From: Caballeronia sp. LZ062
Lineage (GTDB): Bacteria > Pseudomonadota > Gammaproteobacteria > Burkholderiales > Burkholderiaceae
Direction: 5' to 3'
NCBI RefSeq assembly: GCF_031450785.1
Contig: NZ_JARTWB010000002.1
Span: 2,480,001 to 2,544,000 of the forward strand
Length of the DNA stretch: 64,000 nt
Numbering within the stretch: position 1 is the first letter of the stretch; the number at the start of each line of letters is the position of its first letter. The notes under the pieces are model-generated. The model had not been told where the DNA came from. It did not search any database and saw nothing but the letters and a program-made list of their open reading frames with translations. Made by a program: the position numbers and the translations under genes. Below are positions 1 to 64,000 of this stretch, piece after piece.

Positions 1-376
1 CTTCACAATCGAGTTCGAACGTCTCGCCCTTTTCATTCAGCGCCCTGACGCGCACGCGGTCCGGCCGCTCGACGATGTCGTAAATGCCCGGCACCGACAG
101 ACAGCCCTCTTCCCAGTCCTTCCTGACCTCGCTCGCCCAGACGATTTCCGGGTTGATGAAGACCATCAGTTCGTCGTGCGCATCCGACACGTCGATGACG
201 ATCACGCGCTCGTGCACGTCCACCTGCGTCGCCGCGAGGCCGACGCCGGGCGCGGCGTACATCGTCTCGGCCATGTCGGCGACGAGCTTGCGGATGCGGT
301 CGTCCACCACGGCGACGGGCTTCGCCACCTTGTTCAGCCGCTTGTCCGGGTAGTTGAGTATCTTGAGCAGAGCCAT
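1..376 (-). CDS. def: Peptide deformylase, 3' end beyond the window
   Basis: This is the first 125 codons of peptide deformylase, the metalloenzyme that removes the formyl group from the N-terminal methionine of nascent proteins in the cytoplasm. The protein begins [14 protein letters not shown]. Two of the three family motifs are visible: GVGLAATQ at residues 44-51 and EGCLSVPG at 90-97, which contains the metal-binding cysteine. The third motif (HExxH) and the C-terminus lie beyond position 1, so the gene is cut by the window edge and is not known to be broken. It is divergent from dprA with about 200 bases between them. The def-dprA pairing is a common bacterial arrangement. The identification is secure. 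Confidence 0.95.
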
Positions 377-574
377 GATTCGAATTATCTACACGCGCCA
401 CGACGCGGTGAAGTCGGCCATTCGGCCAGGTTGCGGAGGCCTTGCGGCGTGCCGAAGATATGCGGGCGAATCCACGGGATTCAACGCCGCCGGCAAGCGG
501 CAGACAGCGTCGCTACGGACCGGCTGCGCGGCCGGGCGACGATTCTTGATTTATACGGGATCAAAAATCTTAAC

Positions 575-1792
575 ATGACGACCGACACCCTGCCGACCGA
601 CCCGGCACTTGCTGAATGCCCTGCGGCCCCGCCCGCATCCGACGACTTTCGCGCCTGGCTGCGGCTTGCGCACGCCAAAGGTCTGCGCCCGCTCGCGCTG
701 CGCACGCTCCTCGGTGCGTTCGGCGGCCCGCTAGAAGTGCTGTCGGAGAGCTACGCCGCGCTCGCCCGCGCCACCGACGAAACCGCCGCGAAAGCCGTGA
801 CCGCGCCGCCAGCGGACGTCGAAGGCGCTCCCTTCGATGACTATATTGAATGCGTGCGCGATTGGACGTCCGAGCCCGGCAATCATCTGCTCACGCTCGC
901 CGACGCCGACTATCCGCAGGCGCTCTTGACCATGCCCGATCCGCCGCCCGTGCTCTACGTGAAAGGACGGCTCGACGTGCTTCAGTCACGCGCAGTGGCG
1001 ATCGTCGGCAGCCGCAACGCGACGCCGCAAGGCGCGGAAGACGCACGGCGCTTTGCGCGGGCGCTTTCCGATGCCGGACTCGCGGTGGTGTCGGGACTCG
1101 CGCTCGGCATCGACGCCGCCGCGCATCGCGGCGCGCTCGATGGCGGCGCGGGAACCATCGCCGTCATCGGCACGGGCGCGGATCTCGTCTATCCCGCGCA
1201 CAACCACACGCTCGCGCACGAAATCGCCCGCGACGGCGCCATCGTGTCCGAGTGGCCGCTCGGCACGCCAGCGCGCTCCGCGAACTTTCCGCAACGCAAC
1301 CGGCTGATCGCGGGATTGTCGGGCGGCGTGCTGATCGTCGAAGCCGCGATGCGGTCGGGCTCGCTCATCACCGCGCGGCTCGCCGCCGAGATCGGGCGCG
1401 ATGTGTTCGCCATTCCCGGGTCGATTCACGCGCCGCTGTCGCAGGGCTGTCATCGGCTCATCAAACAGGGCGCAAAGCTCGTCGAAACGCCGGAAGACGT
1501 ATTGGAAGAGTTCGGCTTTCCGGCCGCTCAAGCGCCCGCACCGGGTCGACGCGGCAAGCCGCGAGCACCGAGCGCCTCGTGGGCATCCGCCCGCCTGCCC
1601 GCCGACGCGCCGACTGGCGACGCCGAGCGCGTGCTCGCCGCGCTCGGCCACTCGCCGGCGACGCTTGAAATTCTGGCCGAGCGCACCGATCTCGACGGCG
1701 CGGCGCTTCAGGGCGCGCTGCTTCAGCTCGAACTCGCGGGGCTGGCGGCGGCGCTGCCGGGCGGCCGGTACGGGGCGCTCGAACGCTCCTGA
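575..1792 (+). CDS. dprA: DNA-processing protein DprA (Smf)
   Basis: The 405-residue product matches DprA, the cytoplasmic protein that binds incoming single-stranded DNA and loads RecA during natural transformation. The central Rossmann-like domain is clear: AVAIVGSRNATPQG, VVSGLALGIDAAAHRGAL, then the run ending in PQRNRLIAGLS and RSGSLITARLAAE. A short C-terminal winged helix follows (GDAERVLAALGHSPATLEILAERT). The ATG at 575 was chosen because it begins a normal DprA N-terminus. The frame stays open upstream to 176, but that part overlaps def on the other strand and resembles no protein. It is followed by a thioredoxin-like gene 71 bases downstream on the same strand. Confidence 0.95.
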   Translation: MTTDTLPTDPALAECPAAPPASDDFRAWLRLAHAKGLRPLALRTLLGAFGGPLEVLSESYAALARATDETAAKAVTAPPADVEGAPFDDYIECVRDWTSEPGNHLLTLADADYPQALLTMPDPPPVLYVKGRLDVLQSRAVAIVGSRNATPQGAEDARRFARALSDAGLAVVSGLALGIDAAAHRGALDGGAGTIAVIGTGADLVYPAHNHTLAHEIARDGAIVSEWPLGTPARSANFPQRNRLIAGLSGGVLIVEAAMRSGSLITARLAAEIGRDVFAIPGSIHAPLSQGCHRLIKQGAKLVETPEDVLEEFGFPAAQAPAPGRRGKPRAPSASWASARLPADAPTGDAERVLAALGHSPATLEILAERTDLDGAALQGALLQLELAGLAAALPGGRYGALERS

Positions 1793-1863
1793 CCCCGCCT
1801 CGTGCTACATTCGCGAGAATTGCGCTGCACGGCGTTGCCATAAGAAAGGATCGTCTCAACCTC

Positions 1864-2241
1864 ATGTCCGCGTTCAACCTCGATACCGACGCCGAACAAA
1901 TCGCCGAACGCCTCGCCGTGCCGGGCACGCTGTTCGTCGCGTGCCTGTGCGCGGAATGGTGCGGGACGTGCCGCGAGTATCGCGAAGCTTTCGACAGACT
2001 GGCCGACGCGCATCCGGACATCTGCTTCGCGTGGATCGACATCGAAAATCAGGCGGACCGCTTCGATGACCTGGACGTGGAGAACTTCCCGACCGTTTTG
2101 ATCGAAGATTCGGTCACGACCCGATTTTTCGGCACAGTGCTGCCGCAGGTCGCAATCGTCGAGCGCATGCTCACCGACCTCACCGCCCTGCCCGACATGA
2201 CCGGCGCGCCCAAGCTGCGCCCGGCGCTTGCTATAGCGTAG
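1864..2241 (+). CDS. Thioredoxin-family protein
   Basis: This is a 125-residue cytoplasmic thioredoxin-fold protein with no signal peptide. The redox motif is WCGTC at residues 32-36, in place of the usual WCGPC, and the fold's cis-proline is seen in the NFPTVLI segment. Length and layout fit a small thiol-disulfide oxidoreductase. The partner is unknown. A purine-rich stretch ending about 14 bases before the ATG may serve as the ribosome site. It lies between dprA and topB on the same strand, and such a gene is often found in this position in Burkholderiaceae (recalled, not checked). The family call is firm; the biological role is not. Confidence 0.85.
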   Translation: MSAFNLDTDAEQIAERLAVPGTLFVACLCAEWCGTCREYREAFDRLADAHPDICFAWIDIENQADRFDDLDVENFPTVLIEDSVTTRFFGTVLPQVAIVERMLTDLTALPDMTGAPKLRPALAIA

Positions 2242-2409
2242 ACAAATGGATCGGCGGCACCCGGTTGCGTCTTCCGAAACGCACCCGGACGCCGGTTCGG
2301 CGGGCGTCGTAATCGAAACCGCGACGCGCACGGCGCAAACCGTGTGCTATAAAGCGGTCGTTAAAGCGGTCCAAACGGGGCCGCTGCCAGTCCCCAACCA
2401 TATTGAGTC

Positions 2410-5070
2410 ATGTCCAAAGCCCTGATCATCGCTGAGAAGCCTTCCGTCGCGAACGACATCGCGCGCGCGCTGGGCGGCTTCACGAAGCATGACGAGTACT
2501 ACGAGAGCGACGACTACGTGCTCTCGTCCGCGGTCGGCCACTTGCTGGAAATCGCCGCGCCGGAGGAATACGACGTCAAGCGCGGCAAATGGAGCTTCGC
2601 GAATCTGCCGGTGATTCCGCCGCATTTCGATCTGAATCCCATCGCGAAGAGCGAGTCGCGGCTGAAGGTGCTGACCAAGCTGCTGAAGCGCAAGGACATT
2701 GACCGGCTCATCAACGCATGCGACGCGGGGCGCGAGGGCGAGCTGATTTTCCGCCTGATCGCGCAGCACGCGAAAGCGAAGCAGCCGATCCAGCGCCTGT
2801 GGCTTCAGTCGATGACGCCCGCCGCCATCCGCGAAGGCTTCGCGAACCTGCGCAGCGACGCCGACATGCAGCCGCTCGCCGACGCCGCGCGTTGCCGTTC
2901 GGAAGCGGACTGGCTCGTCGGCATCAACGGCACGCGTGCGATGACTGCCTTCAACAGCAAGGGCGGCGGTTTCTTTCTGACGACCGTCGGTCGCGTTCAG
3001 ACGCCAACCTTGTCGATCGTCGTCGAACGCGAGGAAAAAATACGCCGTTTCGTGCCGCGCGACTATTGGGAAGTGCGCGCGGAGTTCATCGCGGCAAAGG
3101 GTCTCTACGAAGGCCGCTGGTTCGACCCGAAGTTCAAGCGCGTCGAGAACGATCCGGAACAGCGCGATTCGCGCCTCTGGAGTCTCGCGGCGGCGGAATC
3201 GGTCGTCGCGGCGTGCCGCGGCAAGACCGGCACGGTGACGGAAGAGTCGAAGCCGTCCACGCAGATGTCGCCGCTCCTCTTCGATCTGACGAGCCTTCAG
3301 CGCGAAGCCAACAGCCGCTTCGGCTTCTCGGCGAAGAACACGCTCGGGCTCGCGCAGGCGCTGTACGAAAAGCACAAGGTGCTGACGTATCCGCGTACCG
3401 ATTCGCGCGCGCTGCCGGAAGATTATCTGGGCACGGTCAAGGAAACGCTGACCATGCTCAAGGAAAGCAACAACTACCTGCCGTATGCCAAGCAAGTGCT
3501 CGACAAGGGCTGGGTGAAGCCGAACAAGCGCATCTTCGACAACTCGAAGATTAGCGACCACTTCGCCATCATTCCGACGCTGCAAGCGCCCAAAGCGCTG
3601 TCCGAGCCCGAGCAGAAGCTGTATGACCTCGTCGTGAAGCGCTTTCTGTCGGTGTTCTTCCCGGCGGCCGAGTATCTCGTCACCACGCGCATCACCGAAG
3701 TCTCGGGACATCACTTCAAGACCGAGGGCAAGGTGCTCGTCGAGCCGGGCTGGCTGCAGGTCTACGGCCGCGAAGCCGCGGGCGAGGAAGGCAATCTCGT
3801 GCCGGTGCAAAAGGGCGAAACGGTTGACGTCGAAAAGGTCGAGGCGCACGGCCTCGTGACCAAGCCGCCCGCACGCTACAACGAGGCGTCGCTGCTGTCG
3901 GCGATGGAAGGCGCGGGCAAGCTCGTCGAAGACGAGGAACTGCGCGAGGCGATGGCCGCAAAGGGCCTCGGCACCCCGGCCACGCGCGCCGCCATCATCG
4001 AAGGCCTGCTCGGCGAAAAGTACATGGTGCGTGAGGGCCGCGAACTGATTCCGACCGCCAAGGCGTTCCAGTTGATGACGCTTTTGCGCGGCCTAGGCGT
4101 CGAAGAACTGACCGCGCCCGAGCTGACCGGCGAGTGGGAACACAAGCTCTCGCAGATGGAGCGCGGCAACCTGCATCGCGACGCGTTCATGCAGGAAATC
4201 GCGCGCATGACGCAGACCATCGTGAAGCGCGCGAAGGAGTACGACTCCGACACGATCCCCGGCGACTACGCGACGCTCGAAACACCGTGCCCGAATTGCG
4301 GCGCACAGGTGAAAGAGAACTACCGGCGCTTTGCCTGCACGAAGTGCGAGTTCTCGATCTCGAAGATACCGGGCGGGCGTCAGTTCGAGATTCCGGAAGT
4401 CGAGGAATTGCTGCGCGAAAAGACCATCGGTCCGCTGTCTGGTTTTCGCAGCAAGATGGGTCGCCCGTTCTCGGCCATTCTGAAGCTCGCGCTCGACGAC
4501 GAAATCAAGAACTTCAAGCTGGAATTCGATTTCGGTCAGGACACCGGCGGCGAAGACGGCGAACCGCCCGATTTCTCGGAGCAGACGCCCGTCGGCGCGT
4601 GCCCGAAATGTCAGTCGCGGGTGTTCGAGCACGGCATGAGCTTCGTGTGCGAAAACTCGGTCGCGAATCCAAAGACGTGCGATTTCCGCTCGGGCAAGGT
4701 CATCCTGCAGCAGGAAATCACGCGGGAGCAGATGGAAAAGCTGCTGAACGAAGGCCGCACCGACTTGCTGACGAACTTCAAGTCGTCGCGGACCGGGCGC
4801 AACTTCAAGGCGTATCTGGTCAAGCAACCGGACGGCAAGATCGGCTTCGAGTTCGAGAAAAAAGAAGCCAAGCCGGGCGCGAAGACCGCGGCGGCGAAGC
4901 GCGGCGCAACCGCAGACGCGCAGAACGACAGCGCGGACGAAGGCGATAGCGACGTCGCCGTAGCCGCCAAGACCACGCGGGCGAAAGCGGCGACGAAGAC
5001 CGTCGCGGCCAAGAAAGCCCCGGCGAAGAAAGCGGCCGCGAAGAAGACGGCGGCGCGCAAGGCGAGTTGA
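2410..5070 (+). CDS. topB: DNA topoisomerase III (type IA)
   Basis: This 886-residue protein is a type IA topoisomerase, which passes single strands through a transient nick and resolves recombination and replication intermediates. The N-terminus (KALIIAEKPSVANDIA) begins the TOPRIM domain. The catalytic tyrosine is Y327 in LTYPRTDSRALPED, and VGRVQTPTL precedes it. The ATPATRAAIIEGL segment of the core follows. Two C-terminal zinc-finger-like repeats start near C627 (CPNC..CTKC) and C731 (CPKC..). The last 50 or so residues are a lysine-alanine-rich tail, common in GC-rich betaproteobacteria and likely to bind DNA. A strong terminator lies 21 bases after the stop. The larger size relative to E. 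coli TopB comes from the zinc region and tail. Confidence 0.95.
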   Translation: MSKALIIAEKPSVANDIARALGGFTKHDEYYESDDYVLSSAVGHLLEIAAPEEYDVKRGKWSFANLPVIPPHFDLNPIAKSESRLKVLTKLLKRKDIDRLINACDAGREGELIFRLIAQHAKAKQPIQRLWLQSMTPAAIREGFANLRSDADMQPLADAARCRSEADWLVGINGTRAMTAFNSKGGGFFLTTVGRVQTPTLSIVVEREEKIRRFVPRDYWEVRAEFIAAKGLYEGRWFDPKFKRVENDPEQRDSRLWSLAAAESVVAACRGKTGTVTEESKPSTQMSPLLFDLTSLQREANSRFGFSAKNTLGLAQALYEKHKVLTYPRTDSRALPEDYLGTVKETLTMLKESNNYLPYAKQVLDKGWVKPNKRIFDNSKISDHFAIIPTLQAPKALSEPEQKLYDLVVKRFLSVFFPAAEYLVTTRITEVSGHHFKTEGKVLVEPGWLQVYGREAAGEEGNLVPVQKGETVDVEKVEAHGLVTKPPARYNEASLLSAMEGAGKLVEDEELREAMAAKGLGTPATRAAIIEGLLGEKYMVREGRELIPTAKAFQLMTLLRGLGVEELTAPELTGEWEHKLSQMERGNLHRDAFMQEIARMTQTIVKRAKEYDSDTIPGDYATLETPCPNCGAQVKENYRRFACTKCEFSISKIPGGRQFEIPEVEELLREKTIGPLSGFRSKMGRPFSAILKLALDDEIKNFKLEFDFGQDTGGEDGEPPDFSEQTPVGACPKCQSRVFEHGMSFVCENSVANPKTCDFRSGKVILQQEITREQMEKLLNEGRTDLLTNFKSSRTGRNFKAYLVKQPDGKIGFEFEKKEAKPGAKTAAAKRGATADAQNDSADEGDSDVAVAAKTTRAKAATKTVAAKKAPAKKAAAKKTAARKAS

Positions 5071-5091
5071 TTCGCCGCGCCGGCTAGAAGC

Positions 5092-5126
5092 AAAAAAGCC
5101 CGCGAAGTGATTCGCGGGCTTTTTTT
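5092..5126. terminator. Rho-independent terminator between topB and the LysR gene
   Basis: A perfect 15-bp stem (AAAAAAGCCCGCGAA with its complement), a GTGA loop and T/A runs on both sides. It is built to work in both directions, ending topB on the plus strand and the convergent LysR gene on the minus strand. Confidence 0.93.
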
Positions 5127-5156
5127 CGTTTGGTGAGCGCAAGACGCGCGCAGCGA

Positions 5157-6254
5157 TCAGAACGGCGACGCCGCCGGCAGGCGCCCTCGCGGTCGCGAAG
5201 GCTTTGCCAGCTTCGGGCCGAGTTCACCGTCCATCGAGCGGGAACGCGGCGCGGGCGGCGGCGCTTTCGGTTCATCATCGTGGGCGTAGTGGGCTTCCGC
5301 GCTGCTCGCGGCCGCCGGCTTACCGATGCCGTCGCGAATCCATTGCTCGCCGAGCTGGTGATTCGGCGTCTGGCTGAAGTGCTCGACGAGGTGATCGATG
5401 AACGTGCGCACCTTCGCGGGCAAGTGCCGCCGGCTCGGATAGGCGACGTTGATTTCCACTTGAGGCAACTGGTAGTCGCCGAGCAGCCGCACGAGCTGAT
5501 TGCGGTTCATGTCGTTGCCGATCAGATAGCTAGGCAGAATCGCGATGCCCATGCCGAGCAGCGCGAACTGCCGCAGCATCTCCGTATTGTTCGCGATGAT
5601 CACGTTCTGCGGGCGCACGCGCACTTCGCCGTCCGGACCCGTGAACACGCGCTCGTCGCCCCAGTATTCGGACGGCAGGCTCAGGCACGGGTGCTCCAGC
5701 AGATGTTCCGGGCGCGTCGGCGTGCCGTGCTTTTCGAGGTAATCAGGCGTCGCGCAGACGGTCATGCAGCCGGTGGTCAGGCGGCGCGTGACGACGCTCG
5801 CACTCTTCACCTGCCGCGCAATGACGATTCCGACATCGAACCCTTCCTCGACGAGATCCACTTGGCGGTCCACCAGCGTCACATCGGGCAGGACCTTGGG
5901 ATAACGCTGCGCGTAAGTCTGCAAGACGGGCGCGAGATTGTGCAGGCCGAACACGACCGGCGCGACGATACGCAGCGAACCGAGCGGCTCGTGATTGCGC
6001 GCCACCACCATCTGTTCGACGTCTTCTAGTTCATCGAGAATCTGGCGCGCCCGCTCGAGATACACCTGACCGGATTCGGTGAGGGAAAGACTGCGCGTCG
6101 TGCGGTTGAGCAAGCGCGTGCCGAGACGACTTTCGAGATCGGCGACGTGGCGCGTCGCTACCGCGTTCGAGATATCCATCGCGCTAGCGGCCCGGGCAAA
6201 ACTGCCAAGATCGGCCACGCGGACGAACACCTTCATCGACTGCAAATGATCCAT
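5157..6254 (-). CDS. LysR-family transcriptional regulator
   Basis: This 365-residue protein has the standard LysR layout: an N-terminal winged helix-turn-helix at about residues 4-62 (SMKVFVRVADLGSFARAASAM, then VATRHVADLESRLGTRLLNRTTRSLSLTESG) and a substrate-binding-like effector domain to about residue 300. A C-terminal tail of some 60 residues is rich in alanine, proline and arginine; it is longer than usual and looks unstructured. The start places the helix-turn-helix at its normal distance from the N-terminus. No divergently transcribed target gene sits beside it: the neighbour on the upstream side, pckG, is on the same strand about 200 bases away. The regulated genes and the effector cannot be read from the sequence. 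Confidence 0.9.
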   Translation of the reverse strand: MDHLQSMKVFVRVADLGSFARAASAMDISNAVATRHVADLESRLGTRLLNRTTRSLSLTESGQVYLERARQILDELEDVEQMVVARNHEPLGSLRIVAPVVFGLHNLAPVLQTYAQRYPKVLPDVTLVDRQVDLVEEGFDVGIVIARQVKSASVVTRRLTTGCMTVCATPDYLEKHGTPTRPEHLLEHPCLSLPSEYWGDERVFTGPDGEVRVRPQNVIIANNTEMLRQFALLGMGIAILPSYLIGNDMNRNQLVRLLGDYQLPQVEINVAYPSRRHLPAKVRTFIDHLVEHFSQTPNHQLGEQWIRDGIGKPAAASSAEAHYAHDDEPKAPPPAPRSRSMDGELGPKLAKPSRPRGRLPAASPF

Positions 6255-6451
6255 GGGACAACTCCTGCCGCCACGCGGCTATAAATTCTGCTGCAAGGCA
6301 ATTCAGAATTATCCTAGGACTCGAAGATTCGTGCAGAAGTTGCGGACGCGCTGTGGTTTTTGGAAAAAATCGTTGTGGAAACGGCTTCGTCGGAGAAGAT
6401 GACCGTTCGGTCATCTTCCACTGCGAAAGCCGCGGTGCTACGCAATAGCGA

Positions 6452-8323
<1,872 letters not shown>

Positions 8324-8784
8324 CGAGCTGTCTCCGTTCTTCTGCAATGAAAAACCGTGCGCCCGGACGCTGCTTGCGAGAGGCGTTTGGACCGGAACCG
8401 CCGGCTCTTCGCGCGAGACTGCCCGCGCGAATACGGTCACCGGCCGAGTGCGGCGTCCTCGGGGCGTGAGTCTTGCTGACCTTCCGGCGCTTCCTGCCGT
8501 CGCTTGCGCCGCGAAGGAACAAACTGTTAAAAAGAGATACTAAGCGGCCTGTCCCCTTGCTGATTACCGCTGTTTTCCGCAATGGGCTCCGCGATTTTTC
8601 GTTTTCCGGCAGGAGGTTTCGTCCGCGGCCGGAATGGGGAATCAAGCATAACACCGCATGTCAGCGCCATATTGACGCTGCGCATAAAGCACAGGTTTCG
8701 GCGGAATAGCGCGAATTTATCGGTAATTACCCGAAGATAATCCGCGCCTTTATTCGATGCCGGTTCGACAAAGCAGCAGGTTTG
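8324..8784. other. Intergenic region between divergent pckG and dehydrogenase genes
   Basis: About 460 bases without a supported gene. It must contain the promoters of both pckG (minus) and the D-2-hydroxyacid dehydrogenase (plus). I see AT-rich patches near 8525 and 8690-8730 but no promoter or riboswitch that I could name with confidence. Confidence 0.5.
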
Positions 8785-9828
8785 ATGCCCAACAATACGC
8801 AATCACATTCCATGAAAATCGCCATTCTCGACGACTACCAGGACGCCGTTCGGAAGCTGGACTGCTTCCATCTACTCGATGACCATGAGGTGAAGGTCTT
8901 CAATAACACGGTGCGTGGGCTCGGACAGTTGGCTAGCAGACTGTCGGAAGTGGACGCGCTGGTGCTTATTCGGGAACGCACGCGCATCAGCTCGCAACTG
9001 CTTGATAAATGTCCGAAGCTGCGCATGATCAGCCAGACCGGCCGCGCGGGCGGCGGCCATATCGACATCGACGCCTGTACAGAACGCGGGATCGCCGTGC
9101 TTGAGGGAACCGGTTCGCCCGTCGCGCCGGCCGAACTGACGTGGGCGCTCATCATGGCGGCGCAGCGGCGCATTCCGCAGTACGTCGCGAACCTCAAGCA
9201 GGGCGCGTGGCAGCAGTCGGGACTGAAAACGTCCGCGCTGCCGCCCAACTTCGGGCTCGGGCAAGTGCTGCGCGGTCAGACGCTCGGGATTTGGGGTTAT
9301 GGAAAGATCGGCAGGCTGGTGGCGGGCTACGGCAAGGCGTTCGGTATGAACGTGCTGGTCTATGGCCGCGAACATTCGCAGGAAGCAGCGCGCGAAGATG
9401 GCGTCGAGATTGCGGAAAGCCGCGAGATGCTCTTCGAGCAAAGCGACGTGCTGACCGTGCATCTGCGCCTGAACGATGAAACGCGCGCCATCGTCAAAAC
9501 AGACGATCTCATGCGCATGAAGCCGACCGCGCTCTTCGTGAACACGAGCCGCGCCGAACTGCTCGAAGAGAACGCGCTCCTGAACTCGCTGCATCACAAC
9601 CGGCCGGGCATGGTCGCGGTGGACGTCTACGAAAGCGAGCCGATCTTGCAAGGCTACGGACTCTTGCGCATGGAAAACGTGATCTGCACGCCGCACATCG
9701 GCTATGTGGAGCGCGAGAGCTACGAGCTCTACTTCAGCGCGGCGTTCAACAACATTCTCGCTTTCGATGCCGGCGATATGTCCAGCGTGGCGAATCCGGA
9801 GGCGCTTCAGCACGCGCGCCGCCGTTAA
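8785..9828 (+). CDS. D-2-hydroxyacid dehydrogenase family protein
   Basis: This 347-residue protein belongs to the NAD(P)-dependent D-isomer 2-hydroxyacid dehydrogenases. The nucleotide-binding motif is GIWGYGKIGRLVAGYGKAFGM. The catalytic arginine lies in FVNTSRAELLEE, and the catalytic histidine is in CTPHIGYVERES. The ATG at 8785 is favoured by an AGCAGG sequence just upstream; a second in-frame ATG at 8812 (MKIAILDDYQD) would also give a normal N-terminus. The exact substrate (phosphoglycerate, glyoxylate or another 2-oxoacid) cannot be decided, but it lacks the C-terminal ACT domain of many SerA enzymes. It is convergent with the OsmC-like gene, 3 bases away. Confidence 0.9.
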   Translation: MPNNTQSHSMKIAILDDYQDAVRKLDCFHLLDDHEVKVFNNTVRGLGQLASRLSEVDALVLIRERTRISSQLLDKCPKLRMISQTGRAGGGHIDIDACTERGIAVLEGTGSPVAPAELTWALIMAAQRRIPQYVANLKQGAWQQSGLKTSALPPNFGLGQVLRGQTLGIWGYGKIGRLVAGYGKAFGMNVLVYGREHSQEAAREDGVEIAESREMLFEQSDVLTVHLRLNDETRAIVKTDDLMRMKPTALFVNTSRAELLEENALLNSLHHNRPGMVAVDVYESEPILQGYGLLRMENVICTPHIGYVERESYELYFSAAFNNILAFDAGDMSSVANPEALQHARRR

Positions 9829-9831
9829 GGC

Positions 9832-10308
9832 TCACAGCGTCGACACGGCGATAGACGGCTCGCAGCGCACCGGAAAATTCACCGAATTCGCGATGAAGCA
9901 GTACCGGTGCGCCTCTTCATGCAGCCGCGCGGCGAGTTGCACGTCGCCACCCGCGCCGATGGTCACCTGCGGGCGCAGCAGCACATCGACGAAGCGCCCG
10001 CTTCCGCCCGGCTCCTCCTGCATCGTGCCGACGGCTTCGTCGACATAGCCGGTCACGACCACCTTGCGGGTCGCGCAGAGGTGCAGATACCACAGCATGT
10101 GGCACGACGAGAGCGACGCCACGAACAGTTCTTCGGGATTGTGACGCGCGGCGTCGCCGCGAAACGCCGGATCGCTCGATGCCTCGATCGCCGCCTTGTT
10201 GCCGACGCGCACGAGGTGATCGCGCGAATAGGCGTCGTAGGCGGACGTGCCGGAACCGAGATCGCCCGTCCACGCGACGGTCAGTTCATATCGATGCAGC
10301 TTCGACAC
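9832..10308 (-). CDS. OsmC/Ohr-family peroxide-reducing protein
   Basis: The 158-residue protein has the OsmC fold pattern, including FVASLSSCHMLWYLHLC, which contains the first peroxidatic cysteine in the usual position, and VRCEPSI near the C-terminus. Members of the family reduce organic hydroperoxides with thiol reductants. The start is set at a GTG with a GGAGG ribosome site eight bases upstream; the frame stays open further but would run into the patatin gene. It is the third gene of a minus-strand group with the patatin-like lipase and the thioesterase. Here the second family cysteine is in the VRCEPS segment. Confidence 0.85.
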   Translation of the reverse strand: MSKLHRYELTVAWTGDLGSGTSAYDAYSRDHLVRVGNKAAIEASSDPAFRGDAARHNPEELFVASLSSCHMLWYLHLCATRKVVVTGYVDEAVGTMQEEPGGSGRFVDVLLRPQVTIGAGGDVQLAARLHEEAHRYCFIANSVNFPVRCEPSIAVSTL

Positions 10309-10327
10309 GGCGTGCCTCCATGCTAGC

Positions 10328-11197
10328 TCAGACGAGATGCGACGCGGTCTCGAGAAGACGCGGCAGGCGCTCGAGAAAGTCTTCACCGTCCGCGCGGCCC
10401 AGTTCGTAAGCATGCTCCATCTGCGACGGGCTCGTATAGTCCCAGCTCGAGATCGGCACCTTGCGCGACGGCTGCACGTAAAGACGCCGCTGCTCGCCGT
10501 GCGGCACCACGAACATGCGCTCGCGCGGATACAGCCGCGTGACCATCACCAGCACCCTGCCGGGCGACGCGTCGAGCGCGGAGACGGGCACGTTGTCGAC
10601 CATGCCGCCGTCGAGCACCGGGCGCCCGTTGCGACGCAGAATCGGCGTGAAAGGCGGCGTGCTCGACGATTGCAGAATGAGATCGGCGAGGTCTTCAATG
10701 GTCGCGCATTCCTGCGCCGTGACGAACTCGGGATGAAAGCCGAGCGCCTGACCGAGCGTCGGATGCAGCGTCTTGCGCACGTATTTCTCGATGTTATAGG
10801 CGACCAGCCCCGCCGCCACGGCGCTGTGCGCGCCGAGCCAGCGCGGCAGATGCGACACGCCGATGCGAATCTCCGGCGCCGACGCGAGTTCGCCGAAGCG
10901 CTCCGCGAAGATATCGAGCAGCGCCTGACGGTAGATGCGGTAGTGCGGAAACACGGATTGCCCGCGCAGCAAATTGCCCCAGTAGGCGTTCTTCGTGTTG
11001 CTGCGCAGGACGTCCGCGTAGTAGCGCATGACCCAGCGCGCGTCGTTGGTGTAGAGCATGCATGCGGTTGCAGCGCCCGCCGAGATGCCCGCGATGATCC
11101 GTGGCCGTAGACTCAACTCCGGCTGCACCACGTTCCAGAATCCGGCTTGCCACCAGCAGCGGTTGCCGCCGCCGGCAAATACGACTTGATCGAACAT
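10328..11197 (-). CDS. Patatin-like phospholipase
   Basis: This 289-residue protein is a patatin-like acyl hydrolase with a Ser-Asp catalytic dyad. The oxyanion loop GGGNR is at residues 9-13, the nucleophile motif GISAG is at 37-41 (Ser39), and the aspartate motif DGG is at 196-198. No signal peptide is evident, so it probably acts in the cytoplasm or is delivered by another route. It is 3 bases downstream of the thioesterase gene and 19 bases upstream of the OsmC-like gene, so the three are likely one transcript concerned with lipid or acyl-thioester handling. The substrate is not readable. Confidence 0.9.
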   Translation of the reverse strand: MFDQVVFAGGGNRCWWQAGFWNVVQPELSLRPRIIAGISAGAATACMLYTNDARWVMRYYADVLRSNTKNAYWGNLLRGQSVFPHYRIYRQALLDIFAERFGELASAPEIRIGVSHLPRWLGAHSAVAAGLVAYNIEKYVRKTLHPTLGQALGFHPEFVTAQECATIEDLADLILQSSSTPPFTPILRRNGRPVLDGGMVDNVPVSALDASPGRVLVMVTRLYPRERMFVVPHGEQRRLYVQPSRKVPISSWDYTSPSQMEHAYELGRADGEDFLERLPRLLETASHLV

Positions 11198-11200
11198 TGC

Positions 11201-11614
11201 TTACTGATCTTTATTGATGAGCGCGTAGGTGGTCGTGGCGTGAGCGGCGAGTTCGCCCTTGTCGTCGTGCATGTCGATCTCGCCGAAGACGAGGTTACGG
11301 CCGCGCCGCATCACGCGGGCGGTGACGAGCACGTCGCCGGATTTCACCGGGCGCATGAATGTGGTGTTGAGCGAGACGGTCGTCATCGGCGAGAAAGCGC
11401 CCATGACGTGCGAAATCGCGACGACCATCGCAGTATCGGCGGCGGCCATGAACACCTGGCCGCAGATGACGCCGCCCGCATGGCGCAGGTGGTCCGAGTA
11501 CGGCAGGCGCAGCGTGACGGAATCGTCGCGGATGGCTTCGGGCGCGAGCGCCAACTCGCGGACCCACGGCGCGAGAATGCTGTCCAGCAACGCGCGGATG
11601 GCGGCTTCGTCCAT
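11201..11614 (-). CDS. PaaI-like hot-dog thioesterase
   Basis: A 137-residue protein of the hot-dog thioesterase family, which hydrolyses acyl-CoA thioesters. The HAGGVICGQVFMAAADTAMVVA segment corresponds to the conserved HxGG.. helix of the PaaI/YbgC-like group, and TTVSLNTTFMRPVKSGDV is the following strand region. Its length matches a single hot-dog domain. It is the first gene of the thioesterase-patatin-OsmC cluster. The substrate is unknown. Confidence 0.85.
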   Translation of the reverse strand: MDEAAIRALLDSILAPWVRELALAPEAIRDDSVTLRLPYSDHLRHAGGVICGQVFMAAADTAMVVAISHVMGAFSPMTTVSLNTTFMRPVKSGDVLVTARVMRRGRNLVFGEIDMHDDKGELAAHATTTYALINKDQ

Positions 11615-11742
11615 GTCTTCCGTAGTCCCGTAGTGGATTGGCGAATCGAACGATGGTTCGGCGATGCGTCATGATAACGGGTGTTGTGTCGCGCGCTGTC
11701 AGGTGCGAGGGTCGTTGCGGCATCAAATTTCACGCTAAGGGC

Positions 11743-11772
11743 TTGCGCTTTTCGAAATATTGCCGCTATAAT
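11743..11772 (+). promoter_or_regulatory. Promoter of tRNA-Lys
   Basis: A -10 box TATAAT at 11767-11772 and a -35-like TTGCGC at 11743-11748 with an 18-bp spacer. It lies 12 bases before the mature 5' end of the tRNA. The perfect -10 is strong evidence; the -35 is an approximate match. Confidence 0.7.
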
Positions 11773-11784
11773 TTCGCTTCTGTT

Positions 11785-11860
11785 GGGGCGTTAGCTCAGT
11801 TGGTAGAGCAGCGGACTCTTAATCCGTAGGTCGAGTGTTCGAGTCACTCACGCCCCACCA
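11785..11860 (+). tRNA. tRNA-Lys (CTT anticodon)
   Basis: A complete 76-base cloverleaf. The 7-bp acceptor GGGGCGT pairs with ACGCCCC, the D-arm is GCTCAGTTGGTAGAGC, the anticodon CTT is at 11818-11820 in a CTCTTAA loop, the T-arm is GAGTG TTCGAGT CACTC, and a CCA end is encoded. A promoter precedes it and a terminator follows. There is no sign of an element integrated at its 3' end. Confidence 0.97.
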
Positions 11861-11870
11861 AGGAATTCGA

Positions 11871-11905
11871 AAGGCCGGTCAAGCGAAAGCTGACCGGCCT
11901 TTTTC
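11871..11905 (+). terminator. Terminator of tRNA-Lys
   Basis: AAGGCCGGTCA and its complement TGACCGGCCTT form an 11-bp stem around AGCGAAAGC, followed by a T-rich run. It lies 10 bases after the CCA end. Confidence 0.92.
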
Positions 11906-12086
11906 TTTTCCCAGTCATTCCCCGTAAGCATTCCCTCAGCGCGTTCGTCAAGCCCCGCGATTTTTCGGAACACTCCGAAGAGTCCGCTCTCCAAATCGCT
12001 CAACAATCTGCCTCCCTTTCCGCCGTCCGCCCTGCGTCGTGACCAGACGCACAAGCGGGAACAACGGCGTATTTCCGGAGGCAACC

Positions 12087-12764
12087 ATGAAACTCACAAA
12101 AGCCCGCACGGCACTCGTCGCCGCTTCTGTCGCGGCAGTCCTGTGCGGATGCGCGAGCGAAGCGTCGCGCTCCCTGCCGGTGCCCGAAGTCAACAGCGCT
12201 CGCACGCCTTACGCGGGCAAACCGGTCGCCGTATCGGTCGGCAAGTTCGATAACCGCTCGAGCTACATGCGCGGCGTGTTCTCGGATGGCGTCGATCGCG
12301 TCGGCAGTCAGGCGAAGACCATCCTGCTCACGGCGCTGCAACAGAGCCGCCGCTTCACCGTCCTCGAACGCGACAACCTGAACGAACTGAAGCAGGAAGC
12401 CACGATCGCGAACAAGAATCAGGCGCTCAAGGGCGCAAGCTACGTCATCACCGGCGACGTCACGGAATTCGGACGCAAGGACGTCGGCGATCGCGAACTG
12501 TTCGGCATCCTCGGTAGCGGCAAGACGCAAGTCGCGTATGCGAAGGTCAGCCTCAACATCGTCGATACCACGACGTCCGAAGTCGTCGCATCCAGTCAGG
12601 GCGCGGGCGAATATAGCTTGTCGAATCGCGAAGTCATCGGCTTTGGCGGCACCGCGAGCTACGACTCCACGCTCAACGGCAAAGTGCTCGATCTCGCGAT
12701 TCAGGAAGCGGTCAATCACCTCGTCGAGAAAGTCGACGCTGGCGCGTTGCAAGCCGCGAAGTAA
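12087..12764 (+). CDS. CsgG/HfaB-like lipoprotein
   Basis: The 225-residue product starts with a lipoprotein signal (MKLTKARTALVAASVAAVLCGC; the lipobox cysteine is about residue 22). The rest resembles the CsgG/HfaB curli-secretion fold: KPVAVSVGKFDNRS near the mature start, then ALQQSRRFTVLERDNLNELKQEA and ALKGASYVITGDVTEF. It is expected in the outer membrane facing the periplasm. A GGAGG site lies six bases before the chosen ATG at 12087. It is followed by DUF4810 and GNA1162-like lipoprotein genes on the same strand, a set that recurs together in proteobacteria. By family knowledge the three may form an envelope transport or assembly unit. Confidence 0.85.
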   Translation: MKLTKARTALVAASVAAVLCGCASEASRSLPVPEVNSARTPYAGKPVAVSVGKFDNRSSYMRGVFSDGVDRVGSQAKTILLTALQQSRRFTVLERDNLNELKQEATIANKNQALKGASYVITGDVTEFGRKDVGDRELFGILGSGKTQVAYAKVSLNIVDTTTSEVVASSQGAGEYSLSNREVIGFGGTASYDSTLNGKVLDLAIQEAVNHLVEKVDAGALQAAK

Positions 12765-12794
12765 CGGCATCATTACTCATAAGCAGGTCTCACC

Positions 12795-13160
12795 ATGCAT
12801 CACAAAAAGCAGTTCTTGACCGGCCTCGCGTTGCCGGTCGCGGCAGCGTGCGCGCTGCTGACCGGTTGCGCCACGCAAGGCACGCCGCCGCTCTATCAAT
12901 GGGACGGCTATCAGCCGCAGGTCTACGAATACTTCAAAGGCCAGAAGAGCCCGGCCGAGCAGATCGACGCACTCGAAAAGGCGCGTCAGCAGATTCTCGC
13001 CAAGGGCAATGCGCTGCCGCCCGGGTTCCATGCGCATCTCGGCACGCTCTACGCGAGCGTCGGACGAGTGGATTCCGCCCGGCAGGAATTCAACGCCGAA
13101 AAGCAGTCCTTCCCCGAGTCGTCCGCTTACATGGACTTCCTGTTGAGCCACCTCAAATAA
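12795..13160 (+). CDS. DUF4810 lipoprotein
   Basis: A 121-residue protein with a lipoprotein signal peptide ending in LLTGC (cysteine at about residue 25). The mature part begins PPLYQWDGYQPQVYEYFKGQ, the hallmark of DUF4810, and then forms two or three helices resembling tetratricopeptide repeats (LGTLYASVGRVDSARQEFNAEKQSFPES). It is the middle gene of the CsgG-DUF4810-GNA1162 set, 30 bases after the first and 9 bases before the third. Its function is unknown; co-occurrence suggests a periplasmic partner of the other two lipoproteins. Confidence 0.85.
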   Translation: MHHKKQFLTGLALPVAAACALLTGCATQGTPPLYQWDGYQPQVYEYFKGQKSPAEQIDALEKARQQILAKGNALPPGFHAHLGTLYASVGRVDSARQEFNAEKQSFPESSAYMDFLLSHLK

Positions 13161-13169
13161 GCGCCGGCA

Positions 13170-13847
13170 ATGAACATGAATTTTTCCCGCAAGCTCTTCG
13201 CGATGCTCTCGGCTCTGCTGATGCTGAGCGCATGCGCCTCGCGCGCCCCGAATCAGACAGACTACACGGCGTTCCGCAACAGCAAGCCGCGTTCGATCCT
13301 CGTGCTGCCGCCCATCAACGAGACGTCCGACATCGGCGCGACGCACGGCATGTTGTCCCAGATGACGATGCCGCTCGCCGAAGCCGGCTACTACGTCGTG
13401 CCCGTCGCGGAAATGGACGAAACGTTCAAGCACAACGGCCTGACGACGCCCACAGACATTCAAAACGTGTCGCCCGCCAAGCTCCGCGAGATCTTCGGCG
13501 CGGACGCCGCGCTGTACACGACGGTCACGAGCTACGGCACAAAGTTCGTGGTCGTCGACAGCCAGACGGTCGTCGCCGCGAAAGCGAAGCTGGTCGACCT
13601 GCGCTCGGGCGACGAACTGTGGAAGGGCACGGCCTCGGCAAACGGCAATGAAGTCGGCTACAACGTCAGTGTGGGCAACGGCAGCCTGGTCGGTCTGCTC
13701 GTTCAGGGCATCGCGAAACAGGTCACGCACTCGCTCACGGATAAATCGTTCGATGTCGCCGGCCTGACGAGCCAACGCTTGCTCGCCACAGGCAACAATG
13801 CGGGCCTGCTGTACGGCCCGCGCTCGCCGAAATTCGGCACTGACTAA
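13170..13847 (+). CDS. GNA1162/DUF799-family lipoprotein
   Basis: The 225-residue product has a signal peptide with the lipobox MLSACAS (cysteine at about residue 23). The mature region contains KPRSILVLPPINETSDIGATHGMLSQMTMPLAEAGYYV, the signature of the DUF799 family, whose best-known member is the neisserial antigen GNA1162. By family knowledge it is anchored in the outer membrane. It ends the three-lipoprotein operon and is followed by a hairpin terminator 7 bases after the stop. Confidence 0.85.
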   Translation: MNMNFSRKLFAMLSALLMLSACASRAPNQTDYTAFRNSKPRSILVLPPINETSDIGATHGMLSQMTMPLAEAGYYVVPVAEMDETFKHNGLTTPTDIQNVSPAKLREIFGADAALYTTVTSYGTKFVVVDSQTVVAAKAKLVDLRSGDELWKGTASANGNEVGYNVSVGNGSLVGLLVQGIAKQVTHSLTDKSFDVAGLTSQRLLATGNNAGLLYGPRSPKFGTD

Positions 13848-13854
13848 AGCATTC

Positions 13855-13883
13855 GCGATAGACGCTCCGACAGCGTCTATCGC
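13855..13883. terminator. Hairpin between the lipoprotein operon and DUF488 gene
   Basis: A perfect 12-bp stem GCGATAGACGCT / AGCGTCTATCGC with a CCGAC loop. It sits between two convergent stop codons, so it probably ends both transcripts. There is little T-tract on either side. Confidence 0.75.
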
Positions 13884-13885
13884 GC

Positions 13886-14272
13886 CTATGCCAACTCCGC
13901 GCCGCGCTTCATCAGAAGCTCGCGCAACACCGAGCGATGGCAGCGCGCCTCGTTCTCGCAGTAGCATCCCACCGATAGATTCGTCGTATGCGAGAGCGCG
14001 GCGAGCAGATCGAGCGATCTGCTCGCTTCCGGCTTCGCCATCTCCGCTTTGAACTTCTTCACGAAGGCGCGCCACTCCTGCTCGCTTTGCGCGTGCAGCG
14101 CCTCACTCACACGCTCGGGCGACGGCGCGAGATTCGGATACCACACGTCATAGAAATCGCGGCTAGCAAACTCCGCCTTCGGGACGCCGCGCGGCGGCCG
14201 GCGAACCGTGCCGATGCGCAGGCCTTCGTTTTCGGCGCGCGGTGAGCCGAGCCGCACGATTCGAATCGCCAT
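13886..14272 (-). CDS. DUF488 family protein
   Basis: This 128-residue cytoplasmic protein matches DUF488, recognised by the opening RIVRLGSPR, the FYDVWYPNLAPS segment, and the C-terminal CYCENEARCHRSVLRELL with its conserved cysteine-histidine-arginine cluster. No catalytic role has been settled for the family. It is alone on the minus strand between the lipoprotein operon and the MFS exporter. Confidence 0.85.
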   Translation of the reverse strand: MAIRIVRLGSPRAENEGLRIGTVRRPPRGVPKAEFASRDFYDVWYPNLAPSPERVSEALHAQSEQEWRAFVKKFKAEMAKPEASRSLDLLAALSHTTNLSVGCYCENEARCHRSVLRELLMKRGAELA

Positions 14273-14390
14273 ACCTGTCTCCTTCTTTTAGTCGTCACAG
14301 CATAACCGCCGCCGACGTGTTCGAGCGCGATCCGTCTGCTTCCCGTATCGTGTCGGATTATTCTTCTTCCGCTTACATCCGGAACACGAC

Positions 14391-15800
14391 GTGGCCGCCG
14401 ATCCCGCTCAACCCGCTCCCCGCAACGCCGATGCGCCGATGACTCCCCGCGAGCGGCGCGGCATGGCCGCCATTCTGCTGGCCGTCGCGCTGGCCACGCT
14501 CGATACGGCCATCGCGAATACGGCGCTGCCGGCTATCGCCGCCGATCTCGGCTCGACGCCCGCCGCGTCCGTCTGGATCATCAACGCGTATCAGCTCGCG
14601 ATGGTCGCCACGCTGCTGCCGTTCGCGGCGCTCGGCGGCATCGTCGGGCATCGGCGCGTTTATCTGGGCGGGCTCGTCGTGTTCACGATCGCATCCGCGA
14701 TATGCGCGTTCTCGTGGTCGCTACCGACGCTCGTCGCCGCGCGCTTGCTGCAAGGACTCGGCGCGAGCGCCATCATGAGCGTGAACACGGCGCTGATCAG
14801 CGCGATCTTCCCGTTGCATCGGCTCGGTCGGGGCGTCGGGCTGAACGCGCTGATCGTCGGCATTGCCTTCGCGGTCGGGCCGACGGTCGCGTCCATCGTG
14901 CTCTCGCTCGGCACGTGGCCCTGGCTTTTCGCGGTGAATCTGCCGGTCGGCGTGCTTGCGCTTTTCATCGCGTGGCCCGCGCTGCCGCAGACGAAGCGCA
15001 GCGCGCACGGCTTCGATCGCGTGGCCGCGGCGCTCAACGTGATCACGTTCGCGTCGCTGATCTTCGCGCTCGGCGAAGCGGCGCAGCGCGCGCCGTCGCA
15101 CACGGTGCTCGCGGCGCTGGCCGTTGCGCTCGTCGCGGGCGCGCTGATGCTGCGGCGCGAGCGCGGTCATCCCGCGCCGATGCTGCCGGTCGATCTCTTT
15201 CGACGTCCCATGTTCGCGCTCTCGACGATGACCGCCGTCTGCTCGTTTGCCGCGCAAGGGCTCGCGTTCGTGTCGCTGCCGTTCTACTTCGAGACCGTGC
15301 TCGGCCGCACGCAAGTCGAGACCGGCTTTCTGATGACGCCGTGGTCGGTGCTCGTCGCGTTGATGGCGCCCATCGCGGGGCGCTTGTCCGACCGCTACGC
15401 GCCGGGCCTGCTCGGCGGCATCGGACTCGCGATTTTGTGCGCGGGCATGGTGTCGCTCGCGGCGCTGCCCGCGAATCCACATGCGCTCGATATCTGCATC
15501 CGCATGTCGATTTGCGGCGCGGGCTTCGGCTTCTTTCAGTCGCCGAATCTGAAGGCGTTCATGGCCAGCGCGCCGCGGGAGCGCAGCGGCGGCGCGAGCG
15601 GCGTCGTCGCGACCGCGCGGCTCGTCGGACAGGCGACGGGCGCGGCGCTCGTCGCGTTGTGCTTCGGCATCGCGGGGAAGCACGGTCCGGCGCTCGCGCT
15701 TTCGCTCGGCGCGGGGTTCGCCGGCGCGGCGAGCATCGCGAGTGGTTTGCGGCTGGTGACGCGTGATCGCGGCGCGGCGGCGGGGATGGCGCGGGAGTGA
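14391..15800 (+). CDS. MFS drug-efflux transporter (DHA2-like)
   Basis: A 469-residue inner-membrane protein of the major facilitator superfamily with roughly 12-14 hydrophobic segments spread over its length. Motif C-like and DHA2-type features are visible: LATLDTAIANTALPAIAADL near the start, then WIINAYQLA, and GRLSDRYAPGLLGGIGL in the second half. Members export drugs or biocides by proton antiport. The annotated start is a GTG; the ATG 16 codons downstream (MTPRERRG) is an equally good start. It stands alone with no adjacent regulator or membrane-fusion gene, so the substrate cannot be inferred. Confidence 0.85.
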   Translation: MAADPAQPAPRNADAPMTPRERRGMAAILLAVALATLDTAIANTALPAIAADLGSTPAASVWIINAYQLAMVATLLPFAALGGIVGHRRVYLGGLVVFTIASAICAFSWSLPTLVAARLLQGLGASAIMSVNTALISAIFPLHRLGRGVGLNALIVGIAFAVGPTVASIVLSLGTWPWLFAVNLPVGVLALFIAWPALPQTKRSAHGFDRVAAALNVITFASLIFALGEAAQRAPSHTVLAALAVALVAGALMLRRERGHPAPMLPVDLFRRPMFALSTMTAVCSFAAQGLAFVSLPFYFETVLGRTQVETGFLMTPWSVLVALMAPIAGRLSDRYAPGLLGGIGLAILCAGMVSLAALPANPHALDICIRMSICGAGFGFFQSPNLKAFMASAPRERSGGASGVVATARLVGQATGAALVALCFGIAGKHGPALALSLGAGFAGAASIASGLRLVTRDRGAAAGMARE

Positions 15801-16022
15801 TTTAGAGGCGCTCAGATGTGCCGCTCGTGGCGTGCAATACCGGCAGCGCCTCGGCATGCATGGCGCAGTTCTTCACACGGCGCGTAGGCGAACGAAGGCA
15901 TTGAAGCGTGACAGCGACGCGACGCTGGCGACCGTGGCACGGGTGCAAGTTGAAAGCGCCAACCCGCGATAAGCGCGCCACGTCGACTGTCATGGCGCGC
16001 GAGCGCGTCGAAGCACAGCCGC

Positions 16023-17405
16023 TCAGACCCGCCTTACCTTGACCTTCCGCCCCTTCAGCTTCCCGACGCCGAGCCTGCGCATGGCGTCATCCGCAATGCC
16101 GCGTTCGACCGCCACGTAAGTCACCATATCCATCACGTTGATCTTGCCGATCTGCGCGCCGTCGAAGCCCGCTTCGCCGGTGAGCGCGCCGAGCACGTCG
16201 CCGGGGCGGATCTTGTCCTTACGGCCGCCGAGAATCTGGAGCGTCGCCATCGGCGGCTTGAGATGGCCCGGTTCGGCCGACGTCAGTTCCGACAGCGGAT
16301 GCCACTCCACTTCCGAGCGCTGCGCCTCTTCGATGGCGCCAACGCGCCCCATCTCGTCCATGCTCGCAAGCGACAGCGCCCAGCCCTCCTCGCCCGCGCG
16401 CCCCGTGCGGCCGATTCGATGCACATGCACTTCCGGGTCCGGCGTCACGTCAACGTTGATGACCGCTTCCAATTGCGCGATGTCGAGCCCGCGCGCCGCC
16501 ACGTCGGTCGCGACGAGCACCGAACAACTGCGATTGGCGAACTGCACGAGCACCTGATCGCGTTCGCGCTGTTCCAGTTCGCCGTGCAGCGTGAGCGCCT
16601 CGAAACCTTGCGCGCGCAAAACGTCGAGCAAATCGCGGCACTGCTGTTTGGTATTGCAGAACGCGAGCGTGCTCACCGGCCGATAGTGATCCAGCAGCAG
16701 CCCGACCGCATGCAGGCGCTCGTGATCTTCCACCTGATAGAACCGCTGCTTGATTTTGGCATTGCTGTGCTGCTCGGTGAGCTTGATCTCGCGCGGATTG
16801 CGCAGGAACTGCTGACTCAGCTTCGCGATGCCTTCCGGATACGTCGCGGAAAAGAGCAGCGTCTGGCGATCCTTCGGACATTGGCGCGCGACGGACGCGA
16901 TATCGTCGAAGAAGCCCATGTCGAGCATGCGATCGGCTTCATCGAGGACGAGCGTGCGGACCGCGGCGAGCGAAAGCGTTTCGCGCTGCAGATGATCCAT
17001 GATGCGCCCCGGCGTTCCAACGACGATATGCGCGCCGTGCTCGAGACTCGCGATCTGCGGACGCATGGGCGTTCCGCCGCACAGCGTCAGCACCTTCACG
17101 TTTTCTTCGGCGCGCGCGAGTCGGCGGATTTCCTGCGTGACCTGATCGGCGAGTTCGCGCGTCGGACAAAGCACGAGCGCCTGCACGGCGAACTGCTTCG
17201 CATCGAGCCGCGCGAGCAGCGGCAGCGTGAAGGCCGCGGTCTTGCCGCTGCCCGTCTTCGCCTGCGCGATGAGGTCGTGCCCCGCGAGCGCATGCGGGAG
17301 ACTCGCGGCCTGAATCGGCGTCATCGACGTGTAGCCGAGTTGTTGCAGGTTCGCCTGCATCGCGGGGGAAAGCGGCAGGTTCGCGAAGGAGGTGTCGGTG
17401 GTCAT
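16023..17405 (-). CDS. dbpA: ATP-dependent RNA helicase DbpA
   Basis: The 460-residue protein is a DEAD-box helicase: Q motif region MTPIQAASLPHAL, Walker A AKTGSGKT at 49-56, PTREL at 81-85, DEAD at 155-158, SAT at 186-188, and HRIGRTGRAG late in the second RecA domain. The C-terminal 75 residues (LQILGGRKDKIRPGDVLGALTGEAGFDGAQIGKINV) are the DbpA RNA-binding domain, which targets 23S rRNA hairpin 92. It therefore acts in large-subunit ribosome assembly. It is on the minus strand, 4 bases downstream of a small zinc-ribbon gene. Confidence 0.95.
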   Translation of the reverse strand: MTTDTSFANLPLSPAMQANLQQLGYTSMTPIQAASLPHALAGHDLIAQAKTGSGKTAAFTLPLLARLDAKQFAVQALVLCPTRELADQVTQEIRRLARAEENVKVLTLCGGTPMRPQIASLEHGAHIVVGTPGRIMDHLQRETLSLAAVRTLVLDEADRMLDMGFFDDIASVARQCPKDRQTLLFSATYPEGIAKLSQQFLRNPREIKLTEQHSNAKIKQRFYQVEDHERLHAVGLLLDHYRPVSTLAFCNTKQQCRDLLDVLRAQGFEALTLHGELEQRERDQVLVQFANRSCSVLVATDVAARGLDIAQLEAVINVDVTPDPEVHVHRIGRTGRAGEEGWALSLASMDEMGRVGAIEEAQRSEVEWHPLSELTSAEPGHLKPPMATLQILGGRKDKIRPGDVLGALTGEAGFDGAQIGKINVMDMVTYVAVERGIADDAMRRLGVGKLKGRKVKVRRV

Positions 17406-17409
17406 GGCG

Positions 17410-17604
17410 TTAATGCGAGCCTCGCGGCGGGATGTCGCTGACTTGTTCGTAGGAGACGGCGCCGTCCGGCGAGTCGTGGCGCGTCACGTAGTTGCGCGCG
17501 CCGCACATCGGGCAGCGGAACAGCAGCCCCTGGCCTTCGTTTTTGATGACGACGTCCGAGGGCTCCCATTCTGCTTGGCAGGACTGGTTTCGGCAGGTGA
17601 ACAT
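17410..17604 (-). CDS. Small zinc-ribbon protein
   Basis: A 64-residue protein beginning MFTCRNQSCQAEWEPSDVV with two CxxxxC/CxxC-type pairs (C-RNQS-C and C-PM-C) that make a zinc ribbon. The start was moved inward because the ribbon begins directly after this methionine and the upstream residues are low-complexity. It lies 4 bases before dbpA and is probably cotranscribed. No specific function is known to me. Confidence 0.7.
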   Translation of the reverse strand: MFTCRNQSCQAEWEPSDVVIKNEGQGLLFRCPMCGARNYVTRHDSPDGAVSYEQVSDIPPRGSH

Positions 17605-17702
17605 GAGGAAGTTCTCTTGATTGCGATCCGCGCGGGCTCGGCCGCGCAAGATGGATTGGTTCGAAGCCGAAGTGTACGCGGGTTGCGGCGGGGCTTCGGG
17701 GA

Positions 17703-18380
17703 TTAGAGCGGGCGGGCTTGTCCGCGGAAGACCTGGCTGCGATGCCAGTCGACGAACTGGGTCGACGGGTGATGCTCCGCTCTGACGGGCGCGTTCAGGC
17801 GATTGCCGTGATGTCGCAGCAAGATGTGGTCGAACTGGTCGGTGCCGTGCGCTTCTTCGGAGACCAGCACGCGACGTTCATCGCCGAGCGTGAAAGCGCC
17901 GATATCGAAGAGCTTGTGATGCAGACAGCACAGCGCGATGCCGTTTTCCACCACATCCGGTCCCTCGAACTGGAACCATTTGATGTGCGCGGCTTCGAGG
18001 CCGATCGTGCGGTTGCCGATGCGCATGTCGAGATTGCACAGCGCGCAGCGGTACTCGTACGCCCTGAGTACGTCGTCGCGGAAGTTGGGGCTGCGGCGCG
18101 TCTTGCCGGTCTGCGGCGCGTCGAGCGAAAGGCCGACGGCGGCGAGAATGTCCTCGTGCATGCTGTCGGGAAAATGCGCGTCGAGCAAGACGCGGGCGAC
18201 GTCGCTGATGGCTTGCGGATCGCTGTCGAAGGCGCGCTGGACGTCGTCGGAGAACCGGCCCGTTGCGTCGATGGCGCGCAATTGCGTCTTGGTCAGCGCC
18301 GCGTTCGACGCGATCGCGCCGCGTGATCCGTGCGCGTCGACACGCCAGACATCATCGCTTTGCAGGCGAAGGAACGGCAT
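17703..18380 (-). pseudogene. HNH nuclease of the phosphorothioate-dependent McrA type, N-terminus lost
   Basis: The remaining 226 residues contain an intact-looking HNH domain: C112-x2-C115, H132 (AAHIKW), N146 (VENGIALC), H154-H155 and D159 in CCLHHKLFDIGAF. The middle (LLDAHFPDSMHEDILAAVGL) and the end (FVDWHRSQVFRG) match, from my memory of the family, restriction enzymes that bind and cut phosphorothioated DNA (SprMcrA/ScoMcrA type). Those run to about 290 residues and begin with a sulfur-binding domain that includes an APHKPLLLL-like stretch. Here the similarity starts abruptly at MPFLRLQ, corresponding to the PFWRLQ segment near the end of that domain's first half. An IS21-like end begins 6 bases upstream. 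The frame continues 26 codons into the IS relic. Either the gene is dead or it makes a nuclease without its sulfur reader. Confidence 0.75.
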
Positions 18381-18385
18381 TTCAG

Positions 18386-18583
18386 TGTTAATTTGCGCCG
18401 GAAACTGACCCACTTTTGCATCTAGAATTGAGCCACCCCTGATGCTCAGAAACATCATTCTGGTGTGTCGATTTCCTGCTCTATTGGAAGTTTGGATGAG
18501 CTTTTACGGGTTGCAGCCCGCGAAGCGGGCTGTGCCCCGCCGTGCTGTTTTTAAAGCGCCAGAAATCGTTGCCTGTTTCCACT
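18386..18583 (-). mobile_element. Relic of an IS21-family element (one end plus istB 3' end)
   Basis: About 198 bases closely resemble 58759-58955, the left end of the intact IS21-family element in this window. They share the tip (TGTTAATTTGCGCC against TGTTGATTTGCGCC), the two AACTGACCCAC-like repeats and the last codons of istB. Base differences throughout show it is an older or different copy. Similarity stops at about 18583 and the rest of the element is missing. It marks the left junction of the 18.6-28.9 kb island. Confidence 0.88.
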
Positions 18584-18598
18584 AGCGTCCATCGAGCT

Positions 18599-18635
18599 TC
18601 CAACGTTGAGTGATTCGTAATCTTCAACCGTTGGA
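18599..18635. terminator. Hairpin after the receiver-like gene
   Basis: TCCAACG and CGTTGGA arms extended inward by TTGA/TCAA with one bulged C give a stem of about 11 bp. It lies 51 bases beyond the stop of the minus-strand island operon. There is no clear T-tract, so its role as terminator is a guess. Confidence 0.4.
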
Positions 18636-18685
18636 ACTCGCCCCGAATGTGCGTTTCCGTTTAACATCGCGAACGAAGGGAAGCT

Positions 18686-20734
18686 TCAAGACGCCCCATT
18701 CAATCCCTGCTCGATAGCATCTGCGGCCTTCACGCCAGCGATGTACGGATAACATTGAATATGTACGGCGTCTTTGACGACAAGCTTCTCTTCGACAAAC
18801 TCATCCTCGAAGCTTATCTTCCCGCTGACCCTGCTGAACCGCGCAACGCTCTTATCGATATTGAATCGGTAACCCGGCTGTTCGAGAAGCTCTGCCACGA
18901 AATTGGCCACTGGGCCTGGCAAAGCTGCCGCTCCCGCATTTCCGGCGGGAAATTTTTTTGGAAGCTCCTCGCTCAGCCAACCCACCAGCTCTTCGGACAA
19001 GACGACGACTCCGCTCTCGCTCGCGGTGCCTTTACGGCCACCTATTTGAACCATGGACACGAACTCGGTTGGGAATTTGACCAATATCGGCTGCGCACCC
19101 TGTGCCGTTCCCTTTATCCAAAGGCAACCAGTCATCGGGCGTGCAAATGATGGGTCGATAGGGACTCCAACTCGGCTCAAATCACTCATCAGCTTCTGCT
19201 TGATATCGTTAGAAAACGTATCGTTGAGGCGACCACACCTTTCGAACAATCGGGGATTCGCAAGTGTTCTCCAGCGGACAGTTTTGATTGCTTTCGTTTT
19301 CCATTTTATAAGCGCGACTCCATCGTCAGGGTCGCTACTTCTGCGCATCATGTAGCCATCCGAAACCGGATGGGGCATCCCGAAGGCGCTTACAATATCG
19401 GGTACTGTCTGCACCACCGTGCCGCGGACCACGAGCACTTCGAAATCCTCACTACAGCGCAGCAGGTCGCAAGCAGGTGACATGACAAGTAAAAGCTTGT
19501 CGCCCGTATTGAGCATGCGGGACTCGCTTACTTCTTGGCGCGCGGCGAAATCAAGCCAATGGCGGCAATCCTGCTCCAAGTCTTCAAGCATTGAGAGCGG
19601 AAAGTCGAGCTGGTCGAGAATGTGCTTTTCGCGAAGTACGTCTCCGAAGCGCAGACGCCCCGGCCTTACATTCCATGGGTAAGAAAAAGCCACTTCCGAG
19701 TACAGCTGGAACAGCAAACTTCCCGGCCGAAGTCGTCCGCTAAAGTAGAGCTCGTTCGCGTCCGGAATTGCAGCTCCCGCAGTCGACAGCTCGGGGCGGC
19801 CTCTCGTGCGAGCGGCTAGTGCCTCCGAAAAAAGCCACGAAAGATAATTACCAATATGCTGCTCCTCGGTATTGAGGCGACTGGCTTGCAAAAAAGCCAA
19901 GTCATGCAGCTCAAGCCTTTCGATGTCTTCCATCAGCCCTCGCGCTGCATGCTCGACTGCCTGTTTGAAGGAGTTGAGCATGTTGGACAAACCGCGCGCC
20001 GTTAAATCACCATTGCATTTCTCCCTGAGCTGCTTCGCTGTCCATTCAGCAGTAATCCGTGCTTTATCAACCGCTTGAAAAAACGCACTTCGAATCTTAG
20101 TCGTCTGGCGGAAGCGCTCCAGGTCTGGAACATCCGGCAGGTTGGACGACATCAAAATTACATACCTTTCGAGCGAAGCGCCATCGATTCGCGCTCCCTC
20201 GCTCAGGAGTGCTCCCCATTGCTCGTAGCTTTCGATGATTGCGCCCGCGTACGTCTGTCCACGCTCAAGCTCCGGCACCTGTCCTTTCAAGTTGAAGTCG
20301 AGAAACAGAAGGCGACTCGCCTTGATGTCGTCCTCTGCCTCCTCAACGCTCGGATGAGTTTTGACATCGAAGCCGACGGTATCTCGCAGAAATGTGACCA
20401 ACTCTTCCACAGGAGCCGAAGGAGCACCGGCCTGCGCGTCAAACCCTTGGAAGAGCGCGTTGAGAAAACGATACTCTAGTGGTTTGGCCTTCCATAGCTT
20501 CCACGCGTTTTCGAGGAGGAGCTCGTCGACGAGAAAATCCTCGACAGAGTCAAGCTGTGGAATCTCGGCTCGTAACGCTTCTATCTCAGCTTCAGTCACG
20601 GTGCGCTCGAATCGCGCCGAATCAGTGCCGTCGATTCGCGAAAAATCCAACTTTGTGAAACAGTCATCAACGACGACAACAATTGGCGCGAAGGCACGAA
20701 GCAGGTTGTTATCTACTTGGGCAACGGTGCTCAT
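18686..20734 (-). CDS. Receiver-like protein, partner of the double-GHKL ATPase
   Basis: I do not recognise this 682-residue protein as a named family. The N-terminal 210 residues look like a divergent response-regulator receiver: a hydrophobic strand IVVVVDD with an acidic pair at 23-24, RLLFLDFNL with a candidate phospho-acceptor Asp146, and YVILMSSN with Ser196/197 where the conserved Ser/Thr falls. About 80 extra residues sit between the first strand and the aspartate strand. The other 470 residues have no motif I can name; they contain predicted helical and mixed regions and LVMSPACDLLRC. No DNA-binding domain, nuclease or membrane segment is obvious. Its start overlaps the stop of the GHKL gene by 4 bases (ATGA), so the two are translationally coupled. 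It is the last gene of the putative Ssp-like operon. Confidence 0.6.
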   Translation of the reverse strand: MSTVAQVDNNLLRAFAPIVVVVDDCFTKLDFSRIDGTDSARFERTVTEAEIEALRAEIPQLDSVEDFLVDELLLENAWKLWKAKPLEYRFLNALFQGFDAQAGAPSAPVEELVTFLRDTVGFDVKTHPSVEEAEDDIKASRLLFLDFNLKGQVPELERGQTYAGAIIESYEQWGALLSEGARIDGASLERYVILMSSNLPDVPDLERFRQTTKIRSAFFQAVDKARITAEWTAKQLREKCNGDLTARGLSNMLNSFKQAVEHAARGLMEDIERLELHDLAFLQASRLNTEEQHIGNYLSWLFSEALAARTRGRPELSTAGAAIPDANELYFSGRLRPGSLLFQLYSEVAFSYPWNVRPGRLRFGDVLREKHILDQLDFPLSMLEDLEQDCRHWLDFAARQEVSESRMLNTGDKLLLVMSPACDLLRCSEDFEVLVVRGTVVQTVPDIVSAFGMPHPVSDGYMMRRSSDPDDGVALIKWKTKAIKTVRWRTLANPRLFERCGRLNDTFSNDIKQKLMSDLSRVGVPIDPSFARPMTGCLWIKGTAQGAQPILVKFPTEFVSMVQIGGRKGTASESGVVVLSEELVGWLSEELPKKFPAGNAGAAALPGPVANFVAELLEQPGYRFNIDKSVARFSRVSGKISFEDEFVEEKLVVKDAVHIQCYPYIAGVKAADAIEQGLNGAS

Positions 20735-23205
20735 TTTTTTGGCGTATTCTTAAACGACAACACAAAGGCGTGGTGAACGCCGTCCGTACTCACAGGTCCC
20801 AATTCCAAGGTTGCGTCGTTGTATCCCGCAAATTTTCTTGAAATATACAAACCAAGACCTCTGCCCTCGCCCGGTGGCTTGGTGGTCATGAACGGCACAA
20901 AGAGTTGTGGAACGAGCGTGGGCGGTATTCCCGGCCCATTGTCACGAAACGTAAGAGTACGCTCCTGAGCGTCGATGACGACCTGAATTGACGGGCGCAT
21001 CGACCTATCCGACCGAGTCTTCAGCCAGTAGAACGAGTTTGCAAACAAATTATCGAGAATATTTAAAATCTGACCTCTTTCCACCTTAGCTAACAATGGC
21101 TTCTCGAGGCCAGAAACTTTGAAGTCGATATTATGACGAGTCACTTTATCGGCGTGCACTTCTTGGAACGCTTTGACTAGTTCAACGACGTCCGTACCGG
21201 TCCGCCGTTGTCGCCCCGGGATGCTATATACGTCCAAATTGCGAATCTTCTTCTCAAGAGTCTTTACTTGTGCCTCCAACATGCCCTTAACTGCGGCAGA
21301 TTCAAGAGGTTTATCGCCCTTCAGTAAATTTAAGATGTTAGCTGTTACACGAGCCATCTCGTGCGCGATAAATTCGACTTGCAGTCCTCGCCCCGCTAGG
21401 TCTATGTACTGCTCCATTTCCTGTTCTTGAGCGGCAATTGTCAACTTCGCCCTTTCCCAAGCGTCTTGTATCTCACCAAGCTGATAGATAATCTCGCGAA
21501 TATTGCTATCTTGCTCCGGAAGCTCCCTCTGAAGATTCTTAAGCATTCCTACAGCATCGCGCTGTGACTCGGACATTCTCGCTTCGATTTTGTCGATGCT
21601 ACCGAGGTCCTCCTCTCTCTCCTCATTGTCGATTCTTTCGAGAAAAGGTCGACACACATTTATAAATACATGTCTCAAGAGGCGGCGCAATGCTTCTTTT
21701 TCCACGCAATCTCGAAAGCCTTCCCGGTTCGTCTGGTCTTGAAGCGCTGGGTTGTTGTCGTGGGCGATGCGCAGATAGCCGACAATCTGCGCACGGTTTA
21801 GACGATAACGGGATGCCGACAATGCGTTCCTATCCAGGTCCAGCCAGTCGTCTCCTTGAGCCCCATACGGGTATACACGAAAGCCGTCCCGGTAGACTAA
21901 TAGTCCACCACTCCAATTCGCCACGAACGGTTTGAGCGCACTCCATAGGTCCTTGTCCTCTCGCTGTATCCGCCCGCGATTGAACCACCAAAATTTCGCT
22001 TCAAACGGACCGAGCCGACGCAATCCTCCCTCGACCGCATCGTTGGCGGGAAGCGGGTCATCAGCTTTTGGACGCTTTCCGCGAGTCGGGGCCAAGGTGA
22101 TGCAGCTCTTCAAGTGGTCGCCACTGAACGGGAAAACTTGGCGCTTCCCGAAACGCTTGTAGTTAACGTCAACGACCAACTCCATTGGCGTCCAATCTTG
22201 CGAATTGCTGGCTTGTTGCTCTCGCTCCCGAAAACTGATTGTGCATTCAACGTCCGAGTGCTTGAGCTTCATACTTTCGAACTTCCCGAACTCAACTACC
22301 TCGTCCTGAAGCTTCAACAGAAAAAATCTTGTAGCAAACGAGGAGGCGAATGGGTCCGCTAGCTTCACCAACTGACTATTCGTCAAGCTTTCCAGCTTTT
22401 CTAAGTCCCAGTCGCTCTGCAGGTCACGAATTGTAAGCGTAGTCCCACTTGCCTCGGGGTCCGGCTTTGTGCCGCCGAAGGCCGGCTTGAAGTCAACGTC
22501 TTCAATACCGAGATTGGGGTCCGCGAATATTGGCCGATAGTCCAACCGTAGCACATTCCAGAGAGTTGGGTCCTCCGGCTCACCTCGTTCCGTTTCGGGG
22601 ATTTGCATTCGGGCACGCGCGCCTTGCGGGTCGCTAGTTCTCACGTGTACGCTTCGTCCCAAGCGCATTGCGGCTAAGCGTCCGATACCTTTCTCACCGA
22701 GCACAGGTGCGGAAGCTCCTGAGTTGTCAGCTTGACCTGTCGCTTTCGACGTCTGCTTCTGAAGGAGACGCATAGGTGTTCCGACGGTCAAATAGCACTC
22801 CCGTAACGCGTGCCGAGTCATGCCATGCCCCTTGTCGGCGATGACAATTTTATTGCCTGCGAGGTACGCTTCATCGAGTGCGGTTCTAGCCGCCGCTGAG
22901 GTCGCGGGTTCCGCGAGTGCCTCATAGAATTTCGCACGCATCCTTGCTGGCGCGTCAATCTCGACTAAGGAGTCGACTTTGGCGGTAAAGGCCTCTATGT
23001 CATAGTTGGTTGCGTGGTCATCCAACCAGTCACACAAGAGCCGATATTTTGAATGCTGAAGGGTGATAGACACTTCAAACCGAAGTTCTTTCGAACCAGC
23101 ATCAATCGCATTTTTTGCAAGCTCATACACCGCAACTGCATCCGAGCTTATTAGTTCTGCACCTAATTCGAGCAGTACACGTGCTTTAAAGGTGAACGCC
23201 ATCAC
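20731..23205 (-). CDS. Protein with two GHKL ATPase modules (Hsp90/MutL-like plus histidine-kinase-like)
   Basis: The 824-residue protein has two separate ATP-binding sites of the GHKL type. The N-terminal one resembles Hsp90/MutL: ELAKNAIDAG at 28-37 (N32, D35), IADKGHGMT at 122-130 and GEKGIGRLAAMRLG at 170-183. The C-terminal one resembles sensor kinases: EFIAHEMARV with His615 in an H-box position, an N-box DNLFANSFYWLK, DNGPG at 755-759, FVPFMTTKPPG and GRGLGLYISR near 782. A helical, charged region precedes His615. There is no membrane segment, so any sensing is cytoplasmic. The paired downstream gene supplies a receiver-like domain. By analogy it could transmit a signal from ATPase or DNA sensing to its partner, but that is inference. 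It lies 27 bases downstream of the ATP-pyrophosphatase gene. Confidence 0.72.
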   Translation of the reverse strand: MMAFTFKARVLLELGAELISSDAVAVYELAKNAIDAGSKELRFEVSITLQHSKYRLLCDWLDDHATNYDIEAFTAKVDSLVEIDAPARMRAKFYEALAEPATSAAARTALDEAYLAGNKIVIADKGHGMTRHALRECYLTVGTPMRLLQKQTSKATGQADNSGASAPVLGEKGIGRLAAMRLGRSVHVRTSDPQGARARMQIPETERGEPEDPTLWNVLRLDYRPIFADPNLGIEDVDFKPAFGGTKPDPEASGTTLTIRDLQSDWDLEKLESLTNSQLVKLADPFASSFATRFFLLKLQDEVVEFGKFESMKLKHSDVECTISFREREQQASNSQDWTPMELVVDVNYKRFGKRQVFPFSGDHLKSCITLAPTRGKRPKADDPLPANDAVEGGLRRLGPFEAKFWWFNRGRIQREDKDLWSALKPFVANWSGGLLVYRDGFRVYPYGAQGDDWLDLDRNALSASRYRLNRAQIVGYLRIAHDNNPALQDQTNREGFRDCVEKEALRRLLRHVFINVCRPFLERIDNEEREEDLGSIDKIEARMSESQRDAVGMLKNLQRELPEQDSNIREIIYQLGEIQDAWERAKLTIAAQEQEMEQYIDLAGRGLQVEFIAHEMARVTANILNLLKGDKPLESAAVKGMLEAQVKTLEKKIRNLDVYSIPGRQRRTGTDVVELVKAFQEVHADKVTRHNIDFKVSGLEKPLLAKVERGQILNILDNLFANSFYWLKTRSDRSMRPSIQVVIDAQERTLTFRDNGPGIPPTLVPQLFVPFMTTKPPGEGRGLGLYISRKFAGYNDATLELGPVSTDGVHHAFVLSFKNTPKK

Positions 23206-23232
23206 TTGCCCCTCGGTTTTGATTTTTCTTGT

Positions 23233-24120
23233 TCACAGCTGACAAACTAAGCAGCCTTGGTCATCATCGTCATCTGCCTCTTCGCCGGTATCTGCATCTT
23301 TGAACAGCTCGAGTAGCGTTACATTCTCTCGACGTTCAATTTTTCGCTGCACGCGGATGATATGCTCGGTCCTAATCTGCTCCATACGCGCAGGTTGCTC
23401 TAGCTCTGCCAGACTTTCACCTTGACTCCAGGTGAAGAAATTTCCCGTCTTCTCGTATGGCCGCTCATATTCCTTCGCCTTTTCATACAGGTCGGGATGC
23501 GTCTCCTTGAGCCTGACCCACTCTATTTTTTGCTGGTAAAAGCAGAAATAGCATCCCGAGCGCGTTCTTCCCCATTTGGTGTACGGCGGCATACCGACGC
23601 CGGCGACACGAAGAATTTCTTCAATGTCTCGCAATACCAGTCCCGCGTCAATGAACGGATAGACCGCTTTGATGTTGGGTTTGTGGCTAATGTACCCGGA
23701 GCGGTTCTCGTCTGCCCTTAGGCCCACGTAGTTGATGACTTCGTCATTGCCGCAATACTGCTCAAAAGGTTTCAGTTTGAGCGCTCGAGTGCACCAACGG
23801 CGGTGATTTGAAGGAATCATTCCGCCGTACATCTCATACCAGTGGTCAAAACCTAAGTCTGCGTTGAGTCTTGTGACCGGCTTTCCTAGGTAATTCGAAA
23901 TCTTGTCCAAGAATTCGTACGTTTCTGGCAGTTCCTTGCGCGTATCGCTAAAAATATATTCCATCTCGGGTACCTTGTCTCTCATGAAGAGGGCCAAGGC
24001 GGCACTGTCTTTGCCGCCCGAGAGACTCAAAATGTGCCTAACTCGCTTTTTTTCGACCGTCAATCTCGGCTCCAATGCGCATTTCGTTGGCTTGCAATAC
24101 CTCAGCCAGCGCTTGTGCAA
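23233..24120 (-). CDS. PAPS-reductase-like ATP pyrophosphatase (SspD/DndC-like)
   Basis: This protein of up to 295 residues belongs to the PP-loop ATP pyrophosphatases. The PP-loop is SGGKDS at 34-39, followed by FSDTRKELPETYEFL and the HRRWCTRALKLKPF segment typical of PAPS-reductase-like enzymes. A CYFC pair in RTRSGCYFCFYQQK may bind a cluster or metal. In Dnd and Ssp systems such proteins (DndC, SspD) activate the DNA backbone so that sulfur can replace a non-bridging oxygen. The first ATG gives an 83-base overlap with the ATPase gene; an in-frame TTG nearer the PP-loop is an alternative start. Between the SspC-like and GHKL genes it forms the third step of the minus-strand operon. It could also serve another sulfur- or adenylation-type reaction, but the neighbours favour DNA phosphorothioation. 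Confidence 0.75.
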   Translation of the reverse strand: MHKRWLRYCKPTKCALEPRLTVEKKRVRHILSLSGGKDSAALALFMRDKVPEMEYIFSDTRKELPETYEFLDKISNYLGKPVTRLNADLGFDHWYEMYGGMIPSNHRRWCTRALKLKPFEQYCGNDEVINYVGLRADENRSGYISHKPNIKAVYPFIDAGLVLRDIEEILRVAGVGMPPYTKWGRTRSGCYFCFYQQKIEWVRLKETHPDLYEKAKEYERPYEKTGNFFTWSQGESLAELEQPARMEQIRTEHIIRVQRKIERRENVTLLELFKDADTGEEADDDDDQGCLVCQL

Positions 24121-27100
24121 GCGCTGCCTGCAACATTTCGGCGTCGCCGTTCACCTGCGGTTTCAACGAGGTCAATATCTTGTCAGCCAGCTCTTTCGCC
24201 TTTTTTGAAGAGGCCACGAGCAGCGAGCGTTCTTCACCGCCAAAAGAGGTAATCGTGAAGCTCAAGAAGCGCTCTGTCGCTTCTCGGTGTTGACCCCGCT
24301 CCATCGCAACCTTCAACCACCGCTTGTACCGACCACAAAGCTCCAAAATCACGTCTCGAAACATGGGAAGGCTGTCATCGGCCCAAGACTCCATGGGCCT
24401 TTTAACGATGAGCGTGGCGAGTGAGTCGAGCCAGCGGTCGTCTACAGGAGTAACGTCGACGCATCGGAGCACGAATGCCTTCAGCTCTACGTCAGCTAGG
24501 TCTGCTGCTAAGTCGGCACATTCCCGCTGGAGCTGAGTCCTTACCACAGCCAATGGTCCGGGGATTCCAAATGCACGGCCCAACGTGGCGGCAGCCTCTT
24601 CCTGAAGGCGACGATACGCGCTGCCCAGTTCATTCATTGCAGAACTCAAGCGGCGGACAAAGTCCTTCGCTCCTGCGTCTTGATTGAATAGGGAGGGGAT
24701 TTGTTCACTCAGAAGTTCAATCGGGTCTGTGGCGCGTTTTAGCGTCGAGCGCAGCAATTTGGCGTCGGCCGATACGCTCAAGGTTTCTTGCGCGTACTCT
24801 GGAAGCCGGGCGTACCAGCGGACCATTGCTCGTGACAGTTCAAGGAACGTCGGTGCCGCCGACAGCGACTGGCCAACAGACGCCAGAACCGAGCAATACT
24901 GGTGTTGCAACTTTTCCCCGTGACCAGCGTCGGAAAACTCGCGCAGCTGAAATGCGTCGGGATTCTTGAACATGCGAGCCAAGTGGTCCGCAGTGAGCTC
25001 GAGGACGAGGGTCCCGCGTTCGAATACGGCGCATACGTCACGCTTTGCCAATAGATAACTGACGACCCAAACTGATGCTACGCCCTGCCTGATACCCAAG
25101 GGTGGCAAGCTCAGTTGCTCCAAGATAGTGCGGAAACTTGTCGGCATCGCCGTCCGGAGCAGTGTTTCGATTCTTTGCCAGACGTGTTTCAATGATTCTG
25201 GGGTCGACCAAGGCGCGTTGGCTCGCTCGGTATAGATTCCCGTGTCCCGCAGCAGCGTGGCATAAAGAAGACGCTCTGGAGGGAACTCGACGGTACCGAA
25301 AAGTGCTTCGCCTGGCATATGTGTTGCCATCAATTTTTCAAACAGTCTCTGTCGCGCGAGCACAATCGCGGAGGAGGGGCGGTCCTTATTGATAAGCTCA
25401 TTGACGAGCGTCGGACAATCCGTGAATACGGCGTCAAACATCCACGACGCTGCCTGGCTGACATTCAACTGCGTAGCGCTAGGTACCGGCTCACCCTCGT
25501 AGTGGTAGTCACTTTGTCCGAGGAGCCGGCTCATCACATTGGCTTCGACACGCCGACGTACGTCGGCTAGTGAATTTTCAACGTATCTCGACGTCCAAGG
25601 GTCCAAGGTGCCGTTTTGTGTTGCGGCCTTGACCGACATCCAGCGCGACAATTCGCGAAGTGACGTGAGCGCGCTTTCGCTGAGCTCGATGGACGTCCAA
25701 AGGACCAATGGGCACCCTTTGGTCGATTGAAGCGCCATCGCTCTCTCGCGATGCTCAGAGCGAGACTCATCAACGAGGATGACATTAATCAAGCCATCTG
25801 CATCTGACGAATAATTCGGAAAGTCATCAACGGCCTGACCAACGTTGATTGACACCGTCCGAAATGTCCCCTTCCGGTGGTAATGGCCGCTTGCAACAAC
25901 CGTATTTTCACTCAACAATTTCTGAAGTCCGGCAACCGTGAGGTCACTCGCAGAGTCTCCCGCAACTTCGTAAAGGGCATCAACATTGACGGATTCATTG
26001 ACGGCGAACGCGTACCCTTCACCTCCTGGTGTTTTGAGCAAGATACATCGCTTGCAGCTTTCGTCCAAAGCGGCCTGAATATCAGCCACTGAAAATTTGT
26101 CTGCGAGGGCGAAGGCTATCAAGTCGGGAGTCGCGGCTAGCCGTGCACTGCTCCTCATCAGCTCGAGTACCGATAAAGCTTGCAATACGGAAACCTCGAT
26201 TTCCGACCTCTCACCGGCATCCTCGATAGCGCCTAGAGCAAATTCCCATCTACGTTCGGTGGCCAAATCACGAAATCGCAGGCGGGCGCCCTGTCTCAAG
26301 AACGAAAATAGCTGCTCACTTGAGTACCAGTTCTTCGCGTCGAGAGTTCGCGTCTGAATAAAGTCTCGGAATGCATACGGTTCGTGCCCACGCAGGAATG
26401 CGTGAAACGAGCGCTCGCTCTGTCCCATTCGCTTGGAAACGTGCGCCATTGCCGAAAGCACGACCGGGTGCAGCGGGAAAAGCCTTTCAGCGTGCTCAAA
26501 TAATTTATTGTCAGCTTCGCCGGAGCTACGAAGAAGCCCGAGCGTGAGAGCGCGCTTATAGTTTGCGCGCGCCGTCCGTTGAATAGACTGCACCCTCGTC
26601 ACTGACGCCGGCGCCGCAAGCGCGTGAGCAGCAAAATGTGCGTAGCGTTGCACAGGCTCATCAAACGCGACCTCATCGAAACGGCCGGATATCTTATGCC
26701 ACTCATCCGATGCGGTGCGGCCGACGCCTTTGGCGTAGTCGGCGAGGTGCTGGTGGAGCATCGTCACCACAAACAACGATGCATCGTCGCCTCGGCAGGC
26801 TAATTCCGCGACCTGCTGCAAAACCATGAGGTCGCCCTCCGCGGGCCATAGCGTCGCGTGCTCGACAAATTTTCCAAGTTCGTCGATGAGGAGGAGTACG
26901 CCACCATAGCCTTGTTCCTGGGCGCAGGAAATCAAATCCAATAGAAGAGAATTGGATGCCGAGTTCAGCCGCTGGCCTTTATAAGTTCCTTGCTCTAAGT
27001 CAATTGCCTTGACCACTTTGGTTGCGCCACGATGGTCCGTCCACGTCTGCAGTGTCTCTTTCGCGCTCTTGGCAATAGCGGAACCGAGAGACGTACGTGA

Positions 27101-27454
27101 ACCACCGACTGCGAGTGGAAGCAGGTTGCTTCCTGGGCGGAAGAGTGCGGCGACATGTGGGGCTCGCTCGGAAAGGGCGCCAAAAACGTTGCGTGCCGCC
27201 TTTGGCCCGGCCAAAAGGCGCGAAAGCAGTAACGCCAGAGCAGATTTACCGCTGCCGTACGGGCCAATAATCTTCCAAGCTCTTTGCTTGCCCTGCGTCT
27301 TTACACCGGTACCAATTTGAGTCAGCGCAGAAATTACTGCCGGAGTAAGCATATAGCCGTCAAGGGCGTCCTTGTCATGCAAGTCGCGCTCGAGGGAAAT
27401 CGACCGGCTGAAATGGCGGTCAAGAAGCAGATGAGTCGCAATAGGCTCAGACAT
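24038..27454 (-). CDS. Large P-loop ATPase (SspC-like)
   Basis: A 1138-residue cytoplasmic ATPase. Walker A is GPYGSGKS at 64-71 and Walker B is VLLLIDELGKF with D191/E192, both in an N-terminal domain that starts soon after the first residue, as in the BrxC/SspC kind of defence ATPase. The remaining 900 residues are mostly helical with no catalytic motif I can name. It overlaps the stop of the DUF4007 gene by 8 bases and its own stop overlaps the pyrophosphatase gene. In SspBCD systems the ATPase SspC works with the nickase SspB and with SspD. I assign SspC by position and layout, not by a sequence comparison. It is distinct from the BrxC of the BREX operon at 51.7-55.1 kb. Confidence 0.7.
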   Translation of the reverse strand: MSEPIATHLLLDRHFSRSISLERDLHDKDALDGYMLTPAVISALTQIGTGVKTQGKQRAWKIIGPYGSGKSALALLLSRLLAGPKAARNVFGALSERAPHVAALFRPGSNLLPLAVGGSRTSLGSAIAKSAKETLQTWTDHRGATKVVKAIDLEQGTYKGQRLNSASNSLLLDLISCAQEQGYGGVLLLIDELGKFVEHATLWPAEGDLMVLQQVAELACRGDDASLFVVTMLHQHLADYAKGVGRTASDEWHKISGRFDEVAFDEPVQRYAHFAAHALAAPASVTRVQSIQRTARANYKRALTLGLLRSSGEADNKLFEHAERLFPLHPVVLSAMAHVSKRMGQSERSFHAFLRGHEPYAFRDFIQTRTLDAKNWYSSEQLFSFLRQGARLRFRDLATERRWEFALGAIEDAGERSEIEVSVLQALSVLELMRSSARLAATPDLIAFALADKFSVADIQAALDESCKRCILLKTPGGEGYAFAVNESVNVDALYEVAGDSASDLTVAGLQKLLSENTVVASGHYHRKGTFRTVSINVGQAVDDFPNYSSDADGLINVILVDESRSEHRERAMALQSTKGCPLVLWTSIELSESALTSLRELSRWMSVKAATQNGTLDPWTSRYVENSLADVRRRVEANVMSRLLGQSDYHYEGEPVPSATQLNVSQAASWMFDAVFTDCPTLVNELINKDRPSSAIVLARQRLFEKLMATHMPGEALFGTVEFPPERLLYATLLRDTGIYTERANAPWSTPESLKHVWQRIETLLRTAMPTSFRTILEQLSLPPLGIRQGVASVWVVSYLLAKRDVCAVFERGTLVLELTADHLARMFKNPDAFQLREFSDAGHGEKLQHQYCSVLASVGQSLSAAPTFLELSRAMVRWYARLPEYAQETLSVSADAKLLRSTLKRATDPIELLSEQIPSLFNQDAGAKDFVRRLSSAMNELGSAYRRLQEEAAATLGRAFGIPGPLAVVRTQLQRECADLAADLADVELKAFVLRCVDVTPVDDRWLDSLATLIVKRPMESWADDSLPMFRDVILELCGRYKRWLKVAMERGQHREATERFLSFTITSFGGEERSLLVASSKKAKELADKILTSLKPQVNGDAEMLQAALAQALAEVLQANEMRIGAEIDGRKKAS

Positions 27455-28355
27455 GTGCTATGACATCCAGAAGCGAAAAAATAGATTCGGCAGATGAAAG
27501 AAGTTTCTCGTCGCAGACCACACTCTGGGTGTCGGCGGTGTCTATCAATCGAATCGCACCACCTGTTAAGCATTCCGTCTGCTGCAGAAAATCATAAAGA
27601 CGGGGTTCATCGAGTCGAAAGATTGCGCCGGGACTCAGTTTCGCCAGTGCGAGCTCATGCATCGGCAGGGACTTCCGCTTTGACGATTGCATGCGAAAAA
27701 AGTGAGCTAACGCGGCAGTAAACACTCGCACGCTGAGGCCAATTGGTGATGCAACGGAAGAGTCATAGATTGTCGCGCCTGTCCTGCTTGGTACCGGTCG
27801 GACTAGCTTCAGGTCTTGCAGCGGGCACCACAGACTGTCGTCAGTTGACTCGTTTGTCCGCACGTAGCTCTGCAGGAAAATCGAGGTGTGCTGCTCAACA
27901 GTTGACTGGGCAAGCGCGCGTGCGTTGCCAGCACCACGCTGGGTCAATTTTGCAACGACATCGGCTTTCTCAAAGCGGGCCATAGAGACATCGCCAAAAA
28001 CGACGTTCCAAGCAGCTATGTTGGCATTTGCGGAAAGCCACCAGTGAAGAAGCCAGAGCGATTCGGGCTTTTCGAGGAAAGGGTCCCATCCTCCATCGTT
28101 GAAGAGGAGTCGACCCGTTGGCCCAGCAACATGGCCTTTGCCGTCCCCACGCGCTACTTGAATAACGCCTGTAGCTTCCCCCCAGAACTGTAGTGACCTA
28201 ACCATGTTGCGGCCGATACCTAACCGCTCCGTAGCTTCAGCGTCCTTCTTTAATATCTCAGGCGAGGCGTTGACGGCATCGAAAACCTTACGCAACCAGC
28301 CATAGCGGCAGACAAACGATTCATGACCCGAAAATCGTTCCGCAGTAAATTCCAT
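27447..28355 (-). CDS. DUF4007 protein (SspB-like nickase candidate)
   Basis: The 302-residue product opens with RFSGHESFVCRYGWLRK and continues RLGIGRNMVRSLQFWGEA, the signature of DUF4007. As I recall, SspB, the single-strand nicking component of SspABCD phosphorothioation systems, carries this domain; that link should be checked. It is the first gene of a five-gene minus-strand operon: 8-base overlap with the ATPase, then pyrophosphatase, GHKL protein and receiver-like protein. No cysteine desulfurase (SspA/DndA) gene is present next to it, so sulfur would have to come from a housekeeping desulfurase. If correct it would nick one strand at the modification site. No strong ribosome site precedes the ATG. 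Confidence 0.75.
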   Translation of the reverse strand: MEFTAERFSGHESFVCRYGWLRKVFDAVNASPEILKKDAEATERLGIGRNMVRSLQFWGEATGVIQVARGDGKGHVAGPTGRLLFNDGGWDPFLEKPESLWLLHWWLSANANIAAWNVVFGDVSMARFEKADVVAKLTQRGAGNARALAQSTVEQHTSIFLQSYVRTNESTDDSLWCPLQDLKLVRPVPSRTGATIYDSSVASPIGLSVRVFTAALAHFFRMQSSKRKSLPMHELALAKLSPGAIFRLDEPRLYDFLQQTECLTGGAIRLIDTADTQSVVCDEKLLSSAESIFSLLDVIAHV

Positions 28356-28964
28356 ATGCTGTTCGAATGATGTGTGACGCGCATGTCGCGCAAGTGCTCA
28401 CTTACGCACCCCTTCCGGATACCAGCACCGAGAGCGCGCAGTTCCGCACTTATGGGAACGAATATTACCGTTTTTCCTGCGAATCAGCTCCGTTATCGGT
28501 GAAAATCACCGATTTCTCCGCCTCACCTTCAGTTGAAAAAGATGCCGCGACAGTTCGTCCGACCGAACGCCAAGGACTCTCTATTCCTATTTGGTATCGC
28601 AGATATATCGTTGCTCGCATTGTGAAATTTTGAGAATTTAATGCGTAATAGTCCAATGAGTTTGCTGGAAAGATGATGATGCGGGACTCTGTATCAAAAT
28701 CTGCGCTTGCGTTGGCGGCGTTGGCGGCTGACATTCCGTACGATATTAGTAGCGCGACCCGACCGAGCGTCTGTCCTAATTACAAGGATGATGCCGTGCG
28801 GCTGTTTCGGGTTCACCGTCATATGGAAAATGGGCCGACGCGAGCCGTGTCTAAGCATCTGTCACTATCAGCGACTTTGCGGATTCTGCGATTTGAGGAC
28901 TATGGCGCGAAAAGCATTGTGTCTCACACAGCTAACTCGCTCTATAGGCGCAGACTACTAACAA
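28356..28964. other. AT-richer intergenic region at the right edge of the island
   Basis: About 600 bases with no gene I can support. It should contain the promoter of the DUF4007-led operon. A small palindrome AAGTG-CT-CACTT at 28392-28403 lies 37 bases before that start codon and could be an operator. Short open frames on either strand here show no family motif, and one of them runs through the gyrB terminator. The composition is like the island, so the right junction is probably between here and 28965. Confidence 0.5.
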
Positions 28965-29000
28965 AACAAACCCATAAGTTTCTCAACTTATGGGTTTGTT
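28965..29000. terminator. Terminator of gyrB
   Basis: A perfect 16-bp stem (AACAAACCCATAAGTT and complement) with a TCTC loop and T/A runs at both ends, 34 bases beyond the gyrB stop. Confidence 0.93.
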
Positions 29001-29033
29001 TTTCTCAGGTTATGCGTCTATCTACATCTCCCC

Positions 29034-31574
<2,541 letters not shown>

Positions 31575-31593
31575 TCAAAACACCTTAAAAACG

Positions 31594-31617
31594 CCAAAGG
31601 GGCGCGTCGCCCCTTGG
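31594..31617 (-). terminator. Hairpin between dnaN and gyrB
   Basis: CCAA-A-GGGGCG / CGCCCCTTGG arms with a CGT loop, followed on the minus strand by CGTTTTTAAGG. It lies 22 bases after the dnaN stop and could partly end dnaN transcription before gyrB. Confidence 0.7.
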
Positions 31618-31639
31618 AGTGTCTTCGGTGTCGTACGCG

Positions 31640-32743
31640 TCAGATGCGCATCGGCATCACCACGTATTTGAATTCCTCGTTCTCCGGAACGGTGATCAGC
31701 GCGCTGGAATTCGCGTCGCCGAGCGCCACCTGGAGCGTGTCGACCTTCAGATTCGCGAGCACGTCGAGCAGATACGTGACGTTGAATCCGATATCGACGG
31801 TATCGCCCTGATACGCGATTTCGAGTTCTTCCTGCGCTTCTTCCTGGTCCGCGTTCGTGGACATGATCTTGAGCTGGCCCGGTTCGACGAGGCAGCGCAC
31901 GCCCTTGAACTTGTCGGACGTGAGAATGGCCGCGCGCTGGAGGGAACGCTGCAACTCTTCGCGGCCGATCTCGAACGTGTTCTTGTGCGACTTCGGAATC
32001 ACGCGCTGGAAGTCGGGGAACTTGCCTTCGACGAGCTTGGACACCAGTTCCACCTGACCGAACGTGAACTTCACCTGCGTCGCGGCGATGTCGATCTTCA
32101 GCGTGTCGTCGATGTCTTCAAGCAGGCGCTGCAATTCGAGAATGGTCTTGCGCGGGATGATGACTTCCTGACGCGGAAACGCGCCTTCGATCTTCATGGA
32201 AGAGAACGCGAGGCGGTGCCCGTCGGTGGCGACCGCCATCAGCTGATCGCCGTCCACTACCAGCAGCATGCCGTTCAGGTAGTAGCGGATGTCCTGCTGG
32301 GCCATTGCGAAATACACCATGCCGAGCAACTGGCGGAACGTCTTTTGCGGAACCGAAAGGCTCGCGCCGAAGTCAGTAGCCTGGTTGACCGTGGGGAACT
32401 CGTCGGCGGCGAGCGTCTGCAGATTGAAGCGGCTCTTGCCGGAGCGCACGGTGAGGCGCTTGTCGGAAAGGTCGAGCGCGACTTCGCCAACGGGCATGGC
32501 GCGCAGAATGTCGAGCAGCTTGCGCGCGGCGACGGTAGTGGCGACCTGATCGCCGCCGACGCCGAAGTCGGCGCGCGTGGTGATCTGGAGTTCGAGGTCC
32601 GTCGAAAGGAACGACACGTCCGCGCCGTTCTTGGTGATGAGCAGATTGGCGAGGATAGGCAACGTATGGCGGCGTTCTACGATACCGCTCACGGTTTGCA
32701 GCGGCCTTAGAAGATTATCTCGTTCGGTCTTGACCAGTTGCAT
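31640..32743 (-). CDS. dnaN: DNA polymerase III beta sliding clamp
   Basis: This 367-residue protein is the ring-shaped processivity clamp of the replicative polymerase. It starts MQLVKTERDNLLRPLQTVSGIVERRHTLPILANLL and ends with NEEFKYVVMPMRI, where the terminal MPMR(I/L) contributes to the hydrophobic cleft for clamp-binding peptides. Length and three-domain layout are normal. It follows dnaA by 275 bases on the minus strand. Confidence 0.98.
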   Translation of the reverse strand: MQLVKTERDNLLRPLQTVSGIVERRHTLPILANLLITKNGADVSFLSTDLELQITTRADFGVGGDQVATTVAARKLLDILRAMPVGEVALDLSDKRLTVRSGKSRFNLQTLAADEFPTVNQATDFGASLSVPQKTFRQLLGMVYFAMAQQDIRYYLNGMLLVVDGDQLMAVATDGHRLAFSSMKIEGAFPRQEVIIPRKTILELQRLLEDIDDTLKIDIAATQVKFTFGQVELVSKLVEGKFPDFQRVIPKSHKNTFEIGREELQRSLQRAAILTSDKFKGVRCLVEPGQLKIMSTNADQEEAQEELEIAYQGDTVDIGFNVTYLLDVLANLKVDTLQVALGDANSSALITVPENEEFKYVVMPMRI

Positions 32744-32769
32744 AGAGTTCCTTCATTGATGTGACGGCC

Positions 32770-32816
32770 TGTCCGGGCGGTTCGCCACCGTAGCGCCACC
32801 GTTCGCCCGCCGGACA
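32770..32816. other. Imperfect inverted repeat between dnaA and dnaN
   Basis: TGTCCGGGCGG at 32770-32780 faces CCGCCGGACA at 32807-32816, a 10-bp stem with one bulged base. Between the arms the words CGCCACCGT and GCGCCACCGTTCGCC repeat. It may be a terminator or leader structure of dnaN. There is no T-tract. Confidence 0.45.
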
Positions 32817-33018
32817 ACCTCGTAACACGCGTTGCCGGCCCCCCGCCGGTCACTCGCGAAAGCTTGCGCTTCAGAACCGTCCAGGCCAGCGGACGGCAAA
32901 CCTGTATTGTGCCTGAAAACAGCACGGCTCCCGAAAAATTGGGGGCGTTTTCGCCAATAAACAGGCCCGCACGCGCAACAATCGACGCTTGCCGCTGTGC
33001 GCCGGCCGGCGACTCTCG

Positions 33019-34584
33019 TCAGCCCTTGAGCGTCTGTTCCAGCACGTGGAGTTCGTGGTTGAGCTGTGCGTCGTTGCCGCGCTCGGCGGCAATCTTGCGC
33101 ACCGCGTGCAGCACGGTCGTGTGGTCGCGGCCGCCGAACAGTTCGCCGATTTCGGGCAGGCTTTTCTGCGTCAGCTCCTTCGCCAGATACATGGCGATCT
33201 GACGCGGACGCGCGATGTTGGCCGGCCGCTTCTTCGAATACATGTCGGCGACCTTGATGTTGTAGAAATCCGCGACCGTCTTCTGAATGTTCTCGACCGA
33301 GATTTGCCGGTTCTGCACCGTCAGCAGGTCTTTAAGCGCTTCTTTAGTCAGCTCGATGGTGATGTCGCGGCCATGGAACTTGGAGTACGCGAGGATCTTG
33401 CGCAGCGCGCCTTCCAGCTCGCGCACGTTCGAGCGCAAATGCTTCGCGACGAAGAACGCCACGTCTTCCGACAGACTCACGCCTTCCGAAATCGCCTTGC
33501 GCATCAGAATGGCAACGCGCATTTCCAGTTCGGGCGGCTCGATGGCGACCGTCAAACCCGAGTCGAAGCGCGAGATCAGGCGATCGTCGATGCCGGAGAT
33601 TTCCTTCGGATACGTGTCGCTCGTGATGATGACCTGCGCCTTGTTCGCGACGAGCGCCTCGAACGCGTAGAAGAATTCTTCCTGCGTGCGCGATTTGCCG
33701 GAGAAGAACTGGATATCGTCGATCAGCAGCAGATCGAGCGAGTGGTAGTAACGCTTGAAGTCGTCGAACGCCTTGCGCTGATACGCCTTCACCACGTCCG
33801 ACACGTACTGCTCCGCGTGAATGTAGCGGATGCGCGCGCCGGCTTTGTCGATCAGCAGTTGATTGCCGATGGCGTGAATCAGGTGCGTCTTGCCGAGGCC
33901 CACGCCGCCATATAGAAAGAGCGGGTTGTACGAGATGCCCGGATTGTCCGCGACCTGAATCGCAGCCGCGCGGGCGAGCTGATTCGCCTTGCCGGTCACG
34001 AAGTTGTCGAACGTGAGCACGGGGTTGAGTTTCGAGCGTTCGTAGGCGGAATCGTTCTCACCGCCCGCCGATGGCGCGCCGCCCGGCCGCCACGTGCGCC
34101 GGCCCGCGGCCGCTTCGTTGGCATCGAGACTCGGGAGGTCGAGATCGACGTGATCTTCCTGCGTGGCCTGCGCCTGCTGCGCCGCTTCGGCGGCGAGCGC
34201 GTTGACGTGCGCGGTCGCGTTTGCGTGTGCGACGACCGAAGGCGCGGCCGGGGCGGCGGACGGCGCGGGCGGACGCGGCGGCGTGACGCTCACGCGCGGC
34301 GCGGCGCTCGGCGCGCCGACCGCGCTGCGGGCGGTCGCTTTCGGATCGAGAACGAATTGCACGTCGATGGGCGCGCTGAAGAACTCGCGCGCCACATCGG
34401 CGATGCGTCCGGAAAACTGGCTCTTCACCCAGTCGAGCTTGAAGCGGTTCGGCGCGGCGATGCGCAGCGTGCTCGCGTCGGCATCGAAGTCGACCGGGGT
34501 CAGCGGCTTGATCCACGTGACGTACTGCTGAGGCGTGAGCTCGCGCTCCAGCAGTGCGGAACAGTGTTCCCAGAAATCGTTCAT
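33019..34584 (-). CDS. dnaA: Chromosomal replication initiator DnaA
   Basis: The 521-residue initiator binds DnaA boxes at the origin and melts the DNA. Domain I starts [25 protein letters not shown]; domain II is a long alanine-proline-rich linker (about residues 85-180), typical of Burkholderiaceae. The AAA+ domain has [12 protein letters not shown] (Walker A lysine K232) and [13 protein letters not shown]. Domain IV carries [22 protein letters not shown] and [15 protein letters not shown]. The gene diverges from rpmH, with a DnaA box in between. Confidence 0.98.
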
Positions 34585-34801
34585 CGAGTGCGGTCGTTAT
34601 GGTTGCTGCGCGCGACCTGCGGCCATGCTTGCCGAACGCGTCCAATTACCTCCGATGCGTCGGCAAGTCCCGGCACAGCCAAGCAGGTATGCTCCGGAGG
34701 CTTACGCCGCAAGGGTTTGCGGGCGAACGGCGGGCCGAAGCAGCGGGCGGATATTTGGGAGTAAGGCGAGATTCTAACGCCAAACCCTCGCGGCGCGCGA
34801 G

Positions 34802-34810
34802 TTATCCACA
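34802..34810 (+). promoter_or_regulatory. DnaA box near a possible origin
   Basis: A perfect TTATCCACA. It lies in the 425-base gap between dnaA and rpmH, where many bacteria have the origin or the autoregulatory dnaA promoter. I see only this one perfect copy in the gap, too few to call an origin here; more degenerate boxes could not be ruled out by eye. Confidence 0.7.
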
Positions 34811-34876
34811 GGGTCAAATCACCGCGCCGAACAGGGGCGAAAGAAGCGCGTTGCAGCGTCGCGGGACGCTAAACTA

Positions 34877-34906
34877 TTGACGGTCAATAGGAAAACGGTT
34901 TAAATA
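34877..34906 (+). promoter_or_regulatory. Promoter of rpmH-rnpA
   Basis: TTGACG at 34877-34882 and TAAATA at 34901-34906 with an 18-bp spacer, about 100 bases before the rpmH start. The -35 is a strong match and the -10 is fair. Confidence 0.65.
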
Positions 34907-35009
34907 GCGGGTTCCGCGAAAACAGAATTCCTGAACCTCCGGCCATCGTGCTTGCAGTGACCACACTGGAGCCAAGCCCGCGCGGTCATTCAACTCAAGT
35001 GAGAGCACC

Positions 35010-35144
35010 ATGAAACGTACTTACCAACCTTCCGTGACGCGCCGCAAGCGCACCCATGGCTTCCGCGTTCGCATGAAGACCGCCGGCGGCCGCAAGGTCA
35101 TCAACGCTCGCCGCGCGAAGGGCCGCAAGCGCCTGGCCATCTAA
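35010..35144 (+). CDS. rpmH: Ribosomal protein bL34
   Basis: A 44-residue basic protein, [18 protein letters not shown] and on to GRKRLAI. The length and sequence are typical of bL34 of the large ribosomal subunit. It begins the plus-strand run rpmH-rnpA-yidD-yidC, diverging from dnaA. A GAGAG purine run precedes the ATG by four bases. Confidence 0.98.
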
Positions 35145-35151
35145 GACGCCA

Positions 35152-35709
35152 GTGCTGCTCGCAGCCGCGTCGCGTTCGGAGACGGGCGCATCGGAAGGTG
35201 GCGAGCCGCTTGCCGAGCGCCGCACAGAAGTCTTGAAACAGGACATCGTCGAGTTGCCGGCGTCGGCCGCGTTCCCCAAGGCCGCAAGGCTGCTGAAAAC
35301 GGATGAGTTCTCATCCGTTTTTCGTTTGCGCCCCTGGCGGCGTTCGCCACACTTCGTTCTGTACGGCAAACCGACGGCCAACGAAGCGCGGCTCGGGCTC
35401 GTCATCGGCAAGAAGCAGGCGCCGCGCGCCGTCACGCGCAACCTGATCAAGCGGCTCGCGCGCGAGGCGTTCCGGCTGCGTCGCGAGCAACTGCGCGGGT
35501 TCGACATTCTCGTGCGGCTGCACGCGAAGATCGACCGCAAGGCAATGCCGAGCGCCAGTTCGCCGCCGCTCGGCGCGCTGTGCCGCGGCGAACTGGAAGT
35601 ACTCTTCGACCGTGCCGTGCGGGAAGCCGCGCGCCGCGCGGCCGAACCCGTGGCGGCGCCGCCTTCCGCGCCCGCCGTCGACGATTCACCCGGCCCTGCC
35701 GGGTTATGA
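35152..35709 (+). CDS. rnpA: Ribonuclease P protein component
   Basis: The 185-residue product is the protein cofactor of RNase P, which matures tRNA 5' ends. The core, from [19 protein letters not shown] to the conserved [20 protein letters not shown] helix, is clear. The N-terminus from a GTG start carries about 45 extra residues, and a proline-alanine-rich C-terminal tail is also present, both common in Burkholderiaceae. It starts 7 bases after rpmH. A later internal start within the N-terminal extension cannot be excluded. Confidence 0.93.
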
Positions 35710-35766
35710 AGCGCGGGCCGCGTCGGTTTGTCTCTCACGGCAGATCAAACGTGCAGCGCGAAGCTT

Positions 35767-36096
35767 ATGCAAACGGCACTCATCGCGTTGTTGCGCTTCT
35801 ACAAGGTTGCGATCAGCCCCCTGCTCGGCAACCGGTGCCGCTTTTACCCTTCCTGTTCCGACTACGCGCGCGAGGCAATCCAGTATCATGGCGCCGCGCA
35901 TGGCACGTATCTCGCCGCAAAACGGCTCTGCCGCTGCCATCCCTTTTCGGCGGGCGGCGTCGATCTCGTGCCGACACCGTCCCGTGCTTCCGGTTCTTCA
36001 TCCGCTTCCACGCAGGCGGATAGCCCGGCTGCAGGTTCCGCCCAAGAAAAGCATTCACCACTAAACGGCGCACAAGCGCTTACCGATCGACACTGA
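35767..36096 (+). CDS. yidD: Membrane protein insertion efficiency factor YidD
   Basis: A 109-residue product opening [34 protein letters not shown], the hallmark of YidD with its cysteine cluster (C..YPSCS..). It aids insertion of proteins by YidC at the inner face of the cytoplasmic membrane. The last 30 residues are a low-complexity tail. It ends 8 bases before yidC. The ATG at 35767 gives the standard family N-terminus; an upstream in-frame ATG adds 13 unlikely residues. Confidence 0.95.
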
Positions 36097-36104
36097 GACA
36101 ACGC

Positions 36105-37772
36105 ATGGATATCAAACGCACCGTCCTATGGGTCATCTTCTTCGTGTCAGTTGTCATGCTGTTCGACAACTGGCAGCGCGACCACGGGCGCCCGTCGATG
36201 TTCTTCCCGAGCGCGACGCAGCCGGCCAAGACCGCCAGCAATCCGGCACCGGGCTCGGCCGCGCCGGGCGCACAGCCTTCGGAATTGACGAACGCGCCGG
36301 CCGGCGCTGCGCCGGGCACGTCGACGCCGCCCGCCACGGCAGCTTCGCAACTCGTGAAGTTCACGACGGACGTGTATTCCGGTGAAATCGACACGCGCGG
36401 CGGCACCCTCTCGAAGCTCTCGCTGCTGAAAGAAGGCGACGGCAAGCAGCCCGACCTCTACATCACGCTCTTCGATCACACCGCGAACCATACGTACCTT
36501 GCGCGCACCGGCCTGCTCGGCGGCGACTTCCCGAATCACAACGACATCTTCACGGCGGTGCCGGGCCAGACGTCGCTGTCGGGCGACGCGAAGACGCTGA
36601 CGCTCGCGTTCGAGTCGCCGGTGAAGGGCGGCGTGAAGGTCGTGAAGACGTACACGTTCACGCGCGGCAGCTACGTGATCAATGTCGACACGAAGATCCA
36701 GAACGTCGGCAACGCGCCGGTCGCGCCGAAGCTCTACATGGAACTCGTGCGCGACAACACGCCCGTCGAGACGCCGCGCTTCTCGCACACGTTCATCGGG
36801 CCGGCTGTCTACACGGACCAGAAGCACTTCCAGAAGATCGATTTCAGCGACATCGACAAGAACAAGGCCACGTTCGAGCCGTCCGCGAACAATGGCTGGA
36901 TTGCGATGGTGCAGCACTACTTCGCGTCCGCGTGGATTCCGAAGGAAGGCGCGCAGCGCGATATCTACGTGCAGAAGATCGACCCGAACCTGTATCGCGT
37001 CGGCGTGCAGCAGCCGGTGCAGACCATCGCGCCGGGACAAAGCGTGAACGTCGATGCGCGTCTTTTCGCCGGTCCGGAAGAAGAGCGCATGCTGGAAGGC
37101 ATCGCGCCGGGTCTGGAACTGGTGAAGGACTACGGCATGGTGACGATCATCGCCAAGCCGCTTTTCTGGCTGCTCGAGAAGATCCACGGTTTCGTCGGCA
37201 ACTGGGGCTGGGCGATCGTGCTCTTGACGCTGCTCATCAAGGCGGTGTTCTTCCCGCTCTCGGCGGCGAGCTACAAGTCGATGGCGCGCATGAAGGAAAT
37301 CACGCCGCGCATGCAGCAGATTCGCGAACGCTTCAAGAGCGATCCGCAGAAGATGAACGCGCAGTTGATGGAGCTGTACAAGACCGAGAAGGTGAATCCG
37401 TTCGGCGGCTGCCTGCCGGTGGTGATTCAGATTCCGGTGTTCATTTCGCTGTACTGGGTGCTGCTGTCGTCGGTGGAAATGCGCGGCGCGCCGTGGATCG
37501 GCTGGATTCACGATCTGTCGCAACAGGACCCGTATTTCATTCTGCCGGTGTTGATGGCCGTGTCGATGTTCCTGCAAACGAAGCTGAACCCGACGCCGCC
37601 GGACCCCGTGCAAGCCAAGATGATGATGTTCATGCCGATCGCGTTCTCGGTCATGTTCTTCTTCTTCCCGGCGGGTCTCGTGCTGTATTACGTGGTGAAC
37701 AACGTGCTGTCGATCGCGCAGCAGTACTACATCACGCGGATGATGGGACAGCGTAAGAAGAAGGTGGCTTGA
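36105..37772 (+). CDS. yidC: Membrane protein insertase YidC
   Basis: The 555-residue inner-membrane insertase has an N-terminal transmembrane anchor ([19 protein letters not shown]), a large periplasmic domain to about residue 340, and the conserved C-terminal membrane core ([81 protein letters not shown]) with a basic tail RKKKVA. It inserts respiratory and other membrane proteins alone or with SecYEG. A terminator follows 27 bases after the stop. Confidence 0.98.
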
Positions 37773-37799
37773 GGTTTTGGCTGCTGGTTTGGATGTGGA

Positions 37800-37829
37800 A
37801 ACGCCCGGCTTTGCCGGGCGTTTTTTTTT
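37800..37829 (+). terminator. Terminator of yidC
   Basis: AACGCCCGGC, a TTT loop, GCCGGGCGTT and a run of nine or more T residues: a strong intrinsic terminator for the rpmH-yidC transcript. Confidence 0.95.
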
Positions 37830-37860
37830 GCGCTGTTTGGCGCGTACCGCACCGCTTCTT

Positions 37861-38355
37861 TCACGATTCCTTTTTTCGTTGCGATGCGCCGCCGGAAAGA
37901 TGGTCGCCGAGTCGTTCATCTAGCCGGTTCAGCTTGGCCAAAACAAGGTACGCGGCGGCCGTTGCCTCCCGAATATCGCGACGAAAAGCGTCCTCGTGTT
38001 CATAGCCTCCAAACGCCGGTACGGTTTCAGCCGCCTCCAGCCGGGTCGAGACATATGGCGTGATGTTCTCACCGTTCAACAGCATCGTTCCCCGGTGGCC
38101 GATGAGCATGGTCAACGAGGTCCGATTCTTTCCCCGCGGCATCGTCTTTGCATCGAACCAGTTCTTCACAGTCGTCGGCGTCACGCTCGCGTCCGGGTCC
38201 GCATGCGCGAGTGCGTGGACGAGATCGTCCGGATGTCCGACACGGAAAAGCTTTTGTTTGAAATAAGGAACGTCACGCTGGATGGTGTCGGCCACATCTG
38301 CGACCAGCAGCCGTAAGCCGCGCGCGAAATCCTGTTTTGTACGATTGGTCGCCAT
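37861..38355 (-). CDS. Hypothetical protein with a possible helix-turn-helix
   Basis: I do not recognise this 164-residue protein. The start was placed at MATNRTKQDFARGLR; the open frame upstream is unrelated in style. The middle, DASVTPTTVKNWFDAKTMPRGKN, looks like a Cro/XRE-type recognition helix. RDIREATAAAYLVLAKLNRLDERLG near the end is helical. A perfect 34-base palindrome lies 36 bases upstream of the ATG and may be its operator. It follows a second XRE-like gene on the same strand, so the two could form a small regulatory pair placed between yidC and mnmE. Confidence 0.6.
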   Translation of the reverse strand: MATNRTKQDFARGLRLLVADVADTIQRDVPYFKQKLFRVGHPDDLVHALAHADPDASVTPTTVKNWFDAKTMPRGKNRTSLTMLIGHRGTMLLNGENITPYVSTRLEAAETVPAFGGYEHEDAFRRDIREATAAAYLVLAKLNRLDERLGDHLSGGASQRKKES

Positions 38356-38390
38356 GCAGGTAGTGTCGTGGACATTCCAGTCCGCGTCTC

Positions 38391-38424
38391 CAAACTCGAA
38401 TTTGCGATCTCCAATTCGAGTTTG
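38391..38424. promoter_or_regulatory. Perfect inverted repeat, probable operator
   Basis: CAAACTCGAATT (38391-38402) and AATTCGAGTTTG (38413-38424) are exact inverted copies separated by ten bases. The half-site centres are 22 bp apart, two helical turns, as expected for a dimer of a helix-turn-helix protein. It sits 36-69 bases upstream of the 164-residue gene and 111 bases downstream of the XRE-like gene's stop. It lacks a T-tract on either side, so an operator is likelier than a terminator. Confidence 0.7.
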
Positions 38425-38534
38425 TATCCGCAGCCGGACCGAGCCGAGGCCCTTGCACCGCAAGCTTTTGGCCCTCAACGGCACAGGATAAGTCTGGCGG
38501 AGAAGATTGAAAAATTTGGTCAAAGCCGGACGGC

Positions 38535-38951
38535 TTACCGCTTCATCGCCCCATAAAACTGGTCGATGAGCTCCTCCAGCAAATACCGATGATGCGGCGA
38601 CAGCGCCTCGATCTTCGACGCAAGCTCCAGCGTGTCCTCGGACGCCGGGTACTTTTCGTCGCGCGCGAGAGGTTTTGGCGTGGCCTGCGTGCTGCCGCTC
38701 GGCGGAGGGCCGTAGTGCAGCCAGTGAAGATCTACCTTGAGCCATTCAGCGAGCGTCTGGAGTTTGTCGCTCGTGGGAATCGACCGCCCAGTTAGCCACT
38801 TGTGCGCGGTCTGCGGAGACACCGGCTCGCCGCGGTAGCGCAAATTGAATTTGTTCGCGAGATCGGTCGCACCCCGCATCTTCTCGGGCGAGCGGGCCAT
38901 CGAAAATTTGAGCCGTTCTGAGAATTCGGCCTTCTCTTGCTGTGTTGGCAT
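38535..38951 (-). CDS. XRE-family DNA-binding protein
   Basis: This 138-residue protein has a helix-turn-helix in its first half: KMRGATDLANKFNLRYRG then VSPQTAHKWLTGRSIPTSDKLQTLAEWLKVDLHWLHYG, the pattern of phage-type XRE repressors. The C-terminal half (TLELASKIEALSPHHRYLLEELIDQFYGAM) is a helical probable dimer region. The start MPTQQEKAEFSERL fits the fold better than an upstream ATG. It may regulate the neighbouring 164-residue gene through the palindrome between them. Such proteins often accompany prophage or plasmid remnants, but no other phage gene is nearby. Confidence 0.8.
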   Translation of the reverse strand: MPTQQEKAEFSERLKFSMARSPEKMRGATDLANKFNLRYRGEPVSPQTAHKWLTGRSIPTSDKLQTLAEWLKVDLHWLHYGPPPSGSTQATPKPLARDEKYPASEDTLELASKIEALSPHHRYLLEELIDQFYGAMKR

Positions 38952-39245
38952 GCATGGAATTGTGCAAGGCAATCGCTGCCTGTACGTCAACCAACTACGC
39001 TACTTTTTACGCGTGTCAGATGGCATTTATCTTAGGCACGCGAGCAAGTTAGTTGCCTTATCGCAACCAAATATGCGCCCAAGTGCGCGGCCTAAGCCCA
39101 ACAAGCGATTCTTTCGAGGAGCATCGCTACTCAGTCTGAATCGGAGCCGTATCTTGTTTAAGATAATGCAAGAATCGTCCGAGCGGAAACCTCAGAAGTG
39201 CCCGCGATACAATGCCCGCTCCCCGACGCCTCCGCTCCAACCGCC

Positions 39246-40634
39246 ATGCTGACCAACGACACTGACCCCATCGTCGCAATCGCCACCGCGCCGGGGCGTG
39301 GCGGCATCGGCGTGGTGCGGCTGTCGTTCGGGCGCGCGGGCGAAGCCGCCGCGCAGCAGGCGATGCGCGCGCTATGCGGTCAGCTGCTTGCGCCAAGGCA
39401 CGCGAGCTACGTGCCGTTCATCGACGGCAAGGGCGAGGCGCTCGACCGCGGCATCGCGCTGTACTTTCCCGCGCCGCATTCGTACACGGGCGAGCACGTT
39501 CTGGAGTTGCAAGGGCACGGCGGGCCGATCGTGCTGCAGCTGGTGCTGCAACGGGCGATCGAAGCGGGCAGCGACTTCGGCCTTCGTCTTGCGGAGCCGG
39601 GGGAGTTCACGCGGCGCGCCTTCCTGAACGACAAACTCGATCTCGCGCAGGCCGAAGCCGTCGCCGATCTCATCGAGGCCAGCACGGAAGCCGCCGCGCG
39701 TTCCGCCGGCCGCTCGCTGGAAGGCGCGTTTTCGCGCGAGATCCACGCGCTCGTCGAAGACGTGATCACGCTGCGGATGCTCGTCGAGGCGACGCTCGAT
39801 TTTCCTGAGGAAGAGATCGACTTTCTGGAGGCCGCGGATGCTCGCGGCAAGCTCAGGCGCATTCGCGAACGTCTGGACCGCGTGCTGGCCGACGCCCGCC
39901 AAGGCGCGCTCTTGCGTGAGGGAATGTCGGTGGTGCTGGCAGGGCAGCCGAACGTCGGCAAGTCGTCGCTGCTCAATGCGCTCGCCGGCGCTGAACTCGC
40001 CATCGTCACGCCGATTGCAGGGACTACACGCGACAAGGTCGCGCAGACCATACAGGTCGAGGGCATTCCGCTGCACATCATCGACACGGCCGGCTTGCGC
40101 GAGACCGAAGACGAAGTGGAGCGCATCGGCATCGAACGGACGTGGGGCGAGATCGAGCGCGCGGACGTGGTGCTGCACTTGCTCGACGCTCGCACCGGCA
40201 TGACGCCGGACGACGAGGCGATTGCGGCGCGATTTCCGCCCGGCGTGCCGGTCGTGCGCGTGCTGAACAAGACCGATCTCGCAGGCGCGCCCGCCGTCGT
40301 GCGCGACGGCGATGGTCACGCGCGCGAAGTGAACCTTTCCGCCAAAACGGGCGACGGCATCGCTCTGCTGCGTTCCGCGCTCTTGAAAATCGCCGGTTGG
40401 CAGGCCGGCGCCGAAAGCGTGTACCTGGCGCGTGAACGGCATCTCATCGCGCTACGCGAAGCCCGCGAACACCTTGCGCTCGCTGCCGATCACGCCAGTC
40501 AGCAATCGCAGGTGCTCGACCTTTTTGCCGAAGAATTGCGGCTCGCGCAGGACAAGCTCAACGCGATCACCGGCGAGTTCACGTCCGATGACCTGCTGGG
40601 CGTTATTTTCAGCCGCTTCTGTATCGGGAAATAG
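39246..40634 (+). CDS. mnmE: tRNA modification GTPase MnmE
   Basis: The 462-residue GTPase works with MnmG to install the 5-carboxymethylaminomethyl group on wobble uridines of certain tRNAs. It begins with the folate-binding domain ([21 protein letters not shown]). The helical domain follows, and the G domain has [14 protein letters not shown] (K239), DTAGLRE, NKTD and the SAKTGDG motif. It ends FSRFCIGK with the catalytic-type cysteine. The start at 39246 gives the normal N-terminus. Convergent with the next gene, 3 bases apart. Confidence 0.97.
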
Positions 40635-40637
40635 GTT

Positions 40638-41126
40638 TCACACGGCGCGGGGTTTTTCCAATTCGCGCAGCTCGGCCGTGAGCTTCTCGGCTTCGTCGGG
40701 CCGTCCGTGGAAGGCAGCGGGCGTGTTCTGCAGCATCTCGATTTCATACGCCCCGTCGTTGAGGGAAAGCACGAGCGTCTGCACCGCGTTGAGACGCGGA
40801 TCGATTGCGTGTTGCCCGCGCGGCCACATGCCCGCCACTGCGCGCAGCAGCAGCAGCGCCTGCCCGGACGCCATCCGCCTGACCTCGCGGACCTTGCCGA
40901 CGAAAAGCGGCGTCGGATGTTCCGCGAAAATCGGCTTTAGATGCGCCGAGATGCACGCCCGACCGTCGACTGCACTGCCGTCAAAACCGACGAGGCTGCC
41001 GCGCTCGGTGAAGCGCGCGGCCATCGCGGCGGCGTCCTGCCGGTTCCAGTCGTCCAACAGCGCGAAGTACACGCGTCGCGCGCTGGCTGTCCAGTCATCG
41101 GTTTGGTTCACGCTGCTTTCTTCCAT
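40638..41126 (-). CDS. SgcJ/SnoaL-like NTF2-fold protein
   Basis: A protein of up to 162 residues with the NTF2-like cone fold pattern: VYFALLDDWNRQDAAAMAARFTERGSLVGFDGSAVDGRACISAHLKPIF, typical of the SgcJ/EcaC group. Members include ketosteroid isomerase-like enzymes and many proteins of unknown activity. The ATG at 41126 overlaps the end of the LysE gene by 19 bases; a GTG at 41111 with a GGAAG site upstream is an alternative start. It is cotranscribed with the LysE exporter. Confidence 0.75.
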   Translation of the reverse strand: MEESSVNQTDDWTASARRVYFALLDDWNRQDAAAMAARFTERGSLVGFDGSAVDGRACISAHLKPIFAEHPTPLFVGKVREVRRMASGQALLLLRAVAGMWPRGQHAIDPRLNAVQTLVLSLNDGAYEIEMLQNTPAAFHGRPDEAEKLTAELRELEKPRAV

Positions 41127-41734
41127 GCTGCCGCGAAAATGCCCGCGCCCATCAGCAACGCGCCGCCGGTGCGGTTCACGGCGCGCTGCACCGATGGCTT
41201 GCGAATGGCGCGGCGCGCGCCGGACGCGAGCAGCGCATAGGCGAACGCATTGGCGGCCGCGATGCCGACGAAGGTGGCTTCGAGAATGGCGATTTGAGAG
41301 ACGGTCGCCGCGTGCGGATCGATGAACTGCGGCACGAAGGCGACGAAGAAAATGATGCTCTTGGGATTGAGCGTCGTCACCGCGTAGGCGTGCGCCATGA
41401 TGCGGCTCGTGCGTAATTCGCCGCTCGGCTCGACGGCGTCCGTGTCGACGACCGGCGCGCGCCACAACTTGATGCCCAGATAGAACAGATACGCCGCGCC
41501 GATCCATTTTACCGCCATGAAGAGTTCCGCCGACGCCGCGAGCAGTACGCCGAGACCGAGCATCGACGCGGTCATGGCCGTGAGATCGCCTAACGCGACG
41601 CCGAGCGTCGTGGCAAGCGCGTATTTGCGGCCATGTCCGAGCGCGTACGAGACGACGAGCAGTACCGTCGGGCCTGGAATTGCCACGAGAATCGCCGAGG
41701 CGATTGCAAACGGCAGCCATTGAGCGAGCGTCAT
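41108..41734 (-). CDS. LysE-family amino acid exporter
   Basis: The 208-residue inner-membrane protein has six hydrophobic segments and the LysE/RhtB motifs AIPGPTVLLVVSYALGHGRKYALATTLGVALGD near the N-terminus and LNPKSIIFFVAFVPQF in the middle. Such carriers export amino acids or homoserine lactones. An AGGAG ribosome site lies 9 bases before the ATG at 41734. The substrate is not readable. It leads the two-gene unit with the NTF2-like protein. Confidence 0.9.
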   Translation of the reverse strand: MTLAQWLPFAIASAILVAIPGPTVLLVVSYALGHGRKYALATTLGVALGDLTAMTASMLGLGVLLAASAELFMAVKWIGAAYLFYLGIKLWRAPVVDTDAVEPSGELRTSRIMAHAYAVTTLNPKSIIFFVAFVPQFIDPHAATVSQIAILEATFVGIAAANAFAYALLASGARRAIRKPSVQRAVNRTGGALLMGAGIFAAAWKKAA

Positions 41735-42125
41735 TCCGATTTCTCCTGAGATCGATCCCGTCGATTTATCCACGAAGCGCCGCGTGTGGCAATAGGCCGT
41801 TCGGCTAGCTTCCGCCGCCGTGCATGGACTGTTATAGACGTTCGCTTTCCTACAGGAACCGCTCCTGCGGCGCATCAAACTCGCGGCGAGACAAATTGCC
41901 GCACGGATGCACTGGTTGTGATGCCTTTATTTCCGCTTCATCCGAATAAGCGGCCATTCGTCGTGATAGCGAACGTGCGTAATCTCAGAGATAACGCCTG
42001 CGACATTGCGTCTTGTTGCGTCCGCACACAACATGTGCTTGCAACTTAACGTCGCTCATTTAGCATGATTCGCAGCATGTTTTATATACGTTGCTACTTT
42101 CGCGGCTCTGCCGGAGGCTCTATTC

Positions 42126-42470
42126 ATGAAGAAACGCACCAGTGCTGTCTTCGCCGTGGTGAGCTTGGTCGTCGCGGCGTCTGCGGCTTACGCGCAGGAC
42201 AGCGCAATTCAGCCGCAGCAGACGTTCAAGTTCAGACCCAACTCGTACGGCTGTCTGTCGAAAGATAAATTCGATTCAGCGGATCAGCACGCGAGAGCCG
42301 GCGAACATCAGCAGATGCAGCAATTCTTCGAAGGTTACGAGTGCATATCGACGCCGGTCGGTTCGCATTTTCGCGTGGTGCGCGTGGTCGGCCATGACGT
42401 CGAATTCGTGAATGCCGCGAATAGCGATACGCAAGGCATGTGGACCGCGGACCGATTCATCGACCAATAA
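42126..42470 (+). CDS. Small secreted protein of unknown function
   Basis: A 114-residue protein with a clear Sec signal peptide (MKKRTSAVFAVVSLVVAASAAYAQ, cut after AYA). The mature part of about 90 residues has two cysteines (YGCLSKDKF and YECISTPVG) that could form a disulfide in the periplasm, and it ends DRFIDQ. I do not recognise the family. A purine-rich GGAGGC lies 10 bases before the ATG. Confidence 0.7.
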   Translation: MKKRTSAVFAVVSLVVAASAAYAQDSAIQPQQTFKFRPNSYGCLSKDKFDSADQHARAGEHQQMQQFFEGYECISTPVGSHFRVVRVVGHDVEFVNAANSDTQGMWTADRFIDQ

Positions 42471-42680
42471 ACGGGTCGAATTCGCGCGCGCGAAAATCGC
42501 CTCCGAAAAGGACGCGGCCAGCCGGTCGGGCTGACCGCGCGATATCTGCTTCCAATTGCGCATCGTTTCGCCGCACAATGACGGGCTCGTCGCGTCCGAT
42601 GTGCGGCTTCTCGCCGTTGCGCCGTGCCGCTTTCCAATCTCATTCGAATCGCCGGTCGCGCGCACCGGTGACATTGCTGC

Positions 42681-43232
42681 ATGGCTCTCAAATCCACCAT
42701 TTACAAGGCCGATCTTCAGATTGCCGACATGGATCGTCACTACTTTGGCGACCACTCCTTGACCATTGCGCGGCATCCGTCGGAAACCGATGAACGCATG
42801 ATGATTCGCGTCGCGGCGTTCGGCCTTTTCGCCAACGAGCGACTGGAATTCTGCAAGGGCCTCTCCGATACGGACGAGCCTGATCTGTGGCAGAAAGATC
42901 TCACCGGCCAGATCGAATTGTGGATCGACGCGGGTCAACCGGACGAGCGACGCATCGCGAAGGCGAGCGGGCGTGCTGAGCGCGTCGTGGTGATCGCGTA
43001 TGCGGGAAAGACGGCGGACATATGGTGGCAAGGCGTGCGGGCGAAGGTCGAGCGCCTGCAGAACGTGGCGGTGTGGTCGCTTGCGGACGGCGTAGCGGAC
43101 GCGCTCGGCAAGCTAGCCGAACGGACGATGCGTTTGCAACTGACGGTGCAGGACGGCGAGGCGTCGCTCGGCAGCGCGACCGTCGATCCGGTGGCGATTC
43201 GATGGAACGTGCTGAAGGCGCCGGGGGAGTGA
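42681..43232 (+). CDS. yaeQ: YaeQ family protein
   Basis: The 183-residue protein starts MALKSTIYKADLQIADMDRHYFGDHSLTIARHPSETDERMMIRV, the signature of YaeQ. By family knowledge it has a PD-(D/E)XK-like nuclease fold of unresolved function. Length matches the family. It is the last core-genome gene before the BREX-bearing element. Confidence 0.9.
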   Translation: MALKSTIYKADLQIADMDRHYFGDHSLTIARHPSETDERMMIRVAAFGLFANERLEFCKGLSDTDEPDLWQKDLTGQIELWIDAGQPDERRIAKASGRAERVVVIAYAGKTADIWWQGVRAKVERLQNVAVWSLADGVADALGKLAERTMRLQLTVQDGEASLGSATVDPVAIRWNVLKAPGE

Positions 43233-43584
43233 GAGGGGCGCTTTTGGATTCGATCATGCTGCGTTTGGGATCAAGCGGGCACGGCGAAGGATCGAGGGCG
43301 TTGGCGTTTGGATGCTGCGGTTCATCGCCTGGCGCGACGGCTAAGATGCGGAGCGAAGGTTGCGGCGTGCGGCGGCAACCTCTCTTGCCGCCGGTCGATG
43401 GACGCGCCTGCGGCAGGCAGATCGGCGAGGAGCGCCTGCGCGCATCTACAGGACACTTATACGGCGGTCTCTTGGTCGACGGAGTGACGTTAGCGGTGGA
43501 TCATCGCGCCAAGGCAGGGCGCAGGAGATTGACGGCGGCGAATGATGGGCGTCGCTCAGGGGGCAGAGTGACGCGGCAAACGAA
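43233..43584. other. Intergenic stretch after yaeQ
   Basis: About 350 bases with no gene I can support; the open frames here are GC-rich shadows without motifs. It probably belongs to the chromosome rather than the element, because the tRNA-like end and terminator that mark the junction lie to its right. Confidence 0.5.
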
Positions 43585-43613
43585 AAAGGGCTTGGCGCGA
43601 TGCCAAACCCTTT
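43585..43613 (-). terminator. Hairpin beside the element's left end
   Basis: AAAGGG-C-TTGGC and GCCAA-A-CCCTTT arms around GCGAT, with one mismatch. Read on the minus strand it is followed by CCCTTTTTCG, a T-tract, so it is a terminator for minus-strand transcription. It fits the downstream terminator of a tRNA whose 3' end lies just to the right. Confidence 0.65.
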
Positions 43614-43622
43614 GAGATTTCG

Positions 43623-43638
43623 TGGTGGAGAGGAGGAC
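43623..43638 (-). other. Possible attachment site: tRNA 3' end fragment
   Basis: On the minus strand this reads GTCCTCCTCTCCACCA, which has the form of a tRNA T-stem strand, a seven-base acceptor strand, a discriminator A and CCA. No matching tRNA body lies beside it, so it could be the 3' duplicate left by an integrase, with the whole tRNA at the other end of the element beyond 64 kb. A terminator sits immediately beyond it, as expected of a tRNA gene. At 16 bases the match is suggestive, not proven. Confidence 0.4.
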
Positions 43639-43699
43639 TATGCAACTGACATGCCAGGCGCAAGCCGGGCAAGCATCAAGCGGCACACAAACGCGCAGC

Positions 43700-43719
43700 T
43701 GCCCCCAGACATGCCCCCA
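43700..43719. repeat. Two direct repeats TGCCCCCA, integrase arm-site candidates
   Basis: TGCCCCCA at 43700-43707 and again at 43712-43719, a 12-bp period. On the minus strand they read TGGGGGCA. Short repeats like these near an attachment site are typical of arm-type sites bound by P4-like tyrosine integrases. They lie 60-80 bases inside the putative junction. Confidence 0.45.
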
Positions 43720-43820
43720 TATTTTGTTGCCTGCGCAAAAGGCCCGTCACCGGCGATCGCGCAATTCGGTCCAAACAATTATTTGTTGCGCACAAGCGAC
43801 GCCTGTTTGTTGATTTCAGC

Positions 43821-45869
43821 TCACTCAGCCATCGCTTTAATCAAGGCATCCTTGGCATCCGAATAGAACTGGATGTCGACCTTGGTTGCCATATCGTCAG
43901 ATAAATCGACCAATTGGCGCCTACACGCCACCGGCATAAGAAGCGACGTCGCCCCCTTCTCCACAGCAACCTCCGCAATCGCGACGGCGTTGTGAAAAGG
44001 CTCGATCGAGCCACCAAGATTGATCTCGCCAACAATGATCAAACCGCCGCGCACGCTGCGCTTCAACAGCGACGTACATAGGGCGACCAAGCAGGCAACG
44101 CCCAGCTTCGCACCGGACTTACCGGAGTCAAATGCTCGAAGCTGCACAGTGAACTCATGCTGACGCGGCTCCTTGTCACCAACCAACTGTAATGCCCTAG
44201 CGTACAGGTTCTGCTCGGCGAAGCCTATGCTTTCCCGGAATGCAGGAGGGTTTGGTTTGTTGAGTACCTTCACGCCAGTTCCAGGGCCTTCGTTGACTTC
44301 AATGCGGTAAAGGCCAGCGCTTTCTTCACCGTTGCCGGGGCTTATGGTCCATACCTGTCCAGGTTCGAGCGGGTCGCCGCCGATGGCGTTGTCGCTTTGG
44401 AGCTCGGGCGTGGAAACAAACTTCTCAATACCGTCCGCGCCCATGCTGTAGCTGAAGTGTGTATTACGAAATTCTGCTGCACCCACGCGCTTTTGCTGCT
44501 CCTTCACCCTGCGACGCGCCTCCATGGCAACTCGAACGGCCCACTCTAGATCCTCGTCGGGGACCACAGCCTCTCCATTTGGATAGAGCAGTTTCAGTAG
44601 GCCGGAAACCGTCTTGTTGACCGCGTTAGTGTCGCGGCCAGACAGCGCACCACCAAAGCAGACTCGGTTCTGAAGCTCGCTCACACGACTCTGCTTTCGC
44701 AGCTGACTCCAACACTCGGACAAGAAGTCACTGACCAGGCCAAAGTGATTGGTCACCAGATCTTTGTTTATCTTCGGGACGTCCCACCCTGGCAGAAATG
44801 CGTGAATGCGGTCCATGAAGGCAGTGTCGTTGCGCATTTCCGGCGGCATGGGGCCAAACAGGTGCCCCGTTCGCTGCTGGTGTTCAACGTCGACATCGAA
44901 GTTGCCCACCATCACGATACTGCCGTCGGCGCGGATGCTCTCTTTTCCACGACTAAATTCGCCCGACTCCATGTAGCCCTTCATGATATTCACACCATCC
45001 TTTTGATCGAAGGAAATGCCCGACACCTCATCGAAGCAGACGACGTCATATTGACATACCAGCCCTCGGCGCCCCTTGGCCGTGTTCTCCACGAACATCT
45101 TGGCTACCGTAGCTTTCCCACCTGATACAAGGTGCGCATAAGGCGAGACCTGTTGAAACAGATGGCTTTTACCGGTGCCGCGAGGCCCTAGCTCCACTAG
45201 GTTGTAGTTGCTCTCGACGAACGGAACCATGCGTAGCATCAACGCGCTGATCTGGCGATCAGTTAGCCCGATAGGTTCAATACCAACAGATCGCAGCAGG
45301 AAGTTCTTCCAATTTTCGGTCGAAAACGCTTGACGGGCCTTCGTCAGAGTATCCAACACGTCACGCTTGGATAACTGAATTTCCCGCAACGATGCGATGC
45401 CAAACGGACGTCCTTTGCTTTCTTGGGCAATCGCCACATCAAAAGTCACCCCCAGTTCGGCATAGAAGCCCCCTGTCAACATTCGCTCGTGTTGATTGAC
45501 CAGTTCGCTGCCGATGCGTACTTCCGTTAGGCGCAAACTCGGCAAACTCGCCACGTACTCACCTTTGTTATCCACCCGCGCCGTCACTAGGTCGATGATC
45601 TTCACTTCGCCGGTTTCAAGCGCCTTGGCCTTGAAAAGCTCTTCCTCGCCCGCTCGCACAGTGCGGGACCTAAGCTGGCGCTGAACAATTTCCAAACCCT
45701 CGTCGATCTCCTCCTGATCGGTGCTAGCACAATAACGCCCGAGCATAAATTCAACGACGTAGGTGGGTACCGGAAACTGTCGGCTGAAAGTGCGAACCAA
45801 GTCTTTCCGGACCAGATACCCGTCCAGCACCGAGGCGGCATCTCTATCGATCTGATCCAATTCAATCAT
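43821..45869 (-). CDS. brxL: BREX protein BrxL (Lon-like AAA+ protein)
   Basis: The 682-residue product is the Lon-like AAA+ component of type 1 BREX phage defence. Walker A is GPRGTGKS at 228-235 and Walker B is VVCFDEVSG with D280/E281. The C-terminal domain has the Lon-protease-like layout (AFDSGKSGAKLGVACLVAL, then GGLIIVGEINLGGSIEPFHNAVAIAE and GATSLLMP). It is the last gene of the operon, 3 bases after pglZ. Its exact action in defence is not settled. Confidence 0.93.
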   Translation of the reverse strand: MIELDQIDRDAASVLDGYLVRKDLVRTFSRQFPVPTYVVEFMLGRYCASTDQEEIDEGLEIVQRQLRSRTVRAGEEELFKAKALETGEVKIIDLVTARVDNKGEYVASLPSLRLTEVRIGSELVNQHERMLTGGFYAELGVTFDVAIAQESKGRPFGIASLREIQLSKRDVLDTLTKARQAFSTENWKNFLLRSVGIEPIGLTDRQISALMLRMVPFVESNYNLVELGPRGTGKSHLFQQVSPYAHLVSGGKATVAKMFVENTAKGRRGLVCQYDVVCFDEVSGISFDQKDGVNIMKGYMESGEFSRGKESIRADGSIVMVGNFDVDVEHQQRTGHLFGPMPPEMRNDTAFMDRIHAFLPGWDVPKINKDLVTNHFGLVSDFLSECWSQLRKQSRVSELQNRVCFGGALSGRDTNAVNKTVSGLLKLLYPNGEAVVPDEDLEWAVRVAMEARRRVKEQQKRVGAAEFRNTHFSYSMGADGIEKFVSTPELQSDNAIGGDPLEPGQVWTISPGNGEESAGLYRIEVNEGPGTGVKVLNKPNPPAFRESIGFAEQNLYARALQLVGDKEPRQHEFTVQLRAFDSGKSGAKLGVACLVALCTSLLKRSVRGGLIIVGEINLGGSIEPFHNAVAIAEVAVEKGATSLLMPVACRRQLVDLSDDMATKVDIQFYSDAKDALIKAMAE

Positions 45870-45872
45870 GCA

Positions 45873-48218
45873 TCATCCTCCACCAATCACGGTGGTGGCG
45901 GAAGCCACCACGTCGCCTGACGCATTGAGCAGGACGAGAAACGCCTCGCGACCATGCAATTCTTCGTTTTCGACAACTACCGAGGCGGTGCCGTTGTCCT
46001 TAAACGGCTTGATGCTCACTACCACACTGGTTTCCGCATCGCCAACATGCATCCGAATATCCAGTGCCAGATTCGCATACCGCCCGTCCACAGCAACCGT
46101 GCATCTCATCGAGCCTTTCCAGGCAATGTCAGTCACCTCAGCCACCGGCTGGCCCGATATGTCCGCTCCTTGGGTTACTACGAGGTCTAGGACAAGACAT
46201 TCTTGCAGGCTAAGCCCTCCATGGCTGTAGTCCACCGATTTACCGTAACAACTCACACCATCGGCAAGCGCAAACTGTTGATGCGGATTCCAAAACCAAG
46301 GATACAAGCGCTCGCTGGTTGAAGCACCAGGCTTGATCGAGGCGCAACGGCCCCATTTATTGTCGGTGAGATCCTTGGACATCGGAATACTGGGCAACTT
46401 GCCCGGCATCAGCAGCCAGCCGTGGTCGGTCACTACCCTGACGCTGCTCCAACCTTCGGCCAGCAAGGCGGAAATGCGCTCAGCAATTTCTGCGAGAAGC
46501 AAGTTGATGTGCTTAGCCAGCTTCCAACCGCGGGCATGCCCCTCACTATCGAGATCGCCGAACTCGCACCATGCGTTCCCTTGCCCGTCACCGTTTTCGG
46601 TACGGTCCAGCACCTTCCAATGGTTGTCGATTAACAGCTTCTTCAAGTGGTAGCCGCCCTTGAGCGACTGGCCAGTGGCCGCAATGCAAGGCTCGAAGTC
46701 ATCGCAGTCATCGGTGCCACTGATCTTGCTCCGTACCGGTGAGACCGCCGCTTTTCCCGTTGCAGTCACGCTCGGCAACGCCGTCCAATTCACGGCTTCG
46801 GCCACTTTGTAGCCGTGAACCTCCAGGACGGCCGTGAGCCGACGAGCTGCATCAAAGCGAAGGCCATCCACAAACAGCACGCATTCACCCTTTGAGGCAG
46901 AAAAAGGCTTGGCGCTTGCGATCGTTCCACCGGGGTAGCTCGATCCTTCGACGACCTTTTGTAAATATCGTGCGGACTCTTCCAGCCAAGGCAGATAGAT
47001 GGCCCGAATTGCTGTTGTCACTGCATCAACGTCCGACGCTCTTTCGACGCAAGCGAGTGCTGCCAGCATCGCGTCATCGGCTCGCCAACCTTGATTGGAG
47101 TATCCGGCCTGCAAGTCTGCAACCGAGCCGGCAGCCAGCGCCGTCTTGGTCACATCCGCCACAACGGCTAGCGGCTTGGTGGCCAATGCCAGCGACGATT
47201 CGCCCAACTCTGCCCAAACCAAGTCACGCCGTGGCGCATGGGTTCTATCAAGCTCCAGCACGCGCTTCCTTGCGTCATGCGCCGGCAGGTGTTTCAAGGT
47301 CAGCAGATCATGCTGGAGCGACTTCTCTTGATCCTGATTCCATTGGGGCCAGCCGCCTGCGGAATCTGCGGTAGCGAAAAGATCAAAGATTGGCGGCTTG
47401 CAGTGGCGAATGCGATTGGAGATGTTCGGGTAGCGCTTCGGCGCTTCGCTATAACGGTCCCACACCGAATGCCATGGCCCCTCACGCAGGGCTAGCTTGC
47501 TGGCACCTGCCAGAACACCCTCCGCTTGCGGGTCGAATGCCAATTGCGACTTGCAAACCTCGACGAAGGCTTTCCACTCATTGAAGCCACGCGTGGCTTG
47601 GAATGCGTCGCCCAGATTCAGCCACTGCAGCAGGTCGCGCACCGGGTCGCCGCCGGTCAGCAGTGTGTTGAAGTAGTCCTTGTCCAGCCGCTTGCCCCTC
47701 AAGAGCTCGAGCTCTTCATCCAGCAGCCGATACAGCGCAAGTTGCATGGCGTTCTTAGCTTCTTTGTCTTGGGCCACATCGAGACCCATGCCGCCCTGAT
47801 CCGACTTAAGGAAGGCCATGACGGTCCAGTCTTTGGCGTTCGACTGGGACCAGATCACACCCCGGTACTGCAATTCAGCCAAGGGCTTCAGAAGGTCCGG
47901 GCAGTCTTCGATCGCCCGCAAGTCTTGTCGGCTTACCCCAGGCAGGTAGAGCACCGGCACGCGGTCGGCCGGCAAGTTGACACCGGGCGCTTTGCCAGCG
48001 ATCACGCAGCGCAGCCAAATGGCCGGGCCGAAACGATTCTCTGGCGCGTAGTCGCTCAGCACCAGCATTTCCGCCAGCTCGCTCTGCAGCCGCGGAATTA
48101 CCGCCTCCCACTGACGGTCTTTGTCAGGCCACAAGATGCACGACGGCGCGACCTGAACATCGGGGTTGAAAATTGCCACGTCGCGCACCGTCTTGACCAG
48201 ATGCTCGATTACGCGCAC
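45873..48218 (-). CDS. pglZ: BREX protein PglZ (alkaline-phosphatase-superfamily)
   Basis: This 781-residue protein belongs to the PglZ family, which has an alkaline-phosphatase-like metal site. The motifs FVDGLRFDAARRL (D451), VVTDHGWLLMPG (D598, H599) and HGGLSLQECLVLDLVV are in order in the second half. PglZ is needed for both methylation and phage exclusion in BREX and is thought to regulate PglX. It lies between pglX (38 bases upstream) and brxL. The length is within the family range. Confidence 0.94.
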   Translation of the reverse strand: MRVIEHLVKTVRDVAIFNPDVQVAPSCILWPDKDRQWEAVIPRLQSELAEMLVLSDYAPENRFGPAIWLRCVIAGKAPGVNLPADRVPVLYLPGVSRQDLRAIEDCPDLLKPLAELQYRGVIWSQSNAKDWTVMAFLKSDQGGMGLDVAQDKEAKNAMQLALYRLLDEELELLRGKRLDKDYFNTLLTGGDPVRDLLQWLNLGDAFQATRGFNEWKAFVEVCKSQLAFDPQAEGVLAGASKLALREGPWHSVWDRYSEAPKRYPNISNRIRHCKPPIFDLFATADSAGGWPQWNQDQEKSLQHDLLTLKHLPAHDARKRVLELDRTHAPRRDLVWAELGESSLALATKPLAVVADVTKTALAAGSVADLQAGYSNQGWRADDAMLAALACVERASDVDAVTTAIRAIYLPWLEESARYLQKVVEGSSYPGGTIASAKPFSASKGECVLFVDGLRFDAARRLTAVLEVHGYKVAEAVNWTALPSVTATGKAAVSPVRSKISGTDDCDDFEPCIAATGQSLKGGYHLKKLLIDNHWKVLDRTENGDGQGNAWCEFGDLDSEGHARGWKLAKHINLLLAEIAERISALLAEGWSSVRVVTDHGWLLMPGKLPSIPMSKDLTDNKWGRCASIKPGASTSERLYPWFWNPHQQFALADGVSCYGKSVDYSHGGLSLQECLVLDLVVTQGADISGQPVAEVTDIAWKGSMRCTVAVDGRYANLALDIRMHVGDAETSVVVSIKPFKDNGTASVVVENEELHGREAFLVLLNASGDVVASATTVIGGG

Positions 48219-48256
48219 GGCTGCCCCCCTGCCATTGCGAAGAGGATCGTCATGAT

Positions 48257-51200
48257 CTAAGCCTTCCTCTGTTTCGCGCGTGCGGCGTTCTTCTCGGCGA
48301 GCGCCAAATGGTGGTCATTGACGCGGTCGCCCACCTTGCCGCCGTATCGGATGCCGAGCTCGTACCATGGGGCCGATGACACATCGCTACCACGGTCCTT
48401 TTCCCAATGCAGGCTTTTTGGTTTATCGCGCAGCACGCCCGCCCCGCGTTTGCCCACATCGGGCACCGATAGGAAAGGGCGAATGTTCACGCGAACCCCG
48501 TCGTTCAAATCGGGAGTCCAGCCGACGGGCTGTTCTTCGATCGACTTCCAGCGTACAAAAATGTCGTACGGCTCTTCGCCTGCCAGTATCAGCTCCAGGC
48601 GCTTCTTCAGCACCTCGGCGGCGGCCAGCTTTTCTTGGGCACCGTCCACGCCGTTCTCAGCATCGCGCTTCTGGCGGCCGATCCAGTCGCCTAAGTAGGT
48701 GTAGGTCAAAGCCTCCAGCGTCTTGTAGTCCAGCTTGTGATAGTTCACCAGCGCTGCGAAACCATCACGCAATCCATCCCACACGTGCCACACAAAGGGA
48801 CGATTGCCAAACAACGCACAGTGCTGGGTGAAGAATTTGTCACGCAGCCAAGTCTCCAGCGACTTCCCAGCGTGGTCAGCAGAAGTCAGCAACTGCGCCA
48901 GAACATCATTGCTCCAAGTATCGCCATAAGCATCGGCGAGTAGATTCAGCAAACGGTCTGCGGCTGCGGCTTCTCGGCCAACCGGCGGAATGCAGACGAT
49001 GCCATCCTTGTCAGCATGGCGTCTAAGTGTCTTGGCGCGCGCAACCCATGCACGAGCCTCGTCAGACAGATCAAGCCTGTCGTCGGATTCCGCTGGCCAA
49101 GTGTATCCAACCAAGCGTGCAATAGCGACTTGGAGCGGATTAGTAGAAGGTCGCGGGTGACCGTGAAAAATCCACTGAGCGTGATCGTCCGAATATAGTT
49201 TCGGGGAACCTTTTGGATAGGACGAAGTTGCCACCTCCTGCCAGTACGCCAAATCAAAGGGAACCTTTAGAAAGGTGGCATTGGTAACGTTTCGCTTTCT
49301 ATCTAATTTGCGAACCGCTTCACTGAACGCGCTGGATTCACAAAACGCCATGATGGCAAGTGCATGATCTTTGTTCTTCGGAACAATAACGCTCACACTT
49401 CCGTCGAATTTCTCTCCGAAGTAAGGGGATGCACGCAGGTCACCTTGCGGATTTACTCTCACGCCGTTACGCCCCCACGCCCTATTTCCAGACTCATGCA
49501 TGTCATGCAATTTGTGACGCGTCTCACGTGCGTATTTATGTAACTCGCCAACACCACTTTGCCAAAAGATAATCTCTTCCATGCCTCCGAAAACGGAATT
49601 CCCATTATTGGTGGTTGAAAGCTTATCCCAATTGCCTGCAAATTCACTCACTTCCCAATGAAACCTGAAGAATCGATCTTTGTCGCCTGTGATGACACCT
49701 TGATAGCATTCAGCAACAGTTGACAGGGGCACGCCGCCCGTAATTTCATGGAACGATATGCGAGCATCGGGATTAGAAAGTTGTGTTTTCGTTTTTAGAC
49801 AAATCAGCGGCTCCGTCTTTAGAGCAATGGACTTTTCATCGGCAGTTTTTTGTTCGTTAGTCGATATTGCTGAAAATATTCCTTGATCTTTGTTTCCATC
49901 GCGAACCGAGAAGAGAATCGGGGCTACCCCTAGCGGGGTCCGGAACGCTTTGTCCCCCAAGACCGCCAAATTGAGCCAATGGAAATTTTCCAGAAACCGG
50001 GTTCTCATTCGCGCATAGCTTCCGAGAAAAAGCCAGTTCTGAGGCATTACTATCTGAACGACCCCGTTCCCATGGGGCGAACAAAGCTCTGTACAGCGCT
50101 CAAGGAAGACATTAGCCAAGTCGCTCTTTGCATCGTCATAATACGTTTGACAGAAAGATTTGAGGCGATCTCCCTGATCGCGCCGGCCCAAATATGGAAC
50201 ATTAGTAACGACCAGGTGAAAGCGCGAGTCCAGCAATCGTGCTGCTTCCAGTAGGCCTTGTGCGCTCAGCGCAAGCTCCCAAAGATCACTATCATCACCC
50301 AACGGGTGGGCCGAACGCTCTGTCGCCAAGGCCTTACGAAGCAAGGCCATCAACGTCTCATGGCTGGAAGTTGCCAAGTCGGTCTTCAAACTACGCGCCG
50401 GGTCTAGCAAACTGCCAAGCAGTGGCGCATCGGAGAAACTGGCATGCAAATGACGCAATTCTTGTCGCACGTATTCAGCATCCGGAGCATCGTCAGGTAC
50501 TAGGGCTTCCCAGTCCTGCGCCTTGGACGCAACCTTCAGGCCACAGCAAGCGATGTTGGGTGCAGGAATCTCGCGCACACCGAGAGCCTTGCCGGATGCA
50601 TCGGGATAACGCCAAGCCTCCAAAGCCACGGCGAACACGGCAATCTCCACACAGCGCGGGTCCAGTTCCAGGCCATGGATGTTCTCGGCCAAGACACGGT
50701 TGACGGCCTCCTTGGGACTCAGGCCCTCTGTCGCCATACGCATGGGCACCAGCATCAGGAAAGCGGCCACCAGGAAGTGACCGGAACCACAGCACGGGTC
50801 GAGCAACTTGAAGTCGGCCAACGCGTCAGGCCATCCTTCGAACTTGCCTGCCGCTGGGGTGCCGTCTTCCAGGGTGCGGAAGTAGTTGAGATCGACCGGG
50901 CAGGGCTTGCCTGGGTGCCGAGTCGCCCACCAGGCACCCAGCGAGTTGTCTAGCAAGTAGGCCACCATGTACGGCTCAGTAAAGAGCTGCGTGACGGCCG
51001 GCAACTCATCTGCGCCGATCTTCACTTCCGATTTGTTGATGCGCTCCTTATTGTCGGCCTGCCAGAACTGGTACACCCAACCCAGGCTGTCGCTGGCCTT
51101 GAACACCTCATCCGGCAGGTCCTTCAGCAGTCGTTCGAGCTCGCTCTGGTGCTCGGGCGCAAAGGTGAGCTCAAACACCGGTGAGCCGGGTTTGAATATC

Positions 51201-51640
51201 TGCGGCAGCATGCGGGCCGCCAGCTTGCCGGCCAGCTCCCAACCGTTCTTCGCACTTTCATCTGAGGCGAGTTCCTCGCATTCATCGAGTGTGACGGCCA
51301 CACCGTCAAACATCAGCAGGTCATTGTCGGCGAGAAAGCGAGCGAACAACATGCGGTGCCAGTGCTGGTAGGCCACCTCTTGCAGCAGGTGCTGCACCTC
51401 TTGCTTCCCATAGGTTGGGTTAGTGCTGTTCGAGTCGCGGGCGTCGCCGAGCTGCTTCCCGTGGGTGCGCAGGCGGTTGCGCAGCGCCTTCTCTGCATCG
51501 CTTAGAAAGGCCTCAGGCTTGTCGTGGCCAACGCCAAGTTGGTCCACTGCCGCGTGCGCAGCGGTCTCCGCGACCGTGCGGGCCACTTTGACGGTTTTCT
51601 CCAGCGCGCTACGCAGGTCTTTGTCGAGTGCTTGCATCAT
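48257..51640 (-). CDS. pglX: BREX DNA adenine methyltransferase PglX
   Basis: The 1127-residue protein is the site-specific N6-adenine methyltransferase of BREX, which marks host DNA. Motif I (AdoMet binding) is LLDPCCGSGHFLVAAF at about 279-294. The catalytic motif that is usually NPPY reads NVPYL in HLVVTNVPYLGRRDQG near residue 480. The N-terminal helical part and a long C-terminal target-recognition region are present. The gene starts 12 bases after brxC. It is full length with no frameshift. The proline-to-valine change in motif IV occurs in some PglX-like enzymes as I recall, but I could not check this. Confidence 0.93.
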   Translation of the reverse strand: MMQALDKDLRSALEKTVKVARTVAETAAHAAVDQLGVGHDKPEAFLSDAEKALRNRLRTHGKQLGDARDSNSTNPTYGKQEVQHLLQEVAYQHWHRMLFARFLADNDLLMFDGVAVTLDECEELASDESAKNGWELAGKLAARMLPQIFKPGSPVFELTFAPEHQSELERLLKDLPDEVFKASDSLGWVYQFWQADNKERINKSEVKIGADELPAVTQLFTEPYMVAYLLDNSLGAWWATRHPGKPCPVDLNYFRTLEDGTPAAGKFEGWPDALADFKLLDPCCGSGHFLVAAFLMLVPMRMATEGLSPKEAVNRVLAENIHGLELDPRCVEIAVFAVALEAWRYPDASGKALGVREIPAPNIACCGLKVASKAQDWEALVPDDAPDAEYVRQELRHLHASFSDAPLLGSLLDPARSLKTDLATSSHETLMALLRKALATERSAHPLGDDSDLWELALSAQGLLEAARLLDSRFHLVVTNVPYLGRRDQGDRLKSFCQTYYDDAKSDLANVFLERCTELCSPHGNGVVQIVMPQNWLFLGSYARMRTRFLENFHWLNLAVLGDKAFRTPLGVAPILFSVRDGNKDQGIFSAISTNEQKTADEKSIALKTEPLICLKTKTQLSNPDARISFHEITGGVPLSTVAECYQGVITGDKDRFFRFHWEVSEFAGNWDKLSTTNNGNSVFGGMEEIIFWQSGVGELHKYARETRHKLHDMHESGNRAWGRNGVRVNPQGDLRASPYFGEKFDGSVSVIVPKNKDHALAIMAFCESSAFSEAVRKLDRKRNVTNATFLKVPFDLAYWQEVATSSYPKGSPKLYSDDHAQWIFHGHPRPSTNPLQVAIARLVGYTWPAESDDRLDLSDEARAWVARAKTLRRHADKDGIVCIPPVGREAAAADRLLNLLADAYGDTWSNDVLAQLLTSADHAGKSLETWLRDKFFTQHCALFGNRPFVWHVWDGLRDGFAALVNYHKLDYKTLEALTYTYLGDWIGRQKRDAENGVDGAQEKLAAAEVLKKRLELILAGEEPYDIFVRWKSIEEQPVGWTPDLNDGVRVNIRPFLSVPDVGKRGAGVLRDKPKSLHWEKDRGSDVSSAPWYELGIRYGGKVGDRVNDHHLALAEKNAARAKQRKA

Positions 51641-51652
51641 GGGAATCAGGCG

Positions 51653-54600
51653 TCAGTGAAGGATGACCGGGCCATTTTTTAGGGCTTGTGCGATGGCCTC
51701 TTTTGCATCCTGCAGCCAAGCCTCGATATCTTCGTCGGTCTTAATGGTGCGGTGGGGCAGCTTGACGAACTGCGCCTTGGGCTCCATCAACTCGGCGGCG
51801 GCTACCAGCACGGCGTCAAAGCGCGAGTCAATCGCCGCGACGCGGTCAGCGAACGACGACAGCGACAGACGTTCGACCGTCACAAGCACTTCTTCGGTGG
51901 TGGCCACTTGCACTTTGGGTGCGTCGGCTATGGTGAGCTTTTGGGCAGCCAGCAGGCTGTTTCGCTGTTCGGGCTCCAGCTGATTCCAATTGAATTCCGC
52001 CTCCAGGCGTGTCATGCCGCGCTTGTGGCGGGTCTGGTAGTCGGTTTGCAGACGATTCAGTTCGTCGCGCAGCAATTGGGTGAGGCTGCCCACCAGCGGC
52101 GTAAGCGGATCGGGTTCCTCTAGCAGCTGGCGTTGCTCCTCGATGTGGGTAACTTGTGCCACCAACACATCTGCGCCAGACAAACCATTGACCTGGGCCA
52201 GCAGGCGTCTGAGTGTGTTCCAGGCCGGCAGCCGCTTGCCGATGTGTTCGGCAAGATCCGTCCAGGTGTCAATGGCGGCGCTGAGTTCGTCGCGTTGGTT
52301 GTAGAGGGCCAGTAGCTGCTCGTTCCCGGCGGTGAGGCGGATCTCTTCCAGACCCTTCGTTTCCGGGCGCGCTGGACGAGGTGCGTCTCCCCCTGCGCGG
52401 TTGGCCAGTTCCTGCGCGCTAACCAGGAACTGCGGCACGTAAGCCAGTTCGTCGCCTTGCTTGGCAGTGAGGCCGACCTTCTGGAGCACCTTGCGGATTT
52501 GAATGCGCTGCGTCGCTGAAACGGTAGCCGACTCTACCTTGAACATGGTCTTGCCGATGACCTTGCGTTCCAAGTCTTTCGGGTCCATGGCCTGGCCCTT
52601 GTCGTCATGGGCGCGAATCAGCCCGGCCACCAGCAGCACCTGCAAACCCCCATCCACTGCATCGCCCGGCCAGCCATAGGTGGCGCCTTCAAAGTGCTTG
52701 CGGATGTCGATGCCCTTCTTGCCACCCGCGATGAAGGCCAGGATGGCCTTACAGACCGGATTCTTGGCGGCCTCGCCGTCGTCGCCCACGCTCTTGAGGG
52801 CGTCCGGTGCGCCTTTCTGCGCCTTCTCGTAGACCTTGGGCCACCCGGCATGGTCGGCAATGTGGAACTGCGGGTAAAGCCGCTGTAGCGCGTTGGTGGC
52901 GGCCTCCAGCGTCATCTCCTGCAGATCGGCGCTCAAAATTTCATTGCCCCCCCCTTGGAAAACATGGGCACCAGAGAAGGCCTCTTGCAGCAGTTCGCGG
53001 ATTTTGCCCTCAGCGGTTTGCTTGGTGGTCTCCATGGCCGAGCGGGCCTCTGTGCCCTCGGCGGTGCTGGGCGCGCCGCGCTTGTCCAGCGTCGCGCTGG
53101 CAGCCTTGAAGTCGATCAGGTAGTGCCGCAGGTCGTCGGCCGAGCGCTTGGGGATGAACACGAACACGGTGGGCGACTGGTTGCCCGCCTGGCGTGCGTC
53201 AGCACGTACCGAGTTCTCGTCGATGCTCCAGCCATCACGCACCCAGACACAGACCTTCTCATTGGCATCAGCAGGCAGCTGCGCATCGAACACCGGAAAG
53301 ATATCGCGCGTGACCTTGGACGTGCCTTGGGCGAGAGACAGCTTGCGCACCATTTCGCCGAACTTCTTGCGGATGCGATCGTCGCGCTCGGCATCCACAC
53401 GGTGGGCCTCGTTGGCCAAGCTGTTGCGCTGACTCAGAAACTCGTCGTTCCAAGCGGCACTTTCCTCAGTCTGGATGCGATACTCGTCACCGACCTTCAT
53501 CAGCAGCTCGCACTTGTCGAGAAGCCCCGGGAGCTTGCTGCGCAGCGCACTGGAGCCACGGGTGAGGTCTTCCACCAGCAGATCAGCGAGAGTGTCCGCG
53601 GTGGCGCGAATGCCGATTTCGTTATTGCTGCTGGCCAGCTTATTGATGAGAAAAACCAAGCCGCAGGACCGCGCCATCAGGCATTGATCGTCGGTGCCCT
53701 TGGCCCAGACCGTAGTCTTCTCATGAACCTTACGCGGCAGAATGCGCGACTGCAGGAGTTTGTCGGCCGCGTCGAAATAGAGATAGTCGGCAGGTACCAC
53801 GCTTCCAACGGGAGCATTCACATTGGTCTGAATGACCTTGTGGATCATCGAGAGCTGGTTGCGCAGTTGGCTATCGGTGCCGGTCTGATCCAGCACGCGC
53901 AAGGTATTCTCCCAAAAGCGACGGCGCACCGGCAGGATGGGGTAGTCCTGTGGGAAGAATTGGATGTCGTCGGCACGGTGGCCGATGGTGGTACCGGCTA
54001 GGTGACGCGAGATCTCACCCAAGTTGGTCTGCATCACATTCTCCACTGAGGCTTTGGCTTCAGGCTTTTTGGCGAGGATGACCTGGCGGATCACGGCATC
54101 AACGTCGGCGTCGGACAACTCAACCCGGACGGTGAAGCGGCCTTCGAGCTTCTTGAGGTTGGACGTACCGGTGACAGCGGTTTGGCCCGTGCCGATGAAA
54201 AGCATCTTCGCGCCGATGTTCTTGCAGCAGGCTTCAACCACCTCCTGCACATCGATGGAGCGTTGACTATCTTCCCCGATATACTGTTGCACTTCGTCCA
54301 GCACCACCAAGGTGAGGGGGAACTTGCCGTCGCGGATCAGCGCCTGGCGAATGGCTCTGAGCATGTCGCCGCTGGAGACGTCCTGCACATAGGGGTACAG
54401 GTTGTTCAGGGTCTCGACGCAGGACACTGGCGACGTGAACAGGTTGGGCTTGGCTTTGACCAAGGCCTCGTGCAGGCCCTCGGCCACGTAGAAATTGTCG
54501 AGCTCTTCGTTCCAGTCAAAACCGCTCTTCTCAACATGGCCCCGAACAGCGTCGTAGATACCTTCGTGCTGGAGCCACATGACGAAGCGTGCCACCGGGT

Positions 54601-55093
54601 ACTGCTCCGGCAGGCCGACGGACTTAAAGAGGATGCCCAGCAGTGCCATGCGTACGGATTTGTCGCGCGAACTGGAGCCCAATGTGCCCGATGCCGCATG
54701 CAGGCCACCGTGGCGCTTCGCCTGGGTGCTCAGCTCCTTGAGCTCGTCGCTCACGCCTTGTGGCAAGTTCGCGATTCCACGCGCGGTGGCACCATCGTCA
54801 AACGTGCTGTCCACCCAAAGCGCCCGCAGCATCTTGACCAGGTGCGATTTGCCCGAGCCATAGAAGCCGCTGACCCAGACAGCAGGCTGCTCGGCCTGCT
54901 CGACGTTCTTCAGGTAGACATCTAGGATGTGCTCTAGGCCCTTTTGGTATTGGCCATCGCAGACGAAGGTTTCAAGCTCGTACCGCAGAACGGACAACGC
55001 CTGATTGGTCTTCTCGTCGTTGACGCTGGCCACGCCCTCATTGACCAGTTTTCGGGTCGACGGGTCTTTTTGGTAGATGTCACGATTGAGCAT
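51653..55093 (-). CDS. brxC: BREX ATPase BrxC
   Basis: A 1146-residue P-loop ATPase. It opens MLNRDIYQKDPSTRKLVNEG and has Walker A GFYGSGKS at 76-83 with the Walker B segment LTLVVLDEVQQYIG in the N-terminal third, the standard BrxC layout. The long C-terminal part is helical. In type 1 BREX it is essential for phage exclusion. It lies 13 bases downstream of brxB. Confidence 0.94.
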   Translation of the reverse strand: MLNRDIYQKDPSTRKLVNEGVASVNDEKTNQALSVLRYELETFVCDGQYQKGLEHILDVYLKNVEQAEQPAVWVSGFYGSGKSHLVKMLRALWVDSTFDDGATARGIANLPQGVSDELKELSTQAKRHGGLHAASGTLGSSSRDKSVRMALLGILFKSVGLPEQYPVARFVMWLQHEGIYDAVRGHVEKSGFDWNEELDNFYVAEGLHEALVKAKPNLFTSPVSCVETLNNLYPYVQDVSSGDMLRAIRQALIRDGKFPLTLVVLDEVQQYIGEDSQRSIDVQEVVEACCKNIGAKMLFIGTGQTAVTGTSNLKKLEGRFTVRVELSDADVDAVIRQVILAKKPEAKASVENVMQTNLGEISRHLAGTTIGHRADDIQFFPQDYPILPVRRRFWENTLRVLDQTGTDSQLRNQLSMIHKVIQTNVNAPVGSVVPADYLYFDAADKLLQSRILPRKVHEKTTVWAKGTDDQCLMARSCGLVFLINKLASSNNEIGIRATADTLADLLVEDLTRGSSALRSKLPGLLDKCELLMKVGDEYRIQTEESAAWNDEFLSQRNSLANEAHRVDAERDDRIRKKFGEMVRKLSLAQGTSKVTRDIFPVFDAQLPADANEKVCVWVRDGWSIDENSVRADARQAGNQSPTVFVFIPKRSADDLRHYLIDFKAASATLDKRGAPSTAEGTEARSAMETTKQTAEGKIRELLQEAFSGAHVFQGGGNEILSADLQEMTLEAATNALQRLYPQFHIADHAGWPKVYEKAQKGAPDALKSVGDDGEAAKNPVCKAILAFIAGGKKGIDIRKHFEGATYGWPGDAVDGGLQVLLVAGLIRAHDDKGQAMDPKDLERKVIGKTMFKVESATVSATQRIQIRKVLQKVGLTAKQGDELAYVPQFLVSAQELANRAGGDAPRPARPETKGLEEIRLTAGNEQLLALYNQRDELSAAIDTWTDLAEHIGKRLPAWNTLRRLLAQVNGLSGADVLVAQVTHIEEQRQLLEEPDPLTPLVGSLTQLLRDELNRLQTDYQTRHKRGMTRLEAEFNWNQLEPEQRNSLLAAQKLTIADAPKVQVATTEEVLVTVERLSLSSFADRVAAIDSRFDAVLVAAAELMEPKAQFVKLPHRTIKTDEDIEAWLQDAKEAIAQALKNGPVILH

Positions 55094-55106
55094 GTTTTTC
55101 CCTTAA

Positions 55107-55658
55107 TCAAAATTCTTTGTCTGCGGTGATGGGCACGGCCAGGTAATTCCAGCCGTCGTACCCGTCCAGCAAGCGGTAGTTGTTGTCTTCGTAGCTGCCG
55201 GGAAAGAACACCAGCAAGCGGCCCTTCACCTTAGGCGCGAGCTTATCCACGACCTCCTTGACCTTCAGGAAACCGAACAGCGAGCCGACGCCTTGAAGCG
55301 CCACGACGAAGTGTTCGCTGACGTTCATGTCCTTCAGGAAGGCATCGAACTCGACTTCGATGTAGCTGAGGTACTTGGGCAGCAGCGTGGACAGCAGATT
55401 GGGCTTTTGAAAGTAGCTCTTGGCGTAGCGCTGGGACGCGAGCCAGTCAGGGAACGAGTCCGTTAGGTCGAACATGGCCCACTCATGACCCGCCGCGCGG
55501 GTAGCGATTTCAAACTCGTCAACTTTGGCGCGCAGGCGCAGCTCTTCCGTCTCGTGGTAGACGCAGAAGATCACGCGCTGAGCGGCCGCCGCGTCGGCGC
55601 GCCATGGCACGGCGACGTACTTGCTGTAGGACTGAGTCAGTCGTTTAATTCGGCTCAC
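55107..55658 (-). CDS. brxB: BREX protein BrxB
   Basis: This 183-residue cytoplasmic protein matches the DUF1788 BrxB family: it opens MSRIKRLTQSYSKYVAVPWRADAAAAQRVIFCVY and ends LVFFPGSYEDNNYRLLDGYDGWNYLAVPI. No enzymatic motif is visible. It is a core component of type 1 BREX. Its start overlaps brxA by 14 bases. Confidence 0.92.
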   Translation of the reverse strand: MSRIKRLTQSYSKYVAVPWRADAAAAQRVIFCVYHETEELRLRAKVDEFEIATRAAGHEWAMFDLTDSFPDWLASQRYAKSYFQKPNLLSTLLPKYLSYIEVEFDAFLKDMNVSEHFVVALQGVGSLFGFLKVKEVVDKLAPKVKGRLLVFFPGSYEDNNYRLLDGYDGWNYLAVPITADKEF

Positions 55659-56445
55659 GTAACCACTCCATTTCCTGTGCTGTGATCAGGTTCCGGAAAA
55701 GCACTTCTACCACTTGGCCGACGCGCTTGAGCGAAATCCAGCTCCTGCGAGACGCGTCCTCGGACAATTCGATGGTCTTCTCGAAGGAGCAGTCGAGCAT
55801 CCGGGTGTAGTCGCTCTTGAACAGCGACTCGCCGCGCAGACCGCTGACGTAACCTAGAAGTAGTGCCAACGAGACCGCGCCTGGCGTCGCCAAGGCGTGG
55901 GCGCGCACTTTGTGGACGCGGCCGGCCAGGTGACCCGATTGGGTCCAGGACGAGTTGATGTTTCGCACGGTGGACGCAAGCGTGGCCTTGCTGAAGCGCC
56001 CCGGCTCTTGCGCGTCGATGAAATCTTCCATCGCGTCCCGGGTAACAGTCGCCCCTTCCTGGAATCCTAAGATAAAGGGGGCGGTGGCCCGAAAAATGGG
56101 GTCGCGCGAGTAGGCGCATAACGCTGCCAACAGCGGCTGCCCATCCACATCGCGCGGCCAGAAGAAACGCAGGGAGCGAAACAGCAACAAGCTTGGATCG
56201 AGCGCGTAGAGATCGACCAAGTGCCGGAAGGTCAGCGCCCGAGTCTTGCCCGAACGTTTCCCGAGGCAATTGGCAGTCTGGATGGCTTCGAGGTACTCTG
56301 TCCTGGGTGCATCGGCTTTGTCCACATAGGACAGCAAGGTGCGCAGTTCGACCAGCATCATCGTTCGAGAAGTATGGGCCCCGCCGCGCTCATAACTGAA
56401 CCCGAGGCGCTCCAGCTTCTTGTTTTGCTTATTCTCTACGGTCAC
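55645..56445 (-). CDS. brxA: BREX protein BrxA
   Basis: The 266-residue product matches the BrxA (DUF1819) family by position and by helical style, with RTMMLVELRTLLSYVDKADAPRTEYLEAIQTANCLGKRSGKTRALTFRHLVDLYAL near the N-terminus. BrxA is a small DNA-binding-like component of type 1 BREX. At 266 residues it is longer than the roughly 200 I recall for the best-studied members. It lies 20 bases after brxR and overlaps brxB by 14. Confidence 0.85.
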   Translation of the reverse strand: MTVENKQNKKLERLGFSYERGGAHTSRTMMLVELRTLLSYVDKADAPRTEYLEAIQTANCLGKRSGKTRALTFRHLVDLYALDPSLLLFRSLRFFWPRDVDGQPLLAALCAYSRDPIFRATAPFILGFQEGATVTRDAMEDFIDAQEPGRFSKATLASTVRNINSSWTQSGHLAGRVHKVRAHALATPGAVSLALLLGYVSGLRGESLFKSDYTRMLDCSFEKTIELSEDASRRSWISLKRVGQVVEVLFRNLITAQEMEWLREPN

Positions 56446-56465
56446 GTTGGTATCAGTCGTGGTAT

Positions 56466-57377
56466 TCAGTTGGCGTCGACATCGATCCGCTGTTGATCGG
56501 AGCGGTAACCCGGCGCCAAAACGGCACTCTTCACGCCGTAGATACTAAGGTGGTCCTTCAGCCACAGACGGTATTCATGGCCGCGCAGGCAGTGGTCCGG
56601 TGAACAGTCGACGCTCCACTTGCGCAAGATGGATCCGGCCGTGGCAGCACGTAGCTTCATCCGCAGTGCGCCGTCGCGCATGCTGTAGTCCTTTTCAGTA
56701 ATTTCAGGTCGAGGCTGGTCGGGATGTGGCACCAACTCCACCTCAACAATGCGTGTCCATTGAATATCTTGGTCACTGAGTTCGTGTGGCGCTGGTTTCT
56801 CGCCCTTCAAGACCTTCGGATACTTGATGCGCGTGATCACGAAGTCCCGAAAGTCCTGTGACTTACGATCGAAGGCGCGAACGTGCCACCTAAGACCGCT
56901 ATCGATTAGGGCGAAGGGCACGATCTCGCGTTGCGTGCGTCCATCGGAGATCGAGTGGTACTCGATTCTGAGCACACATTTCTGATGAATGGCCCGCGTG
57001 ATGCTAGCTAGAATGCTTAGATCCGGCTGTGTGATCCGTGAGGCAGTTTCGTTCGTAACCCAAGCATCGATACACCGTGGCTCACCATCTCCGAAGCCTT
57101 GGGTAAGCCATGACAATACGCGCTCTGGCGGGAAGTCGAACATTGGACGAAAGCCGTCGCCCAAGACGTATGCCTTTGCCTTAGCGTCGTAATCGATGTT
57201 TCCAGGAACATGCTCTCTGTACAGGGCAAGATCCCGGGTCGCGGCAGCCGACTGGATGTCGAACCTAGAAACCAAGTCTTGTCGACGAATCTCTCCGATG
57301 AAACGGATGCGCAACTCCACGAATGCAAGGCGATCACGCTGCGGCTGGGTCAAATCGGCAAGTTGTTCGATCAGCAT
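56466..57377 (-). CDS. brxR: WYL-domain regulator of BREX (BrxR-like)
   Basis: A 303-residue protein with an N-terminal winged helix (RLAFVELRIRFIGEIRRQDLVSRFDIQSAAATRDLALYREH) and a WYL domain (CVLRIEYHSISDGRTQREIVPFALIDSGLRWHVRAFDRKSQDFRDFVITRI). The C-terminal third resembles the WCX extension. BrxR-type proteins are known to repress their own BREX operon by binding an inverted repeat near the promoter. It is the first gene, 20 bases before brxA. A 9-bp inverted repeat spans its start codon. Confidence 0.9.
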   Translation of the reverse strand: MLIEQLADLTQPQRDRLAFVELRIRFIGEIRRQDLVSRFDIQSAAATRDLALYREHVPGNIDYDAKAKAYVLGDGFRPMFDFPPERVLSWLTQGFGDGEPRCIDAWVTNETASRITQPDLSILASITRAIHQKCVLRIEYHSISDGRTQREIVPFALIDSGLRWHVRAFDRKSQDFRDFVITRIKYPKVLKGEKPAPHELSDQDIQWTRIVEVELVPHPDQPRPEITEKDYSMRDGALRMKLRAATAGSILRKWSVDCSPDHCLRGHEYRLWLKDHLSIYGVKSAVLAPGYRSDQQRIDVDAN

Positions 57378-57436
57378 CCGAAATGGCTCATTCGAATTGT
57401 ACGCATCGTTGGTAGGTCATGGCATGCTTCGGATGC
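57374..57436 (-). promoter_or_regulatory. BREX promoter with candidate BrxR operator
   Basis: GCATCCGAA (57374-57382, overlapping the brxR start codon) and TTCGGATGC (57428-57436) are exact inverted copies 45 bases apart. Between them, on the minus strand, is a -10-like TACAAT (revcomp of 57396-57401). The layout suits autorepression by looping or by covering the promoter. The -35 is not clear. Confidence 0.5.
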
Positions 57437-57523
57437 GCATCTTAACTCTTCGCACAGCACTTATCCATCGCATTTTGATTAGGACCGGTCTCATACGAAG
57501 GCGCTCAGCCCACAAAAAAAAAG

Positions 57524-57543
57524 CTCTGGCAGCTGCAAGAGCG
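57524..57543 (-). terminator. Terminator of the 110-residue gene
   Basis: On the minus strand, GCTCTTG and CCAGAGC arms around CAGCTG are followed by ten T residues. It lies 27 bases after the stop of the gene at 57571. Confidence 0.8.
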
Positions 57544-57570
57544 CGCCCACTCGGAGCGCGCTGCCCTACG

Positions 57571-57903
57571 TTATGCCCCGCCAGCGTGTGCAATGACATT
57601 CGATGGAGAATCGTCGGGAACCAGAATGGTCGTGGCTGACCGATCCCATCCGGTGATAACCCACACGCTTTGCCCGGTCGGCAAATCATAGCTTGACAGC
57701 AGCCGCAGCCCGGCTTCGACCGACAGTTCATTCTGCCGACGGTCACTGTCAGAAAGGTTGCCCCAGTCGCCGCTCACGTGTCGCAGCACCAGCTCGACGG
57801 GAGAGACACCGGCCGTGCGTAAGACCTGCAGCGCGGCCGGCGACACGAAGATGCGACCGGGCCGAAAAAGCGGGTGGAAGAGGCGGAGGGAAGGTGAGTT
57901 CAT
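57571..57903 (-). CDS. Small protein of integrative elements, function unknown
   Basis: A 110-residue protein, MNSPSLRLFHPLFRPGRIFVSP and on, with SGDWGNLSDSDRRQNELSVEAGLRLLSSY and VWVITGWDRSATTILVPDD. I recall this family (FHPLFRPGRI.., ..HLSGDWG..) as common on integrative conjugative elements and plasmids of beta- and gammaproteobacteria. Its role is unknown. A GGAG site lies nine bases before the ATG. It supports the view that the BREX operon is cargo of such an element. Confidence 0.75.
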   Translation of the reverse strand: MNSPSLRLFHPLFRPGRIFVSPAALQVLRTAGVSPVELVLRHVSGDWGNLSDSDRRQNELSVEAGLRLLSSYDLPTGQSVWVITGWDRSATTILVPDDSPSNVIAHAGGA

Positions 57904-58011
57904 GTCGGTTGCTCCAGATATCGGGCGTGTGGCTGCCTCCGGCAGAGCCGGATGCGAAGCGGTGGAAGCGAAGAAAATACGGGGACTGATGAAGCGGGCG
58001 TGACGCCCGGC

Positions 58012-58752
58012 CTATGGCTTTGCGCTACGTTCGGCAAGTTGGCGCCGCAATGCCGCCGCTCTCGCGTGCGAACAGCTTAGATGCCGCCGAATATCGGCAA
58101 CGGTGGCTCTCACGCGCCCTGCCGCAACCTCGGTGGCGAGACGTGCGAGCTCCACATCGGGAGCATCGCTTACAGCTCCTACATCACGATCATGTTCGGC
58201 GACGTAAGCAGTAGGAGGCGATTCGTGACTCGCCGTCGCCGTTTCTCGGACCGGCTTCGTGGCGGACTCCATGACTGGCGTTGTGACGGGCGGCACGACG
58301 GGTACGGTCAAGACTGGTGAGATGATGGTCGCTTCCGTGACTGCGTGACGTGACTCGAGTGCGAGCACCCACAGCAGGCAGGCCAAGCCCTCCAGTACGG
58401 TGGCGAACATCAGGCCTGCAAGCAGATCGAGTCGTGTGACGCCCGTACCGAGTAACGCGGCAAGCCGCACCGTGACGGGATCTGCCCGCAGAGCGTCGCG
58501 CTGCGCCGTGACCAAGTCATCCGCCGCCTGACTTCGGCGAATGTCCTCGGCTTCGGCGTCAAGTGCATCAAGCCTAGCTGCAAGCAGGACGCGCCGCGCT
58601 TGGAGCGACGAACAGTTGCGGGGACAACGCTGCAGCGCCGCGAACTGGAGCTGACGCGTCATCGCGACCCGCTCGGCCATGACAACCGTGAGGCTGCGAC
58701 CGGATACGGATGGCGCGATCGGCACAATTGCAGCGACGGCCTTCGAGCGTGC
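58012..58752 (-). pseudogene. Interrupted membrane protein, 3' part
   Basis: This is the last 246 codons of a gene split by an IS21-family element. If the element and one copy of the 6-bp target repeat are removed, the frame runs unbroken from the 5' part at 61544-61254 and gives a 343-residue protein. This part has a hydrophobic segment (RLDLLAGLMFATVLEGLACLLWVLAL), a proline-threonine-rich linker, and a C-terminal VRATVADIRRHLSCSHARAAALRRQLAE that resembles a helix-turn-helix. I do not recognise the family. Confidence 0.8.
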
Positions 58753-58758
58753 CTCACC
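58753..58758. repeat. Target-site duplication of the IS21 element, left copy
   Basis: CTCACC at 58753-58758 and again at 61254-61259 directly flank the element. A 6-bp duplication is within the range for IS21-family transposition and shows the insertion is unrearranged. Confidence 0.9.
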
Positions 58759-58828
58759 TGTTGATTTGCGCCGGAAACTGACCCACTTTTTGCATCTAAA
58801 ACTGACCCACCCCTGATGTGCAGAAACG

Positions 58829-59638
58829 TCATTTCGGTGCGTCGATTTCCTCCTCTTTTTGTCGTTTGGGTGAGCTTTTTCGGGTTGCAGCCCGCGATGC
58901 GGGCTGCCCCGCCGTGCTGTTTTTGAAGCGCCAGGAGTCGTTGCCTGTTTCGACTATGTGGCAGTGGTGTGTGAGGCGGTCGAGCAGCGCAGTCGTCATC
59001 TTCGCGTCGCCGAATACGTTCGACCATTCGGAGAAGCTTAGGTTAGTCGTAACTAGGATGCTCGTGCGCTCGTAGAGCTTCGAGAACAGATGAAACAGCA
59101 GTGCGCCCCCGGTTTGCGTGAATGGCAGATAGCCGAGTTCGTCCAGCACAATTGCGTCGACATACATCAGCCGATTCGCGAGTTGTCCCGGTTTGCCTGC
59201 GGCCTTCTCAGCTTCAAGTTGGTTCACGAGTTCGACGGTGGTAAAGAATCGAACCCGCTTGCCGTGGTGCTGTATCGCTTCGATTCCGATTGACGTCGCA
59301 AGGTGCGTCTTCCCCGTGCCGGGTCCGCCGATGAACACGATGTTTTGCGCCGATTCGCAGAATCGTACGGTGTGGAGTTCGCGAACGAGGCTCTCATCGA
59401 CGCTCGCTTGCTCGAAGTCGAAGCCCGCGAGGTCGCGGTGAGCAGGGAAACGCGCAGCGGCCATCTGATAGTTGATTGACCGCACCTGGCGCTCGGCTGT
59501 TTCTGCCTTCAGCAACATCTGCATGAACTTCTCCGGCTCGAACTCGTTGTGACGCGCCTGCGCGAGCAGTTCGGGCCACGCTTGCGCCATACCGTGGAGC
59601 TTCAACGACTTCAGTAATGCGGCGGTTTCATTCGACAT
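58829..59638 (-). CDS. istB: IS21-family transposition helper ATPase IstB
   Basis: The 269-residue AAA+ protein helps the transposase choose and capture a target. The Walker A is [17 protein letters not shown] at about residues 101-117 and the Walker B is [47 protein letters not shown] is the DnaA/DnaC-like sensor region. The start [18 protein letters not shown] is the family's usual N-terminus. It overlaps istA by 11 bases. It looks complete. Confidence 0.95.
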
Positions 59639-61151
59639 GACCATCCTCCTCGTTGCGAACGCGAAGCCGCTCGTATCGGTGAACATCCGCAACCGGTTCG
59701 ACCTTGAGCGTGATTGCCGTTCTCACCACATCGCCTGGTCGAGCCGACGGGCTTTTTAGCCGCGCAAGGATGTTGAGGACATGGTCACCGCTCGGACGCC
59801 CAGATTCGAGCGCTAGCTCAACCGCCACTAACACAGCCTCCAGCCCATGGATGGGAGTCGCCGCGAGGACCTGCACCATCACGCGGTCGCCGCCGGTCTG
59901 CTTCAACAGGTGTCTCTGCAGTCGAAGCATCGGTTCGGGCATCGTCAAGAACGGCGCACCGTTTCTCAACGAGCCGGGCTTGCGCTCCACCAACGCGATG
60001 TAGTGGCGCCAGTCGTAGAAGGTTTGATAGCGGTCGAAGCTGCGCGGATGGCGGGCAATCTCGATGCCGTCGGCGACCAGGCTGATATAAGTCGGATAGC
60101 AGCGCAGGCTGACGATTTGATGTGCGTACTCGGTCGGCACGCTGTAACGGTTTCGGTCGAGGTGTACCAAACTTGTGGGCGACACGCGCACCGGCTTCTC
60201 GATGTAGCCATCGAACGGCTTCGGCATTTGCATCAGCCGTGGACGTTCGTCTGCCAAAGCCTCTTCGACGCTTAGTTCAGGCCACTGTGGATGTTTTAAT
60301 TCCTTCCACGCCTGTCGGCATCGCTCGGCCAACCATATGTTCAGAACTTCAAGCGACTCCCACCGAATCGCGATTGCATCGTGCCAAATCTGTCGGCGCC
60401 GGTCTTGAACGTTCTTCTCGACGATGCCTTTCTCCCAGCCGGCGGCTCGGTTGCAGAATTCCGGCTCAAACAGGTAATGACCGCACATCGCGTGAAACCG
60501 CGCATTGATAGCGCGCTCCTTGCCAGGTCCGACCTTGTCGACAGCAGTCTTCATGTTGTCGTATATGCCGCGACGAGGGACGCCACCGAGAGCAACAAAC
60601 GCTCGTGCATGGGCGTCGAACAACATCTCGTGACTTTGGGTCGGGTAGGCAACGAGCCAGAAGGCGCGACTCGCGGCGAGCTTCAGATGCGCGACCTCCA
60701 CTCGTCGCCTGAGGCCACCGATGAAGACGTACTCGCAGCTCCAGTCGAACTGGAACGCTTCGCCGTATTCGAACGCGAGCGGCACGAAGGCGCCACGCTG
60801 CGCTCCGGCATCGCGTTCCTTCTTCCAGTTGCGAACGAACGCTGATACGCGGTCGTAACTGCCGTCGTAGCCGGAGGCGCGCAAATCCTCATACATCTGA
60901 GTCGCCGAACGTCTCTCTCGTCTTGGACGTTTGGTGTCGGCGAGCAGCCACAACCGCAGTTGCTCGGACCAAGGGTCGACAACGCTGTTATTGACGCGTT
61001 TCGGATACTTCGGCTCACCGGTCGACGGCTCGCGCAGCCAGCGTCGAATGGTGTTTCTTGAGAGCCCCGTCTGTCTCGCAATGTCCCGCAGCGGGACGCC
61101 GTCGCGGAAATGCATCCGCCGAATCTTGGCCAACATGCTCACGGTTATCAC
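59628..61151 (-). CDS. istA: IS21-family transposase IstA
   Basis: About 507 residues. The N-terminal helix-turn-helix [37 protein letters not shown] binds the ends. The DDE catalytic core includes [14 protein letters not shown] with the first aspartate and [14 protein letters not shown] with the second; the glutamate is near [16 protein letters not shown]. The C-terminus is the Mu-type beta domain ([24 protein letters not shown]). The GTG at 61151 has a GGGAG site upstream; a TTG eight codons earlier (61175) is the longest possible start. It appears intact. Confidence 0.93.
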
Positions 61152-61253
61152 TCCGTTCTCCCGCTTGGCGTCCAAGCGGGAAGTTGAACATGTGGGTCAA
61201 CTTTCGATGCAAATTTCTAGCGGAAGTGGGTCAGTTTTGCGCGCCTATCAACA

Positions 61254-61544
61254 CTCACCCGCATGTTGCTGCGCAAGCAGAAAAAACGTTGCGTGGCCGT
61301 AACACGCACTCGCCATACAGGCCGCCCATAACGCGGCGGCCAGGAGACGCACAATAGGCGGCGCAGCTCGCACCAGCGCTGGCAGGAGGTGCGCGCTGAC
61401 AACCAGCACGATGCCAAGCGCGACCCAGACGAGGCGCTCCGGCAACGTGCCGCCGCGCTGCCAGCCCGCCAGCACCGACAGACACAACGCCGTGCCTGTA
61501 GCCACAACCGCTAGCGCAAACGCCCAGCGAGAGGTGAGCGTCAT
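61254..61544 (-). pseudogene. Interrupted membrane protein, 5' part
   Basis: The first 97 codons of the gene whose 3' part is at 58012-58752. It starts MTLTSRWAFALAVVATGTALCL and has about three membrane segments (ALAVVATGTALCLSVLAG, LVWVALGIVLVVSAHLLPALV, LLAAALWAACMASACYGHATFFLL). Its ATG overlaps the stop of the upstream RDF-like gene by 4 bases, so it was translationally coupled in the element's operon. The IS cuts it after GE; one foreign codon then a stop follow. Confidence 0.85.
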
Positions 61545-62494
61545 GTGCCCTCGCCTCCCAGCAGGGCCGCCTTGCGCGCCAGTCGGTCGCGCAGCGACGA
61601 GCGCAAGTCTGCTGCGTCTGCTGCTTCAGACGGTTGTGACTGCCCAGGTCCGCCGGCTGGTGGGCTACCGCTGGTCGAGCCGTCTATCGAGTCGCCACCC
61701 GGATAGAACTCCTCGGCCACGGACATACTTTCCTCCGGGCTATCCTCAAATGCGCCGTTTGCAAAGCCCACACGCGCAGCGGCATCGAGCGCCGACTGAT
61801 CGAAGCCCGCTGCCTTGCGACGCACGTCCAGTTCACGCGCCTGCGCAATGGCGTCCTCTAGCGTGCTGCCCGCGCGTACACCCAGGTCCACGTAGTAGAT
61901 CGCCGAGCGGTAGCTCTGCGTAGTTGACTTGCCGCGCAGCTTCAGTTCCAGTGGTAAACACGCGAGCAGTCCGCCTGACACGGCACTAAAGTAATGCAGG
62001 CGCGCGGCGAGCGTGCGGATCGAGTTGTACGAGGTCGTGCGCAGGATGAACGAGCCCAGCTCGTCATCGTCGCCGATGGTCACGTTCAGGCGCGCGTAGG
62101 GCTTGCAGCCTCCCTGCTTTCCGAATGTACATCCGTCCGGCGATGCGCACGGCTGATGCTGGACGCCTTCTCGGGTCATCCGCATACACGTCTCGCCGTT
62201 GCCTACACACACCGGTCGCCCCGTGTCACGATCAAAGACGCTATAGTCGGCACGCAGGTTCAGGTCCGGGTCATTGAACAGCATGCGCACGGGAATAGCG
62301 CGCAGCTTACCCGTCGTTGCCTTGCGCAGCGTTTCGTTCAGCGGGTGCAGCATCCAGCCATCGCGCCCTTGAACCTGCGTCGTCAATGTGAACTGGTCGT
62401 CCGTTTCCGGCAGACGCTTGCCGTTTTTCTCGACAACTCTTCCAATCGAGATGCGCCCGACCACGGGCGGCGTAATCGCAAGTCCTTTGAGCAT
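61541..62494 (-). CDS. Element protein resembling phage recombination-directionality factors
   Basis: The 317-residue product starts MLKGLAITPPVVGRISIGRVVEKNGKRLPETDDQF after an AGGAG site. A cysteine cluster at about residues 100-130 (VCVGNGETCMRM..PCASPDGCTFGKQGGCKPYARL) is likely to bind zinc. RTTSYNSIRTLAARLHYFSAVSGGLLACLPLEL is conserved in style. I recall this family as an integrative-element protein often labelled hydrolase or metal-binding protein and related to phiC31 gp3-like directionality factors. The function here is unproven. A long Ser/Gly/Pro-rich tail ends it. It lies 27 bases after the exonuclease-like gene. Confidence 0.6.
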   Translation of the reverse strand: MLKGLAITPPVVGRISIGRVVEKNGKRLPETDDQFTLTTQVQGRDGWMLHPLNETLRKATTGKLRAIPVRMLFNDPDLNLRADYSVFDRDTGRPVCVGNGETCMRMTREGVQHQPCASPDGCTFGKQGGCKPYARLNVTIGDDDELGSFILRTTSYNSIRTLAARLHYFSAVSGGLLACLPLELKLRGKSTTQSYRSAIYYVDLGVRAGSTLEDAIAQARELDVRRKAAGFDQSALDAAARVGFANGAFEDSPEESMSVAEEFYPGGDSIDGSTSGSPPAGGPGQSQPSEAADAADLRSSLRDRLARKAALLGGEGT

Positions 62495-62521
62495 GGTGAT
62501 TCTCCTGTATGTCAACGTGCC

Positions 62522-63520
62522 TCAGACCGAGACAAGGAACCGGCGTGAGCCGGGTTTGGTGATGGCGTACTGCTGGGCAAAGGCCGGGTGATCGGCAACC
62601 AGGCGCTTCACGTCTACCGCAGAGGAATCCCTGCTGCGTTTGAACGAGACCTCGCCCGTCTCGAAGATCGCGCGCGACGCATCACCCATGGCCTGCTGGA
62701 TCGTCTGCTTGAGCAACGCTTCCTGCGCCTCCTGCTTGTCGATTGCAGCGCGGACGGCTACCAGATCAGCAAACACGGCTGACAGCCGCCCGTCGTCCGT
62801 AAAATCCACGGTACGAGCGTCACCTGGATACAGACATCTCAATGCGCGATCCGCCGATTCCGATCCATCCGCCGGCGGTGGCGTGTCGCTCGTGACGTAC
62901 TGCCAGAACTGCGCCTCGAGCGGGATCAACCGCGCAATCAGTTCGTCGTCTCGTTCGACACGATGGATTTCAAGCTTTTGGCCGCATAGCAGCACGGCAA
63001 CGTGCGCCACACGCTTGCTTGTCACGGCCAGTTGGTGCTGCACTTGAAGCTGCACGTACTCGGGCACGCCCTCGCGCCAGTGGCGCGCACCGAACTCACC
63101 AGCCGTCTTACATTCGAGGATCTGCACGTCCAGCCCCCCGATGACTTCCCGATCGAGATTGGCGAGCATCCACGGGATCGTCGGATGCTGAAGCACTGCA
63201 TTGACCTTGCGCACGCGGTTGCCGGTCTGGTGCGTGTAGGCGGCAGCGACAATTGGTTCAAGCAGCGCGCCCCAGTACACCGGCTCGGTCGTATCGTGCG
63301 GGTCGGGCCTTGCGAGCGTCGCGTCCCTGCCCGTCTTTTCGAGCCACAGTTCCAGTTGGCTTTTGTACGGATTCAAACCAACGGCTGCTGCCGAATCTGA
63401 ACCGCCAATGCCCGTCCTGCGGACCTGCAACCAGTCGGCACGGCACAGGTTGCGGGTCTCGACGAGACGTAATGCGCGTGGCATCCTCGTAGAGCTCTCA
63501 CCTGGTATCGCTTGTGACAT
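62522..63520 (-). CDS. YqaJ-like (lambda-exonuclease-fold) nuclease
   Basis: The 332-residue protein has the YqaJ viral-recombinase pattern: RRTGIGGSDSAAAVGLNPYKSQLELWLEKTG with the GGSD at 39-42, E88, ANLDREV with D123, and LECKTA with E136 and K138, the PD-(D/E)XK catalytic set of lambda-type exonucleases. It would resect one DNA strand in element recombination. No single-strand annealing protein (Bet/RecT) is beside it in the visible part. It sits in the minus-strand operon upstream of the RDF-like gene. Confidence 0.88.
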   Translation of the reverse strand: MSQAIPGESSTRMPRALRLVETRNLCRADWLQVRRTGIGGSDSAAAVGLNPYKSQLELWLEKTGRDATLARPDPHDTTEPVYWGALLEPIVAAAYTHQTGNRVRKVNAVLQHPTIPWMLANLDREVIGGLDVQILECKTAGEFGARHWREGVPEYVQLQVQHQLAVTSKRVAHVAVLLCGQKLEIHRVERDDELIARLIPLEAQFWQYVTSDTPPPADGSESADRALRCLYPGDARTVDFTDDGRLSAVFADLVAVRAAIDKQEAQEALLKQTIQQAMGDASRAIFETGEVSFKRSRDSSAVDVKRLVADHPAFAQQYAITKPGSRRFLVSV

Positions 63521-63543
63521 GTCATGCTCCTGACGGCATAAGG

Positions 63544-63568
63544 CCCGGCGAGCGCAAGCTCGACCGGG
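63544..63568. other. Small hairpin between the DUF932 and exonuclease genes
   Basis: CCCGG-C-GAGC and GCTC-GA-CCGGG arms with a GCAA loop, a tetraloop-type structure. It lies in the 102-base gap and could affect expression of the downstream gene; there is no T-tract. Confidence 0.4.
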
Positions 63569-63622
63569 ATGTGCAAATGAACGAGATAGAAAAATGTGGG
63601 TGACAGCAGACGACCGTGGGAG

Positions 63623-64000
63623 TCAGACAACGAGTTTGAGCGCTTCATCCCACGCCTTTCGCTTGAGCGCAGCGCCTGCGCCAAACCACGCGGCATCGCG
63701 CCGGTGATCGTGGCTGCGCGCACGGCGCTCGTGGTCGACGTACTCGGTGACACTGTTGAGTAGCCCCCACGCAGTGCCCGCCGCCGAGGCCAGTTCCGCG
63801 CCCTTTCCGCGCCCCGCGAACAGTTCATTCACGGCCTTCACGGCGCTGTCATTGGTGGCCGCCACCGGACGCTCAGTCGTGCTGCCCGGGTGATAAGTAA
63901 GCACGCGCCTGAAATACGCTTCCACGGATTCCGTGCTGACCTTGCGTTCCGAGAGCGCCTTCATGCGCGCCATGAAGCCGTCCCAGGAGGAAATAGCAAT
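63623..64000 (-). CDS. DUF932 family protein, 5' part beyond the window
   Basis: The 125 C-terminal codons of a protein whose start is past position 64000; the frame stays open to the window edge. It contains AVNELFAGRGKGAELASAAGTAWGLLNSVTEYVDHERRARSHDHRRDAAWFGAGAALKRKAWDEAL, typical of DUF932 (phage/plasmid-like protein). Such genes accompany YqaJ-like exonucleases on integrative conjugative elements. The role is unknown. Confidence 0.8.
   Translation of the reverse strand: MAISSWDGFMARMKALSERKVSTESVEAYFRRVLTYHPGSTTERPVAATNDSAVKAVNELFAGRGKGAELASAAGTAWGLLNSVTEYVDHERRARSHDHRRDAAWFGAGAALKRKAWDEALKLVV

Follow-up and report, generated by a model that had tools for sequence, protein, structure and literature searches.

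Of 2,678 sspBCD loci, 2,211 carry neither SspE nor SspFGH, and either further restriction partners or true orphans have been proposed to account for them (PMC8092258). What such modification genes work with is the question raised by an operon on the minus strand of the window (the whole 64,000-nucleotide stretch of DNA analysed here), where three Ssp genes for phosphorothioate (PT) modification are followed by genes for a histidine kinase (HK) and a receiver protein (REC). Part of this gap might be filled by HK/REC, a conserved and concrete candidate that links phosphorothioation to a signalling class so far reported beside DNA methylases.

The operon and its Ssp genes

Between 18686 and 28355 the window holds five minus-strand open reading frames that overlap or lie at most 27 bases apart, in the order SspB, SspC, SspD, HK, REC, which bears out the one-strand operon of touching or nearly touching genes described in an earlier note on this DNA. 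That note had also read the first three genes as SspB-SspC-SspD and the last two as a double-GHKL kinase and a receiver protein; profiles (348, 1427 and 388 bits, with the DUF4007 gene matching SspB) agree with it on the former, and a fold model together with conserved motif residues on the latter. The five genes are:

27447..28355, minus strand: sspB (DUF4007), 302 aa; PF13182 221 bits, PADLOC SspB 348 bits, PDB 6juf
24038..27454, minus strand: sspC, P-loop ATPase, 1138 aa; PADLOC SspC 1427 bits, best BrxC model 281
23233..24120, minus strand: sspD, PAPS-reductase-like pyrophosphatase, 295 aa counted from the listed TTG, the true start probably lying downstream; PADLOC SspD 388 bits, BrxP 47; PF01507
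20731..23205, minus strand: HK, 824 aa, predicted N-terminal MORC/Hsp90-type GHKL module and C-terminal histidine kinase (H615)
18686..20734, minus strand: REC, 682 aa, predicted receiver domain (D23, D24, D146, S196, K224) and conserved C-terminal region (G364, C422, R521)

With SspB (DUF4007), SspC and SspD found together by profile, the operon is a predicted SspBCD PT modification cassette. Its SspB matches a solved SspB chain (PDB 6juf), and the SspC and SspD translations contain what we take to be a Walker A stretch and an SGGKDS stretch, respectively. The three genes and their order are those of the SspABCD-SspE and SspABCD-SspFGH systems, from which the window operon differs in having the HK/REC pair, in having no sspA in the operon, and in a genome where neither SspE (one model) nor full-length SspH was found. 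In Vibrio anguillarum, IscS works with sspBCD (PMC8092258).

DUF4007 has been described as a BrxA-like DNA-binding part, and Ssp as related to BREX type 4 (PMC12839542). We rejected an assignment to BREX type 4 because the SspD model scored 388 bits against 47 for BrxP, and because PglZ and BrxL are missing from the operon. The BrxL and PglZ of the window belong instead to a BREX cluster of their own, some 15 kb from the operon. This cluster (43821-57377, minus strand) has type 1 content (BrxL, PglZ, PglX, BrxC, BrxB, BrxA) plus a WYL-domain protein, and the window therefore holds two modification-based defence clusters. Beyond it, at 58829-61175 (minus strand), are genes for an IstB-like ATPase and a Mu-type transposase, probably an IS21-family element.

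The kinase-receiver pair and its linkage to Ssp genes

The structure model of HK has fold matches to MORC3 and Hsp90, and its GHKL ATPase with an S5-type second domain is the arrangement that defines MORC/paraMORC proteins. On this model, HK joins a MORC/Hsp90-type ATPase to a histidine kinase that keeps its motif residues; the phosphorelay residues are invariant in all 26 aligned sequences. Those of the REC receiver are likewise invariant in 54 of 54 aligned sequences, except S196 (53). As predicted from its sequence, REC is a receiver with motif residues kept and a conserved, unnamed C-terminal region. Profile searches matched this region to no database entry and showed no nuclease or toxin motif in it that could be recognised. 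Nor did REC show a recognisable DNA-binding output domain or match a solved structure, and its model had no Foldseek match at E <= 0.001. Neighbours listed for the predicted structure were receivers only, with residues 250-682 lying outside the matches.

Because two protein searches returned only two and one relatives of REC, homologs were collected from HK loci. A search of genome contigs using the HK alignment yielded 63 loci, or 62 after dropping L070 (a 47-residue match in a genome without SspD). In 57 of the 62, REC is the next gene after HK; where no REC frame was found, the sequence ends soon after HK (L041, L042, L055, L068), except in L047. An SspB, SspC or SspD match is present in 56 of the 62 HK-centred loci, in a stretch reaching up to about 10 kb to either side, L047 being included only through an 82-bit SspB fragment. 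The earlier note tied the pair to sspBCD, and the survey upholds this: with 56 of 62 loci holding these genes, the pair is not found mostly without them. Of the 58 loci with an SspA-D gene, 48 have the nearest one no more than 300 bp from the pair (measured between stop-to-stop frames), and in 10 of 56 cases the pair and the Ssp gene tested are on different strands. SspB, SspC and SspD are all absent from the stretch at L036, L040, L043, L052, L064 and L066; the genomes of L036, L043, L064 and L066 have SspD elsewhere, and SspD was not found in those of L040, L047 and L052. By record titles, the HK loci come from Pseudomonadota, Planctomycetota, Chloroflexota, Verrucomicrobiota and other groups. 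Many are patchily distributed and some are plasmid-borne, the pair adjoining SspBCD on annotated plasmids too. The link of HK/REC to Ssp is specific.

Among 27 loci found through SspD alone, HK/REC is present in three; the pair is an Ssp-linked but minority partner. (One SspD sample took only matches above 90 bits.) An HK search of 398 genomes, with up to two candidates scored per entry, returned among the matches listed the window's own genome and one partial match (G397), and 10 of the 11 strong-SspD genomes in that sample had no HK in the same search. In an SspC tree, a quick build with long branches, the all-HK clade of 42 rows is biased because HK loci were found through HK.

Pairwise identities over 50 loci correlate at 0.96 for HK and REC and at 0.98 for SspB and SspC, compared to 0.64–0.69 for HK or REC against SspB or SspC (HK against SspC, 0.69). 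HK-REC and SspB-SspC are thus two tightly coupled modules, tied more loosely to each other. Mean identity in the same loci was 0.215 for REC, 0.318 for SspC, 0.357 for SspB, 0.378 for HK and 0.599 for SspD, making REC the most divergent component. Such rapid divergence would fit an adversary-facing part, without proving it.

Known effectors were absent from the surrounding stretch (about 10 kb) in 41 of the 62 HK loci. The remaining 21 have another arm nearby: SspFGH in 15, Pbe in four, SspE in one, and a helicase-MzaB-PLD module in one. The earlier note had put the pair in the slot of SspE or SspFGH. That placement suits the 41 loci but not the 21, and on account of the latter we rejected the pair as a strict substitute for those effectors. 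Of the 41 genomes with effector-less loci, 36 have no full-length SspH (matches are absent or cover the FtsK-like end only), and five (L017, L018, L039, L045, L062) have one elsewhere, the L017 copy being split over two contigs. Many of the 36 are drafts and may use effectors outside the set scored, and two of them, L047 and L052, had no SspD found either. SspE, searched with one model (PDLC02789, which matched four of four genomes known to have SspE), had no match in 44 genomes, the window's own included. SspH matches in the window's genome are partial and FtsK-like (profile 1505-1791 and 1558-1791 of 1798), and the profile search found no SspF, SspG or SspH in the window.

The 27 SspD-centred loci carry SspFGH in 12 cases (weak in L102 and L106, at 47–66 bits), the helicase-MzaB-PLD module in eight, SspE in four, HK/REC in three, Pbe in one, and nothing recognised in four; some hold two. 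The helicase-MzaB-PLD module recurs beside SspBCD and consists of a helicase-like protein with weak PbeA similarity, an MzaB-like protein and a PLD-type (ZacB/DrmC-like) protein. It was seen in L090, L092, L093, L094, L096, L104, L113 (where no PLD gene was seen) and L114, as well as in the HK locus L050, and is possibly a further Ssp effector arm.

Relatives and possible roles of the pair

The kinase/receiver build is already known from beside DNA methylases (2021), and a kinase beside Ssp genes from passing mention in Acinetobacter. The 2021 paper describes adjacent HK-like HEF_HK and RR-like Response_reg_2 proteins (PF19191 and PF19192) that are related to paraMORC and enriched near R-M genes, foremost C5 methylases (PMC8011034). 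The window pair is alike in its adjacent genes, a two-GHKL kinase and then a receiver-like protein, in the paraMORC-like combination of N-terminal HATPase_c_3 and C-terminal HATPase_c in HK, and in being tied to DNA modification genes. In the window these are PT genes instead; no C5-methylase or other R-M gene adjoins the pair, and its nearest other neighbors are a truncated endonuclease and gyrB. The main text of PMC8011034 has no occurrence of phosphorothio, DUF4007 or phosphoadenosine.

PF19191 gave no match in the window HK at E <= 1, nor was it among the best 25 of the 34 families matching the HK alignment, and it scored 18.8 bits against an Acinetobacter HK relative, below its cut-off of 24.1. 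PF19192 had no match in the window REC and reached E <= 0.1 in two of 48 relatives (best 0.047). We did not file HK/REC under HEF_HK/Response_reg_2, as both profile tests failed, with no positive control; since the methylase-linked L125 and L126 pairs match neither profile either, this failure does not separate the window pair from the methylase-linked group. That group consists of eight distant HK relatives on plasmids (L125-L132) beside cytosine, N6 or unspecified methyltransferase genes, the L126 neighbor being annotated only as a SAM-dependent methyltransferase and the L127 pair also having a type II endonuclease. A Cys-Asp motif like that of REC is present in six of the eight partners (L125, L126, L127, L128, L131, L132) and absent from the short L129 and L130. 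Profile comparison with REC gave a probability of 95.9 for L126, a weak 59.3 for L132 (over REC 411-525), and less than 15 for L125, L127, L128 and L131, so that in these four the motif was recognised by eye only. The Ssp-linked partners L124 and L006 scored 99.1 and 97.9. Related Cys-Asp output domains seem to serve the methylase-linked pairs.

Like MORC and paraMORC ATPases, HK is a GHKL ATPase amid DNA-modification genes, with a model that matches MORC3; unlike them, it carries a histidine kinase in the same protein and has a receiver as its partner (PMC2292703). For Acinetobacter, two papers mention in passing a histidine kinase close to Ssp genes, one guessing at a regulator of SspE, which it places beside the kinase (PMC7464106), the other at a possible new Ssp variant (PMC12421847). 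In A. baumannii L006, HK and REC are next to SspD, SspC and SspB, on opposite strands, and SspE was not found at the locus, unlike the placement in PMC7464106; the Acinetobacter kinase probably belongs to the HK family. The terms GHKL, histidine kinase, receiver and DUF4007 are all absent, by term search, from the available text of a reappraisal paper (PMC10853773). A literature search by title and abstract, mainly of open-access papers, found among the matches listed none that characterises the pair beside Ssp genes. To that extent the pair deserves the description "new-looking" given in the earlier note, which holds neither for its build, known beside R-M genes, nor for the presence of a kinase near Acinetobacter Ssp genes.

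Two-component logic in phage defence has a precedent in Detocs. Our preferred reading, held tentatively and with chances a little short of even, is that the SspBCD PT modification cassette brings along a soluble two-component signalling arm, which senses DNA or its sulfur marks and executes or gates interference. The MORC-type clamp of HK would close on DNA or on the Ssp complex and sense foreign DNA or PT state; His615 would be phosphorylated, the phosphoryl group would move to Asp146 of REC, and the C-terminal region of REC (C422, R521) would then interfere with the invader or trigger such interference. Where a genome lacks SspE and SspFGH, this downstream role would fall to the pair. We favor this because of the SspBCD assignment and the close linkage (56 of 62 loci; 48 of 58 within 300 bp), the 41 loci without a local effector (36 of these genomes without full-length SspH and none with SspE), the phosphorelay residues kept, the HK-REC correlation of 0.96, the divergence of REC, and the MORC3/Hsp90 folds. 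Counting against it are the lack of an effector motif in REC, the 21 loci with other effectors, the methylase-linked kin, once with a type II endonuclease (L127), as a regulator would sit, the 10 of 56 pairs on the opposite strand, the presence of the pair in just three of 27 SspD-centred loci, and the chance that the 36 genomes, many of them drafts and two without SspD (L047, L052), use other effectors. A more specific version, in which the clamp reads backbone sulfur and His-to-Asp transfer fires a new output domain (C422/R521) as a defence arm, is rather unlikely; if true, it may be one of an entire class of two-component immune modules that sense DNA modification. If the clamp senses PT state, this would to our knowledge be the first phosphorelay coupled to a mark on the DNA backbone.

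The pair accompanies SspBCD regardless of which effector is present (SspFGH, Pbe, SspE, the helicase module or none), its relatives accompany cytosine or N6 methylases and not one effector type, and REC has no effector motif. All of this would suit a control circuit in which HK/REC senses modification state and adjusts SspBCD activity or expression, or restrains a restriction arm against self-damage, with no part in attack; regulation or a new variant has also been guessed from the kinase near Ssp genes (PMC7464106, PMC12421847). Such a circuit is a serious possibility, if on balance doubtful, as there would be nothing local to restrain in 41 of 62 loci (36 genomes being without full-length SspH and none having SspE), and the fastest divergence is that of REC. 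Ordinary transcriptional control is also unsupported, because REC has no recognisable DNA-binding output domain. That PT marks and the pair tune host physiology, as epigenetic or stress signalling by a locus that is not an immune system, would agree with other roles in print for orphan PT modification (PMC8092258), but we consider it improbable given that many loci are patchy, some are on plasmids, and the operon here belongs to an inserted block with a BREX cluster some 15 kb away. The three of 27 SspD-centred loci and the partial coupling of the HK and SspC trees (identity correlation 0.69) might even suggest chance or hitch-hiking neighbors of SspBCD, which is very hard to reconcile with SspB, SspC or SspD in 56 of 62 HK loci, 48 of 58 within 300 bp, across several phyla.

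The insertion site

The gene after REC and the block that contains the operon are:

17703..18458, minus strand: 5'-truncated gene for a PT-dependent restriction endonuclease; NF045808 266 bits (cut-off 180), profile 64-284 of 284; HNH_2
18384..29028, no strand: block carrying the entire Ssp-HK-REC operon; six relatives have no equivalent, as judged by alignment to L116

Homology between the window and its relatives breaks at 18383-18400 and 29025-29031, and in the alignment to L116 the block puts 10,645 bases in place of 255 bp. The six best relatives (L116-L121) have an open frame of 310–318 residues, stop to stop, in the same place as judged by gyrB-side sequence. By these alignments, the block has replaced the 5' part of a predicted PT-dependent endonuclease gene that is full-length in the six relatives. 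Among the repeats listed, no target-site duplication stood out.

The remnant keeps the HNH part and has lost the start of the sulfur-binding domain; compared to the complete sulfur-binding domain plus HNH of NF045808, the first 63 profile positions are missing. The lost part includes H-K and Y-P pairs that by our reading seem to match H116/R117 and Y164/P165 of the ScoMcrA sulfur pocket (PMC6224610). The remnant need not be inert, since SprMcrA-S, an N-terminally shortened relative, kept partial activity in vitro (PMC7461809). Its dN/dS against four relatives (0.11–0.14, vs. 0.10–0.15 for intact pairs) does not distinguish recent truncation from continued constraint.

An endonuclease match occurs in 18 of 58 genomes of the genus, including that of the window. 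Across 299 genomes of the family, SspD is present in 10 and the PT-dependent endonuclease in 15, and both occur only in the window's genome, where the endonuclease copy is truncated; this enzyme is limited to one genus, where just three sampled genomes hold SspD, and these overlap counts are no evidence alone. An attractive possibility, on which the co-occurrence counts are too small to bear, is that loss of the endonuclease let the modification genes settle. With part of a PT-dependent restriction gene displaced by the block, the site lends itself as a natural experiment on how the making of PT-DNA conflicts with its cutting.
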